Shown in pieces: positions 1 to 64,000 of a DNA stretch of 64,000 nucleotides (its first letter is position 1; every line of letters starts with the position of its first letter). The notes below the pieces were generated by a model. It saw only the letters and a list, made by a program, of their open reading frames with translations. It ran no database searches and had not been told where the DNA came from. The stretch spans positions 1-64,000 of the forward strand of contig JALONG010000014.1 in assembly GCA_025455065.1 (NCBI GenBank). Direction: 5' to 3'. Source of the stretch: Candidatus Kapaibacterium sp. GTDB lineage: Bacteria; Bacteroidota; Ignavibacteria; Kapaibacteriales; UBA4661. Made by a program: the position numbers and the translations under genes.

Positions 1-110
1 AGTTCAACTTTTGAAATACGGGGGCATACTCCCTACACATATCATAGACACGTTTCAAGAGTACAGCTTTATCCAAAGGCGGAATAGGTTTATTCTCTAT
101 TGCTAAATCG

Positions 111-1474
111 TTGAACAGTCTTTCAAAAATTGCTTTTGGGGAGAAAAACTACAAAGCTGCTATTGAATATGGTCAAAAGGGGCTTGATGCCGCACATTCA
201 ATTAAGGCTTTTGAAGAAGCGGCAAGACTTTCCGCTACTATTTCTGAGGCTTATCAAGCCCTTGGCTTGTACAGGAATTCTCTTGAGTATTACAAAACCT
301 ACTTATCATGGAAAGATTCACTAAACGCTTTGACAATTCAACAAAAATTAGAGCAATATAAATCAAATCAAGAAGTTTTAAGAAAACAGGAGCAAATTTC
401 ACTTTTAGAAAAAGAAAGAGAAAATCAAGTATTATTGAGAAATTCCCTATTTAGTGGTGTAGTGTTTACCATCATTTTGCTTACACTTGCCGTGAATAGA
501 TACTTCGTCAAGCGACGTTCAGAAAGACAATTACAGCGAATAAACGAAGAACTCTCATTGGCAAAACATGAAGTTGAGAGTGCTAATAAATGTTTATCCG
601 TTCAAAATGAGCAAATACAGCAACAGAACGATGAATTAGCAATACAATCCCAACAAATCCAGATCAAAAACACCGAACTCCAAGAAAATCTCGAAACCCT
701 CCGCCGCACCCAAACCCAACTCGCTCAAGCCGAGAAAATGGCTTCCCTCGGCACACTTGTCGCCGGAGTAGCGCATGAACTCAACACACCAATCGGCGTA
801 GCCGTTACCGCCGCTTCCACCCTCCAAAGCCGTACCAATGCTTTTGTGCAGCGCTTCACCGAAGGTGGCTTAAAAAAAAGCGAATTGGAAGCATTCGTCG
901 AAACCGCACAAATAGGCGCTGATTTAACCCTCCGTAACTTAGAACGTGCCGCAAACCTTATCCAAAGTTTCAAACAAGTCGCTGTGGATCAAACCAGCGA
1001 TACCAAACGCCGCTTCAAGCTACGACACTATCTCGAAGGAGTCATCACAAGTTTAGAACCGAAATGGAAAACCACGCGCCACCGTGTGGAAATTGCGTGC
1101 GATGAAACGCTAGAAATGGAGACGTATCCGGGCGCAATCGCACAAATCATCACAAACCTCATAGACAATTCGCTGTTGCATGGATTTCAGGGGTTTACCG
1201 AAGAAGGTATCATGCGCATCGTGGTAGAACACCAAGCCCCAACAAACCAAGTAACCATCACCTATTCCGACAATGGGCAAGGAATCCCTACGGAAGTATT
1301 GCCGCGCATCTTCGACCCTTTTTTCACGACGAAGCAGGCGCAAGGCGGGACGGGGCTGGGCTGGGGATGCACATTGTGTATAATTTGGTGACGCAGAAAT
1401 TGGGGGGAGAAATTACCGTTTCACAGGCACATAGTGGGGGAGTTTCATTTGAACTAGAATTACCAATACCATAA
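111..1474 (+). pseudogene. TPR sensor histidine kinase, 5'-truncated and frameshifted
   Basis: This is a remnant of a sensor kinase. The first ~75 residues are TPR-like, followed by a membrane helix (about residues 114-131), a long coiled coil, a dimerisation box with AHELNTP, and an ATPase domain with N-box (NLIDNS), G1 (DNGQGI), F-box (FDPFFTTK) and G2 (GGTGLG). The frame then breaks: CTGGG is present twice in tandem at 1356-1365, and the frame as it stands stops at 1389-1391. Removing one copy restores MHIVYNLVTQKLGG and a normal kinase C-terminus ending at the TAA at 1472-1474. The 5' side is also incomplete. The frame is open back to 48 but an in-frame TAG lies at 45, the only usable start is TTG at 111, and such kinases normally carry several more TPRs. 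It is probably inactive unless the 5-bp duplication is a sequencing error. Confidence 0.75.
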
Positions 1475-1897
1475 TACTGAGATTTTGAAACTGGTTATGT
1501 TCTTGAAAATGATGATTGTTTTGCCAATTGTTCGGAGTGCGGTGGATGAGGTTTCAAAGGGAGTGTCCTGCTAGATTATTGAAAATTTTGTTGTTACAAG
1601 AGATGCTATGAGTTTTTGATTACCGCTGCTTCAGTCAAGAAAAGGGTTTGAGAAGTGAAGTATCACATGGATTTGCAACGAATGAACATTAAAAACTTCT
1701 GTTTTTTGAATAAAAGAATTAAGACTATTATTACTCGATAGGTTTTTTCAATTTTTTACCGTAGATTTACACTCAATAGCATGATTCTTCGTTTTGTAAA
1801 ATAACGTAGTTGTGTTGATCTCCTCGACTATAAATTTCCTTTAGACTGAACAACTTCCGCGTCATTGTCTTTGTATATTTTTTTTAGTTTCGCTGAT
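1475..1897. other. intergenic, no gene seen
   Basis: This 423-base AT-rich stretch lies between the broken kinase and the molybdopterin subunit gene. I find no convincing open frame, RNA gene or strong hairpin. It presumably holds the promoter of the downstream gene, but I cannot point to a clear promoter motif. Confidence 0.5.
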
Positions 1898-4132
1898 ATG
1901 GAAAATAATAAAACATCAAATGAGTCCGATGAACACTTTCGGATTCATTCACGTGAACGACCTTCTCGCCGTACTTTTTTGTTAAGTGCGGGCGCTGGTT
2001 TGCTGACCATCGGTATTGGTGGAGTGTTGGGTGTAGATTATCTCCGCCAAAATATCTCTTCGTTTGTTGAAAATGGCTCTCCACCAGTTTCTACTCCAGA
2101 TGACCCCTTTGTTTGGTTTACGATTGGTGCGGACAATCGCATAATGTTTTTTGTCCCCAAAATTGAAATCGGTCAAGGTATTCATACGTCGTTGGCACAA
2201 ATTGCTGCTGACGAATTGGAAGCAGATTGGGATCTTTTTGTAGTAAAACAAGCTGCAACAAATCACGGTTTTGACAGTGACACCTTCAATACAGCAGGAA
2301 GTTTCTCAATTTCCTCGCTGTTCCAACCGCTCAGGGAGGGTGCCGCTTCGGTTCGTGAAATGCTTCGGAATGAGGCTGCAAAGCGCTTGAATACTGAGCC
2401 TCGCTATGTTCAAATGAAACAATCTTTCGCTGTTGTTATTGGTGATGAGACAAAAAAAATGAGTTTCGGCGAAATTGTTGCTGGTAAACATGACCAATGG
2501 GAGGTTGTCGAAAATCCACCCTTAAAAAATGCAAAAGATTTTACGCTCATCGGTAAACCTATTCACCGTGTGGATTTTCGTGACAAAGTAACCGGCCGGG
2601 CTATCTATGGATTGGACGCTCGCCTTCCGAATATGTTGTATGGGGCTGTTGTCCGTCCACCCAGATATGGCGCTGTCTTGAAAAGTGCTGTTGCGGGTGA
2701 AGCTGCAACAATGAAAGGCGTTGTAAAGGTAGTCATAGAACAGGGGTTTGCCGGTGTTGTTGCTGAACGCCGCTCTGTTGCTCGTGCTGCGGCTTCTTTA
2801 ATTCAATGTGAATGGGAAGGCGGTATGACTTGGAGCCAAGAAACGATTGATAAAACGATTACCGTTTCGGCTGAAAATCCCGATGCGGTACTAATTCAAG
2901 AACGGGGTAAATACAAGCAAGAACGCCGTGAAAAAGATTTAATTGAAGAATATCGTATCCCTGTTGCTGCTCACGCACATTTAGAACCTCAAGCAGCCTT
3001 GGCAGATGTCCGAAAAGATGGAATTACTGTTATTGCATCAACGCAAACACCGAATATTGTTGCCATGATGATAGCAAGGGCTTTAGACGTGGACAAAAGT
3101 ACAATAACCGTGCAGCCGACATATTCCGGCGGTGGTTTTGGTCGGCGGGGTGCGCATGATGTTGGGGTTGAGGCAGCATTGCTTTCAAGGGCTGTTGGAA
3201 AGCCTGTACATGTTGGGTGGACGCGGGAGGAAGAAATGCGTTATGGATATTACCGTCCACCATCCCACCACATTTTACGCGGTTCAGTGGACGGTGAAGG
3301 CAAAATTGCTAATTTTGAACATGAATTTGTCAGCGGTGATGTGCTTTTAGCAATGGTTCCACTTGCCGCAGGAAAGATTGGTGAAACTCTGGCGGATGCT
3401 TTTGGGGTTGACCCCGGAGCCACAACCGGTGCGCTTTTTGAATATGATATTCCTCATCATGCCGTGATTTCCCAAAGAGCTAAATTACCTTTTTTAACGG
3501 CATCTTGGCGTGGTTTGGGCTTGCTGCCCAATGTTTTTGCTCGTGAATCATTTATTGACGAACTTGCATTTGCAGCAAAAAAAGACCCGTTACAATTTCG
3601 TTTGGAACACCTTCCTGATACTGAACTTGGAATGCGCTATAAAGCTGCATTAAAAAAAGCAGCAGAGATTTCCTCATGGGGCAAACCAGCAACGGAAGGT
3701 CGCTCAAAAGGGTTGGCAATGTGTGTGCATGCTCAAACTATTGCCGTCCAAGTTGCAGAAGTTTCCATATCGGATGGTCGCCTGAAGGTACATCACGTTT
3801 GGGCTGTTGTGGATCCGGGAATGGTTATCAACCCCGACGGTGGCAAAGCACAAATACAGGGGGGTATTATGATGGGGTTGAGTAGTTTATTTCATGAAAA
3901 AATAACGTTTAAAGATGGTATCGCCCAAGCTAAGAATTTTGATGAATATCCCTTGCTACGGTTATCGGAAGCTCCGAAAATCAGTGTAGAAATTTTGCAA
4001 AGCTCTGAAACACCACATGGAATGGGTGAAGTTGGTGTGGGACCAATTACGGCTGCTGTTGGAAATGCCGTTTTTCGCCTCATTGGTAAACGGTACAGAG
4101 AATTGCCCTTTCCTGTCAATGCGATCGTGTAA
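1898..4132 (+). CDS. Tat-exported molybdopterin subunit, IorB/xanthine dehydrogenase family
   Basis: This is the large molybdenum-cofactor subunit of a xanthine-oxidase-family hydroxylase, closest in layout to isoquinoline 1-oxidoreductase beta or aldehyde dehydrogenase large subunits (744 aa, normal length). A twin-arginine signal (SRRTFLLSAGAG) near residues 33-45 indicates export in folded form to the periplasm. Family motifs include GGGFGRRGAHD near residue 417, WTREEEMRYGYYRP after it, and a C-terminal GEVGVGPITAAVGNAVF segment holding the conserved glutamate. I chose the ATG at 1898 because the in-frame TTG at 1865 adds only 11 unremarkable residues. The substrate is unknown. No 2Fe-2S subunit lies next to it. 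The matching small subunit is at 40131-40613, and no FAD subunit or cytochrome c is seen nearby. Confidence 0.85.
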   Translation: MENNKTSNESDEHFRIHSRERPSRRTFLLSAGAGLLTIGIGGVLGVDYLRQNISSFVENGSPPVSTPDDPFVWFTIGADNRIMFFVPKIEIGQGIHTSLAQIAADELEADWDLFVVKQAATNHGFDSDTFNTAGSFSISSLFQPLREGAASVREMLRNEAAKRLNTEPRYVQMKQSFAVVIGDETKKMSFGEIVAGKHDQWEVVENPPLKNAKDFTLIGKPIHRVDFRDKVTGRAIYGLDARLPNMLYGAVVRPPRYGAVLKSAVAGEAATMKGVVKVVIEQGFAGVVAERRSVARAAASLIQCEWEGGMTWSQETIDKTITVSAENPDAVLIQERGKYKQERREKDLIEEYRIPVAAHAHLEPQAALADVRKDGITVIASTQTPNIVAMMIARALDVDKSTITVQPTYSGGGFGRRGAHDVGVEAALLSRAVGKPVHVGWTREEEMRYGYYRPPSHHILRGSVDGEGKIANFEHEFVSGDVLLAMVPLAAGKIGETLADAFGVDPGATTGALFEYDIPHHAVISQRAKLPFLTASWRGLGLLPNVFARESFIDELAFAAKKDPLQFRLEHLPDTELGMRYKAALKKAAEISSWGKPATEGRSKGLAMCVHAQTIAVQVAEVSISDGRLKVHHVWAVVDPGMVINPDGGKAQIQGGIMMGLSSLFHEKITFKDGIAQAKNFDEYPLLRLSEAPKISVEILQSSETPHGMGEVGVGPITAAVGNAVFRLIGKRYRELPFPVNAIV

Positions 4133-4176
4133 TACCAATTTGAGTTGATAACTGTGCAAAAAATCCGGCTTCAGTG

Positions 4177-4198
4177 GCACAGACATTCTTGTCTGTGC
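4177..4198. repeat. perfect 9-bp palindrome with tetraloop
   Basis: GCACAGACA (4177-4185) and TGTCTGTGC (4190-4198) form a perfect stem around the loop TTCT. It lies 45 bases after the molybdopterin gene. No T-run follows on either strand, so it is not a typical intrinsic terminator. It resembles the short dispersed palindromes found between genes in many bacteria. Confidence 0.5.
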
Positions 4199-4312
4199 GA
4201 GTATTTATGCTGCTTCCAGAGAAAAGCATTGAAAAAATAATGCACAATCCTCAACGACCGTAACATTAGTTTTTTTTAACCTACAATTTTTCAGAATTCA
4301 AGCGAGGATGCA

Positions 4313-5950
4313 ATGACGGGGGATATTTTTGAGGAAGTTGTTTCAAAACCTTCAGTATTAAACGACGTGCAGGAAGAAGCGCATAAAGCGATTGACTTGT
4401 CAATACCCTCAAATTATGGTCGTGATATTCCTGCGGGGCTGGTCGTTTTTTTGGTTGCTCTGCCGTTGTGTCTTGGTATCGCCCTTGCGTCCGGTGCGCC
4501 GTTGTTAGGGGGAATTATCTCTGGTATAGTGGGCGGAATAATAGTCTCTTTTTTTTCCGGCTCAGAATTGAGCGTAAGCGGTCCGGCAGCAGGTTTAACG
4601 GTAATTGTTGCGGCTGCTATTCAGTCTCTTGGTTCGTATGAAAATTTTCTTGTGGCTGTTATTTTGTCAGGTGTTCTGCAAATTGGTTTGAGTTACCTTC
4701 GTGCCGGCGTGCTTGGTGATTTCGTGCCTTCCAGTGTCATTCGTGGTATGTTGGCAGCGATTGGTATTGTGATTATCTTGAAACAGATTCCTCACGCTTT
4801 CGGTAGAGATACTGATTTTGAAGGTGATTTCAGTTTTTTGGAGCCATCGGGTCATTCCAACACATTCAGCGAAATTGCACGGTCTATCGTGAGCGCAAAT
4901 CCTGAAGCAGTTATCATAACGATTGTTTCTTTTGCTATCTTGCTGCTCTGGGAACATCCACGACTAAAGAATATTCGATTGTTCAAAACCCTTCCGGCTG
5001 CTTTACTTGTGGTCTTTCTCGGTATTGGGCTGAATGAAATATTCCATGCACTCTTCAATGATTTTTACCTTCGCGCAGAAGACGGGCATTTAGTACAATT
5101 ACCCGTTACAAGCAACATTCCAGCTTTTATACAGAATCTACAATTTCCAACGTTTGCAATTTTGACAGAAACATCGGTTTATTCTGTTGCTGTAACCCTA
5201 GCAATAGTGGGTAGTTTAGAGACGCTACTGTCGTTGGAAGCTGTTGATAAATTAGACCCTTTCCGTCGCATTTCTGATGCAAATAAAGAACTTCGTGCGC
5301 AGGGAATTGGCAATATTATCTCTGGCGTTTTGGGTGGTTTGCCTATGACATCCGTAATCGTGCGGAGTTCCGCGAACGTGTATGCAGGAGCGCGAACAAG
5401 AATGTCTGCAATTGTGCATGGTATTTTATTGCTAGTTTCCGTGATTTTTTTAGCACCGCTTTTGAACCGTATTCCACTTGCTGCCTTAGCGGCTATTCTC
5501 ATTCTTGTTGGCTATAAACTTGCACGTATTAGTCTGTTTAAGCAGATGTTTCAAGCCGGCAAAGAGCAGTTTTTACCGTTTATTGTCACCGTTATTGCAA
5601 TAGTTTTTACCGACCTTCTGACGGGTATTGCTATTGGAATGTGCGTGGGAATGTTTTTTGTTATGCGCTCCAATCACCAATTTGCCGTGACACTTGTCAG
5701 CATGGATCACTACTATTTATTGCGATTTACCAAAGACATGACTTTTATCAACAAGGCTGAAATAAAAAGTAAACTTCGTCAAGTTCCTAATGATGCTGTA
5801 TTACTCATTGATGGCACAAAGGCGCGTTTTATTGATGCTGATATTTACGATACTGTTGCAGAGTTTGCTCAGGCGGCAACGTACCGAAATATTGAAATTG
5901 AATACAAAAATTTCTCCGCGAAAGAATTTAACCCTAATTCCTCACACTAA
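4313..5950 (+). CDS. SulP-family anion permease, likely bicarbonate transporter
   Basis: This 545-residue inner-membrane SulP transporter begins with a short cytoplasmic segment (residues 1-40). About a dozen hydrophobic helices follow, with the family signature near residues 80-95 ([16 protein letters not shown]), and a compact STAS-like tail from about residue 460. SulP proteins carry sulfate, bicarbonate or other anions. The carbonic anhydrase starting 17 bases downstream makes bicarbonate the likely substrate, as in the BicA-like branch, although substrate cannot be read from the sequence. The start is supported by the ribosome-binding sequence GCGAGGA at 4302-4308, just before the ATG at 4313. 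Confidence 0.9.
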
Positions 5951-5967
5951 AACCCGCTTACAATCTC

Positions 5968-6618
5968 ATGGAAACCTACAAAAAACTCCTTTTAGCAAAC
6001 AGGGCTTGGGTAGAGGAAAAACTTACTATTAAAAAAGATTTTTTTGAGCATCAGTACCCTTCGCAACATCCTGAATTTCTTTGGATTGGCTGCGCTGACA
6101 GCCGCGTTGCGCCAAATGAAATTACGGGGACGGAACTAGGCGAAATGTTTGTGCATCGAAACATTGCCAATTTGGTAATCCACACCGATTTTAACTTACT
6201 CAGTGTTTTGCAATATGCTGTTGAGGCGCTTCACATCAAGCATATCATCGTCTGTGGGCATTACGGGTGCGGAGGAGTACACAACGCAATGACGCATAAA
6301 AACTTGGGTTTGCTCAATAAGTGGCTTCGCTACATAAAAGATGTGTATCGGTATCACGCTGCGGAATTAGATGCAATCGGAGATGAAAACGCACGTTTTG
6401 ACCGTCTTGTCGAGTTAAATGTTATTGAACAGTGCCGCAATGTCGCGGAAACATCCATTGTGCAAAAAGCCTGGAAGAGGGAGCATTTTCCCTATATTCA
6501 TGGTTGGGTGTACGACTTACACACCGGTCTGCTCAAAGAAATAGCAATGATGCGCCCCGACGAAGACATTAACGACATTTACCGATTCGATTTTGATAAT
6601 AGCGAAGAAGAGCATTGA
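5968..6618 (+). CDS. can: beta-class carbonic anhydrase
   Basis: It interconverts CO2 and bicarbonate in the cytoplasm. At 216 aa it has the usual length for the Can-like branch. The zinc ligands are visible: Cys42 in GCADSR (with Asp44 and Arg46), His98 and Cys101 in CGHYGCGG. The helix RNIANLV follows the first motif, as is normal. It is almost certainly co-transcribed with the SulP gene, whose stop is 17 bases upstream. The pair would import bicarbonate and equilibrate it with CO2 for carboxylation or pH balance. Confidence 0.95.
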
Positions 6619-6663
6619 GAAGGAACAAGAGCATTGACGCGGCTTTGGGCGTAAAACGTGGAA

Positions 6664-7296
6664 TTACCAGCGATTTGGCTCTGTATCAACGCTTTTCCAT
6701 AAATACCACGAACCAATGCTTCGATAAGGCTTCCAAGCCTCAGCAATATCGGTCATTTCTTTGGGGGTTGGCATCGTAGAAAGTCCGTAAAGTATTTTCA
6801 TACCTTTTCTTAGACCTAAATCGTCCACTGCAAGCACATCTAATCTGTTCAGCGAAAAAATTAAATACATTTCTGCCGTCCAACGACCTATGCCTTTGAC
6901 CTGCGTGAGTGTTTTTATGAGGGTTTCGTCATCTAAACGGCTAAATTGCTTGGGTTTCAGCGTTCCATCCAAAAATTTTGCAGCTAAATCTTTCAAATAC
7001 CGTGCTTTTGCTTGAGAGCAGCCAATGGCCCGAATCTTCTCATCTTCCAGCTTTTCTACTAATTCAGGAGTGGGAATATCGTTTGGGAAAAGAGCGCAAA
7101 ATCGCTTCAATATTGTCCCACTTGCTTTGACGGATAATTGTTGAGAAATAATCGAATCGCACAGCACAAAAAACGCATCAGTATTAGGTTGTAATGTGCA
7201 ATGCCCCGTCGCTGCAATCCAGCGTTTCATTACGGGATCAACTTTCGAGATATGCTTTTCTGCATCTTCAAATCTTGCTTTTGGGGTGCTTGGCAT
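6664..7296 (-). CDS. DNA-3-methyladenine glycosylase, AlkA-like HhH-GPD
   Basis: This 210-residue base-excision glycosylase of the HhH-GPD superfamily removes alkylated bases. The helix-hairpin-helix VKGIGRWTAEMYLIFSL is followed by the catalytic aspartate in AVDDLGLRKG, and the N-terminal half contains the SIISQQLSVKA helix typical of the AlkA/MAG family. No C-terminal Fe-S cysteines are present, so it is not an endonuclease III. I prefer the ATG at 7296. An in-frame TTG at 7323 would add nine residues and overlap the upstream gene. It is probably co-transcribed with the DUF2141 gene. Confidence 0.88.
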   Translation of the reverse strand: MPSTPKARFEDAEKHISKVDPVMKRWIAATGHCTLQPNTDAFFVLCDSIISQQLSVKASGTILKRFCALFPNDIPTPELVEKLEDEKIRAIGCSQAKARYLKDLAAKFLDGTLKPKQFSRLDDETLIKTLTQVKGIGRWTAEMYLIFSLNRLDVLAVDDLGLRKGMKILYGLSTMPTPKEMTDIAEAWKPYRSIGSWYLWKSVDTEPNRW

Positions 7297-7309
7297 AATG
7301 AATTGGTCG

Positions 7310-7726
7310 TTATTTGATGTCAATAATTGCTATCATTTTTTGTTCCCGAAACGTTACTTTTGCGCGGTCAAAAGGAGGCGGAAGAAAACTCCGAGCGCCA
7401 TTGGAAAAACCATATCCTTCAACAGGTCCGAACAGCCCCATATCAAGTTTTTGGTTGGCATTTTCATCATGGAAGGCTGAAACAGCATATTCGCCAAATG
7501 GTACGTTTTCAAATACACATTCTGCCATGCGCTCGTGAATACTTGCTGTCATGCCGCGAAAGGGTTTTTCTCCGAGAAATTTATCAGTGGGAGAATAGAG
7601 TGCAACCCGCATAACACCTGCATCACTTTTCATCCCTTGCATTTTGACCACAATCGTCCCTGTGGTCTGTGCCTGCAAAAGGCACGAACACGTACACAAG
7701 AGCAGAAAAATAGGGAAATACCTCAT
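7310..7726 (-). CDS. DUF2141 secreted protein
   Basis: This 138-residue protein has a signal peptide (hydrophobic residues 4-18, likely cleaved after LQA). Its single DUF2141 domain is recognised by AVSAFHDENANQKLD followed by GPVEGYGFSN. Members are small exported or periplasmic beta-sandwich proteins of unknown function, common in Bacteroidota and Proteobacteria. It is encoded 13 bases upstream of the glycosylase on the same strand. No functional link is evident. Confidence 0.88.
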   Translation of the reverse strand: MRYFPIFLLLCTCSCLLQAQTTGTIVVKMQGMKSDAGVMRVALYSPTDKFLGEKPFRGMTASIHERMAECVFENVPFGEYAVSAFHDENANQKLDMGLFGPVEGYGFSNGARSFLPPPFDRAKVTFREQKMIAIIDIK

Positions 7727-8038
7727 TGAATTTCTTCAAAAAAATAAAAAAAATACGGAGTGTGATGAGTTTTACCTCACTCAATATACCATTTCGCAAT
7801 CAAATCCGCTAGTGTAGAACGCAATCCCTTCTCCAATCCATTCATTTCATTGCGTTATTTCTTCACTTCAGTCGTCTCTTTCTACATTCAAGTCTTCTGA
7901 GCGAAACTCGCTTTGGAAAGCACCGTAAATTTGCGAAAGAAAATTTTTTTTACCTCAAAACCCTCCTGACATACTGTTGTCAAGAATGATAGGTACTTTT
8001 GAAATATTATCGTATTCAATTTTTTTTAGGATCGAACT
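7727..8038. promoter_or_regulatory. divergent promoter region before the efflux operon
   Basis: These 312 gene-free bases separate the minus-strand DUF2141 gene from the efflux adaptor, so promoters for both directions should lie here. Visible elements are poly-A/T tracts and two short inverted repeats. One is TGACA-tactgt-TGTCA at 7967-7982, about 55 bases before the adaptor start. The other is AGCGA-aac-TCGCT at 7900-7912. Either could be an operator, but this rests on symmetry alone. An AGGA sequence sits just before the ATG at 8039. Confidence 0.4.
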
Positions 8039-9100
8039 ATGAAAACAGCACGAACACTAGCTTTAGCAGTCGTCGTTATCGGCGGTATTGCTTTTTTACT
8101 CATGCGCAATAAAGCCACAATGGAGGCAAAAGCGGAACAGCCTATTGTACTTATTCCGACGGTCTCCACTGAACTTGTTGAAGAGCAGGCACTTAGCGAA
8201 AACCTTGAAGTGCAAGGCAGCATACAAGCACAAAATGAAGTTGTCGTTATTGCAGAAACACAAGGACGTATTACCAATATATTTACAAAACTTGGCGACC
8301 GCGTAGGGCAGGGAAGCCCCTTAGTGAAAGTAGATAGCGTTTTGAAATACTCCGGCTACATCGTTGCAAAAGCCAATTACGACAAAGCAAAGCGAGATGT
8401 AGAGCGGCTCCGCGAACTTCGCAAGGAAAACAATGCCTCCGAAAGCGAATTGGAAAGCGCAGAACTTGGGCTGCAAAATGCAAAAGCACAATTTATCGCG
8501 GCGGAGCGGCAACTTCGAGATGCCGTCATTACTTCGCCCATTGGCGGAACAGTCGTAGAGCGCCCTGTGAGCCTTGGAACGATGATCGCCCCTGGAACGC
8601 CCGTAGCGACTATCGTTGATGTTAGTACCGTAAAATTAAAAGCGAATGTACCGGAGCAAGAAGTTCTCAAACTCCGTGTTGGTGACAAAGTGCGTGTTCG
8701 CGCCGATGTGTACCCCGACGCTGAATTTACAGGAACAGTTTCATTTATCAGCATTAAAGGCGATGCCGCACATAATTATCCGATTGAAGTGGTCTTGCAA
8801 AATAGCGGCAAATATCCTCTCAAAGCCGGAATGAGCGCAAAAATGAGCCGTCAAACCCGTGAATCCCGTCAAGCATTGATGATTCCCCGTTTGGCAGTTG
8901 TGGGAAGTGTGAAATCTCCCAGCGTTTTTGTCGTTGAAACTGAACAAGGGAAAATGGTGGCAAAGCTCAAAAACATCGTCGTCGGCGTTGAAAACGGCAC
9001 AAAGGTTGAAGTTGTAAGCGGCTTGCAGCGCGGTGAACGGTTGGTGGTGAATGGTCAAAATAACGCACGGGCAGGGGCTGAGGTGATTGTCCAGCAGTAA
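8039..9100 (+). CDS. RND efflux periplasmic adaptor (HlyD/MFP family)
   Basis: This 353-residue membrane fusion protein has one N-terminal membrane anchor (residues 5-21). A biotinyl-lipoyl half-motif (VVVIAETQGRITNIFTKLGD) leads into a helical hairpin (about residues 105-165). The second lipoyl half (ITSPIGGTVVERPVSLG), a beta-barrel domain and a membrane-proximal domain ending in VNGQNNARAGAEV follow. It should bridge the inner-membrane pump and the outer-membrane channel. Both are encoded in the next gene, 109 bases downstream, as one fused chain. Confidence 0.93.
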   Translation: MKTARTLALAVVVIGGIAFLLMRNKATMEAKAEQPIVLIPTVSTELVEEQALSENLEVQGSIQAQNEVVVIAETQGRITNIFTKLGDRVGQGSPLVKVDSVLKYSGYIVAKANYDKAKRDVERLRELRKENNASESELESAELGLQNAKAQFIAAERQLRDAVITSPIGGTVVERPVSLGTMIAPGTPVATIVDVSTVKLKANVPEQEVLKLRVGDKVRVRADVYPDAEFTGTVSFISIKGDAAHNYPIEVVLQNSGKYPLKAGMSAKMSRQTRESRQALMIPRLAVVGSVKSPSVFVVETEQGKMVAKLKNIVVGVENGTKVEVVSGLQRGERLVVNGQNNARAGAEVIVQQ

Positions 9101-9209
9101 ATCAGAAGAGTTGAAATATCAGCGTAAATGCACTGCGTAAAGGCTTTGCACAACTCAATAACACCTGCAACGAATATCAAAGAAACGAACAACAACAAGG
9201 AATAACACC

Positions 9210-12200
9210 ATGAGTATTACAGAATTATCTATCAAGCGCCCCATTTTAATCGTTGTGATTTTTCTCGTCTTGGGAGTGCTTGGAATTGTCAGTTACGGTA
9301 AACTTTCTTACGAATTGCTGCCAAAAATGTCCTCGCCGTTTGTTACGGTGATTACGGTCTATCCCGGTGCAAATCCTAGTGAAGTAGAAAATGCCGTAAC
9401 GAAAAAAATTGAAGAAGCAGTCGCCGGCGCAGAAAAACTTAAACGTGTTTTTTCCACAAGCAGTGAGAATGTTTCTACGGTGTTTGTGGAGTTCAAGCAG
9501 GACGCTGATGCGAATCTTGCTACGCAGGACGTTCAGCGAAAAATCAACGAAATTACCGACTTGCCAACAGGCACAAAGCGCCCTGCGGTACTGAAGTTTC
9601 AACTTGATGCGATTCCCGTCATTCGTCTGGCGATTACCAGCACAATTCCTCCGAGAGATTTTTCTCAAACCCTTAAAGATCAGATAAAACCTCGCTTGGC
9701 ACAGATTAAAGGTGTTTCGCAGGTATCGTTAATTGGCATGGAAGAGCGTGAAATAAACGTGAATGTCAATGCCGACAAACTTCGTGCTTACAATTTGTCT
9801 ATTGCACAAGTTTCAGAGGCTATACGCCGCGCCAATCTTGACGTTCCGGCTGGTCGTGTGAACGATGTTGATGCCCAATTTGGTGTTCGTGTGCAAGGTA
9901 AATTTGAAAATGTTGTTGATTTGCAAAATCTTGTCGTTTTCTCCGTGCCCGCTCAAAATGGCTCTCCGGCAAGTGTTGTCAAACTTGGCGATGTAGCGGA
10001 AGTCTATGATGGAGCAAAGGACATTGAGTCTCTAAGCCGCTTGAACGGTGTTTCCGCAGTCGGTTTGCTCATTCAAAAACAAAGCGACGCAAACACTGTT
10101 GAGGTGAGCGAACTTGTCCGTGCGGAAATTGAAAAACTTCGCGCCGACCAGCCTACAATCTCCTTTTCGATTGCACAGGACGCTTCCGAATTTACGTTGG
10201 AAGCAGCAAACGCCGTTGTGCATGATTTACAAATCGCGGTGTTACTTGTTGCGGCTGTGATGTTGCTGTTTTTACATTCATGGAGAAACTCGCTTATTGT
10301 GATGCTTTCGATTCCTGCATCGCTTGTCAGCACGTTTATTGCAATGTATCTTCTCAATTTTTCACTCAACTTGATGACACTGCTTGCAATGTCGCTGGTG
10401 GTGGGGATATTGGTGGATGATTCGATTGTGGTTTTGGAAAGCATCTACCAACAGCTTGAACACGGCATGGAATCACGTGCGGCGGCACTCAAAGGGCGAA
10501 TGGAGATTGGTTTTTCCGCCTTGGCGATTACGCTCGTGGATGTGGTCGTCTTTCTCCCGTTATCACTCGTTTCTGGGCTTATTGGCGACATCATGCGGCA
10601 ATTCGCAATGGTTGTTGTCGTTTCAACATTGCTGAGTTTGTTTGTGTCTTTCACACTAACGCCAATGCTGGCTTCACGGTTTTCCCGTTTGGAACATCTC
10701 ACCCGCGATACGCTTATGGGGCGCTTTGGGTTGTGGTTTGAGCGCGGCTTTGATGCTGTTACGGCGTGGTATGGTCGTGTATTGGTCTGGGCTTTGGGGC
10801 ATCGTTTGGTGATTGCTGTGGGAGCATTTATGCTGCTTATCGGCTCATTTATGCTTCCGGCACTTGGTTTTATCGGTTCTGAGTTTATTTCGTCCTCCGA
10901 CAAAGGCGAACTTTCGGTTTCCATAACGCTTCCACCCGGAACGCCCTTTCAAGAAACAAATCGCATTGTGCGCGAGATTGAAAAAGAGTATGCTGCTTTG
11001 CCGGAAATTAAAAAATTGTTCACCAGCGTTGGTACATCATCAAGCGGTTTTGATGCACAAAACACCTCAAATAGCGCATACATAGACGTTTCGCTTATAC
11101 CCAAAGAAAAGCGAACCGCACCCGGACAAGATGCGCAGCAAATGTCCCTCAAAATGAAAAAAATTGCTCAACAATACCCGGGCGTGAAGGCACGTGTAGC
11201 ACCAATCGGGCTTTTCGGTCAGGCTGACGATGCGCCGATTCAAGTGCTGGTGTTTGGCGACAACCGCGATTCGGTAACACTTGCCGCAAAGCAGGTTGCA
11301 GACTTGCTTCAGTCGGTGAAAGGAAGTGCCGATGTGCGGTTGTCTGTGGAAGATGGAAAGCCTGAAACCCGCATCAGTATTGACCGCGAGAAGTTGGCAT
11401 CGTATAATTTGTCCTTGGATGAAGTCGGCTTCACCGTTCGCACGGCGCTTGCGGGCAATGACGACAGCAAAATTCGCCTTGCCGGAGTGGAATATCCCGT
11501 GAGAATCCGCTTGGATGCTGAAGACCGCTCAAAAACTGAGCGTCTCAAAAATTTGACCTTTACCAATATGGCGGGTCAGCGCGTGGAATTGCAACAGTTC
11601 GCCAGCGTCGAACAGTCCTTGGCTCCGTCGCAGTTAGACCGCAGAAACCGCAGTGCATCGGTGATTGTCTATTCCAAAGCAATCGGCAGAGCAAGCGGTA
11701 CAATGGGCGAAGAACTGAAAGAAAAAATCGCTGCTGCGAAACTTCCTCTCGGTGTTCGGATTGATTATTTAGGTGATTTGGAAAATCAAGGTGATGCCTT
11801 CGGAAGCCTAGGTTTGGCGCTCTTGGCAGCGATTTTATTTGTGTATCTCCTCATGGTGGCACTGTATAATTCATGGGTTTATCCGTTTATCGTTCTTTTT
11901 TCTATTCCCGTGGCTATGGTTGGAGCGCTCTTAGCGCTTGCATTGGCGATGAAATCGCTCAATATTTTTTCGATTTTGGGAATAATTATGATGATTGGTC
12001 TTGTGGCGAAAAACGCAATTTTGCTCGTGGATAGAGCAAATGCCGCACGGGAAGAGGGCTTGGACGTTCACGAAGCATTGCTGGATGCCGGAAGAACGCG
12101 CCTTCGTCCGATTGTGATGACAACGATTGCCATGATTATCGGAATGCTCCCGATTGCACTTGCTGGCGGGGCGGGAGGCGAGTTTAAGTCGGGGTTAGCG

Positions 12201-14072
12201 GTGGCGCTTATTGGCGGATTGACAAGTTCGATGTTTATGACGTTATTGCTCGTTCCAACGGTCTATATGGACATTGACCGACTAAGAGTTTTCACACTCC
12301 GAATGACGCAAAAAATTGCGAATAAATCCCGATTAAGCGATTTAGAGCGTGAAGAGCGCTCAAAGCAAGAGACAATGGGGCTTGCCGACATTGATGCACC
12401 GGAAGAATCACTGGACAATTATACTTCGCGCCAAAACGCAAACCATACTAACACATTGGCTGAAAACAGCAAAGAACCTCACGGAGAATCGAACACCGTT
12501 CATCAGCATTTCCATGGAAACGCCGTTGAAAATGACATGGAAAAGAATAATGGAAATTCCAATGAAAACACCAACGGTGATTCCAAGGCAAAAAGCAGTG
12601 TTCCTCAAGGCTCAAAAGCCTTACTTACGCTTCTTGGGGCGATGCTTGGTTTGACGGTGCTTTGGAATGGAGTTTCGGGAGTAGGAACTTCGGCACAGGC
12701 ACAAACACTAAAGCCGGAAGCAGCCCCTGTGCAAGTGTCCTTGCAAGAAGCGGTGAAAATTGCTCTTTCACAAAACCCGGAACTACTTATCGCAAAACTC
12801 GAAGAAGAGCGGGCGGAACAGCGTTTGCGGGAGATGCGTGGAGCATTTTTGCCGCAGGTTAATGCTTCCTTGCAATACGTCCGCAATATCCAAGCGCCCG
12901 TGTTCTTTTTTCCGGGTTCATTTTTGCAGATTGGCGATGCCTTGCAAGGTTTGGGTCGGTTTATCGTTTCACAAAATCCTTCCGATTTAAGCGCTTTGCA
13001 AAATTTGAATAACGATGCAGGATTAGTGCCGCTTCGTGCTGGGTTGGCAAATTCCTACACCATTACCGGAAACGTGAATATGCCGCTTGTGCAAGAGGAT
13101 TTGCGCCATGCGGTGCGGATGAGCGAAATTGCACAAACACTAAGCGCAGAAAGCACTGCTGGCGCTCGCGTTCAAAAATCGCGTGATGTGAAAAAAGCGT
13201 ATTACGATGTTCTCATGGTGGAAGAGCAGGAGCGGCTTTTGAGGCAATCTATCGCAAGAGCTGAAGAAACCTTGGCGCAAGTACGTTCCTTGCAGGCAAA
13301 AGGGCTTGCCACCGAGACCGACACGCTGCGTGCATTTGTCGGTGTGGAAAATCAGCGCCCTTTGCTGACAAAACTTGCAAACGGCATCAAATCTGCTCGT
13401 GCAGCCTTGGCGGTCGTTTTGGGGTTGGAACACACTACCACTTTTCGTTTGACCGACTCACTTACCTTAAAACAAGAATCTGTGCGGCTTCTGGGGCTTG
13501 AGGATGCAAAAAAAACAGCTCTTTCATCGCGCTCTGATATTCGCCAATTAGCACTCCGCAAAGACTTGGCAGATGCAGAAATTGCCTCCGGTTTTGCCGG
13601 ACACCTCCCGTCGGTAGCGGCGTTTGGGCAATATCAAATCATTTCGCAATCGGATAATTTTGATTTTTCCAAACAGCAATTTCCGCAAAGTTCGTTTGTG
13701 GGTTTTCAAGTAAGTATCCCGATTTTTTCTGGTTTTCGTACTGATGCAAAAGTTCAGCAGGCAACCGTAGGAAAATTGCAGGCAGAAAAACAATTACGCT
13801 ACGTTGAAAACCTTGTTTCGACGGAAGTGAGTGTCGTGCTGGCTAGTATTGAAGAGGCAAAAGAGCGCATCAAAGCACAAGAGCGAACCATTCAAGCCGC
13901 AGAACGTAGTTACAAAGCCGTTCGCAGTCGGTATGTACAAGGTTTGGTGCGGCAATTAGAAGTTTCCGATGCAGATTTGGCGCTCACGCAAGCAAAATCG
14001 AATTATGTGCAATCGGTGTATGAGTATTTAGTTGCTTCGGCAGAATTACAAAAATCGCTGGGACGCGAGTAA
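9210..14072 (+). CDS. RND efflux permease fused to TolC-like outer-membrane channel
   Basis: This 1620-residue chain combines two normally separate efflux parts. Residues 1 to ~1027 are a complete HAE1-type RND permease: first helix after SIKRPI, proton-relay Asp403-Asp404 in ILVDDSIVVLE, Lys934 in GLVAKNAILLVD, and two periplasmic porter domains. A hydrophilic linker rich in Asn, Glu and His follows (about 1028-1132). Next comes a hydrophobic segment with Ala-Gln-Ala-Gln at its end (about 1134-1163) that looks exactly like a signal peptide. Residues ~1170-1620 are a TolC-family outer-membrane factor (VSLQEAVKIALSQNPEL, then a duplicated helical repeat). The frame is continuous, with no stop between the halves. 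Fused RND-TolC chains are known for Bacteroidota CusA-like pumps. The processing here is inference. Confidence 0.92.
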   Translation: MSITELSIKRPILIVVIFLVLGVLGIVSYGKLSYELLPKMSSPFVTVITVYPGANPSEVENAVTKKIEEAVAGAEKLKRVFSTSSENVSTVFVEFKQDADANLATQDVQRKINEITDLPTGTKRPAVLKFQLDAIPVIRLAITSTIPPRDFSQTLKDQIKPRLAQIKGVSQVSLIGMEEREINVNVNADKLRAYNLSIAQVSEAIRRANLDVPAGRVNDVDAQFGVRVQGKFENVVDLQNLVVFSVPAQNGSPASVVKLGDVAEVYDGAKDIESLSRLNGVSAVGLLIQKQSDANTVEVSELVRAEIEKLRADQPTISFSIAQDASEFTLEAANAVVHDLQIAVLLVAAVMLLFLHSWRNSLIVMLSIPASLVSTFIAMYLLNFSLNLMTLLAMSLVVGILVDDSIVVLESIYQQLEHGMESRAAALKGRMEIGFSALAITLVDVVVFLPLSLVSGLIGDIMRQFAMVVVVSTLLSLFVSFTLTPMLASRFSRLEHLTRDTLMGRFGLWFERGFDAVTAWYGRVLVWALGHRLVIAVGAFMLLIGSFMLPALGFIGSEFISSSDKGELSVSITLPPGTPFQETNRIVREIEKEYAALPEIKKLFTSVGTSSSGFDAQNTSNSAYIDVSLIPKEKRTAPGQDAQQMSLKMKKIAQQYPGVKARVAPIGLFGQADDAPIQVLVFGDNRDSVTLAAKQVADLLQSVKGSADVRLSVEDGKPETRISIDREKLASYNLSLDEVGFTVRTALAGNDDSKIRLAGVEYPVRIRLDAEDRSKTERLKNLTFTNMAGQRVELQQFASVEQSLAPSQLDRRNRSASVIVYSKAIGRASGTMGEELKEKIAAAKLPLGVRIDYLGDLENQGDAFGSLGLALLAAILFVYLLMVALYNSWVYPFIVLFSIPVAMVGALLALALAMKSLNIFSILGIIMMIGLVAKNAILLVDRANAAREEGLDVHEALLDAGRTRLRPIVMTTIAMIIGMLPIALAGGAGGEFKSGLAVALIGGLTSSMFMTLLLVPTVYMDIDRLRVFTLRMTQKIANKSRLSDLEREERSKQETMGLADIDAPEESLDNYTSRQNANHTNTLAENSKEPHGESNTVHQHFHGNAVENDMEKNNGNSNENTNGDSKAKSSVPQGSKALLTLLGAMLGLTVLWNGVSGVGTSAQAQTLKPEAAPVQVSLQEAVKIALSQNPELLIAKLEEERAEQRLREMRGAFLPQVNASLQYVRNIQAPVFFFPGSFLQIGDALQGLGRFIVSQNPSDLSALQNLNNDAGLVPLRAGLANSYTITGNVNMPLVQEDLRHAVRMSEIAQTLSAESTAGARVQKSRDVKKAYYDVLMVEEQERLLRQSIARAEETLAQVRSLQAKGLATETDTLRAFVGVENQRPLLTKLANGIKSARAALAVVLGLEHTTTFRLTDSLTLKQESVRLLGLEDAKKTALSSRSDIRQLALRKDLADAEIASGFAGHLPSVAAFGQYQIISQSDNFDFSKQQFPQSSFVGFQVSIPIFSGFRTDAKVQQATVGKLQAEKQLRYVENLVSTEVSVVLASIEEAKERIKAQERTIQAAERSYKAVRSRYVQGLVRQLEVSDADLALTQAKSNYVQSVYEYLVASAELQKSLGRE

Positions 14073-14089
14073 TGGAAAGGCTTTGAGCT

Positions 14090-15193
14090 ATGAACACCAT
14101 TTATTTCCCTTGGCTGCGCTTTTTTTGGGTTCCGCTTGTTGCATTTGTCTTTAATACGATAAATTGGGCAATCGCGGTAACGGATGATTTTGCGCAACAG
14201 TTCGTTTCGCAACTTGGCATAAAAATACCGTTAGACATTGTACTTTCAACGGCTTACACGGTGATTTGTTTTGAGGCAAGTTTGTGGATTTTTATTCGTT
14301 TGGAGCGTGGTTTTCCGCTTGAAAAAAGGCTCAAAACCTTGATGGTACTGCATATTCTCTTCAGTTCGCTACTGTGGATTTCGCTGTTTGCTATTTCTCA
14401 AGCGCTTTTGCACGGGTTTGATACACCGATGAAACGGTTTGTTTTTAAGCAAAATCTCGTGTTGGCGCTGGTCATTGCTATTTGCATGAACGTTGTGCTT
14501 ATCGGCATGATGTTATTTCATCGCTGGAAAAAAATTCATTCGGAAGCGGAAGATTTGAAGCGAGCGCACGTGGAAGCGCAGAATATCGCGCTTCGCCAGC
14601 AAATTGACCCACATTTTTTGTTTAACAGCCTGAACACGCTGACGGCAATGATTGAGGGTGAACCGCAAGGAGCAGTGCGGTTTGTACAGCAATTATCGAA
14701 TGTCTATCGGTATGTTCTCCAAAGCAAAGACCACATCACGGTTTCGTTGCATGAAGAACTTGCCTTTGTGCGAGCATACAGCGAACTTTTGGAACTTCGC
14801 TTTGGTGCGAATATTCGTATTGAGTTGAATATACCTGAAGAAGCTGAAACATACGTGTTACCGCCACTTTCGTTGCAGTTGTGCCTCGAAAATGCGGTAA
14901 AACACAATATCATTTCGCGTCAGAAGCCGCTTAGAATAAGGGTTTGGGTTGAAAGAAACACTGTTGTTGTGGAAAACACCCTGCAACTGCGCACGAATGC
15001 TCATTCTTCAACGAAAATCGGTTTAGCAACGTTGCAACATCGCTACGCACAGCTGACCGCAGAACCTGTTTTGATTACAAGCAATTCCTCGACATTTATG
15101 GTAAGTTTGCCGCTTCTACGTTCTACACAAACCAAGGAATTATCGGCATTTGAGGCAGTTTCACCGAACGAGAATTTTGCAGAAGCGTTATGA
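14090..15193 (+). CDS. LytS/YehU-type sensor histidine kinase
   Basis: This 367-residue membrane kinase has four predicted helices in residues 5-150, a short coiled coil, and the His_kinase motif LRQQIDPHFLFNSLNTL with phospho-acceptor His175. An atypical ATPase domain follows, with LCLENAVKHN as its N-box. Such kinases phosphorylate LytTR-type regulators. It starts 17 bases after the pump gene, and its stop overlaps the next start by four bases (ATGA at 15190), so it is translationally coupled to the regulator. The likely role is to sense the pump substrate or envelope stress and control this operon. Confidence 0.93.
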   Translation: MNTIYFPWLRFFWVPLVAFVFNTINWAIAVTDDFAQQFVSQLGIKIPLDIVLSTAYTVICFEASLWIFIRLERGFPLEKRLKTLMVLHILFSSLLWISLFAISQALLHGFDTPMKRFVFKQNLVLALVIAICMNVVLIGMMLFHRWKKIHSEAEDLKRAHVEAQNIALRQQIDPHFLFNSLNTLTAMIEGEPQGAVRFVQQLSNVYRYVLQSKDHITVSLHEELAFVRAYSELLELRFGANIRIELNIPEEAETYVLPPLSLQLCLENAVKHNIISRQKPLRIRVWVERNTVVVENTLQLRTNAHSSTKIGLATLQHRYAQLTAEPVLITSNSSTFMVSLPLLRSTQTKELSAFEAVSPNENFAEAL

Positions 15194-16014
15194 AGATTCT
15201 CATCATTGAAGACGAAACACGTGCTGCGAAGCGCTTAGAACAGCTTGTTCGGAGAGTGCTGGATGCAAAAGGCATGGTGCATCATTTTTACGAAACTCTG
15301 GACTCTGTTTCGTCGAGTGTGGAATTTCTTGCAACGAAGCCGCATTTAGACCTTGTGTTTATGGATATTCATTTGGCGGACGGTTTAAGTTTTGAAATCT
15401 TGGAACACGTGCCAATACTAGCTCCAGTGATATTTACCACTGCATTTGATGAATATGCAATCAAGGCGTTCCAAGTTCACAGTATTGATTATTTGCTCAA
15501 GCCGATTGATGAACAGCACTTGGAAAAAGCCGTTGAAAAACTGTTTTCCTTGAAAACGTATTTTTCAAACGATAGGGGAAATAGCACCGAAAGCGCATTA
15601 GAACAAGGCGCTCGGCATTTTTCCACTGAAAAAATTGCAGCAATCTTTGACCAACTTCAGCAACAGCAAAACCGCTTCAAATCTCGCTTTTTGGTGCAAA
15701 ACGGCAATTCGATGATAAGCATTGAAACGGCAGATATTGCGTACTTTTCCAGCGAATACAAGGTTTCATGGCTTGTTTGCAACGACGGCAAAAAATATTC
15801 TTTGGATTACACGCTGGAGCAAATACAAGCACTGCTAAATCCCCAATATTTTTTTCGCTTGAACAGACAATACATCGCTCACATCCAAGCAGTCAAGCGC
15901 TTTTCCGCAAGTTTCAACGGGAAATTATCGGTTACTCTCCAACCTTCTGCGCCGGAAGAAGTTATCGTAGGGCGCGAAAAAGCGGCTTCATTTAAGGAAT
16001 GGTTGGATTCATGA
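15190..16014 (+). CDS. LytTR-family response regulator
   Basis: This 274-residue regulator has an N-terminal receiver domain with acidic Glu7-Asp8, phospho-acceptor Asp59 in LVFMDIHLADG and Lys in YLLKPID. A C-terminal LytTR DNA-binding domain (about residues 170-270, containing YFFRLNRQYIAHIQAV) follows. It is coupled to the kinase by a four-base overlap and closes the efflux operon. Its targets are probably promoters such as the region before 8039. I could not identify a LytTR direct repeat with confidence. Confidence 0.94.
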   Translation: MKILIIEDETRAAKRLEQLVRRVLDAKGMVHHFYETLDSVSSSVEFLATKPHLDLVFMDIHLADGLSFEILEHVPILAPVIFTTAFDEYAIKAFQVHSIDYLLKPIDEQHLEKAVEKLFSLKTYFSNDRGNSTESALEQGARHFSTEKIAAIFDQLQQQQNRFKSRFLVQNGNSMISIETADIAYFSSEYKVSWLVCNDGKKYSLDYTLEQIQALLNPQYFFRLNRQYIAHIQAVKRFSASFNGKLSVTLQPSAPEEVIVGREKAASFKEWLDS

Positions 16015-16039
16015 AGCCGCTGGTGGCGCTTTCTAACCC

Positions 16040-16963
16040 TTAATTCTTCAAACTCATTGCTTTGAGCGTTATCAAGCGTTTCATTGCGGGGGAATTCTTT
16101 GGATCCAGCTCCAGCGCTCGCTCGCAGCATTGAATAGCCTTTGCGAAAACGTGCTTTTTTTCGTAGCATTCCGAAAGACTTTCCCAGCAATTCGCTGAAA
16201 GTGGGAACAGCACACAATTTGCTCGAAATACTGCAAGTGCCTCCGTTATCTGCCCTCTCGACATCAGTACATACCCACAAGCATTAAGTTCGCTCTCGCC
16301 AAGAGCAGGATTGATGCGCTTCAGAGCCATGCCGATTCCTGCCGCACTTGTGTTGGTGTCCGCTAAAACCCCGCTACTAAGCCATTCTTGAATCAATTTG
16401 TAGGAAGGATAATTTGTAATATACGGCTCTCGTTTTACAACCGAGTACAAATCCCTTTCCAGCGTTGTTACGGGAAACTCCGTGATTCGCTCAATTTCAC
16501 GCCCGTTCTGGGTGATGATAAACGTTGGGACACGAAAAACATTGAAGGTTCGTTCTTCGTGATTGGGGCTTTGTTTGTACGAAGAATCAGTATTATCAAC
16601 GCCGATAAGCGTGATTTGTTGCGGTTTCAAACCAAGTTGATCGGCAAGTTTCAAAAAGCGTGGCACTTCGCGTTTGCTGTCGCCGCACCACGTTCCGTAC
16701 ACAACGGTTATTTGTAGCGTTGGCAATAGCTTTTTGACATCTGCCTCTGCAAAGCGCTTCACAACTTGCATATTTGGCTCGTATTCGTTGTAGTTTTTGG
16801 TAAACCATTCCGAAAAAGGCTGTGCGCGTAATTGTTCGATGGTAGTTTTGCCAAGCAAATGTTTTTGTTGTGCTTGTGTGGGTGTAAGGTTTTGTGGGGT
16901 TTGTGAATGGGTATTCCGTGTGCTGCCGAGAAAGAGCAGCACAAGTAGGATTGTGCGTTTCAT
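16040..16963 (-). CDS. exported thioredoxin-like protein with TPR tail
   Basis: This 307-residue protein begins with a signal peptide (residues 4-20). A thioredoxin-fold domain covers about residues 55-180, with the active-site region VVYGTWCGDSKREVP and the cis-proline segment RVPTFII. The site is CGDS rather than CxxC, so only one cysteine of the usual pair is present and classical disulfide oxidoreduction is unlikely. The last ~90 residues form TPR-like repeats (ALAVFRANCVLFP, AIQCCERALELDP). It is a single gene convergent with the LytTR gene, 25 bases apart, with no obvious terminator between them. Confidence 0.82.
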   Translation of the reverse strand: MKRTILLVLLFLGSTRNTHSQTPQNLTPTQAQQKHLLGKTTIEQLRAQPFSEWFTKNYNEYEPNMQVVKRFAEADVKKLLPTLQITVVYGTWCGDSKREVPRFLKLADQLGLKPQQITLIGVDNTDSSYKQSPNHEERTFNVFRVPTFIITQNGREIERITEFPVTTLERDLYSVVKREPYITNYPSYKLIQEWLSSGVLADTNTSAAGIGMALKRINPALGESELNACGYVLMSRGQITEALAVFRANCVLFPLSANCWESLSECYEKKHVFAKAIQCCERALELDPKNSPAMKRLITLKAMSLKN

Positions 16964-17242
16964 TGTGTTGGGAAAAATACGTGAAAATGCGGATTGAGCG
17001 ATATCGCAATGAAGGCTTTGACGAAGTATTGCTGAAAAAAGATGACAAAAATGTTCCTTGCCAAGAAAACAGTAGAAAACACCTCATGTTTCCAGAAAGA
17101 AAACTTCCAAAAAAGTTGTTTATCAAAGGAATAATCACTAATATCGCTGAGAATCCTACCCCAAAAAGTTTGATGTTTTTTTGTGGGAAAATATGCTTCT
17201 TTTCACTATTGCTTGGCATTCATACTAGGGAATCAAGCAACG

Positions 17243-20200
17243 ATGCGTACTTTACTTTTGGCGACAATTATGAATACTTGGCATTTATTTCGGGAATCTT
17301 TCATTTCTCTTTGGCAACAGCAAAGCCTTCAAAGCGGTTGTATTTTGTTTCGTCTGCTCTGGAAACCAAGTGTTTATGCTCTTTTGATGACGTTTACCTT
17401 TCACAGTTCTTCGCTTTCACAACCAACAATTTCTACCCAACGTGCCAACGGTCCATTTGTCGGAAAAGTACGCTCCTTAGTTTCCCTGAACAATAGTGTT
17501 TATGCGCTTGTTACCGATGCTCCTGCAAATATTGTCGGCACAATCTCCACGTCGCAAAATGGTGTGTATCGCAGCACAAATAATGGTACTTCGTGGACGC
17601 ATTTGCCGTCGTTTCCCATTCCCGAATCTGCCCTCACGTTACAAGTGCATCTGAATTCCCTTTTTGTTACAACCTCAAACGCGGGAGGGGTGCTGTATCG
17701 TAGCACTGACGAGGGGCGCTCATGGCAAGCCGTTGCACAAAATATGCTTGGAAATGTCACTCATTTGGTAACGATGGGTGATACGCTTTTTGCCAGAACA
17801 GGAACTACCCGATTAAGTTCGATGTACAGAAGCACCGACACCGGTAGAACGTGGAGTTTGATAAGTGCGCCGGGTGCGATTTTGTCTGTCGTGGGTGTTC
17901 GGGGCAGACAAAATACCACGCAAACCAGAACATTACTTTTTGGTGGTTTTTTTCCAAGCATGAATAGCCTTCTACGCAGTATTGACGGTGGTTTGAGGTG
18001 GGATGATAATCTTTCGGTGAGTCCGAATTTGAGTGATTTGATGTTGTTTGATATTGTAGCAAAATTTAATGACGAATTATTTTTAGCGACTAACAAAGGA
18101 GTTCTAGTAAGTACGAATAACGGGCTTGACTGGAGAGCGCTGAATAATGGCATTGAAGGGCGCATCATTACTGATATTGGCATCAACGGTTCAATTCTGT
18201 ACGCTGCGTCTAACGATGGGTTGTTTATCAATACGGGAATAGCTTGGGAGACAGTTCCGGTGACGTTTTCAGGGCTTTCTCTCAGAAATCTTGCCATTGA
18301 TGCAATGCTGTATGAAGAAGGGCGTAGCACGATGCTGATTGGTACAACAAAAGGAATTTATCGGGCTGCCGTCAGCCCAAGCGGGTTACTCGAACGGTGG
18401 GAGCAGTGTAATCGTGGGCTGCCGGGTGTACGAATTGAGCCTATTTCCCTTGCATTTGCAGGAACTGTTCCTCTGGCTGCTACGCAGAATTATGGGGTTT
18501 TTCGTGCCTCTGACGGCTCTTCGTGGTTTGAAGCTAATAACGGTTTAGGACAAATTCCGTTTGCTACAAGATTGATTTCCGTCGGACAGCCTCCTTTGAC
18601 GGTTATTTCTTCCAGAACAAATGCTTTCACAAGCACCGATGCGGGTTTGACATGGCGCTCGGTCAGTTCGGGGCTGACGAATGAACTCATTACAGCCTTC
18701 GGCACGGCAAACAACTCGCTTATTTTTGCCGGCACGCAAACAGGTAGCATCTTTCGCACAAGTACCGCAAATCCTCAAGTTTGGACAAAGATTATTTTTA
18801 ACCCGCTTGAAAGCAGCAATACTCAGATAACAGGCTTTGCACAAAGCGGTAACACGATTTTCGCCTCGACGATAGACGGGCTTCTATCCAGTATTGATGC
18901 AGGTTCGACATGGGTACGTGTCAGTGAAAATATCCTTCCGAGAATACCGCTTTTTTCGATTGTTGCTTCGGGTTCGACGCTTTTAGCCGGGTCGAATAAT
19001 GGTGTGTATTATTCCCATAATGGTGGAAATACCTGGGTTGCTCCGGGTCAGAATGGTCGAATAGGCACGGTGCAGTCGGTCTTTATACGAGATGGGCTGC
19101 TCTACGCCGGAACGCCAAATTTAGGGCTTCACCGTTCCAGCGACAACGGTAGTACGTGGACACGCTTGGCGATTGATGGGCTTTCGGCGGCGACCTCTCT
19201 CGCGGCAGATTCTACGCGCCTTCTCATTGGTTCCAGTAACGGGATTGTCGAAATGCAACTCCCCAGCCCAACGGAATTTCCCATAATTACGAGGCTTCAG
19301 CCCGCCGATTCCGTGTTTATAGGCATTGGCGATGCCAATCTGATTATTGAAGGCAGAAATTTTACCCAAGCAACGCAAGTTCAATGCGAAGGGCGCATGA
19401 TTACAGTTCGATCGGCGAGAGTAACGGAAATATCAGTAACAATTCCTGCCGATATTCTGCTTCAAGAAGGAACAAAGCGTTTGGAAGTCATAAACCCTTC
19501 AGGCGCTCGTGCTTCGACGACATTTCGGGCAGTTCCGCTTCCACCGGATTTCCCTCAACTTCTCATCAATACTAGCTTAGAGCCGTTTGTTGCATTTATT
19601 TCTCAAACCTCTGCTCCACAGACGTATTTTCTGCAAGGGAGCAATGTTCGGGACAGTATTGTTTTGCAAGTGCCGGAATCCTTTGAAATTTCCACCGACG
19701 GCGGAAATACGTGGTTTTCGGGCAGAATTGCTTTTCGTTCAAGTTCCACAACAGTTAATCAATCCGTTTCGGTGCGCTTTCGCCCAACAAATTTACGTGT
19801 TGCAACCGGAGAAATCACGCATAGCGTTGGGGGGATTGTGCTGCAAAGGCTTTCACTCACAGGTTCACCGCGTTCCCTCCAAATCGTTGCTGAACCAAGT
19901 CAGTCACTTGATTTCGGGGCAACGAAACTGGGGCAGACGCTGCGCAGAACGGTAACAATTTCTAATCCGAATAGCGTCTCAATAACCCTTGCCACGGTTA
20001 TTTCCGGCGTAGCTGCGAGGGATTATAGTTTGTCGCAGCGACAAATCATTATTCCGCCCTCCGGAAGAGCGACTGTCGAAGTAAGTTATTCTCCCACAGA
20101 ACGCGGAGAAAGGGAAGCGCTGTTGGAAATTCTTGGTGTTGCTTCCACGGAGATTTCCTTGCGGGGAAGAGGCACGCAGGCTGTCTTTACGCTGAGTCCT

Positions 20201-22072
20201 GCGTCAATAACATTTTCAACTATCGCATTTGTCGGTCAAACATTGCGTTTGCCGCGAGAAACGGTGCGTATTGTGAACACAGGCGATGTTGCTGACGAGA
20301 TTCAAAACGTGCATGTTCTTGGCTCTGCCACTGAATTTCGGGTGATTGGTTTTGACAGGCGAGAACTTGCTCCCAATGAACACATAACCGTAACGATTGA
20401 AGCAAAGCCTGATTCTGTGGGGCTTCGCAGGGCTTCGATTACGCTTGTTACAGGTGACCGATTTTCTACATTTAACACCGTACAAGTTTCCGCACAAGGT
20501 GAGATATTACGCCCACCGCAGCTCGTTTTTCCCAATGTTGGAGTTTTCATTACGCCCGGTACAACGCAGCTTCGTTGGCTACCATCGCCGTTGGCGACCC
20601 ATTACGAAGTCGCTTTTGATAATGTGTTTAATGCTTCGCGGCTTATCAGCAGAAATACGCAAATCGTTCGCGGAACGGGAGCAAATGTGAATGTAGCGCT
20701 GAATAATTCGTATTATTGGACAGTACGCTCGCTGGTGATTCAGGGGCAGGACACGCTGACGAAAAGCGTTTGGCAAAATTGGCTTTTTTTTACGGCTGCT
20801 TCCGAACCGCGTATTTTCGTGCCACCCGTGTTGGATTTTGGTACGGTGACAATGCAGCAAGGCGAAACGCCGCCTCGTAGCCATCCTGTGTATGTAACAT
20901 CAGGTACGTGGCGGGTGTTGGATGTGAATATTGTTCAAGAGCCGGAAAATCCGAATGGGGATTATACGGCGTTTAGAATTGTAAACCGTGATGCCCTCAC
21001 GCTTTCAGGAGCATTATTGAAGCCACTTCCCGAAACCTATCCGATAGCAGTTGCGTTTCGACCGCCTCGCCCAAGAACTACGCCATATACCGCTATTGCG
21101 GAGTTGAGAGTGCAAAACACAACGACGAATGAAATACTCGCAATGCCATTTCAGGTTATCGCTTTGGCGACAATCTGCCCCACGCAGCAAACAGGCGCAG
21201 TGCAAGGAAATGTGGGCTGCCCCGAGACGCTGTTGGCATTGCAACTTGCCCCGCAAAAAGCAGTGTATTCGCCGGGTGATGATGTTCGCTTGCAAGTACA
21301 ACTCCTCAACACGCTCAATGTTTCACCGCCGATTGACCGATTTTTTCGGCGTTTGCGTTTAACGATTGATGTGCAGAATATTTCGCTCTTGTACTTCACC
21401 GAGCGCCTTACGCTTGGTCTTGGCGGTGATGCTGAAAACAGTGTTCGCGTGATTCCGTTCACTTCGTTGGAAACATTGCAGGCAAACACGGCTGTTAACC
21501 CCAACGGCAAAATCCGGCTTGTATTGGAGCGCCCTTCGGGGTTAAGGAATGGTGTTTTGGGGGAAATTCGTGGGAAAGCCGTCATAGGAATTTCGGGTTT
21601 GGGTACAAGGGCGGAGCAGTCTGCCGAATCAGTGATTATGCGTGTTTCCGATGTGCAGTGGATTAGTGACAGGGGGGATGTGTTGGATTCAGGGCAGGTG
21701 ATTGTGTGGGGCAATACGCAAGGTGTTTCTTTAACTTCGCAAGCGCTCACGGCAACCGTAAATACGTGTATTGTGGCGACAAATGGTTCTTTGTTCGTTG
21801 CAAAAACTCTTCCTTTCACTCTTTCAAAAACCAGCCCCAATCCCGCTTCAGAACAAACGTTGGTAAACTTTTCTCTTCAAGAACATTCCCAAACAGAAAT
21901 GGTGCTGGTGAACGTTTTTGGTCAGACAATAAAAACGATTTTCCGAGAAAAAATGTCGCCCGGGGCATATTCCATGCCTGTTCCGTTGCATGATGTTCCC
22001 ACAGGAACGTATTTTCTTATGGTAAAAACGCCTTCAGAAATAGCACAAATTAAAATGGAGGTTGTTCGATGA
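17243..22072 (+). CDS. giant T9SS-sorted surface protein with BNR/Asp-box propellers
   Basis: The protein is about 1609 residues with a hydrophobic signal sequence (roughly residues 40-60). About eleven Asp-box/BNR-like motifs of the form S-x-D-x-G-x-x-W (for example YRSTNNGTSW, RSTDEGRSW, STDAGLTW, RSSDNGSTW) fill the first ~670 residues and predict one or two beta-propellers. An IPT/TIG-like domain, two ASPM-SPD-2-Hydin-like domains, an Fn3-like domain and a second beta-rich region follow. The final ~75 residues are a type A sorting domain (KTSPNPASEQTLVNF ... GTYFLMVKTP). It is therefore exported through T9SS and attached to the surface or released. I prefer the ATG at 17243, preceded by AGGGAA. 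GTG at 17183 and ATG at 17270 are alternatives. It overlaps the next gene by four bases. Confidence 0.85.
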   Translation: MRTLLLATIMNTWHLFRESFISLWQQQSLQSGCILFRLLWKPSVYALLMTFTFHSSSLSQPTISTQRANGPFVGKVRSLVSLNNSVYALVTDAPANIVGTISTSQNGVYRSTNNGTSWTHLPSFPIPESALTLQVHLNSLFVTTSNAGGVLYRSTDEGRSWQAVAQNMLGNVTHLVTMGDTLFARTGTTRLSSMYRSTDTGRTWSLISAPGAILSVVGVRGRQNTTQTRTLLFGGFFPSMNSLLRSIDGGLRWDDNLSVSPNLSDLMLFDIVAKFNDELFLATNKGVLVSTNNGLDWRALNNGIEGRIITDIGINGSILYAASNDGLFINTGIAWETVPVTFSGLSLRNLAIDAMLYEEGRSTMLIGTTKGIYRAAVSPSGLLERWEQCNRGLPGVRIEPISLAFAGTVPLAATQNYGVFRASDGSSWFEANNGLGQIPFATRLISVGQPPLTVISSRTNAFTSTDAGLTWRSVSSGLTNELITAFGTANNSLIFAGTQTGSIFRTSTANPQVWTKIIFNPLESSNTQITGFAQSGNTIFASTIDGLLSSIDAGSTWVRVSENILPRIPLFSIVASGSTLLAGSNNGVYYSHNGGNTWVAPGQNGRIGTVQSVFIRDGLLYAGTPNLGLHRSSDNGSTWTRLAIDGLSAATSLAADSTRLLIGSSNGIVEMQLPSPTEFPIITRLQPADSVFIGIGDANLIIEGRNFTQATQVQCEGRMITVRSARVTEISVTIPADILLQEGTKRLEVINPSGARASTTFRAVPLPPDFPQLLINTSLEPFVAFISQTSAPQTYFLQGSNVRDSIVLQVPESFEISTDGGNTWFSGRIAFRSSSTTVNQSVSVRFRPTNLRVATGEITHSVGGIVLQRLSLTGSPRSLQIVAEPSQSLDFGATKLGQTLRRTVTISNPNSVSITLATVISGVAARDYSLSQRQIIIPPSGRATVEVSYSPTERGEREALLEILGVASTEISLRGRGTQAVFTLSPASITFSTIAFVGQTLRLPRETVRIVNTGDVADEIQNVHVLGSATEFRVIGFDRRELAPNEHITVTIEAKPDSVGLRRASITLVTGDRFSTFNTVQVSAQGEILRPPQLVFPNVGVFITPGTTQLRWLPSPLATHYEVAFDNVFNASRLISRNTQIVRGTGANVNVALNNSYYWTVRSLVIQGQDTLTKSVWQNWLFFTAASEPRIFVPPVLDFGTVTMQQGETPPRSHPVYVTSGTWRVLDVNIVQEPENPNGDYTAFRIVNRDALTLSGALLKPLPETYPIAVAFRPPRPRTTPYTAIAELRVQNTTTNEILAMPFQVIALATICPTQQTGAVQGNVGCPETLLALQLAPQKAVYSPGDDVRLQVQLLNTLNVSPPIDRFFRRLRLTIDVQNISLLYFTERLTLGLGGDAENSVRVIPFTSLETLQANTAVNPNGKIRLVLERPSGLRNGVLGEIRGKAVIGISGLGTRAEQSAESVIMRVSDVQWISDRGDVLDSGQVIVWGNTQGVSLTSQALTATVNTCIVATNGSLFVAKTLPFTLSKTSPNPASEQTLVNFSLQEHSQTEMVLVNVFGQTIKTIFREKMSPGAYSMPVPLHDVPTGTYFLMVKTPSEIAQIKMEVVR

Positions 22073-24252
22073 GTAGCACAAACCGTATCATCCCTCAATG
22101 TTTGCCGTTTTTGGGAAATTTTCTCATGGGTTGTGTATTCATGGTGTTGATTGCATCTTCTACATTTTCACAAACCTCGAAACCTCGTTCCAATCAGCCT
22201 TGCGACACAATTCAACGTATGATAATCCGAGATAATATTCCCCTTTCGTTTACGCGGTTTGGTCTTGGCGGTGATTACGCTGTACCGCTTGTGAACGCCC
22301 AATTTACTGGGATTCCGGGTATTCCGTCCTGTTGTCCGGGATATGGGTTTTCGGGTGGTCTTGCCTTTGGATTCGGTGTGTTTGCTGAGTGGGCGCTTTT
22401 GCAAAGCATTGGTGTTGGCGCTCAGGTGCGCATGAACATTGCAAACCTTTCCTTCTCTCGCAGAGAATATCAACCGCTTTACGGTCTTATCAATATTCCG
22501 CTTTTGTATTCGCTGCAAACAAACACTGTGAGTATTGATATTTCGCCCTATATCTTTTGGAGACCGCTTGAATCCTTAACCTTGCAAGCAGGATTCTCCC
22601 TAAGTTCGTATTTACCAACTGCATTTACCACGAATGAAAAAATTGATACTGCGGGGTTGTCGTTTATTACCAATGGGCAGTTTTCACGGACAAGAAATGA
22701 TACAAGCGGCATTACATCTGCTTTTGGCGGGGCAGTACCTTCGATTCGTCTTGGTGTGAATTACGAACTTCCATTGTTGGCAAATAAGACGCTGTTTATT
22801 GCCCCCGAAGCCTCATTCTCGCTAGGTTTGGCAGATATTGTGCAGAATTTGCAAGGCTCAAATCCCCGCTTGACATTCAGTGCTGTTCGCTTTGGAGCAA
22901 CTCTCCGTTATTCCCCGCAAACACGATTGACCGAACAGCAAATTACACAAATGCAAGAACAGGCAGATGAAGAGTATCGCCGCCGCCTTGAAGAGTGTGC
23001 AAGGCTGACAAAACCTGTTGAAAAAGATGTCGTTATTGCAAAAATAACATCCATCCAAAGTATTCCCAAAGAAGGTAGCGCGGAGGAGAACCCTACCATC
23101 AACATTGAGGAGTTTTTAGCCTCACGGTCGCGTTACGTGCTAAACACGATATTTTTTGCTCAACAGTCAAGTGATATTTCTTTGAGATACCGTAAAATAC
23201 AACCCGAAGACAGAGGTGCTTTTCGTATTGAAAATTTCGCTGATGCCGGGGTGTTGCAACTTTACTATCAAGTATTGAACATCATCGGAAAGCGCCTAAC
23301 GACAAATCCGAAAGCAGAAATTACTCTTGTTGGTTACGCTGATGGTCTTTCAGAAAAAAATGACAAAAAACTTGCTTTGGAGCGCGCAGAAAAAGTGAAG
23401 TTTTATTTGGTGAATGTTTGGAACATTGATGAAAACCGAATTAAGGTACAAACGGCAATGTCTCGCGTCCCTGTTCCTAACGACGGCGATGAAATATTTG
23501 AAGCTGAAGAGCAGCGCAAAGTCGAGATTCAATCAAATAATAAAGCCATTTTGGAAGAGCTTCGTTTTGATTACACTTTGCGAATAATCAACCCAAAGCT
23601 CGTTCGTATCAATTTTGAACTAGCGTCCGGTTCGCCTCTCAAACAATGGTCTGTGGAAGGTTCTCAGGTAGTTCAAGGAAGCAAAAAATCGTTGGAAGAC
23701 CGAACACTCTTTGTTACAAAAGGAACGACGATTCCTCAAGCGAAATTTGTGGATTGGGATGTTGCCAATCCCAAACAGCAACCGCAATCCCGCGAGGCAA
23801 TATCGGTGCGTATCAGCGCGTCGGACGTGAACAATTATTCGCCCGATTCTCCAATTCGAGAAATTCCCGTTAAACTCATTTCTGTTGCTGATAAAGAACG
23901 CGAAGGCAAAGCAGATAAGCGCATTGACAGTTACACACTTTTTTCCTTTGCTTACGGAACAAATGCCCCAATAAGTGGCAATGCCGATGTGCAGCGTATT
24001 GTGGCTGCGATTAAACAAACACTCAAACCCGGGGCAAAAGTTATTGTTACCGGTTATACGGACACGCGCGGAAATGAAATTACCAATGGAATTTTAGCAC
24101 TGCAACGTGCGAATGCGGTTGCGGGGCTTATTGGTTATCCCAATATGACGGTGAATAGCGAAGGTGCAACAAAAATCAATGATAACGCGCTACCGGAAGG
24201 ACGATTTTACAACCGTTTTGTGCAAGTTGATATCGAAACACCTCTCCGGTAG
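22069..24252 (+). CDS. double OmpA-domain outer-membrane protein (paralog 1)
   Basis: This 727-residue protein has a signal peptide (about residues 15-35), an N-terminal beta-barrel-like region (about 60-285) and a short charged helix. A first OmpA-like domain (about 345-495) contains FFAQQSSDI, NPKAEITLVGYAD and LALERAEKVKFYLVNVW. A beta-rich insert precedes a second OmpA-like domain (about 620-727) with SFAYGTNAP, VIVTGYTDTRGNE and LQRANAVAGLI. OmpA domains usually bind peptidoglycan. It starts inside the stop of the giant T9SS protein (ATGA at 22069), so the two are translationally coupled. Close paralogs are at 26663 and 37963. Confidence 0.85.
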   Translation: MSSTNRIIPQCLPFLGNFLMGCVFMVLIASSTFSQTSKPRSNQPCDTIQRMIIRDNIPLSFTRFGLGGDYAVPLVNAQFTGIPGIPSCCPGYGFSGGLAFGFGVFAEWALLQSIGVGAQVRMNIANLSFSRREYQPLYGLINIPLLYSLQTNTVSIDISPYIFWRPLESLTLQAGFSLSSYLPTAFTTNEKIDTAGLSFITNGQFSRTRNDTSGITSAFGGAVPSIRLGVNYELPLLANKTLFIAPEASFSLGLADIVQNLQGSNPRLTFSAVRFGATLRYSPQTRLTEQQITQMQEQADEEYRRRLEECARLTKPVEKDVVIAKITSIQSIPKEGSAEENPTINIEEFLASRSRYVLNTIFFAQQSSDISLRYRKIQPEDRGAFRIENFADAGVLQLYYQVLNIIGKRLTTNPKAEITLVGYADGLSEKNDKKLALERAEKVKFYLVNVWNIDENRIKVQTAMSRVPVPNDGDEIFEAEEQRKVEIQSNNKAILEELRFDYTLRIINPKLVRINFELASGSPLKQWSVEGSQVVQGSKKSLEDRTLFVTKGTTIPQAKFVDWDVANPKQQPQSREAISVRISASDVNNYSPDSPIREIPVKLISVADKEREGKADKRIDSYTLFSFAYGTNAPISGNADVQRIVAAIKQTLKPGAKVIVTGYTDTRGNEITNGILALQRANAVAGLIGYPNMTVNSEGATKINDNALPEGRFYNRFVQVDIETPLR

Positions 24253-24305
24253 TATTGCGGTCAATATATGCTGCTGACCCCATCAAACCTCATTTTTATC
24301 ATGGT

Positions 24306-26666
24306 ATGAATTATTTTGTGCAAGTCTTTTCTCGAATCCAACATTGGAGAAGAGTAGTTTCGGTGCTACTTTTCTCAATCATTTCTCTGTCCCTTTCGGC
24401 GCAATCCCTACCGGAGCAGCAGTGTAGCGGGGCAATTCCGATTTGTCGGGTCACAATATCCAATCCCACAGGCTACCCTCGTTTTGCTGAACAACCGATA
24501 TTTCCTTGCTTGGGCAGAGCAGAAGCGCCTGTGTGGTACGAACTCACTGCCCAGAATACCGGTTCGTTTGGTTTTGTGATCAACACTATTGACCCGACTG
24601 ATGATTATGATTGGGCGGTGTATGACATAACGGAACGAGGTTGTGCAGGGATTTCTGCGGCAATCGTGCAGCCGATAAGTTGCAATCGCTCACCGGCATT
24701 TGGATTGACAGGCGCGACACGAATGGGTATGAGTAGCAATGTTGGTGCAGGTTTTGGCGCTTCTCCTGTCAATGAACTTATCCCTGTTCAACGGGGTAGG
24801 CGTTATGCGTTAGTTGTTTCGCATTATTTACGTCGAAACTTTCCACGCGGTACAAATTCAGGATTTTCACTGAATTTTTCTGAATCATCTGCGGGTGTGA
24901 TTCCGCAATCTGATTCAAGCTCTATTCGTATGACAAACCTTGAACCCGTAACGTCTGCCTGCGGAATCACAGGAATACGTGTAACATTTTCCGAACCGAT
25001 TTTGCTACAATCGGTGCAACCAAGCGACTTTCAACTTACGGGTTTGGGGCGGGTAATTTCCGGTGCTGTCGAAATTCGTTCTCTTCTGCACGGTATGATT
25101 TCTCCCAACGAGCCGATTTCTCCGAGGTTACAAGACCGTACTTTTTTTGTTATGCTCCAGACTTTGCCAACTGTTTCAAGCGTTTACACATTTTTATTAC
25201 AAGGAACAATCGCCTCAGTTTGTTCCGTAACTTCAACCGCAAACGCAACCATTGAATTAACCCCGCGTCCGCCTTCGGTAGAAATTTTTGGCAATCTGCT
25301 TTTTTGTTCTGGAAACAGCACCAATTTGTCTATTCCGAATGAGTTTGAAACAATTCGCTGGATTGATTCCGCAAATACTGTTCTCAGTGAAAAAAATAGC
25401 CTCACTGTTACCCGTCCCGGAGTTTACCGTGTAAGTGCACAAAGTTCCGGCGGATGTATGGTTAGCTCAAGCGTTACCGTTTCCTTACGAACAAATACCT
25501 CACTTTCTGTTCGGGGAGGTCTTACGTTTTGTGAGCCGGATTGTAATTTTGTAGAAGCAGAAAGCGGTTATGAAAATTACGAATGGCTTGATTCTGCCGG
25601 AAGGCAGATTGGACAAGGAAGAGGGCAGTGTTTACGAGAGCCGGGGGTATATCAAGTTCGTGCGTCGGGGAATGGTTGTTTGGCACAGTCCGCACCCTTT
25701 CGCATAGTCCGCAATAGCGCACCCACGCAGATTCCAAGTATTTCTCGGCGAGGTAATTTGCTTTCCGCTCCTCCGCTTCCCGACACAACATTTTTCTACG
25801 AATGGCGCAGAAGGAGGAGCGCGGAGCGGTTCGACTATATTGCTCTGGCATACACCCAAACTTTTTCGCCTCCCGATACAGGCAGATACACGGTTGCATT
25901 GTATAATCGCAACGGATGTTGGACTGAATCCGAGCCTCTTGATTTTCGGGCCATTTCGGCAAATGTCTCCTTGAGTGTGGGGAATGTTTCGGCAAAGCAA
26001 AATGAATTTGTGAACGTACCAATTCTGCTAAGAGGCTCACAAAACCTACAAGCATTAACCGCAGACAGCCTCCGGGCGGTGCTACGGTTTAATGCACGAT
26101 TGCTTTTTCCCGAAGACACGAAAATACGCCGCTTTTCTGTGGAAAACGGTGAGCGATTAGTTGAACTTGTCCTGCCCTTGCAAGCGCAGCGAGGGGATAC
26201 TCTCTCAACATTCCGCTTTCGTGCGATGCTTGCCAATACGACAGCAACGATTTTGGCACTTCAAGATATAAACACGTTGCCACCGAATCTTGGTCTGCGT
26301 GGAACGTCGCAAAATGGCTTGTTTACGCTCGCAGGGGTATCAACAGCAGGTTCTGTGAGGCTTATCCGGCAGCGCACAACTCTTGTAATTTCAACTCAGC
26401 CGAATCCTGTCGATAAAACCTTTACACTCCTCATAGAATCAGGCTTTTCGGCAAATTTACTTGTGAATATTGCCGATGTTCTTGGAAATATCGTTGCTTC
26501 GCACAAATTTACGAATATCGCCAAAGGAGTCAATGAGGTTGAAATTCCCTCAGACAGCTTACCACAGGGCTTGTACAGACTTATCGCAAAGGCTGTCAGT
26601 ACGGAAATGAGCGATAATGCCAATAATTCAGAAATGGCCACCACAACGTTAATGGTGATTCGATGA
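24306..26666 (+). CDS. T9SS-sorted adhesin-like surface protein
   Basis: This is a ~786-residue protein with a signal peptide (VVSVLLFSIISLSLSAQ). Its N-terminal domain begins QQCSGAIPICRV and resembles the cysteine-bearing N-domains of gliding-associated surface proteins. Ig-like and PKD-like cysteine-containing modules follow, then a cohesin-like beta domain (LSVGNVSAKQNEFVNVPILL) and a type A sorting domain beginning STQPNPVDKTFTL. The ATG at 24306 is preferred over an upstream TTG at 24255, because it directly precedes a normal signal peptide. It overlaps the next OmpA gene by four bases. An extracellular adhesin or matrix role is inferred from the domains only. Confidence 0.8.
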   Translation: MNYFVQVFSRIQHWRRVVSVLLFSIISLSLSAQSLPEQQCSGAIPICRVTISNPTGYPRFAEQPIFPCLGRAEAPVWYELTAQNTGSFGFVINTIDPTDDYDWAVYDITERGCAGISAAIVQPISCNRSPAFGLTGATRMGMSSNVGAGFGASPVNELIPVQRGRRYALVVSHYLRRNFPRGTNSGFSLNFSESSAGVIPQSDSSSIRMTNLEPVTSACGITGIRVTFSEPILLQSVQPSDFQLTGLGRVISGAVEIRSLLHGMISPNEPISPRLQDRTFFVMLQTLPTVSSVYTFLLQGTIASVCSVTSTANATIELTPRPPSVEIFGNLLFCSGNSTNLSIPNEFETIRWIDSANTVLSEKNSLTVTRPGVYRVSAQSSGGCMVSSSVTVSLRTNTSLSVRGGLTFCEPDCNFVEAESGYENYEWLDSAGRQIGQGRGQCLREPGVYQVRASGNGCLAQSAPFRIVRNSAPTQIPSISRRGNLLSAPPLPDTTFFYEWRRRRSAERFDYIALAYTQTFSPPDTGRYTVALYNRNGCWTESEPLDFRAISANVSLSVGNVSAKQNEFVNVPILLRGSQNLQALTADSLRAVLRFNARLLFPEDTKIRRFSVENGERLVELVLPLQAQRGDTLSTFRFRAMLANTTATILALQDINTLPPNLGLRGTSQNGLFTLAGVSTAGSVRLIRQRTTLVISTQPNPVDKTFTLLIESGFSANLLVNIADVLGNIVASHKFTNIAKGVNEVEIPSDSLPQGLYRLIAKAVSTEMSDNANNSEMATTTLMVIR

Positions 26667-28741
26667 AAACAATTCTGTTCTTCTTGATGACGTTTGCTGT
26701 TGTTCAAAGCCCATTCACCAATGCACAATCCCCGCAAACCGCTCCACAGCCTATTCGCTGGGGCGTGCAGGGTATTTACGGATTACACCAACATAGTGCA
26801 AATTTTACGGCACTTCCGGGTGTTCCAAATTCTTCCCCCGGCTTTTCGGGCGATATTGGTACAGGCTTTGGGGGCGGAATACTTATGGAAATTCCGATAA
26901 TTTCCTCCGTTCCTGATTTGTTTCTTGGGTTACGAGCCTCTTACGCGCTTCACAATGCGCGATTTGTAACAAATGAGGAAGCCACAATTAGTGTAGATGG
27001 CTCGCCGATACCCGCGATTTTCCGGCATTCCTTAGCATTTGCGTTACCGCTTATTGCGGTGGATATGCTTCCTGCTTGGAGGTTTCCGGATGCGCTGAAT
27101 GGTTTGCACATTATGGCAGGTTTACGGGGAGGGTTCTGGGTTGCACCAAAATTTTCGCAAACAGAAGAATTGATTGAAGGCACAGGGAAGGCGCAGTTTA
27201 GCAGTGGTGGTACGCAGCGCAATGTGCGTACAAATGAGGATTTACCGTCTGCCGCCCCTGTTCAGTTAGCGGCGTTGTTGGGAATAGGGTATGATTTCGC
27301 ACTGACCGACACGAAAAATATTTTACTCACTCCCGAAGTTCAGTATGGATTACATTTAACGCAGTTTGTTTCCGGTCTTTCGTGGCAGGCAAATACGCTT
27401 AGGTTGAATCTGGCAATCAAATACAACCCTGCGGCAAAAGCGCCCGAAGCAGCACAAAAACTACAAGCACAGACAATAACCCAGACCCAAATCAACGCTG
27501 TCACCGCTCCCAACGAGTCGCTTAATGCAAAACCCAAAACGCTTACCGCCTCTGTGAAAGCCTACTCTGTAGATGCTGATGGAAACGAGCACGAACTTAT
27601 CATACTCAAAACGGAAGAATTTATTTCGCGCCAACTTTACCCGCTTCTTAATTACGTCTTTTTTGACCAAAATTCGGATGTAATTCCGGCACGGTATGAG
27701 CGCATAACCACCGCAAGAACGAGAACATATACGGAGAAGTCCTTAAGCGGTAGAACAACGCTTGATATTTATTATGATGTGCTGAATGTCATCGGAAAGC
27801 GTTTGGTGGATAATCCTACGGCAACGATTCGGCTTGTGGGGTGTTTGGGTGAAGTCGGCTTCGGACCTCAATCGGAAGAAAATGACCCGTATCTTGCGCT
27901 TCGCAGGGCAGAATCAGTAAAACAATACTTGACAGGAACATGGGGCATTGCTGGAAACCGCATCCGTACTGAAGGCAGGGCATTGCCGGAAAAACCGTCT
28001 AATTCTAAAAATGCGACAATCGGCGCGGAGGAAAATCGGAGAGTGGAGATATATTCAGACTCTTGGGCGATAGTGCAGCCTGTTGTCATTGCCGACACCT
28101 TGCGTGAGACGGATGCTCCGGTGGTGAAATTTCAAATGAGCGCAGAATCCGACGAAAGCCTCACGAAATGGACGCTTCGGGCATTGCAAGGGAATAAAAA
28201 ATTGAAGGAGTATTCGACACTCGGCGCACCAGACCCACAATACCAATGGCGACCAAGCCGTGAACGCAGCACCATTCCTACGACTGAAGAGCCTCTGCGA
28301 TACGAATTGGAAGTTGTCAATGCTGCCGATAAAGATTTTACGGCGCAAAACACTATTGCGGTTGAGCAAATTACTATTCAACGAAAGCGCCAAAATCGTA
28401 TTGCCGACAAAGAAGTGGATGTCTATCGTCTTATCGGTTTTCCCTTTGAACAAGCGGCTGTGGAGGGGGTAAATTTGCGAACTATCAATGAATTTGTGAA
28501 GCCGAATTTGAAGCCCGAATCTGTGGTAACAATTATCGGTTATACCGACGCAAGCGGTGATGCGGCTTCTAACCAGCGTCTCTCTGACTCTCGTGCGGCA
28601 GCAGTTGGCAAAGAATTAGCTATGGGATTCATAAAAACTCGCGGAGTGGGCAGTCGTACTGCACTTTATACAAACCTCGCCCCCGAAGGGCGCTTGTATT
28701 CACGTACGGTTGAAGTTCGTGTTGAAACTCCTGTACGCTAA
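26663..28741 (+). CDS. double OmpA-domain outer-membrane protein (paralog 2)
   Basis: This 692-residue paralog has the same layout as the protein at 22069. It has a signal peptide (residues 3-22), an N-terminal barrel-like region, and a first OmpA-like domain (YVFFDQNSDVIPARY, NPTATIRLVGCLGE, LALRRAESVKQYLTGTW). A beta-rich insert leads to a second OmpA-like domain (VVTIIGYTDASGD, LSDSRAAAVGKEL). Its ATG sits in the stop of the adhesin gene (ATGA at 26663). Membership of the same operon suggests that each secreted protein has its own outer-membrane/peptidoglycan partner, but no interaction can be shown from sequence. Confidence 0.85.
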   Translation: MKTILFFLMTFAVVQSPFTNAQSPQTAPQPIRWGVQGIYGLHQHSANFTALPGVPNSSPGFSGDIGTGFGGGILMEIPIISSVPDLFLGLRASYALHNARFVTNEEATISVDGSPIPAIFRHSLAFALPLIAVDMLPAWRFPDALNGLHIMAGLRGGFWVAPKFSQTEELIEGTGKAQFSSGGTQRNVRTNEDLPSAAPVQLAALLGIGYDFALTDTKNILLTPEVQYGLHLTQFVSGLSWQANTLRLNLAIKYNPAAKAPEAAQKLQAQTITQTQINAVTAPNESLNAKPKTLTASVKAYSVDADGNEHELIILKTEEFISRQLYPLLNYVFFDQNSDVIPARYERITTARTRTYTEKSLSGRTTLDIYYDVLNVIGKRLVDNPTATIRLVGCLGEVGFGPQSEENDPYLALRRAESVKQYLTGTWGIAGNRIRTEGRALPEKPSNSKNATIGAEENRRVEIYSDSWAIVQPVVIADTLRETDAPVVKFQMSAESDESLTKWTLRALQGNKKLKEYSTLGAPDPQYQWRPSRERSTIPTTEEPLRYELEVVNAADKDFTAQNTIAVEQITIQRKRQNRIADKEVDVYRLIGFPFEQAAVEGVNLRTINEFVKPNLKPESVVTIIGYTDASGDAASNQRLSDSRAAAVGKELAMGFIKTRGVGSRTALYTNLAPEGRLYSRTVEVRVETPVR

Positions 28742-28800
28742 TGGCGCAGAACGACAATTCTATCGGAAACCATCATTGTTGTATTTTTATTTTTAACTCA

Positions 28801-29274
28801 ATGAAAAATATCATCTTAACTGTATTGTTTTTATTGGTTTTTTCTCTTCCGACGTTTGCTCAACAAGCCGATGAGGAAACTAAAGGAAAGGTTGTTCAAG
28901 TCATTAAGCAACTTTTTGAGGGAATGAAAACAAATGACAGCAGCAAAGTAGCTCAAACATTTCATCCATTGTTGTCCTTACATTCTTACTCTTTCAAAAA
29001 CGGGAAACCACAAGTTCGCCAAGAAAGTATTGCCGATTTTCTTAAAGCCGTTGCAGCACCAAAAGCGCAAGGGGTTGTGTACGATGAAAGAATACTGCGG
29101 TACGAGGTAAGCATAGATGGGGGATTGGCTACTGTTTGGACTCCATATGAGTTTTATATTGGAGATAAATTTAGTCATTGTGGCGTTAATGCCTTCCACT
29201 GCGTATTGACGGAATCGGGGTGGAAAATTTCGCACATCACAGACACACGGCGCAAAGAACCATGCGCAAAATAA
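28801..29274 (+). CDS. exported NTF2-like protein
   Basis: This 157-residue protein has a clear signal peptide (residues 1-21, ending TFAQQ) and an NTF2/SnoaL-like fold signature. A helix with VIKQLFEGMKTNDSSKVAQTFHP comes first, then beta strands ending in HCVLTESGWKISHITDTR. Such proteins are small cone-shaped enzymes or binding proteins, and the ligand is unknown. The ATG at 28801 is preferred because it begins the signal peptide. It closes the T9SS/OmpA gene cluster, 60 bases after paralog 2. Confidence 0.78.
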   Translation: MKNIILTVLFLLVFSLPTFAQQADEETKGKVVQVIKQLFEGMKTNDSSKVAQTFHPLLSLHSYSFKNGKPQVRQESIADFLKAVAAPKAQGVVYDERILRYEVSIDGGLATVWTPYEFYIGDKFSHCGVNAFHCVLTESGWKISHITDTRRKEPCAK

Positions 29275-29785
29275 ACTCACAATAATCTCACGGTAAATGG
29301 TCAGTTAAAAATATAAATCAGGGGTTTACTTTGCTACTATCGCAGTAATTGCCGATGTGTTTGTAAGAAGAGACTGATAAGGAGGGTCAAGCGAGAATTA
29401 ATCTTGACCAGTTTCGATTTTCATATCTAGCTATACCACTTGAGGCTCTTAAATTCTGCATTTACGCAGTTTTTGAGAGGCTCATTTTTTTTCGTGGACT
29501 TTGTATTAAGACTCTGAGGGCGATATCCGAGCAGACAAGATAGTTACGTTACGAAATGTTAAAAATGTTAATTTTCCACACTGCTTGTAACTTTTTAGAA
29601 CAAAAACAGTATCACTGTCTAAACACGCCGTCATTCCTTGTAGCAAAGGGGAAACCTTCAAGGCGGAATAACAATAAATGTCGCAACAAATGTTGATAGG
29701 TCTATTACTGTTGCACTATTATTTGTAATCTCAAATTATTTGCATATCAAATAACCTTACCCTTTCATTTTTTCGGAGAATTATT
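29275..29785. promoter_or_regulatory. intergenic leader of the TonB receptor gene
   Basis: No open frame is convincing in these 511 bases. Notable parts are a 16-base stretch at 29289-29304 that matches 40721-40736 at 15 of 16 positions, a perfect 7-bp inverted repeat GGTCAAG/CTTGACC at 29385-29409, and a terminator-like hairpin at 29446-29479. The last ~250 bases are AT-rich and should hold the receptor promoter. I see no recognisable cobalamin or other riboswitch core. Confidence 0.45.
29446..29492 (+). terminator. probable intrinsic terminator after the T9SS/OmpA operon
   Basis: An imperfect hairpin (29446-29459 pairing with 29466-29479: 12 Watson-Crick or wobble pairs and two T-T mismatches) is followed five bases later by eight Ts (29485-29492). 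It lies about 170 bases after the last gene of the cluster. Confidence 0.4.
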
Positions 29786-32314
29786 ATGTTTACAGCGACT
29801 GCTTCCGCAGTACGCAGCACTACTGCTTTGTCTGTTTGTGTTGCCATATTGTTCATTTTGGGTTGTTCTTTCGTAGCGACTTCACAGGTTGCAACCGGAC
29901 AACAATTACCACAAACAAAAGGTCCTCAAATTAAAGTAATAGGGCGGGTCGTGGAGGAAGGAACACAAAAGGGGTTAAAATCGGCAAGTATCTACATGAA
30001 ACACCTTGGCGACGGCTCAGTAACAGGAGATTTGACCGATAATGAAGGGCGTTTTTCGGTGAATAATGCAAAGCCCGGAAAATATCATTTTGCTGTATCG
30101 CTGTTGGGCTATGCCAAATTCAAAGACACTCTTGTCATTGATGCAGCAAAAACCTCCTTCGAGGCAGGTACAATCACACTTCCAGTTTCTTCAACAAAAA
30201 TGAACGAAGTTTCCGTTTCGGGTGAGCGCGAAGTAATGGAAATTTCCGCAGAAAAAAAGGTCTTTAATGTTGCCAAAGATGCGACTGTTACAGGCGGCAC
30301 GGCTGTTGATGCACTGCGCCAAGTCCCGACGGTGGATGTAGATGTAAACGGGAACGTCAGCGTCAGAGGCAGTTCTAATCTGGTCTTGCAGGTAAACGGC
30401 AAACAAACAGGCTTTGCTGGTAGCGATCGTGCTTCGCTCTTGCAACAAATTCCCGCAAATATGATTGACAAAATTGAAGTCATTACAAACCCTTCAGCCC
30501 GCTATGATGCTGAAGGAATGGGCGGAATTATCAACATCGTTCTCAAAAGCGAAATTACATCAAGCTGGAATTTGAATGTGAACGGTGGTGCAGGGACAAA
30601 TCACAAATACAATCTCGGTGCGGATTTCGGCTTGAAAAATGGTCCGTTATCGCTTTCTGCCGGATACGGTGCGCGGTATCACAATCAGTGGTTTGGTGCG
30701 GAAATTGAGAGCAACCAACTTTTTGGTGCGCGGGATATTGTTGAACAAGCAATCAACGGTACGTGGTCAGGGCTTGGTCATTTTGGAAACTTCAATGCCG
30801 ATTATGCCTTCAGCACAACTTCCACGCTCAATTTGAATGGTCAAGTACGGTTTAATGATGGTCAAAACACGGAAGATTGGGATTATGCCTTCCGCCACAG
30901 CAATAACGAAATTTTCCAACGCGCCAACCGTGATAATATCACGAAACGCCACTGGAAAAGCTACGAAGCGGGGTTGGGCTTCAAGCAACTTTTTAGCTCA
31001 AAGCAGCATTACCTCGACGTTTCTACGCGCTTTTCCAATAACGACCAATCAAGTTTTGGCAATTTTACGCAGCGTGAACTTGACGTAAATGGCGCACCAA
31101 CACAAGCGACGGAGACCGTTCAAAACAACAACTTTATCAATAATTTCAAAATCTGGACAGTTCAAGCGGATTATGTTACAATGTCGCCGATTGGTAAGGT
31201 GGAAACTGGTGCAAAATCTACGCTTCGAATGATTGACAACGACACATACCTTGACTCGCTCAACCGAAGAACGGGTGAATACATTCCTAACCGCAATGCA
31301 ATCAACCGTTTTTACTTTAGCGACCATGTGTTAGCGGCTTACGGAATGCTTGGTACGAGATTGCTGGACTTCAACATCCAAGCGGGTTTGCGGGTTGAGC
31401 ATACGCTTGTCAATACACACCAGATTACGACTAATGAGCGCAATGGTATGAATTACACGCACCTTTTTCCGACCTTGCATTTGTCGCGTAAATTAGACAC
31501 GGCAAACACGCTTCAAATCTCGTACAGCCGACGTATCAATCGTCCGAACTTTTGGCAACTCAATCCGTTTATTGATTATTCCAATCCTTCAGCGCTTCGC
31601 AAAGGTAATCCGAATTTAATGCCCGAAACGATTGACGCTGCCGAGGTTTCGTTTGTGTCACAACTTGACAAACATACCATCACCGCAACGGCATACTACC
31701 GCCAGACGAACAATGCGATGCAGTTTTTCGCTCTTGTAGATACGACATTGCCGACAGGGGCAAATACGGTGCTGACATTCCGCAATTTTGATATTGTCCA
31801 AAATACAGGCTTTGAGTTCGTCTATCGTGGACAAATCCTACCTTGGTGGACAGCGATGGCAAATGTGAACGTGTTTTACAACAGCGTTCAAGGTGGCAGC
31901 GAAGTAGATAATATCAGTGCCGGGGCAATTGCTTACAATGTTCGCGCTAACTCAACAGTAAAGATGCCTTGGGAAGGCGGGAATTTGCAGGTGAATTATA
32001 TGTACAACGGACCGATTCAATTCGGACAAGGAACAATGCAGGCTTGGCACGCATTAACACTGGGTTTCCGACAAGATTTGAGTAAAGAATTTTCGCTTAC
32101 ATTCAACGTTTCCGATGTATTCGACACGCAACGGTTTAATATGCTTTTACAAGGAACTTCCTTTACCGCAAATGCAAACCAAAAGCCGGAAACACGCATT
32201 GCAACGCTGAATTTCTCGTATCGTCTGGGCGGTATTCAAGGCGAGCAACCGCGCCGTCGCAGAGATTCCGGTGATACGCCGCAAGATAACGGTGGTGGCG
32301 GATTCGGTTTCTAA
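29786..32314 (+). CDS. TonB-dependent outer-membrane receptor (OMP_b-brl_3 type)
   Basis: This 842-residue receptor has an N-terminal hydrophobic signal (about residues 14-36) and a carboxypeptidase-regulatory-like domain (VIGRVVEEGTQKGLKSASIYM, residues ~50-135). The plug follows (VDALRQVPTVDVDVNGNVSVRGSSNLVLQVNGK, about 175-260), then a beta-barrel of the 'outer membrane beta-barrel family' type. The tail is rich in Arg and Gly and ends in phenylalanine, as is usual for this family. It imports an unidentified ligand with TonB energy. GGAG eight bases before the ATG supports the start. It stands alone and is followed by a strong terminator. Confidence 0.9.
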   Translation: MFTATASAVRSTTALSVCVAILFILGCSFVATSQVATGQQLPQTKGPQIKVIGRVVEEGTQKGLKSASIYMKHLGDGSVTGDLTDNEGRFSVNNAKPGKYHFAVSLLGYAKFKDTLVIDAAKTSFEAGTITLPVSSTKMNEVSVSGEREVMEISAEKKVFNVAKDATVTGGTAVDALRQVPTVDVDVNGNVSVRGSSNLVLQVNGKQTGFAGSDRASLLQQIPANMIDKIEVITNPSARYDAEGMGGIINIVLKSEITSSWNLNVNGGAGTNHKYNLGADFGLKNGPLSLSAGYGARYHNQWFGAEIESNQLFGARDIVEQAINGTWSGLGHFGNFNADYAFSTTSTLNLNGQVRFNDGQNTEDWDYAFRHSNNEIFQRANRDNITKRHWKSYEAGLGFKQLFSSKQHYLDVSTRFSNNDQSSFGNFTQRELDVNGAPTQATETVQNNNFINNFKIWTVQADYVTMSPIGKVETGAKSTLRMIDNDTYLDSLNRRTGEYIPNRNAINRFYFSDHVLAAYGMLGTRLLDFNIQAGLRVEHTLVNTHQITTNERNGMNYTHLFPTLHLSRKLDTANTLQISYSRRINRPNFWQLNPFIDYSNPSALRKGNPNLMPETIDAAEVSFVSQLDKHTITATAYYRQTNNAMQFFALVDTTLPTGANTVLTFRNFDIVQNTGFEFVYRGQILPWWTAMANVNVFYNSVQGGSEVDNISAGAIAYNVRANSTVKMPWEGGNLQVNYMYNGPIQFGQGTMQAWHALTLGFRQDLSKEFSLTFNVSDVFDTQRFNMLLQGTSFTANANQKPETRIATLNFSYRLGGIQGEQPRRRRDSGDTPQDNGGGGFGF

Positions 32315-32338
32315 CATTCATTCGTCAATAACACTACA

Positions 32339-32384
32339 AAACCCCGCTTGGAATAAGATTCTAAGCGGGGTTTGTGTTTTTTTT
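32339..32384 (+). terminator. strong intrinsic terminator
   Basis: AAACCCCGCTT (32339-32349) and AAGCGGGGTTT (32363-32373) form a perfect 11-bp stem with a 13-base loop. A T-rich run follows on the plus strand. It lies 25 bases after the TonB receptor stop and faces the convergent giant T9SS gene. Confidence 0.9.
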
Positions 32385-32462
32385 TGTGAAGTGTGCAAGA
32401 CCTTCACACCGTGCGAAGGCGTAGAAATTGAGCGACTTGCAAGGCGATAGGCGTATTCACAA

Positions 32463-35400
32463 TTATCGAACAATCTGCAAGGGGCTTACAGAAGTGCCGT
32501 TCTGAGCGCGAACTCTTACGAAATACATTCCGCTTTGAAGTTCCGCCGTGCTAAGATTCATACGGTGTTTGCCGCTTGTGAAGGATGCTTCGGGAAGGCT
32601 AATAATCACTGCACCTAAAACATTCACAACATCAACCTGCACACTGCTTGCTTGTGTGAGTGAAAATTCCACCGTTGCTTGCACAGAAGCGGGGTTCGGG
32701 AAAACGCTCATAGCAAAAGCGCTTTGTTCCTCGTTTCGGACGCTTACGGGGTTGCGTAAAATGTTTGTGCCATCAATTTTTCCGTCACTGTCGCGGTCAA
32801 GAAGTTGCGTAAAACCGCTTCTCTGGAGGTCTTCCCAATTACTCACAACAAAAGTTTGTGTTTCGCCCGCACCAATACTGATGTTATTGAAGGTTTGCCC
32901 TGTACCGCGAGAAAAATTGATGGAATAATTTTTTGGGGAAGGACCGTTTTCTACGACTACCTGAGCGCCGTCATTGACGATACGGATATTCATCGTATCA
33001 TTTTCGCGGAATGCTGCTCCCGATATTCGCACGACATTTTCCCAGCTAGTACGGTCTTCAGATAAAGTAGCCAAAATCATACTCCAATTTGGAATAGCGC
33101 TTTGTGTTGTAAATCTTGCCGTGCTGTTTGCAAAGTCGGAAACGAGATTTTGTCCGCGTTGTGAAGAAGGAGTCCAATTACTCCAAACAGTGAAGCGGTT
33201 ACCGTCATTGACCGACACATCGGCTTCAGCGCCTGCACTTTGAGGTAGATACCGAATTGATAATGAAGACAGGTTTTCATTTGGTATGAGATAACCTTCA
33301 ATTCCAGGCATTGATTCTTCTAAACTACCTGTTTCCCGCAAAATCGGTTGAGCATCAGGAATTTTTATATCTTCACCAAACGGGTCTTTTTCAGTGTTGA
33401 TAATAGAACCACCGGAAGGTGTTCTCACTTCCACCGTCGGTTGTGCTTGGTCAATAGTTGGTGCGTTAAATCGTACCGTTGCGACGTTTAATGGCGGCAG
33501 AATTTCCTCGCTTTGCAACGCAACAATCGGTCTTCCTGCGTAATTGATTGTTCTTTCGGTACGAGCATTTGTGCCTACGGTAAACCCGCTTCCTGTGCCG
33601 CTCCAAACAAAATTGCCAACACCTGCGTTTAATCCTGCCAAATCATAGCGCCAGAAATTGGTGGCTCTTTCTACAAAAATATAGTTGTTCATTTGTCCGG
33701 GATGATTCATGTCGTAAATAAAGACGGAATCAGCTGTCGCATTTCCCATTGCATCCAAACGACTTCCTATTCTGTACGGTACCACAGCGTGTCCACCGCC
33801 ATTAGGACCGGAAAACTTAATGCTGATAGTGGGATGTTGTTGGCGGTCACCTGTTGCAATAGCATCACGGATGATCTGTACTGTTCTGTTGGGCGTGTGT
33901 CCGGCTGCTCCTATTCTGAAATTCTGATAGACTTGGTGAGCATGAATAATTTTGCGGGTGGCATTACTAACAGGAACGTTAAACAATGGTGTTTGGGCAT
34001 TGTAAATACCTGCATACCCGAAAATACTCGTAATAGCAAACCCATAACAAGAACCTCCCCATTGGCTTGGATTCCAACTGCTTGTTGCATTGACAGTAGG
34101 AGTTTGTACACCGTTATTATTTACATAAACAGGAATTGCACGACCAAGCCCAAGAGCAAAATCATCCCAAAAAGGAAAGATATTTGGTTTGGAAGTAGCT
34201 GCTTTTGTAGCCCATTCCGGCGATGCGGCAGCGAAATTGCTGAAGGGTGCTACACTGTAGTTTATCGCATCAAGGTATGCAGCATTCCACACTTGGTTAC
34301 TCGAATTAGAGAAGTTCCAGCCGTGAACGTTGGGGATAAATTGTGAGCCAATCGTAGCAGGCATAGAACCTAGCGTAGATTCCGTTTGTGCGGGACGGAG
34401 GACAAAAGAATTTGCCGATGAATACGAAGAAGCCGTGCCATTGGCATCAATGGATTGAACGCGCCAAAAATAGGTCGTTCCGGCAGCATTAACGGTGAAA
34501 TTTGAAGCCAATAGTAAAATTGAGGTGTTTGCGGTATTTGTTTGTAAAACGCCCTGACCTTGGAAGTTTGTGAACGCCATATCACTGGCAATTTGCAAAC
34601 GATATGTTACCGCACCCGGAACTAATGTCCAGAAAAATCCAACACAAGGAGAATTACAGCTAAAATACTGAATGTCGCTGTTGTTTGCCGGATTTACAAG
34701 TGTTGGTGGGGCAAATGCGGCGGGTTGCATCATTGGCATTGCCCCTGTAAAGTTTTGCCCTGCCTGACTCACACCCGCTACAACAGTTACCATGCGGGTT
34801 ACCGGCGTAAAGGTCAGCGTGCCTGAATTTGGTGTCAGCGTGTATGTACCTGCGGGAACATCAAGGATTATATAATTTCCACTATTGTTCGTTGTCGCGT
34901 TTCTTGTTCCGTCGCTTACGGTTATGCCCCCCTGACCAACGCCATTAACGGTGATTGTACCGGAAATGTTTGCTAATTGCGCAACAAAATTCACATTTGC
35001 AACGTTAGCTTCGTTAATGGTGGTCATTTGTGAAGCCTGAGTAAATGTCGTTCCTGCGCGAGCAGCAGAGACGGTATATGCACCATTAGCCATGTTCGTC
35101 AAGGTATAAAAGCCACCTGCGTCGGTAACGGTGGTATTTGCTCCGGCACTAATAGTAACGCCCTGAATCCCTGTGTTAGGATTAGCCGAACTTGTTACTC
35201 GTCCGCTAATGGTGAAAATTGGTGCGGTAGAAGCAGCACTAAAGTTTTGATTGGCTATTGTCGCGCCGTTTGCTAGGGTAACATTCAACGTTTGTGGGGT
35301 AAATGCAAACCCTGCAAACGACGGAGCAAGTGTGTATGAGCCTCCGCGAAGGTTGTTAAGAGCATAATCTCCCACAGCATTTGTTGTCGCGGTTGTACCA

Positions 35401-37493
35401 CCAACGGTAAATGTAACACCAGCCAAACCCATACCGTTTGCTCGAGTGATTCTACCAAGTATGCGCCCAAGCGGGGCTGTGAAATTCACATTGGAAAGTG
35501 CGGCATTTGAAACGGTAATATTTTGCGACGGCGATGCAAAGGTTATTCCTGTACCACTTGCTGTAACGGTGTACATTCCTGCGGGTACGCCCGGAAACGA
35601 GTAATTGCCCGATGCGTTGGAAACGGCATTACGAGGCGGGTTTGTGGAAAGCACCATATTGACACCGCTTACACCTGAGCCGTCGAAATTGCTTATTACC
35701 CGTCCTGAAACCGTGAATGAAGCAGGAGGATTAGCAACACCGGTAAAATTGATGTTGCTAACACTTGCGCCGGAGGACAACGTTACCATTGTCGAAGCAG
35801 GGGTGAAGGTTGCACCGGTAACGGAGGCATATACTGTGTAGGTGCCGGGAGGAAGTGAACGAGCATACTGACCACCAACACCGGAAGTAATTAACGTTAA
35901 AAAGCCATTCGAGGCGTTTGAAAAAAATACCGAAACATTTGTTTGTGGATTGCCGCCAACCGTGACCGTACCGCTAATTTGAGAAGTAAGGGCGGTGAAA
36001 TTTTGTACAACATTTGCGCCATTCACCGTTACAACGGCTCTATTATTCTGAAAAAACATTCCCGGAGCAGTAGCGACCAAGCTGTAAGTGCCATTGCTAA
36101 CATTGGTAAAAGCAAATGTACCTTGCGGACCGGTAACAGCATTTTTTCCCGTAGAAAGCAGCAGCGTAATATTCGGCATCGGTTGACCTTGACTATTCAA
36201 CACCGTTCCAGAAATAGTATAGGTTGGTTGAACAATAAGAGATGCCGTAAAATCAAGCATTGATTGGCTTGTTCCATTAACAACAGTAATGGTACGGCTT
36301 GCGGGGCTAAATGAGTAGCCGTTTTTTGTTGGTGTAAGCGTATAAGTGCCGTTGGGCAAATTTCCAATCGTAAACCCTCCGTTTGAGCCTGTCGGGGACG
36401 TTAATGCGCCTTGAATCAAGGAACCCGTAAGGCTCATTGTAACGCCCGAAAGCGCTTGATTGTTAATTCGAGTTGTACCGCTTAGATTTGCCAATAGTGC
36501 GGTAAATGCTACATTGGTAACATTTGCGTTGTTAATAGTGGCGGTCGAAGCACCATTCCCAACAAATGTGAGAACAGGCATACTTGCTGTGAGGGGATAT
36601 GTGCCGTTTGCAAGCCCTGTCAAGGTAAAGCTCCCATTTTGACTATATGTTTGTTTGCCGCCGCCGCTAATCAAAACATTGGTCAAACCCTGTCCATTCG
36701 AGTTACGCACGGTGCCGGAAATAGAAAAGGTTGTTGGTTGCGCCGGAGTTGTTGCCGGTGGTGTTAATGTCGCTTGCAACGATTGAATTTGCGCTATTTG
36801 TGCAGAAGAAATTTGAAATACTACATTGGAGGAAGCAACATTTGCGCCGCTAAAAAGGCTTTGGCGAATCATAAAATCACTTGCCGTAGCACCACGTAAG
36901 CCTACTTGAACTAGGCTGGAGGGAAATTGGAGAGGATTGGTCACAGGCGAAAAGTTTGCCCTAATCACGCCATTTTCCTGCAAAATCACTTCAAAGGTCA
37001 TGGAAAATGTCGTTGTCATTCCGGCATTAAACAGCGTAACATTTTGATAGGTTACAATGAACTGACGATTTGGAGCTGTTCCCACTGTTCTTGTGAGAAT
37101 TTGTGTATTTCCTGTTCCTCGTAAATCTGTTGCAAAGGCAGCAATTACGCCACTTCCGCCGGAGGCTGCCAAGGGATAGAAGAATTTTTGGCTTGATGTA
37201 ATCGGTGTTCCAAAGGAAAGCCAACCGTTTACGCTGACATTGACGGTGGAATAATTTGCGCCATTAAAAGGGAACACAAAGCCGATTGGACGAGCAGGAA
37301 AAACATCATCATCTAAATTGATACCGCCACCCAAAATTGTTGGAGCTCCTCCTTGTGTGAGCGGTGAAGCCGCTCCGGCGGTAATGGTGTAAGCATTTAC
37401 TTGGGCAAAACTTGGGACATAAATCCCTACGGTAAAACCGACGACCAATGCCATGATGATGGCAACAAAGCGAGTACGAGAACAGGTCTGCAT
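32463..37493 (-). CDS. giant T9SS-sorted protein with eight CarboxypepD-reg-like repeats and papain-like domain
   Basis: The mature start is the ATG at 37493 (1676 aa), supported by GGAG seven bases upstream. In-frame starts further upstream lack this. The order is a signal peptide (about residues 8-30), a nidogen-like N-domain, and eight repeats beginning with variants of SISGTV (about residues 250-915). An Fn3-like domain comes next, then a cysteine-peptidase-like domain with SQWGGSCYGFA (Cys near 1147), GGGHAVVPY (His near 1233) and IYDMNHPG (Asn near 1262). This arrangement fits a papain-fold Cys-His-Asn triad. The last ~80 residues are a type A sorting domain (VFPNPASVQATVEFS). It is likely a secreted or surface-held protease or peptidase-like adhesin. 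Confidence 0.85.
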   Translation of the reverse strand: MQTCSRTRFVAIIMALVVGFTVGIYVPSFAQVNAYTITAGAASPLTQGGAPTILGGGINLDDDVFPARPIGFVFPFNGANYSTVNVSVNGWLSFGTPITSSQKFFYPLAASGGSGVIAAFATDLRGTGNTQILTRTVGTAPNRQFIVTYQNVTLFNAGMTTTFSMTFEVILQENGVIRANFSPVTNPLQFPSSLVQVGLRGATASDFMIRQSLFSGANVASSNVVFQISSAQIAQIQSLQATLTPPATTPAQPTTFSISGTVRNSNGQGLTNVLISGGGKQTYSQNGSFTLTGLANGTYPLTASMPVLTFVGNGASTATINNANVTNVAFTALLANLSGTTRINNQALSGVTMSLTGSLIQGALTSPTGSNGGFTIGNLPNGTYTLTPTKNGYSFSPASRTITVVNGTSQSMLDFTASLIVQPTYTISGTVLNSQGQPMPNITLLLSTGKNAVTGPQGTFAFTNVSNGTYSLVATAPGMFFQNNRAVVTVNGANVVQNFTALTSQISGTVTVGGNPQTNVSVFFSNASNGFLTLITSGVGGQYARSLPPGTYTVYASVTGATFTPASTMVTLSSGASVSNINFTGVANPPASFTVSGRVISNFDGSGVSGVNMVLSTNPPRNAVSNASGNYSFPGVPAGMYTVTASGTGITFASPSQNITVSNAALSNVNFTAPLGRILGRITRANGMGLAGVTFTVGGTTATTNAVGDYALNNLRGGSYTLAPSFAGFAFTPQTLNVTLANGATIANQNFSAASTAPIFTISGRVTSSANPNTGIQGVTISAGANTTVTDAGGFYTLTNMANGAYTVSAARAGTTFTQASQMTTINEANVANVNFVAQLANISGTITVNGVGQGGITVSDGTRNATTNNSGNYIILDVPAGTYTLTPNSGTLTFTPVTRMVTVVAGVSQAGQNFTGAMPMMQPAAFAPPTLVNPANNSDIQYFSCNSPCVGFFWTLVPGAVTYRLQIASDMAFTNFQGQGVLQTNTANTSILLLASNFTVNAAGTTYFWRVQSIDANGTASSYSSANSFVLRPAQTESTLGSMPATIGSQFIPNVHGWNFSNSSNQVWNAAYLDAINYSVAPFSNFAAASPEWATKAATSKPNIFPFWDDFALGLGRAIPVYVNNNGVQTPTVNATSSWNPSQWGGSCYGFAITSIFGYAGIYNAQTPLFNVPVSNATRKIIHAHQVYQNFRIGAAGHTPNRTVQIIRDAIATGDRQQHPTISIKFSGPNGGGHAVVPYRIGSRLDAMGNATADSVFIYDMNHPGQMNNYIFVERATNFWRYDLAGLNAGVGNFVWSGTGSGFTVGTNARTERTINYAGRPIVALQSEEILPPLNVATVRFNAPTIDQAQPTVEVRTPSGGSIINTEKDPFGEDIKIPDAQPILRETGSLEESMPGIEGYLIPNENLSSLSIRYLPQSAGAEADVSVNDGNRFTVWSNWTPSSQRGQNLVSDFANSTARFTTQSAIPNWSMILATLSEDRTSWENVVRISGAAFRENDTMNIRIVNDGAQVVVENGPSPKNYSINFSRGTGQTFNNISIGAGETQTFVVSNWEDLQRSGFTQLLDRDSDGKIDGTNILRNPVSVRNEEQSAFAMSVFPNPASVQATVEFSLTQASSVQVDVVNVLGAVIISLPEASFTSGKHRMNLSTAELQSGMYFVRVRAQNGTSVSPLQIVR

Positions 37494-37962
37494 AACTGCT
37501 CCACAAAAGAAAAGGGTTAGGAAAATTTGCATCCAGCACAAATACCTTGTAGCACTAATGATGCAATGATTTTGAACATTGAAGCGCAGAACAATCCCTT
37601 GTTTCCCGGATTTACAAGGAAAAGCGCGAAAGAAAAGATGTCGCTTCAAAAATGCAGGTGCAATATCGTTTGCACATTGGAAAGACAAAACATTTTTGGG
37701 GCGAAATGTTCAAAAAATGTGGCGAATTGCAGCGAATGGAGGCACATTTTAGCAAAAATTCCTACACGATTGAACAGTGAAAAATAGCATTTATCGGCAA
37801 AAAAACGAAAAAATTTCACCTTCATTTGAAATATTTCACCCTTCAAATACTCTCAAAACAAGATTCTTTTGTAAATACGACATAAGTAGCGTATTTTCAG
37901 AGGTTTGTATAATTGTTGAATATTGGGTAATTCTCGTTTTTGGACAGTTCTAAAAAAACTTA
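37494..37962. promoter_or_regulatory. divergent promoter region between T9SS and OmpA-type genes
   Basis: These 469 bases separate two outward-facing genes and have no convincing open frame. Visible elements are a direct repeat ATTTCACC at 37813-37820 and 37833-37840 (exactly 20 bases apart, about two helical turns) and an inverted repeat AACATTT/AAATGTT at 37689-37710. They could serve co-regulation of the divergent pair, but no regulator can be named. Confidence 0.4.
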
Positions 37963-39984
37963 ATGAAAAAAAATTCCATAAACCTAGTATTGGTATTGGT
38001 TATATCATTGTTATTCGCATCAAAACTCATTGCTCAGATAGACACAACAGCAATTCGTTTTGGTCTTAGTGGGGCATATCTGTTCAACCAACACCGCGCA
38101 AATTTTGATACTATTCCGGGCATTGCGAGTTGCTGTCGGCAGCAGTACGGAGGTGCTTCTTCGCAGGGGTGGAGCGTTAGTGCTTTTGTGGAATATCCCG
38201 TTTCTCGTTTGACGGATTTTGCGACAATGAGTCTGCATGGGCGTATTTCTTATTTTCAAGGACTTGGGGCAAACCTTAGCGCACTCGAAACTGTCCGAAT
38301 ACAAGGCGGAAACGCACAAATACGCCATGAATTGGAGTCGCAGTTAACTATGCTTGCCTTTGAACCAATGCTTACAGTGCGCCTATTCAAACGCTTAACG
38401 GCTTCCATTGGAGTTCAGGTCGGGACATTTTTGCAGCCGTCATATCAATATCGTGAACGTATTTTGGAGCCGAGTGACATTACCTACGCAAACGGGCAGA
38501 CTACTTTTAATGCAAGTGCTGATGCGCTTTCTGCGGCAAGCCCTTTTCAGGCTGCGTTAGTTGGGGGGATGGCATTGGAATTACAAGTCAATCGAACAGG
38601 TACAATTCTTCCAACATTGGAAGCGTTCTGTGTCTATCCGCTCACTTCGGTTGCAAACAGCGTAGATTGGCGTGTTGCGTCATTGCGACTTGGAGCTTCC
38701 TTGAGATTTTCTCCATTTAGAACTACGGAACTTACGGCAGAAGAAATCGAACAACGATTCCAAGACAGTCTTCAACGGGTGAATGCGATTGCCGCAAAGG
38801 CACTTGCTGAAGCGAAGGAATCACGAAAAAAAGAATTAACCGCAAAAATTGGTGAAATGCGCCCGGTATTTTTTGGTGAAGAGGATTCCGGTAGTGATTC
38901 TGCTCGTTCTAACGGAAGTGGTGCACTTGATGTTCGTTTGGGAGCAGAAAATTTTTCTATAAGTGTTACGAAAATTCCGACAATTATTCGTTCACTACTT
39001 GTACCAAAAGTCTATTTTTCAGAAAATTCTTCTATTATTCCGTCTCGATATAGAATATTTTCCTCATTTACAGAAACTATTCAACTCAATAGTGAACTGC
39101 TTGAAAAAAATGTACCAACCCTGAAACCACAAAAAATTACGTTGAATGGATATTACCAAATGTTGAATATTGTAGGAAAAAGGCTTCAAGAAAGCCCGAA
39201 TTCTTCATTTGGTATTGTCGGATTTGCCTCGTCAAAAGAACAAAATCCCAAACAACTCGCAAACGCCCGTGCTGTGTCTGTTGCGGCATATTTTCAAAAT
39301 GTTTGGCGTATTTCTTCTTCAAGAATTTCCATTCGAGATACTGTTATTGCTGCTTCCGTGGCAAATGAGGAATGGCGGGCGGTTGAATTTCGTTCCAATG
39401 ATGAAAATGTTCTTCGTCCCTTTGAATTTCAATTTGAGAAAAAGGAGGTTTCACCGGAGGGATTGGAATTGCAATTACAAATTGCTGCGGGGCAGGGACT
39501 AAAGCAGTGGGATTTGGAAATATCGCAATTATCAGCGCGTGAGGCGTTTACCTTGCACACGTATCAAGGTGGTGCAACATATCCTGAAAAGTACCTTTGG
39601 GATATTCGTCAAAATCCTCCTAAGTCATCGGAAAATTTATCATTAAAATTATCTATTGATGACGTATCGAACAATAAATTTGAAGCACCGATTATTTCAC
39701 TGCAAGTTCGGGAAGTGCCAACTTCTAAACGACGAGAAATATTTCTCATTTTCCCGGAAGCAGTGCAAAAAATACCGAATTTAGCGGGTAAAATCAACGC
39801 AGCCAAATCAGGTAAAGCAAGGCTACTTGCAAAATTTCCTCCAAATACAGAAATTCCATTTTCAATTCTTCCCAGTGATATTCGTCGTCAGGATCTTTCC
39901 TCGCCCATGTTTGATAGTTCAACACCCGAAGGAATGGCGTATAATCGTACTATTATGCTGGAATTTGAAGAGGTTGAGGACTAA
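37963..39984 (+). CDS. double OmpA-domain-like outer-membrane protein (paralog 3)
   Basis: This 673-residue paralog of the proteins at 22069 and 26663 has a signal peptide (residues 7-25), a barrel-like N-domain (about 30-250) and a charged helix. An OmpA-like domain follows (VYFSENSSIIPSRY, YYQMLNIVGKRL, NSSFGIVGFAS, LANARAVSVAAYFQNVW). The tail corresponds to the second domain of its paralogs but is clearly degenerate: the VTGYTD-type core is missing. It faces away from the giant papain-like T9SS gene, which repeats the cargo-plus-OmpA pairing seen at 17-29 kb. Confidence 0.82.
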   Translation: MKKNSINLVLVLVISLLFASKLIAQIDTTAIRFGLSGAYLFNQHRANFDTIPGIASCCRQQYGGASSQGWSVSAFVEYPVSRLTDFATMSLHGRISYFQGLGANLSALETVRIQGGNAQIRHELESQLTMLAFEPMLTVRLFKRLTASIGVQVGTFLQPSYQYRERILEPSDITYANGQTTFNASADALSAASPFQAALVGGMALELQVNRTGTILPTLEAFCVYPLTSVANSVDWRVASLRLGASLRFSPFRTTELTAEEIEQRFQDSLQRVNAIAAKALAEAKESRKKELTAKIGEMRPVFFGEEDSGSDSARSNGSGALDVRLGAENFSISVTKIPTIIRSLLVPKVYFSENSSIIPSRYRIFSSFTETIQLNSELLEKNVPTLKPQKITLNGYYQMLNIVGKRLQESPNSSFGIVGFASSKEQNPKQLANARAVSVAAYFQNVWRISSSRISIRDTVIAASVANEEWRAVEFRSNDENVLRPFEFQFEKKEVSPEGLELQLQIAAGQGLKQWDLEISQLSAREAFTLHTYQGGATYPEKYLWDIRQNPPKSSENLSLKLSIDDVSNNKFEAPIISLQVREVPTSKRREIFLIFPEAVQKIPNLAGKINAAKSGKARLLAKFPPNTEIPFSILPSDIRRQDLSSPMFDSSTPEGMAYNRTIMLEFEEVED

Positions 39985-40130
39985 TTAAGCCGAAGATGTC
40001 TGATTTTATGCGGGTTTTTAAGGGGTATTTTTTGAGTACGCGGCAATTTTCCTTGTTTCTTTGGTTGAGGAAATGTAAGTTGCTCTTTAAAAAAATTAGA
40101 ACATTTGGAACAACCGTTGGAGATTCACAA

Positions 40131-40613
40131 ATGGAGCTACGGATTAACAGCAAACAATATGCTGTAAATTGTGACCCAAGCGAAATGCTTGTATGGGTGC
40201 TGAGAGATGATTTGGGATTAACGGGGACAAAAATGGGTTGTGGTGCTGGTGTTTGTGGTTCATGCACTATTCACATTGGCGGTGTGCCTGTTCGTTCTTG
40301 CGTAACTCCTGTTAGTGCAGCCATTGGTCAAGAAATAACAACTATTGAAGGTTTGGCAATAATTTTGCCTGATGGACAGGAACAACTACATCCTCTACAA
40401 CAGTCCTTTATTGATGAGCAAGTACCTCAATGCGCTTGGTGTGTGAGTGGTCAAATTATGACTGCGGTTGCTTTATTACAGTCAAATCCCAATCCGACGG
40501 AAGATGATATTGATAATGCACTTGCCAATAACTACTGTCGTTGTGGTTGTTATGACCGAATCCGTACGGCAGTCGGAAAAGCGGCTGAAATCCTTGCTGC
40601 CGCAGACAAGTAA
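40131..40613 (+). CDS. 2Fe-2S small subunit, IorA/xanthine dehydrogenase family
   Basis: This 160-residue iron-sulfur subunit passes electrons from the molybdenum site to an acceptor. Both clusters are visible: a plant-type 2Fe-2S (Cys37, Cys42, Cys45, Cys57) and the four-helix 2Fe-2S domain (CAWCVSGQIM at 101-110 with CRCGC at 136-140). The CxxCxSGQ form is typical of the IorA-like branch. I chose the ATG at 40131 because TTGGAG lies just upstream; starts further upstream add an unrelated extension. No large subunit is adjacent, and the only candidate in the window is the Tat-exported protein at 1898-4132. Confidence 0.9.
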   Translation: MELRINSKQYAVNCDPSEMLVWVLRDDLGLTGTKMGCGAGVCGSCTIHIGGVPVRSCVTPVSAAIGQEITTIEGLAIILPDGQEQLHPLQQSFIDEQVPQCAWCVSGQIMTAVALLQSNPNPTEDDIDNALANNYCRCGCYDRIRTAVGKAAEILAAADK

Positions 40614-40729
40614 GGAATATAGCTCCGAGGTAGGTTTACTTTTCCTTCCGGTGATTATTTTTTTTTGCCAAGAATCAATCTTATGTAAACTAAACTATTC
40701 CTTGACGATGAATTGTTCTACACCGTAAA

Positions 40730-40798
40730 TGGTCAGGTATCGCACCAACCCCATTGATGGACAGCATCAACATGAGCCTGTGGAGCGATACCTGACCA
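40730..40798. repeat. 69-bp element with near-perfect terminal inverted repeats
   Basis: TGGTCAGGTATCGC (40730-40743) pairs perfectly with 40785-40798, and three more pairs follow after one mismatch. Inside lies a second perfect stem, TTGATG (40754-40759) with CATCAA (40765-40770). There is no T-run, so it is not an ordinary terminator. It sits between the convergent iron-sulfur and envelope genes. Its left flank (40721-40736) recurs at 29289-29304 with one difference. It could be a miniature mobile-element relic or a structured RNA. Confidence 0.5.
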
Positions 40799-40818
40799 GC
40801 TACCGAACATTACAAAAA

Positions 40819-43032
40819 CTACCGCTTTTTCCCTTTTACAGGCGGAGGCGTATAAGCAAATGGAATTGGTAGAACTTCCATAGACGCTTGTTTACTGGGC
40901 GTTCCGTTAACCCCATTTCTCATACCAGCGTTGATGCTAAATTTGATATTGGCAGTCATTTCTTTTGGCTGTTTTTCCAGCGAACTCCGTACTTTGAAGA
41001 CAGCAGTGTATAAGCCATTTCCGAGGTCTTTGAGGTCAGAGCTGACTAATTCTACATCGGCAGTATTTTCGAGTGCAGCCCCGATAATACTTACATTTTC
41101 GAGGTTTTCTGCACTGCCGTATTTAGTACCGACATCAATAATCGCCGGAGAAATCTGAATACCGCCAATCATTACCCGCAATTCACGCCAATCGCCTTCG
41201 ATGCCTGTAATTGCAACTCTCGTGAGGTCAATATCGGGTTCGCGTTGTTTTATGGGCTGTTCCAACTTCGGTAAAATCTCAACTTCTTCTCCTGTGAAGG
41301 GCGAAATCCATGTCATGCGCACCCACGCTGATTTTGCTTTTGCTTCAAGCGGAATAATCGCTTTGAAGCCTATATTGGGTGTAATAGGCTGCGGGCTTGT
41401 GCTTAGTCCGACGAATGTTCTAAATTCACTCGGCGGCACTTGACCTTGCGTGTCGGGTTCTAACGTCAGTGCAATCGTAGAGCCATAGAAAAGTGATTTC
41501 ATGCGCCCGTCAAGCACTCTGCGGCTTTGTGCTGCTAATTGCGTCGGATAAATCCTCATTTGTGTTTCCTGCACTGTTTCATCACCTTGCGAAGAATGTT
41601 TCATGCGAATAGTGTACGAACCTGCCGGAAGTGCTTGCAATGATCTCGCTTTGAACTCAATAGACTTCCCTTTTTCCGAAGCCACAAGATTTGCTGCGCC
41701 TTTGCTGTTGTCTGCCACCATTGACGTTTCAATAACTAACGGAGTAGATTTTCCGTCGGCGCTCAAAATCTCGCCTTTTGGAAGATTATTCCCGTAAAAA
41801 GGTCCTGCGGTAAAGCGGAAACTCGGTGTTAAGCGGTCGAACAAATACACATCTTTCGGCAGCGCAATATTTGCTTTCACAATCGCCACGGGCGGCTTTG
41901 TTACTCGCACATTGATTTCCATTGCTCCGGCGTTTTGGGAGAAATACTGCGATTTATTCGGAGCAATAAGTTTCGCAACGTCAGCATACAAATCTATTTT
42001 TCGGCAAATTTCTTGCACTAATACGTTATTATCAGCCTTTTCACGGCGCACTTTCTCTTTTGCAGCATCAATTTGTCGGAAAAATGCGAGTGTTTCCTCT
42101 TCATTTTTTGCTTTGATAAGCGCATCCATCTGCGGTGCGCCGTAACTTTCCAATTCTCGTTGAAGCATCTGCTGAACTTTGCGCAATTTTTTTACTGTGA
42201 GTTGCATTGAACCAATGTTGATGCGGGACTCGTCGGCAATATCCTCAAAACTTGAAGCCTCGCCGCTTACGCCCATAATTCTGTTTGTGCGCGACGCAAA
42301 GCGGAGTTTGTACCAACCGGGCTGCGAGGGCTGAAAATTTACCGTGAAAACACGCTTGGAATATTTACCGCCCTTCGCCATGACTACCTTCTCGGTTTCG
42401 CCGGAATTATACAGAAACGCCGTGTCTGCGCCTTTCGCCTGCGGTGTAATACTTCGGAACAGTGCCTCACTTGCACCATCACGGAATTGCTTACTGTACT
42501 CGGGATTGCGCCATTCGCCGCTTCGCTGCATTTTTGCTGTATCCAAGACAAGCGACATTGCGCCAAGGTGCTTCCAACGCGCATTGTTACTAGAATCCAA
42601 TGCAGGTAATTCCGCTTCCTCGCTGTTTGTGAACAGCACTTCATATTCCAACGTCTGAGCATTGGTCAGCCTTCGGAGTAAATCGTAATGCGCAAGTGTA
42701 TCGTTCGGTGTTGCTCCTATGTTCAAACTTGTGCCGTCATTTACACCGACTTCGACATTGTAGGTGCGATATTTTTTGTACGGGATGCCGCTCATACTCA
42801 CGGCTTCGTCCGACAAAAGTGAGATTTCATCATTGATGCGCGATGTAAGATTTTCGTTTCCGGGACCAACTTGCATTTGCCCCAAAATATCTTGAATGAT
42901 TTCGCGTGCTTCGCGCTCACGCTTACGGAGGTGGTCTTCAGCTTCGTCGCGTTCAACGATGATAATGAGGAGTTCCAAAATCACCGCCAAATACAACACA
43001 AAATAGACCTTTCCGGCTGAACCTTTTGACAT
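40819..43032 (-). CDS. single-pass periplasmic protein with Ig-like domains, possibly GldM/PorM-like
   Basis: I do not recognise a named family. The protein is 737 residues from the ATG at 43032. It has a very short N-terminus, one membrane helix (about residues 8-26), then a strongly charged helix (about 27-50). The large exported part holds helical segments (about 275-350) and at least three beta-sandwich-like regions, with a C-terminal PPPVKGKKR tail. This layout of one N-terminal helix and stacked periplasmic beta domains resembles GldM/PorM, the T9SS motor shaft, but I see no clear GldM sequence motif. The upstream membrane protein may be its partner. The TTG start 18 codons upstream is less likely. 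Confidence 0.6.
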   Translation of the reverse strand: MSKGSAGKVYFVLYLAVILELLIIIVERDEAEDHLRKREREAREIIQDILGQMQVGPGNENLTSRINDEISLLSDEAVSMSGIPYKKYRTYNVEVGVNDGTSLNIGATPNDTLAHYDLLRRLTNAQTLEYEVLFTNSEEAELPALDSSNNARWKHLGAMSLVLDTAKMQRSGEWRNPEYSKQFRDGASEALFRSITPQAKGADTAFLYNSGETEKVVMAKGGKYSKRVFTVNFQPSQPGWYKLRFASRTNRIMGVSGEASSFEDIADESRINIGSMQLTVKKLRKVQQMLQRELESYGAPQMDALIKAKNEEETLAFFRQIDAAKEKVRREKADNNVLVQEICRKIDLYADVAKLIAPNKSQYFSQNAGAMEINVRVTKPPVAIVKANIALPKDVYLFDRLTPSFRFTAGPFYGNNLPKGEILSADGKSTPLVIETSMVADNSKGAANLVASEKGKSIEFKARSLQALPAGSYTIRMKHSSQGDETVQETQMRIYPTQLAAQSRRVLDGRMKSLFYGSTIALTLEPDTQGQVPPSEFRTFVGLSTSPQPITPNIGFKAIIPLEAKAKSAWVRMTWISPFTGEEVEILPKLEQPIKQREPDIDLTRVAITGIEGDWRELRVMIGGIQISPAIIDVGTKYGSAENLENVSIIGAALENTADVELVSSDLKDLGNGLYTAVFKVRSSLEKQPKEMTANIKFSINAGMRNGVNGTPSKQASMEVLPIPFAYTPPPVKGKKR

Positions 43033-43072
43033 AGTAGTAAGAATTTGAATATGAAAAAAAACGTGTATTGAG

Positions 43073-43116
43073 AATAAAAAAGGCAAGCAGGTTCCAGCCC
43101 CGTTCTACCCTGCGCC
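43073..43116 (-). terminator. possible intrinsic terminator between two envelope genes
   Basis: Read on the minus strand, GGCGCAGG (43116-43109) pairs with CCTGC-TT-GCC (43091-43082), with a two-base bulge and a 17-base loop. The minus-strand run TTTTTTATT (43081-43073) follows. If active, it would reduce read-through from the 465-residue membrane protein gene into the 737-residue gene. Confidence 0.4.
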
Positions 43117-43186
43117 ATCTTTTCAGGACAAAGGGAGAACGGGAAACCGGAAACAACCCAAAAGAGCAAATAATTTATGGGATAAT

Positions 43187-44584
43187 TTATGCGCGGGAAG
43201 GACTTGCAACCTTGGCGTGATGCGGTGAGGAGCGGAGAGATTCAAGAAACGTTTGAGTGAGCGATTCCGCTAAACGCTTGTCAATATCAGGGCTTTGGAT
43301 GCGTTCACGAATTGCTTCGTGCATTGCTCGTTGGAATGAAGCGCTATCAACGGAAGACATCACCAACGAAACACTTTGCGTATTGTTTTCAATGCGCTTG
43401 AGAGATTCTATTGAACTCACTTCCTCACGTTGGAAATACAGCGTAATGCCCAATGCAACCAACAGCGCAAATTCTAGGGAAATCGAAGCAATGATTAAAC
43501 TTGGTCTGGTGGAAGGAATAAAACGGAGTCCGCGCAAGCCGATAACAACAATCATCAAGCCTGCTCCGGCGTAAGCAAGTCCTTGAACATTATTTCCGCA
43601 GTTCGGTGCAAAATATTCGCTCATGTATAAGCCAAATCCCTTGGAAAGCGCACTGTGACTACGCTGCCAAATACGTGCTTGCTGAAGTGCGCGAATTGAA
43701 CGTTCCACCGCAGGAGAAAAGGCTTCTTTAAGGCGAGAAATTAAGGAATTGCGCACAAAGGCGTGATGCCCTTCTGCAATGTGAACCGCATCAAATAAGC
43801 GTTCATCACGGTAGCTGGTCATTGCGGCTTGCCGCTCATGCTCTGTACGTGTAGCATCCCAAAGAGCCTGCAAGTATTCTTCAACCAGAGCCGGATTGTT
43901 TCGTGCAAGCAAGGTAACATCAGTATCCGACAGCACAAGGAAATCTAAAAGTTCGTGAGAAAACCCGGTTTGAAACAATAATTTTGTACGAGTATCTACA
44001 ATAACCTCGTTTGTGCGCATAGAGAATAAACCCCAATGGGATGGGAATAAAAAAGATGCAATAACAGCAAAGAAAAAGGAAAAAGCTAAAACAGGCACAG
44101 TAAGAGCAATAATCGGCGTAAGCGTAACGGCTTCATCACCCATAAATGGTGTTTTTATGAGCCATTCGGAGGAATTTTTTGTATATCCGTGTTGGTCACG
44201 AAGGCGTTCTTGGGAGGTAAAATCTACAATAATTTCACCATTTGCAAAGGCACGCTGAATCTCCTGCCCTCCGTATTTACTGCCTTCAGAAGTGGCACTT
44301 GCAAAAACACCATTAAAATTCACCAGCGAGACATCACGTGGCACAAGTGTTGTTACAACGACATTTTCCATCAAGGGAGGAATGAGACCACGATAAACAC
44401 CAACAAACACAACTGCAATAACAGCAAAAAAAACGAAATACTGAACAAACTTTGTAGTTTTTTTTGGCAACGCAGTTGGAAAACCCTGAAAATTACTTGC
44501 ATTATTGGGCAGAGCGCTTACAGCGCTTTGAGCATTTTCGCCGACGGCAAAAGTGCCGGATACGGCATCCGAAAAGGATTCCAT
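43187..44584 (-). CDS. multi-pass membrane protein of unknown function
   Basis: This 465-residue protein has no family I can name. Predicted layout: a cytoplasmic N-terminus (1-45), helix 1 (47-66), an exported loop (67-150), helix 2 (154-180), a large helical cytoplasmic domain (181-315), and helices 3 and 4 (about 316-337 and 345-366). A final helical segment ends in HAKVASPSRA. The large cytoplasmic domain between membrane helices recalls MotA/ExbB-type stators, but no motif is shared. AAAGG before the ATG supports the start. It is upstream of, and probably functionally tied to, the single-pass periplasmic protein at 40819-43032. Confidence 0.65.
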   Translation of the reverse strand: MESFSDAVSGTFAVGENAQSAVSALPNNASNFQGFPTALPKKTTKFVQYFVFFAVIAVVFVGVYRGLIPPLMENVVVTTLVPRDVSLVNFNGVFASATSEGSKYGGQEIQRAFANGEIIVDFTSQERLRDQHGYTKNSSEWLIKTPFMGDEAVTLTPIIALTVPVLAFSFFFAVIASFLFPSHWGLFSMRTNEVIVDTRTKLLFQTGFSHELLDFLVLSDTDVTLLARNNPALVEEYLQALWDATRTEHERQAAMTSYRDERLFDAVHIAEGHHAFVRNSLISRLKEAFSPAVERSIRALQQARIWQRSHSALSKGFGLYMSEYFAPNCGNNVQGLAYAGAGLMIVVIGLRGLRFIPSTRPSLIIASISLEFALLVALGITLYFQREEVSSIESLKRIENNTQSVSLVMSSVDSASFQRAMHEAIRERIQSPDIDKRLAESLTQTFLESLRSSPHHAKVASPSRA

Positions 44585-44801
44585 TGGTACACCTTTAGAA
44601 AAAACATGGGAAAAGAAGGATTGGTGAGGCGTAGAGACCTCTTGGGGATTGCTTCTCTTGTTGCACCATGCTACAATCTGCGGCGTGTACAGGACAATTC
44701 TTTGAACACTGTTTACAGCAATGCACCGCGTATTTTACCATTCTTCAAAACCCGCAATGCTGCTTGCGAAATTGTGAACAATGGCTGTGTGTGATTTGCG
44801 T

Positions 44802-44853
44802 ATTTCTTGTAAAGATTTCTTGTAAAGATTTCTTGTGAAGATTTCTTGTGAAG
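44802..44853. repeat. 13-bp tandem repeat, four copies
   Basis: Four head-to-tail copies of ATTTCTTGTRAAG occur at 44802, 44815, 44828 and 44841. The first two carry A and the last two carry G at the variable position. The unit is not a multiple of three and lies outside any supported gene. It looks like a slippage-prone microsatellite, not a CRISPR. Confidence 0.9.
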
Positions 44854-44866
44854 GATGTCTGAAAAA

Positions 44867-44962
44867 CTAAAGCAGCGTTTCGACAACACCAAGAACAATC
44901 AATACACCAAGTAACACAGCAATAATGCGCTTCGAGAGAACAATAGGTCGGAAATTCGGCAT
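44867..44962 (-). CDS. possible 31-residue single-helix membrane microprotein
   Basis: An ATG at 44962 opens a 31-codon frame ending TAG at 44867. The product has a basic N-terminus (RPIVLSKR) followed by a 17-residue hydrophobic run (IIAVLLGVLIVLGVVET), a good single membrane helix with positive-inside charge. I see no strong ribosome-binding site upstream, so this could be chance. It would be transcribed in the same direction as the downstream membrane protein at 43187-44584. Confidence 0.35.
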   Translation of the reverse strand: MPNFRPIVLSKRIIAVLLGVLIVLGVVETLL

Positions 44963-45110
44963 ACAATCAAGAAATGTGTGAGTAATTTGGAATAAGTGTG
45001 ATTACTCTAAATGTGTGCCATTTTTTTTTACGAAAGCAAAAGCAAGTATTTATGCGGCTTTCAAAGAACCATTGTTCAAATTGTGAACAGAATTGTAAGA
45101 CATTTTCCAC

Positions 45111-45162
45111 AAAAAGTGTCAGACTCTTTGTCAGCAAGTGTAAGAAAAATCTGACACTTTTT
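45111..45162. terminator. symmetric hairpin, possible bidirectional terminator or leader structure
   Basis: AAAAAGTGTCAGA (45111-45123) and TCTGACACTTTTT (45150-45162) form a perfect 13-bp stem around a 26-base loop. The A-run on one side and T-run on the other are what a bidirectional terminator needs, though the GC core is weak and the loop long. It lies 207 bases before the kinase at 45369. Confidence 0.45.
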
Positions 45163-45368
45163 ACGATTTCGGCAGGAAATCAAAAAAATTTGCGACCTGA
45201 AAAAATAGTAGCAAAATTCCGATAAAAACTGCATTTTACTGTCCCTCGTTTCAAACAATTTCGGGACTCATCATCATCCTCTCTCCTTGATGTGAGCATT
45301 TAATCTCAATTCACTTTTTTATTATCGGCAACGGTGCTGATAATGGATTTGGATAACCACTTGCAGCA

Positions 45369-46334
45369 ATGGTGAACAGTAACGAATTATTGGTTTATGC
45401 AGTGATAGCAATATTGCTTTTGGGGATTATGGTACTCGCAGGTATGCTATATTCTGCAAAAAGTAAGATGAGTGAACTCCAAACCCTCATCGAAAAAGTC
45501 AATACCGTACACGGTCATGACGAAGAGGCAGTAACAACGCTTCAACGTAAACTCTCTGAGGCAGAGCAGTTCCGCTTTCAAATGCTCAATATCGCAGCGC
45601 ATGAACTCAAAAACCCTCTTGTAGCCGTTATAAATTTCAGCGAATTACTGAATGAGCCGGATATGACACCAATGGAACGGCACGTGATTTTAAGCCAAGC
45701 CTCAGGCATGGCTGAAAGGGCGCTTACTCTTATCAACTCCCTTTTGGAGGCGCACAGGCTGGATGTGGGGCAGGTTCGGGCGGAAATTGGCAATATTTCT
45801 TTGCTGCCGATTTTGCATGATATAGTTCAAACCTATCGCCCTATTGCGAAGCACAAATCAATCATAATTTTCAACGAATATCCATTGCCGACGCAAGCAG
45901 AAATCCACATCAAAGCTGATGAAACCATGGTTCGGCAGATTTTGGATAATCTTATTTCCAACGCGGTAAAATTCACGGAATTTAATAAAACAGTGATTGT
46001 AAACGTACAAGAAGCAGATATTGATTCTTTCGAGGAAACTTCCCTCCCCAATAACCGCCCCACTTTGACGAATACAGCAAAAAAGGTCTCACCAAGGCGT
46101 GTCAGAATTTCGATTAAAGATGAAGGTCCAGGAGTGCTGTTAGAGGATATGAAAAAAATGTTTGGGATGTTTACCAAACTTTCAGCACGACCAACCGGCG
46201 GGGAAAACAGTACCGGCGTTGGGTTAAGTATTGTTAAACGTATGGCAGAAACTATGAACGGGCGGGTTTGGTGCGAATCGCAATACGGAGCAGGAGCAAC
46301 GTTTTATTTGGAATTACCTTCGGAAATTGGCTAA
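45369..46334 (+). CDS. membrane-anchored sensor histidine kinase
   Basis: This 321-residue kinase has one N-terminal membrane helix (residues 8-29), a short coiled coil and an HisKA box with His78 in AAHELKNPLVAV. The ATPase domain shows LISNAVKF (N-box), KDEGPG (G1) and TGVGLSIVKRM (G2). No dedicated sensor domain is present, so input may come through the membrane segment or a partner. No response regulator is adjacent. It is followed 36 bases later by the flavoprotein gene, so the two may be co-transcribed, but the pairing has no obvious logic. Confidence 0.92.
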   Translation: MVNSNELLVYAVIAILLLGIMVLAGMLYSAKSKMSELQTLIEKVNTVHGHDEEAVTTLQRKLSEAEQFRFQMLNIAAHELKNPLVAVINFSELLNEPDMTPMERHVILSQASGMAERALTLINSLLEAHRLDVGQVRAEIGNISLLPILHDIVQTYRPIAKHKSIIIFNEYPLPTQAEIHIKADETMVRQILDNLISNAVKFTEFNKTVIVNVQEADIDSFEETSLPNNRPTLTNTAKKVSPRRVRISIKDEGPGVLLEDMKKMFGMFTKLSARPTGGENSTGVGLSIVKRMAETMNGRVWCESQYGAGATFYLELPSEIG

Positions 46335-46370
46335 AAACAGCAAACTCAACACTTCACTTATCTCAAGCAA

Positions 46371-48020
46371 ATGAATAATAACGTTGATGCAATTATCGTC
46401 GGTGCAGGTTTAGCCGGACTTGCAGCAGCAGCAGAGCTTGTTGATGCTGGAAAGAAAATCGTTATACTTGACCAAGAACCAGCACAATCACTCGGCGGGC
46501 AAGCATTTTGGTCATTTGGAGGGCTTTTTTTTGTAAACTCCCCCGAACAGCGTAGAATGGGCATTCGTGATTCCTACGACCTCGCGCACCAAGATTGGAT
46601 GGGAACAGCGGGTTTCGACCGCCCCGAAGACAAGTACCCACGCCTTTGGGCGGAAGCGTATTTGGATTTTGCAACCAACGAAAAACACGATTGGCTCAAA
46701 AAGCAGGGTTTGAAGCTGTTTCCCGTTGTCGGCTGGGCGGAACGCGGTGGTTACACAGCTACGGGACACGGGAACTCCGTTCCGCGCTTCCACATCACGT
46801 GGGGAACTGGTCCCGGCGTTTTGGAGCCGTTCATCAACCGTGTGCAAAAGGGCGTGGAGCGTGGTTTGGTAACGTACTGCTTTCGACATCGTGTAACGGA
46901 ACTAATCAAAACAAATGGCGCTGTTACTGGTGTTTCAGGGGAAATTTTGGAAGCAAGTTCAGTTGAAAGAGGCGCTCCAAGTTCGCGGACGGTTATCGGA
47001 GAATTTAGTTTTCATGCTTCTGCCACAATCATCACGACCGGTGGCATTGGCGGAAACCCCGACCTTGTGCGGCAAAACTGGCCCCCACGCATGGGAACAC
47101 CCCCAAAGAAGATGATTCAAGGCGTTCCAGACTACGTAGATGGCTTGATGCTTGGGATTGTTGAACGCAATGGCGGAAACCTCATCAACCGCGATAGAAT
47201 GTGGCATTATCCTGAAGGCATCCAAAATTATGCGCCAATTTGGAGTCGCCATGCCATTCGCATCCTTTCCGGTCCTTCCCCGCTTTGGTTTGATGCGACA
47301 GGAAAACGCCTTCCCGCGCCCTTATTTCCTTGTTTCGACACGCTTGGAGCGCTGGAATACATTGTCAAAACGGGCTACGATTATTCGTGGTTTGTGCTGA
47401 CACAGAAAATGATTGAAAAAGAATTTGCGCTCTCCGGTTCGGAGCAAAATCCTGATTTAACAGGGCGCAATATTCGTTTGCTATTGAAGCGAATCGTCCC
47501 CGGCGCGCCCGCTCCGGTAGAAGCGTTCAAGGAAAAAGGAGAAGATTTCGTTGTGCGAACAAATCTTCAAGATTTAGTCAAAGGTATGAATAATTTGACG
47601 GGTGATAATCTCATACAATACAATGACTTCGAGCGGGAAATTCTTGCCAGAGACCGTGAAATGAACAATGCCTTCACCAAAGACGCACAAATTATGGCAA
47701 TTCGCACGGCAAGGAATTATCGCGGCGACAAACTTATTCGCGTCGCAACCCCGCATAAAATCTTGGATTCCAGCGCCGGACCTCTTATTGCCGTCCGACT
47801 TTGGACTCTCACCAGAAAAACCCTTGGCGGCTTGGAAACTGACCTCAAAGGGAGAGTTTTGCAAAGCAATGGCGAACCACTTCCGGGCTTGTATGCGGCG
47901 GGTGAGGCTTCGGGCTTTGGCGGCGGCGGGTATCATGGGTATCGTGCATTAGAAGGCACGTTTTTAGGAGGATGTATTTTTTCGGGGCGCACGGCTGGAA
48001 GGTCTGCTGTAGGTCAATAA
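46371..48020 (+). CDS. FAD-binding dehydrogenase, KstD/fumarate-reductase-like
   Basis: This 549-residue flavoprotein has an N-terminal dinucleotide fold with GAGLAGLAAAAELVDAG (residues 11-27) and the adjacent acidic LDQE. A capping domain and C-terminal FAD contacts (GLYAAGEASGFGGGGYHGYRALEGTFLGG) follow. It matches the 'FAD-binding dehydrogenase' relatives of 3-ketosteroid 1-dehydrogenase and flavocytochrome c. The substrate is unknown, and no heme motifs or signal peptide are present, so it is probably cytoplasmic. Its last seven bases overlap the convergent sbcC gene, so no terminator separates them. Confidence 0.88.
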   Translation: MNNNVDAIIVGAGLAGLAAAAELVDAGKKIVILDQEPAQSLGGQAFWSFGGLFFVNSPEQRRMGIRDSYDLAHQDWMGTAGFDRPEDKYPRLWAEAYLDFATNEKHDWLKKQGLKLFPVVGWAERGGYTATGHGNSVPRFHITWGTGPGVLEPFINRVQKGVERGLVTYCFRHRVTELIKTNGAVTGVSGEILEASSVERGAPSSRTVIGEFSFHASATIITTGGIGGNPDLVRQNWPPRMGTPPKKMIQGVPDYVDGLMLGIVERNGGNLINRDRMWHYPEGIQNYAPIWSRHAIRILSGPSPLWFDATGKRLPAPLFPCFDTLGALEYIVKTGYDYSWFVLTQKMIEKEFALSGSEQNPDLTGRNIRLLLKRIVPGAPAPVEAFKEKGEDFVVRTNLQDLVKGMNNLTGDNLIQYNDFEREILARDREMNNAFTKDAQIMAIRTARNYRGDKLIRVATPHKILDSSAGPLIAVRLWTLTRKTLGGLETDLKGRVLQSNGEPLPGLYAAGEASGFGGGGYHGYRALEGTFLGGCIFSGRTAGRSAVGQ

Positions 48021-51000
48021 CCACCAACAATTTGCAACGCACTGACACCATCGCCCTGTTTGCGCACACGAATTTGTGTAGATATGCGCTCTTTGAGCAT
48101 TTCCACGTGAGAAATAATACCAATCGTTTTTCCGTTCATACGGAGATTTTCCAACGCATTCATCACCTCTTCCAACGTGGTAGAATCAAGCGTTCCAAAT
48201 CCTTCGTCAATAAACAGCGAATCTATCCGCGTTTTGTGGCTTGCTAAATCCGACAAGCCCAGTGCCAGAGCCAAACTCACCAAAAATGTTTCCCCGCCGG
48301 ACAAACTCTCCACAGGGCGCACTGCGCCTGCCTGCTCGGTGTCCACGATAGAAAGCTGTAAATCTGCGTCTGGCGATTTCAAAAGTTCGTAGCGCCCATT
48401 CAAGCGCAAAAGTTGTTTATTGGCAAGCACGACAAGCCGCCCAAGCGTTAGCCCTTGCGCAAATTTACGGAACTTGTCGCCCGTCGCCGAACCGATAAGC
48501 TCGTTCAATTTTTGCCAGCGCATAGCTTCCATGCGCTGTTTCGCGCACTGTTCCGCAAGGTCGGCGTGGTGGAGTTTGTTTGTTTTGTCTTGCTCCAAAA
48601 CTTGCTGAAGTGCACCGATTTCTTGTTGAAGTGTTTTTTGCTCTTCCAAACATACCTCCAAGCGTGATGCCACCTCATGTTGTGACAAATCAGCCAAAAG
48701 ATTTTTCTCACGCTCTACATCAAGCCTTTTTTGAACACTTGCAAGCGCCGTCTGCTCTTTCATCAGTGCTTCCGAAAGAGATTTCATGCGGCTTTCAAGC
48801 CTATCTCTTTCCACTTCTTCGAGCATTGCAGCGCGAAGGTTTTCCAAAGATGAAAAACCGTCTTGCCGCGCATCCCGAAGAATTTTCTCTAAGGCGCTTC
48901 TATTCTCGTGTTCCAACGATTCGAGGCGCTTTTTTCCTTCATTCAATGTGGTTTCAAGAATATTCACCCTTTTTTCAGCTTCTTGAGCATTTGTTTGTGC
49001 TTGCGTATATGCCTTCTCTGCCGCTTCAATACTTGCCTCCAAGCGCTTGCGCTCGGCTTCGGGCTGCTTATCGCCGAAAAGCTTGGAACGTTCTTGATTA
49101 AGCTCACTTATCAATTTTTCTTTCGTTTCTAATTCCTCCAAGAGCCGCTTTGTTTCTTGCTCTTTGGTGAGGATTGCTTTTTCAAATTCAGTCAAACCTG
49201 CTTGCAAACTCTCCGCCTCCGTGCGTAAACGCTGCTCTGCTGCGGTTTTTTCGGCAAACATTTCAGCACGGCTTTCAAGCCGCTCCACAAGTGTTTGTAA
49301 GGCTTTAGGGGTTGAGGGAAGTTCCTCGTTAAAATCCGTTAGTCGCTTTGAAAGAGTATTAACGCAGTGCTTCAAAGTTTGTGATGCAGATTCTACGCGC
49401 TCTTTCAGCGAGGGAGTATCGCTTGTGAGTTTGATATGAAGGCTTTTTGCGACTTCAAGAGCAGTTTCGGCTTTTGCAAGAGCATCCTTCGCAGTGTCAG
49501 CACTCGTGCGCTCTTCAGCAATAGAGGATTGTAGCGCATCGGCTGTTTTTTTCTGCGTTTGCAAGCGTTTGTATTCGCTGCGTTTTTCGTCCTGTGCTTT
49601 GGAAATTGCCTCTCCGTCAAGCAAATATGCGGTTTTGTACATAGTATTCCGCTCCTCGAATTGCTTCACCGTTTCGGCAATTTCCGCTTGAAGCCGCTTG
49701 ATTGTTCCATCCGTCGCGCTTTGTTCTGCTGTCATTTGGGCGGTCTTCGTCTGAAGGTCATTCACTTGCTTCGTGAGGTCTTTTACGGCTTTTTCTGCTT
49801 TCTTCAAAGCCGCTTCATCACTGCTTTCGTCGGCATTGGGCGAATGTTCTGCAAAAGGATGATGCTCCGAACCGCAGAGTGGACAAGGCTTGCCGACTTC
49901 GAGCCGTTTACGGTCGTCTTCGTATTTGGCAATGAGCCGCGATTGGTCGAGTACACGCCGCGCCAAATCACGCTTCTCTTCTGAATCGGTTAGGTGTTTA
50001 CTCACCACTTCATGTTGCTGTTGCGCTTCCTTCAGCGTCACCGCATATCCCTGCTTTGCGGCTTCAGCACTGCGTAATTCCTCATTTTTTTTCGTGTACT
50101 GCTTTGCTAATTCTGCCTGCTGCCCAAGCGCTGTACCCTCATCTTTGCAAGTATTCATGCGTTCTTCAAGGTCGACAAGCGAGTTACCGCCGAGAGTGTT
50201 GTCAAGTTTGGTTTGCAATTCGTTGATTTTTTCGGACACCGTTTTGAAGTCCGTTTCATACTTCACACGCGCTTCTATGCAAGATACGATGCTGTCCGCA
50301 GCCGCCTGAAGTTTTTTCTCGTGTGCTGAAAGCGCTGTTTGTGCCTTGTTGTGTTCCTTCTGAGCAGTGTCTAATTGCGCAAATTCGCTCCGAATAAGTG
50401 GTAATGCGGCTTCCAGAGATTTATCGTTTATATGGGATTGAAGCCAAACAGCCGCTTCGCTAGAGCTGGTGCGAGTTTTGTGGAGTTTCTCTTTTCTTAA
50501 CGAATGTTCACGTAGAGTCTTGTCTAGTTCACCCTGTGCTACACTAGCTGTGGTGCGGTGTTTGGCAATGTGTTCTATCTCTGTGTTGATGACCACATCG
50601 CGGCGTGCAACATCATCAAACATCGGTTGTGCATCGTGGAGTTCTTTTTTGGCGCTTTGCAATGCAAATTCACTGTCGTAAGCCTTTTTTTGTGCAGCTT
50701 CGAGTGCTGTTTTCGCTACTGGAAGGTCGCCTGTTTCTGTATTCTGCAAAGTCACGGTGAGTGCGAGAATATCGCCGGAAATTTTATCCAAAAGGGCGAT
50801 TTGCCCATGAAATGGTGCGGTTTTGCGGTGCTGCTCCAAACGCCCCCGCTCTGGCGCAAACGCTTCATATTCCCTCTGAACTGCTTCCGTGCTTGCTTTG
50901 CAGGAATCAACGTCTTTTTCCAATGCTGCCACATCCTTCGCCCACTGAAGCACCGTGCGGAGTCTCGATGTTTCTTGTTCCAAAGCAGTATTGCGCACAT

Positions 51001-51691
51001 TGTTTTCGGCAATGATGCGAGAAAACTCATTGCGCTCATCATCCGTCAAAAGCCGCACATCGCCTAATTTGCCTGTAAGCCTCTCCAATGCTTCGTTCTC
51101 AGCCTTTGCTTTTGTGAACGCAGCTACTGAAATGCGCGTGTATTCGTCCACGCCGGTCATTTGTTCCAAAAGTTCGCCACGCTCTTTTTCGCTGGCTTTC
51201 AAAAATTCCGCGAATTTGCCTTGTGCTAACATGACCGAGCGCAGAAACTGTTCGCACGAGAGACCGCTTATTTCCTTGACTTTCTCAGGTACTTCGGATT
51301 TTTTTTGCGTGAGCAATGTTCCCTCACCGGATTTGCTTACAAGTTCGGAAAGTTCCATTTTGTCGGGCTGCAAAGCGCCGTCAGCTTTTTTTCTCGCCCG
51401 CGAAAGCGACCATTTTGCGCGGTAGCGCTTGTTTTGCGCTTCAAACTCAACTTCAGCATAACATTCCCCTGCACCGCGTGAAAGCAGGCTTTCGGGTTTG
51501 TCTTTGTCGTAGCGGGCAGCGCGTCCGTAGAGCGCAACGGTGATAGCATCCAAAATCGTAGTTTTTCCCGCACCCGTGTCTCCGGTGATAAGAAATAAGC
51601 CGCTTTCAGCGAAGGGAGCAGCGTCAAACTCAATACAATGCTCACCTCGCAGGGAGTTGATATTGGAAAAGCGCACCGATGCTATCTTCAT
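48014..51691 (-). CDS. sbcC: SbcC nuclease ATPase subunit
   Basis: This 1225-residue SMC-like ATPase of the SbcCD (Mre11-Rad50) complex processes hairpins and DNA ends. Walker A (LITGDTGAGKTTILDAI) lies near residue 35. Long coiled coils flank a zinc hook (KPCPLCGSEHHP, near residue 600). The signature motif SLSGGETFLVSLALALG and Walker B (LFIDEGFGTLD, near residue 1165) are at the C-terminus. Its ATG overlaps the sbcD stop by four bases (51688-51691), giving translational coupling. It ends in a seven-base overlap with the convergent flavoprotein gene. Confidence 0.97.
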   Translation of the reverse strand: MKIASVRFSNINSLRGEHCIEFDAAPFAESGLFLITGDTGAGKTTILDAITVALYGRAARYDKDKPESLLSRGAGECYAEVEFEAQNKRYRAKWSLSRARKKADGALQPDKMELSELVSKSGEGTLLTQKKSEVPEKVKEISGLSCEQFLRSVMLAQGKFAEFLKASEKERGELLEQMTGVDEYTRISVAAFTKAKAENEALERLTGKLGDVRLLTDDERNEFSRIIAENNVRNTALEQETSRLRTVLQWAKDVAALEKDVDSCKASTEAVQREYEAFAPERGRLEQHRKTAPFHGQIALLDKISGDILALTVTLQNTETGDLPVAKTALEAAQKKAYDSEFALQSAKKELHDAQPMFDDVARRDVVINTEIEHIAKHRTTASVAQGELDKTLREHSLRKEKLHKTRTSSSEAAVWLQSHINDKSLEAALPLIRSEFAQLDTAQKEHNKAQTALSAHEKKLQAAADSIVSCIEARVKYETDFKTVSEKINELQTKLDNTLGGNSLVDLEERMNTCKDEGTALGQQAELAKQYTKKNEELRSAEAAKQGYAVTLKEAQQQHEVVSKHLTDSEEKRDLARRVLDQSRLIAKYEDDRKRLEVGKPCPLCGSEHHPFAEHSPNADESSDEAALKKAEKAVKDLTKQVNDLQTKTAQMTAEQSATDGTIKRLQAEIAETVKQFEERNTMYKTAYLLDGEAISKAQDEKRSEYKRLQTQKKTADALQSSIAEERTSADTAKDALAKAETALEVAKSLHIKLTSDTPSLKERVESASQTLKHCVNTLSKRLTDFNEELPSTPKALQTLVERLESRAEMFAEKTAAEQRLRTEAESLQAGLTEFEKAILTKEQETKRLLEELETKEKLISELNQERSKLFGDKQPEAERKRLEASIEAAEKAYTQAQTNAQEAEKRVNILETTLNEGKKRLESLEHENRSALEKILRDARQDGFSSLENLRAAMLEEVERDRLESRMKSLSEALMKEQTALASVQKRLDVEREKNLLADLSQHEVASRLEVCLEEQKTLQQEIGALQQVLEQDKTNKLHHADLAEQCAKQRMEAMRWQKLNELIGSATGDKFRKFAQGLTLGRLVVLANKQLLRLNGRYELLKSPDADLQLSIVDTEQAGAVRPVESLSGGETFLVSLALALGLSDLASHKTRIDSLFIDEGFGTLDSTTLEEVMNALENLRMNGKTIGIISHVEMLKERISTQIRVRKQGDGVSALQIVGGY

Positions 51692-52929
51692 GCCAGAATC
51701 GCTCCTTCGTCCAAAAGCGTGAGTAATTCAGTAAATGTTGTTTGGAGTTCTGCCGCTTCATTGCCTTCTAAGCCTGATTTTTTTAGGCGTTCAGCAAAAA
51801 CATCCTTCCGCGAAAGTTCCTGCAAACTCGTTTCCACGTAATTATCAAACCCGGAAACACCTTTCGCGCGGTCTTGCACCACACGCAAGACCAGCAACTT
51901 TTCGCCATGCTTCCCGGCTGCAAAAGCGCGGAAATGCTCATTTGCGTCCATAATTGCAGTTTTTGCCTGTGGGGGCAGATGCACCTCAGCAAAGGTAGGA
52001 AGCGCATATTCACTTGGTTGAAAGGCTACTATGGCGTTTTCCACCTCAGCAATATCGCCTAAAAAGCGCACCAAACGGCGCGTTACAGGCAGCGAAACAA
52101 TTTCTACTTTTGCGGGTGAATCGGAAGAACATTCCACAATCACGACGTGTTTTTGGTCGTCGCGCTCGCTGAAATCCAGTGCGACAGGCGAGCCTGAATA
52201 TCGCACGAATTCTCGTTTTCCAACGATTTGTGGACGATGCAGATGCCCCAGCGCAATGTACGAAAACTCGTTTGGAAAGGCATCTGCGCCAATTTGCCCC
52301 AAATTCCCTACGTGAATCTGCTCTTTGCTGTCCAAATCCCCCGTAATGCCGCCTTGCGCGAAAAGATGCCCAGTGGCAATAAGCGGCAAATTCTCAGTGT
52401 TTATGCGCTTTGCAGCCGCCACGACATTTTCATAATGCCCCCGCATCCCTGCAATGATGCGCTTTTGTCGCTCGGTTTCGCTTTCTCCCGGAAGGGAATA
52501 CCGCAAATCTTTATCCCGCAAAAACGGCACGGCGCAGCAGTATCCAAGCACTGTTCCGGCACTGTTACGAATGGGAATGACTTCATCGGCAATATCCTCG
52601 GTTGCACCGCCCACAACGCGGATATTCAGGGCTTCCAAGAGGTCTTTGGGTGCGTTCAGCGAAGCGGGAGAATCGTGGTTGCCGCCCGTGATGATGACCG
52701 TGCCGCAGCCGGTCTCCGGCACTCGCGCCAAAAAGCGGTAGTATTGACGGAGGGCAGTTTGCGGTGGCATTCCCGTATCGAACACATCTCCGGCGTGAAC
52801 GATAGCATCTACGCGGTGTTCACGGGCAATGCGGAGAATTGCATCCAGCGCGGCATCTTGTTCCGGGGCGAGGTCTTGTCCGTGTAGGCGGCGACCCAAG
52901 TGCCAATCGGCAGTGTGGAGGATTTTCAT
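51688..52929 (-). CDS. sbcD: SbcD nuclease subunit
   Basis: This 413-residue calcineurin-like nuclease is the Mre11 counterpart that works with SbcC. Metal-binding motifs are in order: HTADWHLGRRL (residues 5-15), HAGDVFDTG, ITGGNHDSP, and later IATGHLFA and YIALGHLHRPQ. A capping C-terminal region follows and contacts SbcC. It is 49 bases downstream of a TonB receptor gene and overlaps sbcC by four bases. Confidence 0.97.
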   Translation of the reverse strand: MKILHTADWHLGRRLHGQDLAPEQDAALDAILRIAREHRVDAIVHAGDVFDTGMPPQTALRQYYRFLARVPETGCGTVIITGGNHDSPASLNAPKDLLEALNIRVVGGATEDIADEVIPIRNSAGTVLGYCCAVPFLRDKDLRYSLPGESETERQKRIIAGMRGHYENVVAAAKRINTENLPLIATGHLFAQGGITGDLDSKEQIHVGNLGQIGADAFPNEFSYIALGHLHRPQIVGKREFVRYSGSPVALDFSERDDQKHVVIVECSSDSPAKVEIVSLPVTRRLVRFLGDIAEVENAIVAFQPSEYALPTFAEVHLPPQAKTAIMDANEHFRAFAAGKHGEKLLVLRVVQDRAKGVSGFDNYVETSLQELSRKDVFAERLKKSGLEGNEAAELQTTFTELLTLLDEGAILA

Positions 52930-52978
52930 ACCAACATTGAATATTTACGATAAGCAATTGTACTGAAAACATTTGAAA

Positions 52979-55408
52979 TCAAAATGTAAACCCAATTCCA
53001 AAGGTCGGCAAAATAAACGGTATCAACGAAACCTCTTCAATGAACGGAACTTGTTTGCGGGAGCCGTCGGGCTGTGTTTCATCGCGGTAACGCAAATTCC
53101 ACACAAAAGGATTTTGGCGACTATATGCGTTGTAAATGCTTAGTGAAACGTTAAACGGCAAGCCCAGCCAAGGAAATTTATACGTTGCCGTTAAATCTAA
53201 CTTATGAAAATCCGGTAAACGGAAGCCATTGCGCTGTGTGGACTGAAAGCGCGGTCGGGTTATGCCTGAAGGAGTGCGCCCGTTAGTAAGTTGTACAAAA
53301 TCGAACTGCCCCACAGGCATCGTAAATGCTTGCCCCGTTTGATATACCCATGTCATACCAAATTCCCACTGTTCATTATGCTTATAGTTCAAAACAAAGG
53401 AAATATCGTGCCTGCGGTCGAAACGTGGGTGAAATGCCCGTCCTTCGTTCAAATCCGGGAACGTGCGCCAAGCCCACGAAAGCGTGTACCCAAGCCATCC
53501 TGTCCACTGCCCAATGCGTTTATTCAAAAACACTTCCAGACCATACGCCTCACCGGAACCGACGGTTAATTGGTCGTCCGTTGGAGCGAGCAGGCTGAAC
53601 TGCGCATCGTCTTTGAACTCCAGTAAATTATTTTGCGATTTGTAATAGCCCTCAATGCTAAAAAGCCAATCCCTTTCAACGGTTTGATATTCCGCTCCCA
53701 AGACAAATTGCTGCCCGTTTGCAGGTTTGACGTGGGTTGTGGAAGGAAACCACACATCGCTTGGAACGCCGATGTCATTGCGAATTATCAAGTGAATGAA
53801 CTGATTCGCCTGTGCAAAAGAGCCGCGAAGCGTTATTTCGTCGTTCACAGCGTAACTTGCGGAAAGTCTGGGTTCGAGAAAAGCATAGTTACCATTTTGA
53901 AACCACACACCGCGCAAACCCGCATTAACATTGAGATTCGGCAAAATCTGCCACTCATCTTGCGCAAAAACAGAGGTTTCAAGGGATTGTATTTCGGTCG
54001 CATTCGTCGCATCCAGCGTAAATCCTCCTCCCGAAAAACGCCCGTCGGAAACGGTGGCACCGCGAAATTGGTGGTAAATGCCTTCTACGCCAATTTTGAT
54101 GAGGTGTTCGTTGTTGGGTGTCCATTCCACATTCCCTTTGAGTGTCCAATCACGAATCCTTGACAGTGAACCAAAGCGCAGTGTGTCTCCGTTGGGAAGG
54201 TTTGAAGAAATGCTTGTTGAAAAATCGTAGTTGGTGAAACTCGCTTGAAAATTCGAGAACAAGGTTGGTGAAAATATGTGATTCCACCGCACATTTGCAA
54301 TCGCATTTCCCCACGAAACATCAAACGCCTGTTGCGAAAAAAAGGGGGGATTTTTGAGGAGGTCATAGCCCCAATACCCGCTTACATACAGGCGGTCGTC
54401 ATCGGAAAGTTTGTAATTGATTTTTGCATTGAGGTCGTAAAAGTAATAACTCGGAATAAAATTCACTGCCTGCGGGAACAAGGATTTAAGCGGTTCATTG
54501 AGTGCTGCTGCCAGCAAATCCAGCCACAACCGCCTCCCCGAAATCATAAACGTCGCATTTTCGTTAATCGGTCCTTCAATCGTCGTTCTCGCGTTCAAAA
54601 TGCTCAAACCCGCCGAACCACCGAACTTTTCTTTTGAGCCTTCTTTCATCGTAATATCAATCACACTCGACAAGCGTCCGCCGTATTCAGCCGGCAAAGC
54701 ACCTTTCAGAAGCCGTGTATCGCGGAGAGCGTCGTTATTGAAGACACTCAGTAAGCCGCCCAAATGCGTAGGGTTATAGACTATCACTCCGTCCAAAAGC
54801 GTTAAATTCTGGTCTGGTGAGCCGCCCCGCACAAAGAGTCCGTTTGAAACCTCATTCCCCGTTCTCACACCAGGCATAAGTTGTAACGCACGAAAAACAT
54901 CCGCTTCCCCGCCAAAGGCAGGCAAAGACTTGATTTCGCTTGGGGAAAGAGTAACGGCGCTGATTTTTGCCGTCGAAGTTTGTGCATCATCCCTTCTGCC
55001 CTGCACCGTTACTTCTCCTGCGCGTGCTGCTTCAAATTGCAGCGCTAGATTTATCCTGATATTTGTTTCTCCATTTGCAATAACAACATTTTTGACAAGT
55101 GGCTTGTACCCAACGCCTCTGACGAGCAAGTCGTATTTTCCTGGTCCGACATTTGGCAAAGAATAAAAACCGTATTTGTTTGTTCTTGCTCCCGTGAGCG
55201 GCTTGAAGCCTTGCTTTAGAGCAGTACCTTCACTAAAAATCAAGACATTCACCCCAATAACCGCCTCACCGGAAAGCGCTTCGTTCACAGTGCCGGAAAT
55301 TGTCGCTTGTGCGATTGTCGCTTGTGCGCTGGCATCAGGTGTAGTCAGCATTACAAGGAAGATGAAGATTACAAACATATGTGCCGATGTTGTAGTGGTG
55401 ATTTTCAT
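52979..55408 (-). CDS. TonB-dependent receptor with CarboxypepD-reg-like domain
   Basis: This 809-residue outer-membrane receptor has a signal peptide (residues 10-29) and a carboxypeptidase-regulatory-like domain (ISGTVNEALSGEAVIGVNVLI, about 37-120). A plug domain (about 150-265, with FRALQLMPGVRTGNEVSNGL and LLDGVIVYNPTH) leads into a barrel ending in LPTFGIGFTF with a terminal phenylalanine. The ligand is unknown, and no SusD-like partner or siderophore genes are adjacent. It lies in a same-strand run with YhhN upstream (40 bases) and sbcD downstream (49 bases). Confidence 0.92.
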   Translation of the reverse strand: MKITTTTSAHMFVIFIFLVMLTTPDASAQATIAQATISGTVNEALSGEAVIGVNVLIFSEGTALKQGFKPLTGARTNKYGFYSLPNVGPGKYDLLVRGVGYKPLVKNVVIANGETNIRINLALQFEAARAGEVTVQGRRDDAQTSTAKISAVTLSPSEIKSLPAFGGEADVFRALQLMPGVRTGNEVSNGLFVRGGSPDQNLTLLDGVIVYNPTHLGGLLSVFNNDALRDTRLLKGALPAEYGGRLSSVIDITMKEGSKEKFGGSAGLSILNARTTIEGPINENATFMISGRRLWLDLLAAALNEPLKSLFPQAVNFIPSYYFYDLNAKINYKLSDDDRLYVSGYWGYDLLKNPPFFSQQAFDVSWGNAIANVRWNHIFSPTLFSNFQASFTNYDFSTSISSNLPNGDTLRFGSLSRIRDWTLKGNVEWTPNNEHLIKIGVEGIYHQFRGATVSDGRFSGGGFTLDATNATEIQSLETSVFAQDEWQILPNLNVNAGLRGVWFQNGNYAFLEPRLSASYAVNDEITLRGSFAQANQFIHLIIRNDIGVPSDVWFPSTTHVKPANGQQFVLGAEYQTVERDWLFSIEGYYKSQNNLLEFKDDAQFSLLAPTDDQLTVGSGEAYGLEVFLNKRIGQWTGWLGYTLSWAWRTFPDLNEGRAFHPRFDRRHDISFVLNYKHNEQWEFGMTWVYQTGQAFTMPVGQFDFVQLTNGRTPSGITRPRFQSTQRNGFRLPDFHKLDLTATYKFPWLGLPFNVSLSIYNAYSRQNPFVWNLRYRDETQPDGSRKQVPFIEEVSLIPFILPTFGIGFTF

Positions 55409-55448
55409 GTTTTTTCACGAATGCGAAATGACTATTATTTTGAAATGT

Positions 55449-56120
55449 TCACTCTTTCACCGACCAATGCCTAACCATTCCTAGCGTAATGAGCATTTGT
55501 GCTGCACTATATGAACTCATGAGTACGATTCTTGCAAGCACCGATTCTTGAACAAAAATATTCCAAGCCAGCACAGAATCTGAAACAACAAACAACGCCG
55601 CTCCGATAGAAACAAGCCGATAACTCACACGATGTGTACGCGAGAAACGCTCCAATGCGGCAATGAGCATACCAAGCAAAATGACTGCATACACCGCAAC
55701 AGGAATATTCATACCACCCAAATACGGCGCTAAGACACTGTATAGCACAATTCCGTAACCAAGAATCGGCACAACAACAAAATATGTCAAAGTAAACGTA
55801 CCATTACTTCCAACACGATAGGACAAAATATAGCAAATATGTGCAAGCATAAATGCCCCCAATCCAGCCAACAACGCCCATGAATACTCGCTCCGAAACA
55901 TCAACACACAGTCGCCAACCCACGAACATATCAATCCGGCTATGAGAAATCGCTTTGCTGAAACGTCTCGTATAACCTTACTTAAAAGCGCAATACCAAG
56001 CGGAATAAGAGCAATAAAAGGCTTTGTAGCAAGATGCAGTGTTCTATTGCCTGTGAACTCACTAACAAGTTCAAGAGCTGCAATAACGACAAACAACAAA
56101 AGAAAAACTCGCTCAATCAT
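55449..56120 (-). CDS. YhhN-family membrane protein, lysoplasmalogenase-like
   Basis: This 223-residue protein has about eight hydrophobic helices and the YhhN/TMEM86 signatures: a KPFIALIPLG segment, WVGDCVLMF, LGAFMLAHICYILSY and GAALFVVSDSVLAWN. Family members such as TMEM86B hydrolyse the vinyl-ether bond of lysoplasmalogens; activity of bacterial members varies. It starts 13 bases after the cyclic-nucleotide-domain kinase, so it is probably in the same transcript. Confidence 0.85.
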   Translation of the reverse strand: MIERVFLLLFVVIAALELVSEFTGNRTLHLATKPFIALIPLGIALLSKVIRDVSAKRFLIAGLICSWVGDCVLMFRSEYSWALLAGLGAFMLAHICYILSYRVGSNGTFTLTYFVVVPILGYGIVLYSVLAPYLGGMNIPVAVYAVILLGMLIAALERFSRTHRVSYRLVSIGAALFVVSDSVLAWNIFVQESVLARIVLMSSYSAAQMLITLGMVRHWSVKE

Positions 56121-56133
56121 AAATAAAACCTCA

Positions 56134-57528
56134 TTATTCCATTGGTAAACAAATGCGAAACTCTGTTTTTCCCGGTTCGGAAAAAACTTTGATGTCGCCG
56201 TTGTGTTGTTTAATAATTTGCTGAACGCTGTTCAAACCAAGTCCCGTGCCTTTTCCCATCGGTTTTGTCGTAAAAAATGGGTCGAAAATGCTGGAAAGAT
56301 TTTCCGCAGGAATCCCTACACCGCTATCAATGATTCGTACTTCGACAAAACCTGTTTTATGTGACGTTGCGATTTCCAACGTTTTTTCTGAAGCGGTTTC
56401 CAAAGCATCAATGGCATTATCCAGCAAATTTGTCCAAACTTGATTTAATTCACCGACAAATACTCTGGGTTGTGGCATATTGTCAGCAAAATTTTCTTTT
56501 AGCGAAATACCATTCTTTTTCACTTTGTGCGATAAAATCATCAATGTTTTCCGTAAACCTTCGTGTATATCCGCTTGTTGCCGCTCTGCTGCTCTGTCAA
56601 GATGGGAATAGGATTTTACCGCGTTTACAATATCGTTTATTCGTTTGGATGCTTCGCCAATTTCCGCAACAAATCGTTCCGTTGTAAGCAAGTTATCAAG
56701 CCATTCCAAGACCGTAAAAAAGCCTTCTTGACCAATTTTCTCCAAGACAAATTCCAAATCTTCCGTCGTAAAATTAAAATCCACTAAATTCCCAACAATA
56801 TCGAAGCCGTCATCTACACCGTGGTCTTCCAACCAATTCAGCAATTCATCTTCGGCAGACGACTTCGCAAGCGGCGACAAATCATACCGAATACCAACAG
56901 AGGCTTTACGAAAAAACAACTCGTTGCAAATATCGACACTTTCCATATTCAAATTCAGTGACATAACGCGCTTGAATCTATCAGGCGTTGAAGCGAGATG
57001 TTGCTTAAACGCATCGGCACTGCGAACAATCGCCGCAGAAGGGTTATTGAGTTCATGCGCCAAGCCCGCAGAAATCCTGCCCAAAGCAGCCATTTTTTCG
57101 GTTTGCTGCTCCATAGTTGCAAATGACCGTGCGCGGCTTGTCATAAAGTGTACAAGTGCCTCGGTGAGTTCGTAACATTCGGCAGTCATAGCTTTGAAAT
57201 GCTCTTTATGCAAAAAAAGTAATTTCGTATCTTCCAAAAAATATCCGAACCCCTTCGCCAGACTTGTGCGCGAGTAAGGCAGAGTGCCACCAATGCCGCC
57301 TTTATGAATCGTTGATAACTCACGGAATTGTCCACCCTGCTCAATGCGAAATTGTATCGCTCCGTACAGCACCACGTACATATGTTCAATCGGGTCATCT
57401 TTCTTAAAAAGCTGTTCACCCTGAGCAAATGCTCTACATTCGGAACGTTTCAACAACCATTCAAGTTGCTCTTGGGGAACATTCTTCAAATCCGGTGCCT
57501 GTTGTAGCGCTTCTAATAAATTTTCCAT
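56134..57528 (-). CDS. histidine kinase with N-terminal cyclic-nucleotide-binding domain
   Basis: This soluble kinase is 464 residues from the ATG at 57528 (a TTG ten codons earlier is less likely). Residues ~10-115 form a cNMP-binding-type beta-roll ([24 protein letters not shown]). The HisKA box has His158 in [14 protein letters not shown], and the ATPase domain carries [25 protein letters not shown] and [12 protein letters not shown]. Similar kinases often sit beside fused response regulator/thioredoxin-reductase proteins, and one is encoded two genes upstream here. It is likely the partner for that receiver domain. Confidence 0.92.
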
Positions 57529-57647
57529 GATGGTTTTGGGTAGAATCAAAAAGCGCAAGGTTTGAAGACACTTGCGCTTGTTTGATTGCGTTGATTGTTA
57601 GCAATTTCAGTTTTTTCGTGAATCATTTTTTTTATCAAATGCAGCAT

Positions 57648-58535
57648 TTATGCAGCTGCGTGAACTGCATTATCAGCATCGGTTTGACGCTTCGCCCAAT
57701 ATGTTGCAAGAGCTAGTCCCGTCACATACATCCAAAGGCTGAAAATAGCACCCGGCAGTGCTGTTTCCGGCGCAAAAAAGGTCATGGCGATTGTCATTGC
57801 AAGTGTGGTGTTTTGAATTGCCACTTCGATTGATAAGGTTCTGCACTGCTTTGTACCAAAGCCGAAAATTTTTCCCGAATAAAATCCCAGCACCAAACCG
57901 ATACCGTTGTGCAGGATTATTGCAGGTCCGAGCGTTGGAAGATTATTGATAAAATTATCCCAATTTTTGCTCAAAACAAGGACAATCATCCCCAGTAGAA
58001 ACAATACCGAAAAAATCTTGTAGGGGCGTTCAATGCTGTCAGCAATCTTCGGCGCTTTACTGCGAACCAACATTCCAAGTGTTATCGGAATTGCAATAAT
58101 GACAAACACTAATTTCAACATTTCCACAAACGGCACTACCACCGGCGTACTGGCAAGTCCAAGCGTGTTACCCATGAACTCAACCACAAACGGCGTTGCG
58201 ATTGGGCAAAGCAGCGTTGATAGTGTTGTGATGACAACCGCAAGTGCCACATCTGCTTTGGCAAGATAATTCAGCAAATTTGAGGTGGGACCACTTGGCG
58301 ATGAGCCAACAATGATGACTCCAAGAGCAAGACCACCTGTTAAACCGGTAATTTTAATGACAATGAATGCAGCCAGAGGCATCAAAATAAAATGCCCGAT
58401 TGAGCCGACAACCGCTTGTAATGGGGTTTGCAAGACACGCCGAAAATCGCTTAAATGCAATCCCATACCCATTCCGAACATCACGACTGCCAACATCAAG
58501 GGCAGGAGTGTTTTTTCCATTGTTCCAAATTGCAT
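57648..58535 (-). CDS. bile acid:sodium symporter family (BASS) transporter
   Basis: This ~295-residue inner-membrane protein has about nine or ten helices and BASS-family features: GSSPSGPTSNLLNYLAKAD in the first half and IEVAIQNTTLAMTIAM in the second, which hold the sodium-site regions. The ATG at 58535 follows GGAGG closely; an ATG at 58520 is an alternative. It lies between the response regulator fusion and its probable kinase, so a regulatory or redox-linked transport role is suggested, but the substrate cannot be inferred. Confidence 0.9.
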   Translation of the reverse strand: MQFGTMEKTLLPLMLAVVMFGMGMGLHLSDFRRVLQTPLQAVVGSIGHFILMPLAAFIVIKITGLTGGLALGVIIVGSSPSGPTSNLLNYLAKADVALAVVITTLSTLLCPIATPFVVEFMGNTLGLASTPVVVPFVEMLKLVFVIIAIPITLGMLVRSKAPKIADSIERPYKIFSVLFLLGMIVLVLSKNWDNFINNLPTLGPAIILHNGIGLVLGFYSGKIFGFGTKQCRTLSIEVAIQNTTLAMTIAMTFFAPETALPGAIFSLWMYVTGLALATYWAKRQTDADNAVHAAA

Positions 58536-58571
58536 ACATCCTCCACACAGTTTTGATTGAAAAATACGCTG

Positions 58572-58603
58572 TTTGTAGTTATCAAAGTTTGTAGTTATCA
58601 AAG
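58572..58603. repeat. 16-bp perfect tandem duplication
   Basis: TTTGTAGTTATCAAAG occurs twice in direct succession (58572-58587 and 58588-58603). One copy covers the stop codon of the minus-strand response regulator fusion. The duplication does not change the encoded end of that protein. Confidence 0.9.
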
Positions 58604-60271
58604 ACTTGCTAAATACTCGTGGACAAACTTTATCGCCATTGAACCTTCGCCAACAGCAGAAGCCACACGATTCATTGCTCCAGCGCGAATGTCTCCTGCC
58701 GCAAAAACACCGGGTACGGAAGTTTCCAGCAAAAGCGGCTCTCTATCAAGTTTCCAGCGCAGTTTTGCTTCGCCGTCGAGCAGCATTTCTCGCCCGGTTT
58801 CGACGAAACCTCGTGAATTTTTCACAACTTCAGTAGGAAGCCATTCCGAACTAGGTTTCGCTCCAATAAAGACGTAGAGCGCCTGTGCAGGAACGGTTTT
58901 TCGCTCTTGGTTTTGATTATTGAATAAATCCAATTCTTCCAATTTTTCTTCGCCACACACCGAAACTACCTCTGTATGTGATAAAATCTCAATATTCTCG
59001 GTTGCTCCAATTTGGTCAATCAAATACTGCGACATTGTTGCCGTAAGCGAAGAGCCGCGAATAACGATAAACACTTGCCGAGCAAAGTGCGCGAGGTACA
59101 TCGCCGCCTGCCCTGCAGAATTTCCACCACCAACAATATACACATCCTTTTCGCGGCAAGCATTAGCCTCTGTTGTTGCAGCGCCATAGTACACGCCTGC
59201 TCCGGTGAAATTGCTGATATTTTCTGCCTCAAGTTCACGATACGCGACACCGGAGCATATGATGATACTTTTTGCTACGACTTCACTGTCATCGGAAAAC
59301 CGTATCGTTTTGTAGTGTTCATGCGGGTTTTGGGCAATGACAATAGCGTTCACTTCTTTGGGAGCAAGAAACTCCGCACCTAGCCTGACAGCTTGAGAAA
59401 TGGCGCGGCGCGTGAGTTCAGCACCACTTAGCCCAGTCGGAAAACCGAGGTAATTCTCAATGCGCGAACTTGTCCCTGCTTGACCGCCCGGAGCGTGTTT
59501 ATCCACAAGCAAGGTTTTAAGACCTTCCGAAGAGCCATACACTGCTGCGGCAAGTCCAGCCGGTCCTGCCCCAACAATTACGACATCATACACCGTTGCC
59601 GAGGCACGAGATTGTAAGCCGATTTTCTCGGCAATATCCACCGGACGCGGGTTTTTAACGATAGAACCATCTTCAAAAAGAAGTGCAGGAAGTTCAGCAT
59701 GGTCAATGCTGTGAAGGGTCAGTAATTCTGCGGTATCGGGATTAGTTTGAACATCAAACCATTTATAGGGAACAAGATTTCCCGAAAGAAAATCTTTAAT
59801 CGTGTGGGATTTCGGCGACCATTGATAACCAAGCACTCGAAGCCCTGTAAAATCAGGCTTGTAGCCTGCTTGCCATTCTTCCAAAAGTTCGTTAAGGGAG
59901 GGGAAAAGTTTTTCTTCCGGCGGGTCCCAAGGCTTGGAAAGGTAGTAATCAAGCCCTACGTCGTTGATTGCGCGTATTGCCGCTTCAATGTCGGAGTATG
60001 CGGTCAGTAAAACTCGTTTCGCTTTCGGGAAAAATTCTTTTGCTTTTGTAAGGTACTCCACGCCTTGCATTTCGGGCATACGTTGATCAGAAAGCAGCAA
60101 CGCAACAGGTTCTTGCTTTATTTTTAACTCTCGCAAAGTATCAAGTGCCTCGTTTGCAGAAAGTGTTGTCAAGATGCGGTAATCTTTGCGATAGGACTTT
60201 CGCAAATCCCGCTCCAATGCACGTAAAACGGCACTATCATCATCAACTGCGAGAATAATTGGTGTTTTCAT
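58598..60271 (-). CDS. response regulator fused to glutaredoxin-like and thioredoxin-reductase-like domains
   Basis: This 557-residue three-part protein starts at the ATG at 60271. Residues 4-125 are a receiver with the Asp10-Asp12 cluster and phospho-acceptor Asp62 in LLLSDQRMPEM. Residues ~141-215 look like a glutaredoxin/GST-N fold (VLGYQWSPKSHTIKDFL ... ELPALLFEDGS) with Ser in place of active-site Cys. From ~225 on is a class II thioredoxin-reductase fold with FAD motif VGAGPAGLAAA and NADPH motif VGGGNSAGQAA. The usual CxxC before the NADPH motif is absent: the segment reads YYGAATTEANAC. It is probably a phosphorylation-controlled flavoprotein oxidoreductase, not a true thioredoxin reductase. 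The likely kinase is at 56134-57528. Confidence 0.93.
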   Translation of the reverse strand: MKTPIILAVDDDSAVLRALERDLRKSYRKDYRILTTLSANEALDTLRELKIKQEPVALLLSDQRMPEMQGVEYLTKAKEFFPKAKRVLLTAYSDIEAAIRAINDVGLDYYLSKPWDPPEEKLFPSLNELLEEWQAGYKPDFTGLRVLGYQWSPKSHTIKDFLSGNLVPYKWFDVQTNPDTAELLTLHSIDHAELPALLFEDGSIVKNPRPVDIAEKIGLQSRASATVYDVVIVGAGPAGLAAAVYGSSEGLKTLLVDKHAPGGQAGTSSRIENYLGFPTGLSGAELTRRAISQAVRLGAEFLAPKEVNAIVIAQNPHEHYKTIRFSDDSEVVAKSIIICSGVAYRELEAENISNFTGAGVYYGAATTEANACREKDVYIVGGGNSAGQAAMYLAHFARQVFIVIRGSSLTATMSQYLIDQIGATENIEILSHTEVVSVCGEEKLEELDLFNNQNQERKTVPAQALYVFIGAKPSSEWLPTEVVKNSRGFVETGREMLLDGEAKLRWKLDREPLLLETSVPGVFAAGDIRAGAMNRVASAVGEGSMAIKFVHEYLASL

Positions 60272-60510
60272 TGTGTGGCAACATTGCTGATGTTGTGTGA
60301 ATTGTGTTTGCGAAGCAAGATACAAAAGCTAGGCAAAATAGCAAGAGTGTTGCTCAGTATCCGTCGAAAAAAGTATGGAGTTTTTTGTTACTTTAATGAG
60401 GTTCTTTACGAAATATGGCTTTCTAACAGCACAGAAACACACAATTATTTCCAAAAAACTTCCGTATTTTGTAGGCATAACAAAATTTTGCTCAAAACAA
60501 TTTACCATTG

Positions 60511-63393
60511 ATGAAGACCACCCCACCATCAAACACAAGATTTGAAGCTCTTGGCGAGTTTATCGCCCTTGATTTTGAAACAACAGGATTAGACCCCGAC
60601 CATGAAACCGTGATTGATATTGGCGCTGTACGATACCGCGGAGGCGTAGAAATAGAGCGGTTTTCCACGCTTGTTAATCCCGCTCGATTACTCTCCCCCG
60701 AAATTAGCCAACTCACAGGCATCACCAATGAGGAGCTAGAATCTGCGCCGTTTTTGAAGGCGATTGACCAACAGTTTTACAATTTTCTTGGGAAAACGCC
60801 AATCATGGCGCACAATGCGGCATTTGAGCTAAAATTTTTGCGCCACATCTTCGGGGATGATTTCGACTCCCCGATGATGGATTCGTGCCATTTGCTTGCA
60901 CTCTATTACCCGCTTTCTCCAACGCTTAGTTTGGAAGCGTTCATTAAACGCTTTGGACTACGTGAATACGAGTTACATCGCGGCTTGCAGGATGCTTTGG
61001 ATATGGTTAATGTCGTAAAAGCAGTTGATGTGGAACTTCAGCGAAAAGAATTTTCAGCACTGTGTTCGGTTGTGGATTATTGGTTTGCAAAGTCTGAAAC
61101 TTGGCTCTGGAAGCCGTTCTTTTCTGACCGTCACGAGAACATCTATGGCGATGAAGCGCCAATGTTCCGAAATTTCAAAGCGATGTATGCAGGCAAAGAG
61201 CGCACAAAGCTCGATTCTGCGCTGGCTCAAGCCCCTGTGCGCCTCAAAGAATCCGCGTTTTTTTCTCATGTGTATGAACGCTATCAAGTCCGCGAGGCAC
61301 AACAAAAGTTTGCCGCCAAAGCCGCACAAACACTCAATGACGGCGGTGTGTACATAGCCGAAGCAGGCACAGGCACAGGAAAAACACTTGGGTATCTTAC
61401 TGCTTCGCTTGCTGCTTTAGCTGTGGATGCGGAAACCCCCGTCGTTATTTCCACGCACACGAAAGCCTTGCAAAATCAGTTTATCGAACAAGAATTACCG
61501 CGCCTCAAGCAACTTTTTGATTTGCCCGACCTTCACGCTGTTGTACTTAAAGGAATGAGTAACTATGCGTGTTTGCGCAAAATCAATGAGGCTCTGCCCT
61601 TGTTTGAAAGTTTTATGTTCGCCCAGAACCCTCAAGAAGCCTTCGCGGGAGCATTTTTGACAAATTGGATTTTGCAAACCAACGAAGGAGAAATTGAGGA
61701 ACTGCCACGTCCACTATATGATGATTTCCCCATCGTTGAGCGCGTTGCGCGTGATGCAAAAGCAGATTTTCGTGATTGCACTCGCCATGAATGTAAACAT
61801 TTTGAAGAATGTTTTTACTTCAAAAAGCAGTGGGAATCGAACTCCGCGCACCTTTTGGCGGTGAATCATTCGCTGCTTTTGACTTACCCCAAATCCTATC
61901 CCGATTTTTCACGGCTCGTGGTGGATGAAGCAGACGAAATCGTGCAAGAAGCAATCGAAGCATTCAGCAATGTAGCCTCGTTCAGCATGATGAACGATTT
62001 GCACAATCGTTTGAGAGGCTCTGATGGCTTGATAGAATCCTCCATGAGCGAAATTCGCTTACTTGCACGCAACATAAGCAATGGTGCGCCTCGCACGGTG
62101 GATCTTCCAGAACCTTCTCATTGTGCGGGTTTGCTGGAACGCTTCGCAATGGCGCTTGGGCGCTTGAATATGGCAATGTCAAGCGCACGTGCAGAGGAAT
62201 TATTCACTGTTCAAGCTACCATGAAGGAAGATAGGTTTAATGCAGGTCAGAAGCAAATTATCATGGGCGAATGTGAAAATTTGAAGGTTATTTCGACCGA
62301 ACTTGCGAACATCGCAGAGCGCATCATCAAAAGTGCTTCCAAAGCAGGAGCAGTGCCGAATGAAGTCCCTACTGTGCGAGAATTACAGCATAGAATGGAT
62401 GATTTAGCGGGAATTGCTCACACGCTCACCATGTTTTTAGAGCAAAATGAGGAAATTGCGGCACTCTATGTTCGCATTGAAAAACATGATTGGTCAATCG
62501 TTGTAACTCCTTTCAATATCGGCGAGCGCTTTGCAAACGAAATTCTTCAGGAGAGATATGCAGCAGTGTTTACCTCTGCGACAATCTCGAATACACGCGA
62601 TATGAGCGACTTTTTGCGTGGCATTGGCACGAAAAGCCTCACTGAGCATAAAATCTCCACCAGCCGCTTCTTATCGCCCTTTAACTACCGTGATAATTCC
62701 CGCATCGTGTTTTTGAAAAACTTCGTCCAAAATAATCACCCAAGTTTTCCACAACTTTCGGCAGACTTTATCGCTAACGCAGCAGAGCATTTACGCGGCC
62801 GAACGCTTGTTCTTTTTACGAGCAAAGACCGATTACGGAAAGTCCATGATGCACTTTTCCCGCTTCTCCGCTCACGCGGAATTGAGCTAATGTCTCACGG
62901 CATTACTCATACTTCTCAGCACAAAGCAATCGAACATTTCAAAACCTCCGATGCAGCAGTGTTGATGGGCGCTCGCGGACTTTGGAAAGGTGTTGATATT
63001 CCGGGAGATGATTTGCAGTGTTTAATCCTGGAAAAAATGCCCTACGCTGTTCCGAACCCCTTTACACGAGGCTTGCAGGAAAATCTTGTGCGACAATACG
63101 AAGATGAAGCGCGTGCCAAAGGTGATATGCGCCCAGATTTGAAAAAACTCGCCGGATATGCGTGGAACGAAGTAGATAAACCCCTGATGTTTCAAGCCTT
63201 TCGGCAGATGTTCGGGCGGCTCATTCGCACCGAAACCGATAAAGGCATCATGTTTGTTTTGGATTCCCAGCTCTTTAACAACACACTCTCCTCTCGGCAC
63301 AAACAACTTATGGAACTTATTCCCGATGTCCCTTACGGAGTTTGCAGCCCAGATGCGGCTTTGCGGGAAATTGATGCGGTGATTTCACGATGA
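60511..63393 (+). CDS. DinG-family helicase with N-terminal DEDDh exonuclease domain
   Basis: This 960-residue DNA helicase/nuclease starts at an ATG (60511) directly after a TTG. Residues ~16-175 are a DnaQ-like exonuclease (DFETTGLDPD with Asp21 and Glu23; MAHNAAFELKFL; HRGLQDALD). The helicase core has Walker A EAGTGTGKTLGYL (near residue 284), and the DEAD-type box VVDEADEI (near 471). Motif VI is FGRLIRTETDKG. Four cysteines between Walker A and the DEAD box (YACLRK, DCTRHECKHFEEC) should bind the XPD-type 4Fe-4S cluster. It likely unwinds R-loops or replication-blocking structures, as bacterial DinG proteins do. Confidence 0.95.
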   Translation: MKTTPPSNTRFEALGEFIALDFETTGLDPDHETVIDIGAVRYRGGVEIERFSTLVNPARLLSPEISQLTGITNEELESAPFLKAIDQQFYNFLGKTPIMAHNAAFELKFLRHIFGDDFDSPMMDSCHLLALYYPLSPTLSLEAFIKRFGLREYELHRGLQDALDMVNVVKAVDVELQRKEFSALCSVVDYWFAKSETWLWKPFFSDRHENIYGDEAPMFRNFKAMYAGKERTKLDSALAQAPVRLKESAFFSHVYERYQVREAQQKFAAKAAQTLNDGGVYIAEAGTGTGKTLGYLTASLAALAVDAETPVVISTHTKALQNQFIEQELPRLKQLFDLPDLHAVVLKGMSNYACLRKINEALPLFESFMFAQNPQEAFAGAFLTNWILQTNEGEIEELPRPLYDDFPIVERVARDAKADFRDCTRHECKHFEECFYFKKQWESNSAHLLAVNHSLLLTYPKSYPDFSRLVVDEADEIVQEAIEAFSNVASFSMMNDLHNRLRGSDGLIESSMSEIRLLARNISNGAPRTVDLPEPSHCAGLLERFAMALGRLNMAMSSARAEELFTVQATMKEDRFNAGQKQIIMGECENLKVISTELANIAERIIKSASKAGAVPNEVPTVRELQHRMDDLAGIAHTLTMFLEQNEEIAALYVRIEKHDWSIVVTPFNIGERFANEILQERYAAVFTSATISNTRDMSDFLRGIGTKSLTEHKISTSRFLSPFNYRDNSRIVFLKNFVQNNHPSFPQLSADFIANAAEHLRGRTLVLFTSKDRLRKVHDALFPLLRSRGIELMSHGITHTSQHKAIEHFKTSDAAVLMGARGLWKGVDIPGDDLQCLILEKMPYAVPNPFTRGLQENLVRQYEDEARAKGDMRPDLKKLAGYAWNEVDKPLMFQAFRQMFGRLIRTETDKGIMFVLDSQLFNNTLSSRHKQLMELIPDVPYGVCSPDAALREIDAVISR

Positions 63394-63399
63394 AATTTG

Positions 63400-63551
63400 G
63401 GCAAAAAAATAATCCCATTTTGCCGCATTTTGAGCTCAATCCTAAGTACATCGTTCTCAAAATAAACCATTATTAAAAAGCAAGTATTTAAGCTACTTTG
63501 GTTTTATTATACCGCATAAATACTTGATTAAAAATAACTACTTAAATCAAG
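63400..63551. terminator. overlapping hairpins between convergent genes
   Basis: Downstream of the DinG gene are GGCAAAA/TTTTGCC (63400-63406 with 63418-63424), a 10-bp repeat CAAGTATTTA/TAAATACTTG (63481-63490 with 63517-63526) and CTTGATT/AATCAAG (63523-63529 with 63545-63551). The last two share bases, so only one can form at a time. They probably terminate the convergent transcripts, but T-runs are weak. Confidence 0.35.
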
Positions 63552-63570
63552 AATGATGTACTAAGCAAAC

Positions 63571-64000
63571 CTACAACTTCACCGCTAAACCCAAACTCAC
63601 ACCATCATGCGATAAATTAAACGGATTGTCCGCCGATGCAGGTTTTAAGAGGGTTCGTGAGGCTTCGGCGGAGGCAAAAATTGTCAGAATATCCGTAAGT
63701 TGATACTGCACTCCAAGAGCCAAACCCGCAAACACCGCACCCGTACTTTCCACACCCAAACGTACCTGCGAAAATCCTGCAAATTTTGTGTTTTCCACAG
63801 GCATATTAAATCTGTACAGCGCCGCAGCATAGCCCACAGGAGCAAGCGACGAAGAATATTCGCCTGATTCTCCCCGATAACCCGCTCTATCAAACGCCCC
63901 GCCTATTTCCATTCCGAAAGCATCACGTTCCGTTGCAGTAAACAGCCCACCAATACTTGCTGCAAAGCCATTGGGGCTTATGTTTTTGCTCATTCGGGTT
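63571..64000 (-). CDS. partial outer-membrane beta-barrel-like protein (C-terminal part)
   Basis: The reading frame is open to the right edge, so the N-terminus lies outside the window. The visible ~143 residues alternate hydrophobic and polar residues in short strands (FAGFSQVRLGVESTGAVFAGLALGVQYQL, then SHDGVSLGLAVKL at the end), typical of a small outer-membrane barrel or porin-like protein. No family motif is recognisable. An internal ATG at 63993 need not be the true start. Confidence 0.55.
   Translation of the reverse strand, partial: TRMSKNISPNGFAASIGGLFTATERDAFGMEIGGAFDRAGYRGESGEYSSSLAPVGYAAALYRFNMPVENTKFAGFSQVRLGVESTGAVFAGLALGVQYQLTDILTIFASAEASRTLLKPASADNPFNLSHDGVSLGLAVKL

What the first reader, a model, noticed from the sequence alone, without database searches (positions are those of the whole stretch)
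9210..14072. RND pump and TolC-like outer-membrane channel in one polypeptide with an internal signal peptide
The chain runs from a full HAE1-type permease through a hydrophilic Asn/Glu/His-rich linker into a segment that looks like a cleavable signal peptide ending Ala-Gln-Ala-Gln, then a complete TolC-family domain. Because the permease C-terminus is cytoplasmic, this segment would have to act as a thirteenth helix or be cut by signal peptidase to free the channel. This would fix a 1:1 pump:channel synthesis ratio. Fused CusA-TolC proteins exist in Bacteroidota, but an HAE1-type fusion with an internal signal is less familiar.
Basis: partly seen in the sequence, partly recalled or inferred. 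Interest (0 to 1): 0.75.

Follow-up and report, generated by a model that had tools for sequence, protein, structure and literature searches.

The report
Efflux pump and channel made together
One bacterial gene encodes both the inner-membrane pump and the outer-membrane channel of a drug-type exporter as a single chain, with a conserved built-in cutting signal between them, so the cell probably makes the two halves in equal number and then cuts them apart.

Summary
Window 9210-14072 (+) is one 1620-codon frame: a full HAE1-type RND permease (residues 4-1021), a disordered hydrophilic linker, a signal-peptide-like segment (about 1132-1164) and a complete TolC-type channel. It is not an assembly accident. 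The same fusion occurs in four other Candidatus Kapaibacterium genomes and in five distant lineages of the phylum. The linker is barely alignable between lineages, yet all ten HAE1 fusions keep a short hydrophobic core followed by A|Q. That is the "Bacteroidetes Q-rule" signal-peptidase I site. Only 1 of 129 hydrophobic segments of the permease halves has A-Q in the same position. An internal start is not conserved: G098 has no ATG, GTG or TTG in the linker. Left uncut, the tether between hydrophobic core and first channel helix (10-27 residues, at most 35-94 angstroms) looks too short for a TolC-like channel in the outer membrane. Best reading: a pump-channel polyprotein, exported and then cut by signal peptidase I. 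Cleavage is inferred, not shown. The fused permeases form a rare, distinct group, usually in the operon adaptor - pump::channel - LytTS - LytTR. A CusA-type fusion in the same genome also carries an internal signal. New variant of a known kind.

The parts
8039..9100 (+). RND periplasmic adaptor (membrane fusion protein), 353 aa, separate gene upstream
   Evidence: Pfam HlyD_D23; NCBIfam RND_mfp TIGR01730, 207 bits against a cut-off of 94.9
9210..12272 (+). HAE1-type RND permease half, residues 1-1021, 12 TM segments, TM4 Asp-Asp and TM10 Lys present
   Evidence: Pfam ACR_tran 4-1021; HAE1-type models outscore the CusA/CzcA model; TM4 VGILVDDS, TM10 GLVAKN
12282..12611 (+). hydrophilic Asn/Glu/His-rich linker, residues about 1025-1134, expected to be cytoplasmic
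   Evidence: 19-36% identity even to congeners, with length changes; pLDDT mostly below 50; no stop in any fusion
12603..12701 (+). internal signal-peptide-like segment, residues 1132-1164; helix 1135-1150, c-region ending T-S-A-Q-A
   Evidence: hydropathy, AF2 helix, A|Q kept in 10 of 10 HAE1 fusions
12699..12704 (+). proposed signal peptidase I cut, A1164 | Q1165 (alternative A1162 | Q1163)
   Evidence: Q-rule site; conserved as A|Q in six lineages
12735..14069 (+). TolC-family outer-membrane channel half, residues 1176-1620, duplicated OEP fold
   Evidence: Pfam OEP twice; AF2 model matches TolC/OprM structures by Foldseek, E down to 7e-23
14090..15193 (+). LytTS-like sensor histidine kinase, downstream gene of the same conserved cluster
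   Evidence: Pfam His_kinase; same neighbour in other fusion loci
15190..16014 (+). LytTR response regulator, overlapping the kinase gene
   Evidence: Pfam Response_reg and LytTR; same neighbour in other fusion loci

Best explanation
The gene encodes a pump-channel polyprotein. The RND permease inserts with its C-terminus in the cytoplasm. The hydrophilic linker stays in the cytoplasm. The short hydrophobic segment then acts as a second, internal signal peptide that sends the TolC half through the Sec channel. Signal peptidase I cuts after Ala at A|Q, freeing the channel for folding and trimer formation in the outer membrane, and Gln1 is probably cyclised to pyroglutamate. Pump and channel are thus synthesised 1:1, matching a trimer-to-trimer assembly, while the adaptor is a separate gene. 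Shown here: the single frame, its conservation, the conserved A|Q after a signal-like core, the absence of a conserved internal start, and recognisable complete folds. Inferred: export, cleavage, pyroglutamate, assembly with the neighbouring adaptor and control by the LytTS/LytTR pair.
For: (1) Single open frame in the window and in four congeners whose records come from separate assemblies, plus complete fusions G463, G267, G249, G621 and the contig-cut G380. (2) The linker is only 19-36% identical between the window and its congeners, yet 10 of 10 HAE1 fusions have A|Q 4-16 residues after the core; 1 of 129 hydrophobic segments of the permease halves has AQ in the 20 residues that follow; Fisher p about 1e-9 counting six lineages once each. 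(3) The internal segments are less hydrophobic than permease TM helices (per lineage p 0.004) and not distinguishable from the signal peptides of free TolCs (p 0.20), 24 of 26 of which also carry AQ. (4) Six other window proteins with N-terminal signals end A|Q or S|Q, so the organism appears to follow the Q-rule (PMC5837995). (5) G098 has no ATG/GTG/TTG in the linker before the core, and no linker start codon scanned has a Shine-Dalgarno match longer than 3 bases (G621 was not in that scan). (6) Uncut, 10-27 residues (35-94 angstroms) join the core to channel helix 1, which lies at the equatorial level of the barrel by the order of helices and strands. (7) Foldseek gives TolC and OprM.
Against: No proteomic or biochemical evidence of cleavage. 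No dedicated signal-peptide predictor was available. In the window the core lies 14-16 residues from the A|Q sites, a long c-region. G249 and G621 have an ATG at the start of the signal segment, so separate initiation could add product there. G102 and G197, inside the same permease group, do without the fusion, so it is not essential to the system.
Confidence: 0.77

Rival explanations
1. The chain is not cut: the hydrophobic segment stays as a 13th transmembrane helix and the channel remains tethered to the pump.
For: Single frame; a 16-residue core can span a membrane; the topology parity fits.
Against: Tether of 10-27 residues in all ten fusions, far short of the periplasm; lower hydrophobicity than TM helices; conservation of A|Q, which an anchor would not need.
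Confidence: 0.08
2. Two products through an internal ribosome start in the linker give a separate channel precursor.
For: Linker start codons exist in the window (ATG at residues 1056 and 1110, TTG at 1083) and an ATG sits at the signal segment in G249 and G621.
Against: No ATG/GTG/TTG in the G098 linker before the core; positions are not conserved; no Shine-Dalgarno match longer than 3 bases at the codons scanned. The Shine-Dalgarno argument is weak in this phylum.
Confidence: 0.1
3. The fusion is a recent stop-codon loss or an assembly error with no function.
For: Rare: 6 of about 155 listed close permease matches in 395 genomes of the phylum are fused or run fused into a contig end.
Against: Same fusion in congeners assembled separately and in five further lineages; linker and signal persist without stops; the permease tree groups the fused rows with 3 changes against a shuffled mean of 8.6.
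Confidence: 0.03

Closest known systems
HAE1-type RND tripartite pumps (AcrAB-TolC, MexAB-OprM, MdtABC)
   Same: permease, adaptor and channel families, TM4 Asp-Asp and TM10 Lys, separate adaptor gene
   Different: permease and channel are one chain with an internal signal; NCBIfam subfamily cut-offs are not reached
CusA/CzcA-TolC fusions, including G000:C63 in this very genome
   Same: RND permease fused to TolC in one frame, internal signal ending FAQ
   Different: heavy-metal type permease (TIGR00914, 1166 bits), single Asp in TM4, very short linker
Cytochrome b/c1 precursor FbcH of Bradyrhizobium (from memory, not found in the paper library)
   Same: polytopic inner-membrane protein fused through an internal signal to an exported partner and cut by signal peptidase
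   Different: both products stay in the inner membrane; here the second product belongs in the outer membrane
Bacteroidetes Q-rule substrates (PMC5837995)
   Same: A|Q at the signal peptidase I site
   Different: the signal is internal, after a 12-helix membrane protein; the paper notes pyroglutamate was not tested for inner-membrane proteins

Membership tests
HAE1-type RND permease | complete ACR_tran domain with 12 TM segments | tested here: met
   Pfam 4-1021, 881 bits; 12 hydrophobic peaks
HAE1-type RND permease | TM4 Asp-Asp pair and TM10 Lys, better score against HAE than HME models | tested here: met
   VGILVDDS and GLVAKN; RND_permease_2 737 and TIGR00915 573 against TIGR00914 425 bits
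NCBIfam TIGR00915 / NF033617 named subfamilies | curated score cut-off | tested here: not met
   573 of 940 and 737 of 1250 bits: HAE1-like, not a member of those named subfamilies
TolC / outer membrane factor family | duplicated OEP repeat with beta-barrel and long alpha-barrel helices | tested here: met
   two OEP matches; helix-strand order and Foldseek to TolC and OprM
Signal peptidase I substrate obeying the Q-rule | short hydrophobic core then Ala|Gln | tested here: met
   10 of 10 HAE1 fusions
Signal peptidase I substrate obeying the Q-rule | actual cleavage and N-terminal (pyro)glutamate | not testable with these tools
   needs N-terminal sequencing or mass spectrometry
Tripartite efflux pump | adaptor gene linked to pump and channel | tested here: met
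   RND_mfp gene at 8039-9100, just upstream
Tripartite efflux pump | transport of drugs or other substrates | not testable with these tools
   no assay

The most novel reading that the evidence does not exclude
The chain stays uncut in the cell, at least in part, so that pump and channel form a covalently tethered assembly reaching from the inner towards the outer membrane with a non-canonical, much shorter architecture.
Probability: 0.07. Interest if true: 0.85.

Novelty: new variant of a known kind. Interest (0 to 1): 0.58.

Why it matters
If cleavage is confirmed, this is a natural polyprotein whose two products end in two different membranes: an inner-membrane pump and an outer-membrane channel made in equal number and dedicated to each other. 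It would show signal peptidase I acting on an internal signal after a 12-helix protein, and test whether the Q-rule and pyroglutamate extend to such sites. It also marks a recognisable, LytTS/LytTR-linked group of RND pumps that lacks a free channel gene at the locus.

Tried and rejected
Two alignments failed on wrong frames and a genome-contig scan with the diverse alignment A1 found no conserved stretch; it was repeated with the window's channel half. Assembly error was rejected because congeners share the fusion. A conserved internal start was rejected on G098. A single clade of all fused permeases without the two unfused ones was rejected by an AU test (p 0.0002), so the history is either one gain with two losses or several gains; with G621 added the branch that holds the whole group together is weak (59/42). 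In one search the script picked a wrong A-Q for C63 and for one site of G098; one search replaces it for the HAE1 set. Promoter and terminator scans were no better than shuffles. Literature searches for RND-channel fusions and for the FbcH precedent returned nothing useful in the held library, which is not evidence of absence. A scan for the REP-like repeat at the C63 junction found two copies only.

Full report
Observation. Window 9210-14072 (+) is one frame of 1620 codons without a stop. Pfam finds ACR_tran at 4-1021 and the OEP domain twice, ending at 1618. The permease is HAE1-type: HAE models outscore the CusA/CzcA model (737 and 573 against 425 bits), TM4 carries Asp-Asp and TM10 Lys, and the closest solved chains include MdtB, CmeB, MexB and AcrB. 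It does not reach the curated cut-offs of the named NCBIfam subfamilies. The channel half is predicted as a complete duplicated TolC domain with two 67-68-residue helices and matches TolC and OprM structures (E down to 7e-23; mean pLDDT 68.7, so details are soft). The adaptor gene lies upstream (8039-9100) and a LytTS kinase and LytTR regulator lie downstream (14090-16014).

It is not an artefact. A search with the junction found the same fusion in four genomes of the genus, G098, G100, G097 and G095, whose records belong to separate metagenome assemblies named Candidatus Kapaibacterium or Ignavibacteria. G096 carries the permease up to a contig end. Permease halves are 76-86% and channel halves 62-76% identical to the window, while the linker is 19-36% identical and changes length. 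No fusion has a stop in the linker; the two other frames of the window's linker region have 7 and 10.

It is wider than the genus. Channel-half searches of the phylum (395 genomes) and class (294 genomes) gave further fused frames: G463, G267, G249 and G621. G380 runs from permease through the signal into the channel before its contig ends. In the phylum sample 6 of about 155 listed close permease matches are fused or run fused into a contig end, so the arrangement is rare. The channel of G621, not used in the model, scored 490 bits, well above the best free channel at 365. The usual relatives are channel-adaptor-permease operons with channels only about 19-26% identical. The fused loci carry adaptor - fusion - kinase - regulator in the Kapaibacterium group, G267, G249 and G621 (other genes intervene between adaptor and fusion in G098); G463 has kinase and regulator genes nearby on the other strand.

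History. In permease trees the fused rows fall together with two unfused ones, G197 and G102, needing three changes of state against a shuffled mean of 8.6. G102 has the adaptor and permease next to a divergent channel gene and a kinase of the same kinds, and its channel is sister to the Kapaibacterium fused channels (98/91). One gain with two losses is the most economical reading, but several gains are not excluded, and the branch that unites the whole group is weak once G621 is added (59/42).

The internal signal. In all ten HAE1 fusions a short hydrophobic core is followed by A|Q within 4-16 residues: SAQA|Q in the window, SAVA|Q, NIFA|Q, TMFA|Q, TLWA|Q, NTLA|Q, KVYA|Q, ELQA|Q, PVRA|Q, SSYA|Q. 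Only 1 of 129 hydrophobic segments of the permease halves has AQ in the 20 residues that follow. This is the Q-rule of Bacteroidetes signal peptidase I substrates; the value for Ignavibacterium album is 77% (PMC5837995). The organism appears to follow it: six other window proteins with N-terminal signals end A|Q or S|Q, and 24 of 26 free TolCs compared here carry AQ near their N-terminus. The internal segments are less hydrophobic than permease helices (per lineage p 0.004) and not distinguishable from free TolC signals (p 0.20). The window's own site is the least typical: the c-region is 14-16 residues, with two possible cuts.

Alternatives. An internal start is not conserved: G098 has no ATG, GTG or TTG in the linker before the core, and start-codon positions differ elsewhere. 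G249 and G621 do have an ATG at the signal segment. An uncut anchor leaves 10-27 residues, at most 35-94 angstroms, between core and first channel helix. In the model the helices before the first strand are short, which places the chain start at the equatorial level of the barrel, as in known channels whose alpha-barrel extends about 100 angstroms into the periplasm (PMC4790312), with the adaptor joined tip to tip below it (PMC5404916). Such a tether seems too short for a canonical assembly; this is an argument from known dimensions, not a model.

Comparator. The same genome has a CusA-type fusion on contig C63 (TIGR00914, 1166 bits) whose junction also carries a core and FAQ. Internal signals therefore occur in both kinds of RND-channel fusion. 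The mechanism resembles, from memory, the cytochrome b/c1 polyprotein of Bradyrhizobium; the paper library gave no text on it.

Verdict. A conserved pump-channel polyprotein with an internal Q-rule signal, most likely cut by signal peptidase I. Cleavage, export and stoichiometry remain to be shown at the bench.

Noticed in passing
L039:3077-7594 (G000:C63), - strand: A CusA/CzcA-TolC fusion in the same genome; its very short linker reads SSPHPNPSPEGRG, which looks like a translated REP-type repeat, with a matching palindrome at two places in the genome. The repeat may have joined the genes.
   Followed up: partly
L066 (G249) and L112 (G621), junctions: An ATG lies at the start of the internal signal segment, possibly a relic of a once separate channel gene.
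   Followed up: partly
L045 (G102): Unfused relative: adaptor and permease on one strand, channel divergent and followed by a kinase of the same kind.
   Followed up: partly
L079 (G197): Unfused relative with adaptor, permease, kinase and regulator but no channel gene in between; its nearest channel lies on another contig.
   Followed up: no
window 17183-22072 and 32463-37688: Very large proteins with C-terminal Por_Secre_tail sorting domains, probable type IX secretion cargo; the first also has ASH/TMEM131-like domains.
   Followed up: no
window 22069-28741: Two OmpA-domain proteins flanking an 803-aa protein without a Pfam match, signal ending SAQ.
   Followed up: no
window 4313-6618: Sulfate-permease-family transporter next to a carbonic anhydrase gene.
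   Followed up: no

Follow-up and report, generated by a model that had tools for sequence, protein, structure and literature searches.

Type-A T9SS cargo genes recurrently paired with barrel-bearing double-OmpA genes in Kapaibacteriales: candidate two-gene modules for surface anchoring

Dedicated barrel partners of proteins exported by the type IX secretion system (T9SS) are known for type-B cargos only; these bind cognate PorP/SprF barrels that act as shuttles and probably as anchors, and some adjoin PorE-like wall-binding proteins (PMC9143113, PMC12618676). PorV is described as serving all type-A cargos, which are anchored or released via PorV/PorU without dedicated partners and in P. gingivalis are anchored to A-LPS (PMC12618676, PMC9143113). 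The locus described here resembles the type-B system of CTD cargo, PorP/SprF barrel and PorE-like (PD40-OmpA) anchor in combining a large T9SS surface protein, an adjacent barrel gene and an OmpA-type peptidoglycan domain; wall anchoring has been proposed for that system, and orphan cargos and barrels occur there too (PMC9143113, PMC12618676). It differs in that the sorting domain (CTD) is of type A, the barrel is of the OMP_b-brl_2 rather than the PorP_SprF kind, barrel and two OmpA domains lie in one polypeptide and a cohesin-like domain in front of the CTD marks the partner cargos. The best reading of this comparison is that the module would be a one-piece counterpart, for type-A cargos, of the assembly of type-B cargo, PorP-like barrel and PorE-like wall anchor. 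This suggests that the new part is the type-A cargo with a one-piece barrel/double-OmpA partner, with surface anchoring itself being of a known kind.

The window, meaning the whole stretch of DNA analysed, comprises 64,000 nucleotides of Candidatus Kapaibacterium sp. (contig JALONG010000014.1, positions 1 to 64,000). It contains five consecutive ORFs, all on the + strand, whose domains agree with the gene order given in the preliminary description, namely propeller cargo, first OmpA protein, adhesin (here cargo 2), second OmpA protein and NTF2-like protein. The features are:

17243-22072 (+): cargo 1, with BNR/Sortilin-like propeller repeats, a choice-of-anchor-D/ASH Ig region and a type-A T9SS CTD
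21836-22039 (+): type-A sorting domain of cargo 1 (Por_Secre_tail), 29.1 bits
22057-22061 (+): GGAGG, Shine-Dalgarno-like, within the end of cargo 1 and 7 nt 5' of the OmpA1 start, read from the sequence
22069-22072 (+): ATGA, overlap of OmpA1 start and cargo 1 stop, read from the sequence
22069-24252 (+): OmpA1, with N-terminal beta-barrel (about residues 63-281), OmpA-like domain, beta-sandwich and second OmpA-like domain
24303-26666 (+): cargo 2, with a CHU_C-associated Ig match, a cohesin-like pre-CTD domain and a type-A CTD
25821-26438 (+): cohesin-like region of cargo 2, just 5' of the CTD, found by a model trained on other families only (E 1.6e-26)
26400-26597 (+): type-A sorting domain of cargo 2, 28.4 bits
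26663-26666 (+): ATGA, overlap of OmpA2 start and cargo 2 stop, read from the sequence
26663-28741 (+): OmpA2, double-OmpA outer-membrane protein
26756-27424 (+): predicted N-terminal barrel of OmpA2, about 8-9 strands, residues 32-254 (AlphaFold2 model of moderate confidence; family profile OMP_b-brl_2)
27602-28063 (+): first OmpA-like domain of OmpA2, Arg kept and Asp lost (Pal 1oap, Z 13.0; PorE C-terminal domain 6top, Z 10.9)
28397-28738 (+): second OmpA-like domain of OmpA2, Asp and Arg present (3td5, OmpA-like with bound peptide, Z 14.3)
28801-29274 (+): NTF2-like exported protein (Lumazine_bd_2/SnoaL-like match)
37963-39984 (+): third double-OmpA paralog, transcribed divergently from the cargo gene 32463-37688 (-)

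As had been described, each OmpA gene starts inside the stop of the cargo gene before it, and such overlaps are found at the two cargo-to-OmpA junctions only, the other two junctions being short gaps. OmpA1 has its GGAGG 7 nt before the start, whereas a clear Shine-Dalgarno motif is absent from OmpA2. Judged from the signal peptides, the most likely start codons are ATG 24303 for cargo 2, 50 nt past OmpA1, and ATG 28801 for the NTF2-like gene, 59 nt past OmpA2; the longest ORF of cargo 1 starts at GTG 17183. The type-A CTD (PF18962/TIGR04183) is clear in cargo 1 and borderline in cargo 2: the genome-scan scores lie above the cut-off of 27 bits for both, the whole-protein Pfam scores slightly below it (24.0 and 24.5), and with TIGR04183 cargo 1 passes at 23.2 (cut-off 23) while cargo 2 stays below at 17.5. 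Searching the window cargos with Pfam and NCBIfam at E values up to 0.1 returned no type-B CTD (TIGR04131/CHU_C). The genome encodes a T9SS translocon, with a SprA/Sov homolog above the cut-off. Cargo 2 had no match by sequence among solved structures, Rfam had none in the window, and a plasmid search returned a single weak match to a gliding-motility C-terminal-domain protein. Elsewhere in the window (32463-39984), the minus-strand cargo is a 1741-aa type-A protein with repeated CarboxypepD_reg domains and lies 274 bp from the divergent third double-OmpA gene.

OmpA1 and OmpA2 each contain two PF00691 stretches, and the profile of their family was built on the C-terminal half, i.e., OmpA-like domain, beta-sandwich and OmpA-like domain. 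With this profile, about 30 members are found in the source genome, 3-32 in each of the 21 genomes of the relatives search (21/21 positive) and at least one in 33 of the 80 genomes sampled in the class, while outside the class only four single matches occur among the 198 genomes of the phylum sample. The genus of the window holds 20-32 copies per genome, including forms fused to vWA, WD40 or BNR domains. Since the class is rich in T9SS sorting domains with or without the family, double-OmpA proteins appear to be an accessory of some T9SS lineages and not to be needed for secretion. Among named records, the closest are proteins of Ignavibacteria/Bacteroidetes MAGs, at about 31% identity and without T9SS neighbours; a search with a single OmpA protein found three distant members unlinked to cargo, and L033-L035, three of the five members that lie in the window or near named relatives, have no T9SS neighbour. 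These three are close double-OmpA orthologs in Ignavibacteria/Bacteroidetes MAGs, 78-89% identical, conserved beside peptidase-like and glycosyltransferase genes with no T9SS cargo adjoining.

The recurrence of the pairing was examined in nine genomes (three from the genus of the window, six from other families of the order) at 129 loci, with cargos called by a locally built CTD model and a cargo counted as upstream if on the same strand and within 500 bp. A cargo gene lies directly upstream of 57 of the 147 family members, directly downstream of 16 and on either side of 69, which bears out the expectation that the pairing is conserved in relatives. In the non-overlapping gene set, a cargo is upstream of 56/144 double-OmpA genes as against 18/1189 other genes of the same loci (39% vs 1.5%), a background rate that is, if anything, inflated, since all loci were selected for holding a double-OmpA gene. 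Exact 4-bp overlaps are found at 21 of 56 cargo-to-OmpA junctions and at 47 of 684 other same-strand junctions, and all 21 of the former, which make up the same number out of the 57 junctions in the full set of members, read ATGA, GTGA or TTGA when checked. The cargo/double-OmpA pair is thus real, lineage-wide and beyond chance, and the idea that it is peculiar to the window is rejected by its recurrence in all nine genomes. Downstream cargos were considered as equal partners, but only 4/12 of them carry the cohesin-like domain described below, near the rate of large unpaired cargos, and hence they were left out of the pair count.

The wider proposal that each secreted protein has a dedicated anchor does not hold, as the CTD proteins of the source genome number at least 150, of which only about ten have a double-OmpA gene directly behind them, leaving about 93% of its cargos without a double-OmpA partner. 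Conversely, more than half of the family has no cargo next to it, and the same is true of about 40% of its barrel-type members. Linkage goes with the barrel: 57 of 110 members with a barrel stand behind a cargo, as opposed to 0 of 37 that lack a barrel match (p 4e-10), so that the upstream-cargo link is restricted to barrel-bearing members. Those without a barrel match include PD40, BNR or vWA/WD40 fusions. By the N-terminal profile of the family, 26 of 46 members match OMP_b-brl_2, and the N-terminal barrel segments and their profile have no match to PorP_SprF. PorP/SprF (TIGR03519) was likewise not found in the source genome and four relatives of the order, the same model matching 12 of 20 other Bacteroidota genomes searched as a control; the view that the partner is distinct from PorP/SprF therefore stands. 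Barrel strands are seen in the moderate-confidence models of both OmpA1 and OmpA2. The barrel profile had no significant match among solved structures, and the structure-comparison list for the OmpA2 model was filled by OmpA domains.

With these AlphaFold2 models (six sequences each; mean pLDDT 61.8 and 69.7), both OmpA-like domains of OmpA2 match peptidoglycan-binding domains, residues 579-691 matching 3td5 and residues 328-465 Pal. Of the 147 members, 117 have both the Asp and the Arg of the binding site in the second OmpA-like domain, 54 in the first and 120 in one domain or more. In the window, both domains of OmpA1 and the second domain of OmpA2 have them, and in the third paralog the binding-site residues are incomplete in both domains. 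It is therefore plausible from sequence and models that the OmpA partners act as an outer-membrane plus peptidoglycan anchor. They share an OmpA-C-type peptidoglycan domain with PorE, the T9SS lipoprotein of Porphyromonas gingivalis, the first OmpA2 domain matching 6top; unlike PorE, they contain nothing of a TPR, PD40 or carboxypeptidase-like kind and carry their own barrel, and against the PorE model they give short matches in the OmpA region only, far under the cut-off. OmpA/OprF have the same layout of an N-terminal 8-9-stranded barrel and a C-terminal peptidoglycan domain, whereas here two OmpA-like domains are split by a beta-sandwich, 3-32 paralogs occur per genome and the genes are linked to those of secreted cargos.

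Cargo and OmpA partner are inherited together. On a tree of 146 members, the linked and unlinked states change 31 times, compared with 48.8 +/- 3.1 times after shuffling (minimum 38). In the 48 pairs whose cargo is complete, the similarity of the cargos correlates with that of the OmpA proteins (Mantel 0.30, as against at most 0.16 in 1000 permutations), and in 29/48 the closest cargo and the closest OmpA come from one and the same pair; a fixed pair passed on vertically would suffice for this, with no need for contact between the two products. Orthologs of OmpA1 in two congeneric genomes each follow an ortholog of cargo 1 with a 4-bp overlap, and relatives of cargo 2 in three genomes (G000, G005, G007) and in the more distant G015 each have a family member directly behind them. 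The alternation of cargo and OmpA genes is present in the window as described, but its interpretation as one designed operon is rejected: the corresponding locus in G007 (L052) has the order cargo1-OmpA1-VOC-NTF2 and lacks the second pair between OmpA1 and the NTF2-like gene, so that the window is better seen as two pairs side by side. The NTF2-like exported protein occurs near the OmpA1 ortholog at varying distance in three congeneric genomes (window 28801-29274; L052:10586-11104; L078:19207-19785), being close to it in G007 and about 8 kb away in G005. It was rejected as a part of the module, no similar gene being found beside other double-OmpA pairs.

The partner cargos have a region in common just before the CTD. 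In the window's genus, a model built from the partners in other families detects it in 25/30 partners and 3/29 neighbouring non-partners, and training in the reverse direction gives 20/27 and 3/27; among the 56 cargos far from any family member, a control taken from the source genome only, 8 carry it. When only cargos of at least 800 aa are compared, the region is present in 24/29 partners and 8/23 unpaired cargos (p 6e-4). As a cross-validated classifier of partners, the pre-CTD region reaches an AUC of 0.905 and 0.949 (0.886 at >=800 aa), compared with 0.67 and 0.72 for the CTD, which lends little support to the idea of a CTD peculiar to partner cargos. The family profile of the region matches the cohesin structures 2vn5/1g1k (E 6e-5 to 7.5e-5), and 7 of 42 region members match Pfam Cohesin; the region of cargo 2 alone has no such match. 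Unlike in cellulosomes, a single candidate domain stands here beside a T9SS CTD, and no dockerin partner was identified. Exclusiveness to partners was rejected given the 8/56 unpaired carriers, and while cargo 2 has one such domain, none was detected in cargo 1 or its two orthologs. Partner cargos are furthermore rich in ASH/HYDIN-type Ig domains (21/39 vs 6/38) and in BNR-type repeats.

Taken together, these observations favour, with slightly better than even confidence, a reading in which the two genes of each cargo/double-OmpA pair form an anchoring module that ties a surface protein to the cell wall. The cargo would be exported by the type IX system via its generic type-A CTD, and its OmpA partner would be made from the same transcript, often via the 4-bp overlapping start, presumably by operon expression with translational coupling. 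The N-terminal barrel would seat the partner in the outer membrane, one or two C-terminal OmpA-like domains would grip the peptidoglycan, and the outer face of the barrel would hold the cargo by physical contact, probably through the cohesin-like domain left at the C-terminus once the CTD is removed. That this domain docks on the cognate double-OmpA barrel, making it a dedicated outer-membrane receptor through which the cargo is tied to peptidoglycan, is offered more tentatively, as a possibility that falls somewhat short of being probable. A different role for the barrel, that of a dedicated shuttle or assembly partner collecting the cargo from the translocon, with wall binding only positioning it, has a precedent in type-B cargos, whose adjacent dedicated barrels are shuttles needed for secretion (PMC12618676) and whose gene order is alike, with the cargo first and the barrel next. 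Shuttles, however, read the CTD, and since the CTDs of partners are hardly distinguishable from those of non-partners, such a role becomes less likely; most cargos are moreover exported without such a partner and type-A CTDs are reported to use PorV, so that shuttling is considered unlikely.

Equally, the two genes might share an operon only as co-expressed envelope genes whose products have no contact, the cohesin-like domain being general to large cargos. Operon pairing is by itself no proof of contact, many family members have other neighbours and about a third of the large unpaired cargos (8/23) carry the domain, but mere co-expression falls short because double-OmpA proteins without a barrel, which are envelope proteins as well, are never found behind a cargo. 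The excess over the background rate, the joint inheritance of the pairs and a domain association that persists after length matching also speak against it, and it is judged improbable. It would be far less probable still that double-OmpA proteins are general tethers between outer membrane and wall that were expanded in this lineage, with the cargo pairs being a minor use and the cargo perhaps a lid or ligand of the barrel. The high copy number in the window's genus and the vWA, WD40 and BNR fusions fit such tethers, yet the fixed order of cargo then OmpA, the 4-bp overlap and the cohesin-like domain of the partners would be left unexplained. If the pairs are true anchoring modules, part of the type-A secretome would have cargo-specific wall tethers, and surface retention could be tested pair by pair, with a candidate domain for the docking; if docking is also true, type-A cargos would have their first dedicated partner system and cohesin-like domains a new use.

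Barrel and wall-binding parts also occur in other arrangements. In six loci a lone barrel gene is followed by a gene of the PD40/double-OmpA type, for which PorE or the PorE-like CHU_0125 family is the best model, the match of these PD40/double-OmpA relatives to the PorE model being at 1e-37; this looks like a split PorP/PorE-type unit and is present about once per genome (e.g., L097:6751-10379, L105:6733-10429 and L021:5792-9517). A stand-alone barrel homologue (L141:17805-18647, +) lies 184 bp behind a cohesin-bearing cargo of 1925 aa. Given this gene and the six split loci, the barrel and the wall-binding part occur fused or split, with or without a cargo, and these forms should be useful for tracing the origin of the PorP-PorE type of anchor. 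Two further genes (L009:9065-13723, - and L023:9114-13853, -) encode large fusion proteins that lack barrel and CTD and unite a vWA domain, a WD40 propeller, an ASH-type Ig domain and the double-OmpA part, with similar members of 1515-1623 aa in G005 and G007. In L022:7568-9850 (+) a BNR propeller is joined straight to the double-OmpA part without a barrel, two kinds of module that in the window are found in the separate adjoining genes of cargo 1 and OmpA1. Lastly, about twelve T9SS type-A cargo genes, mostly of 400-700 aa, stand in a row on one strand elsewhere in the source genome (L140, C95:16500-36400).
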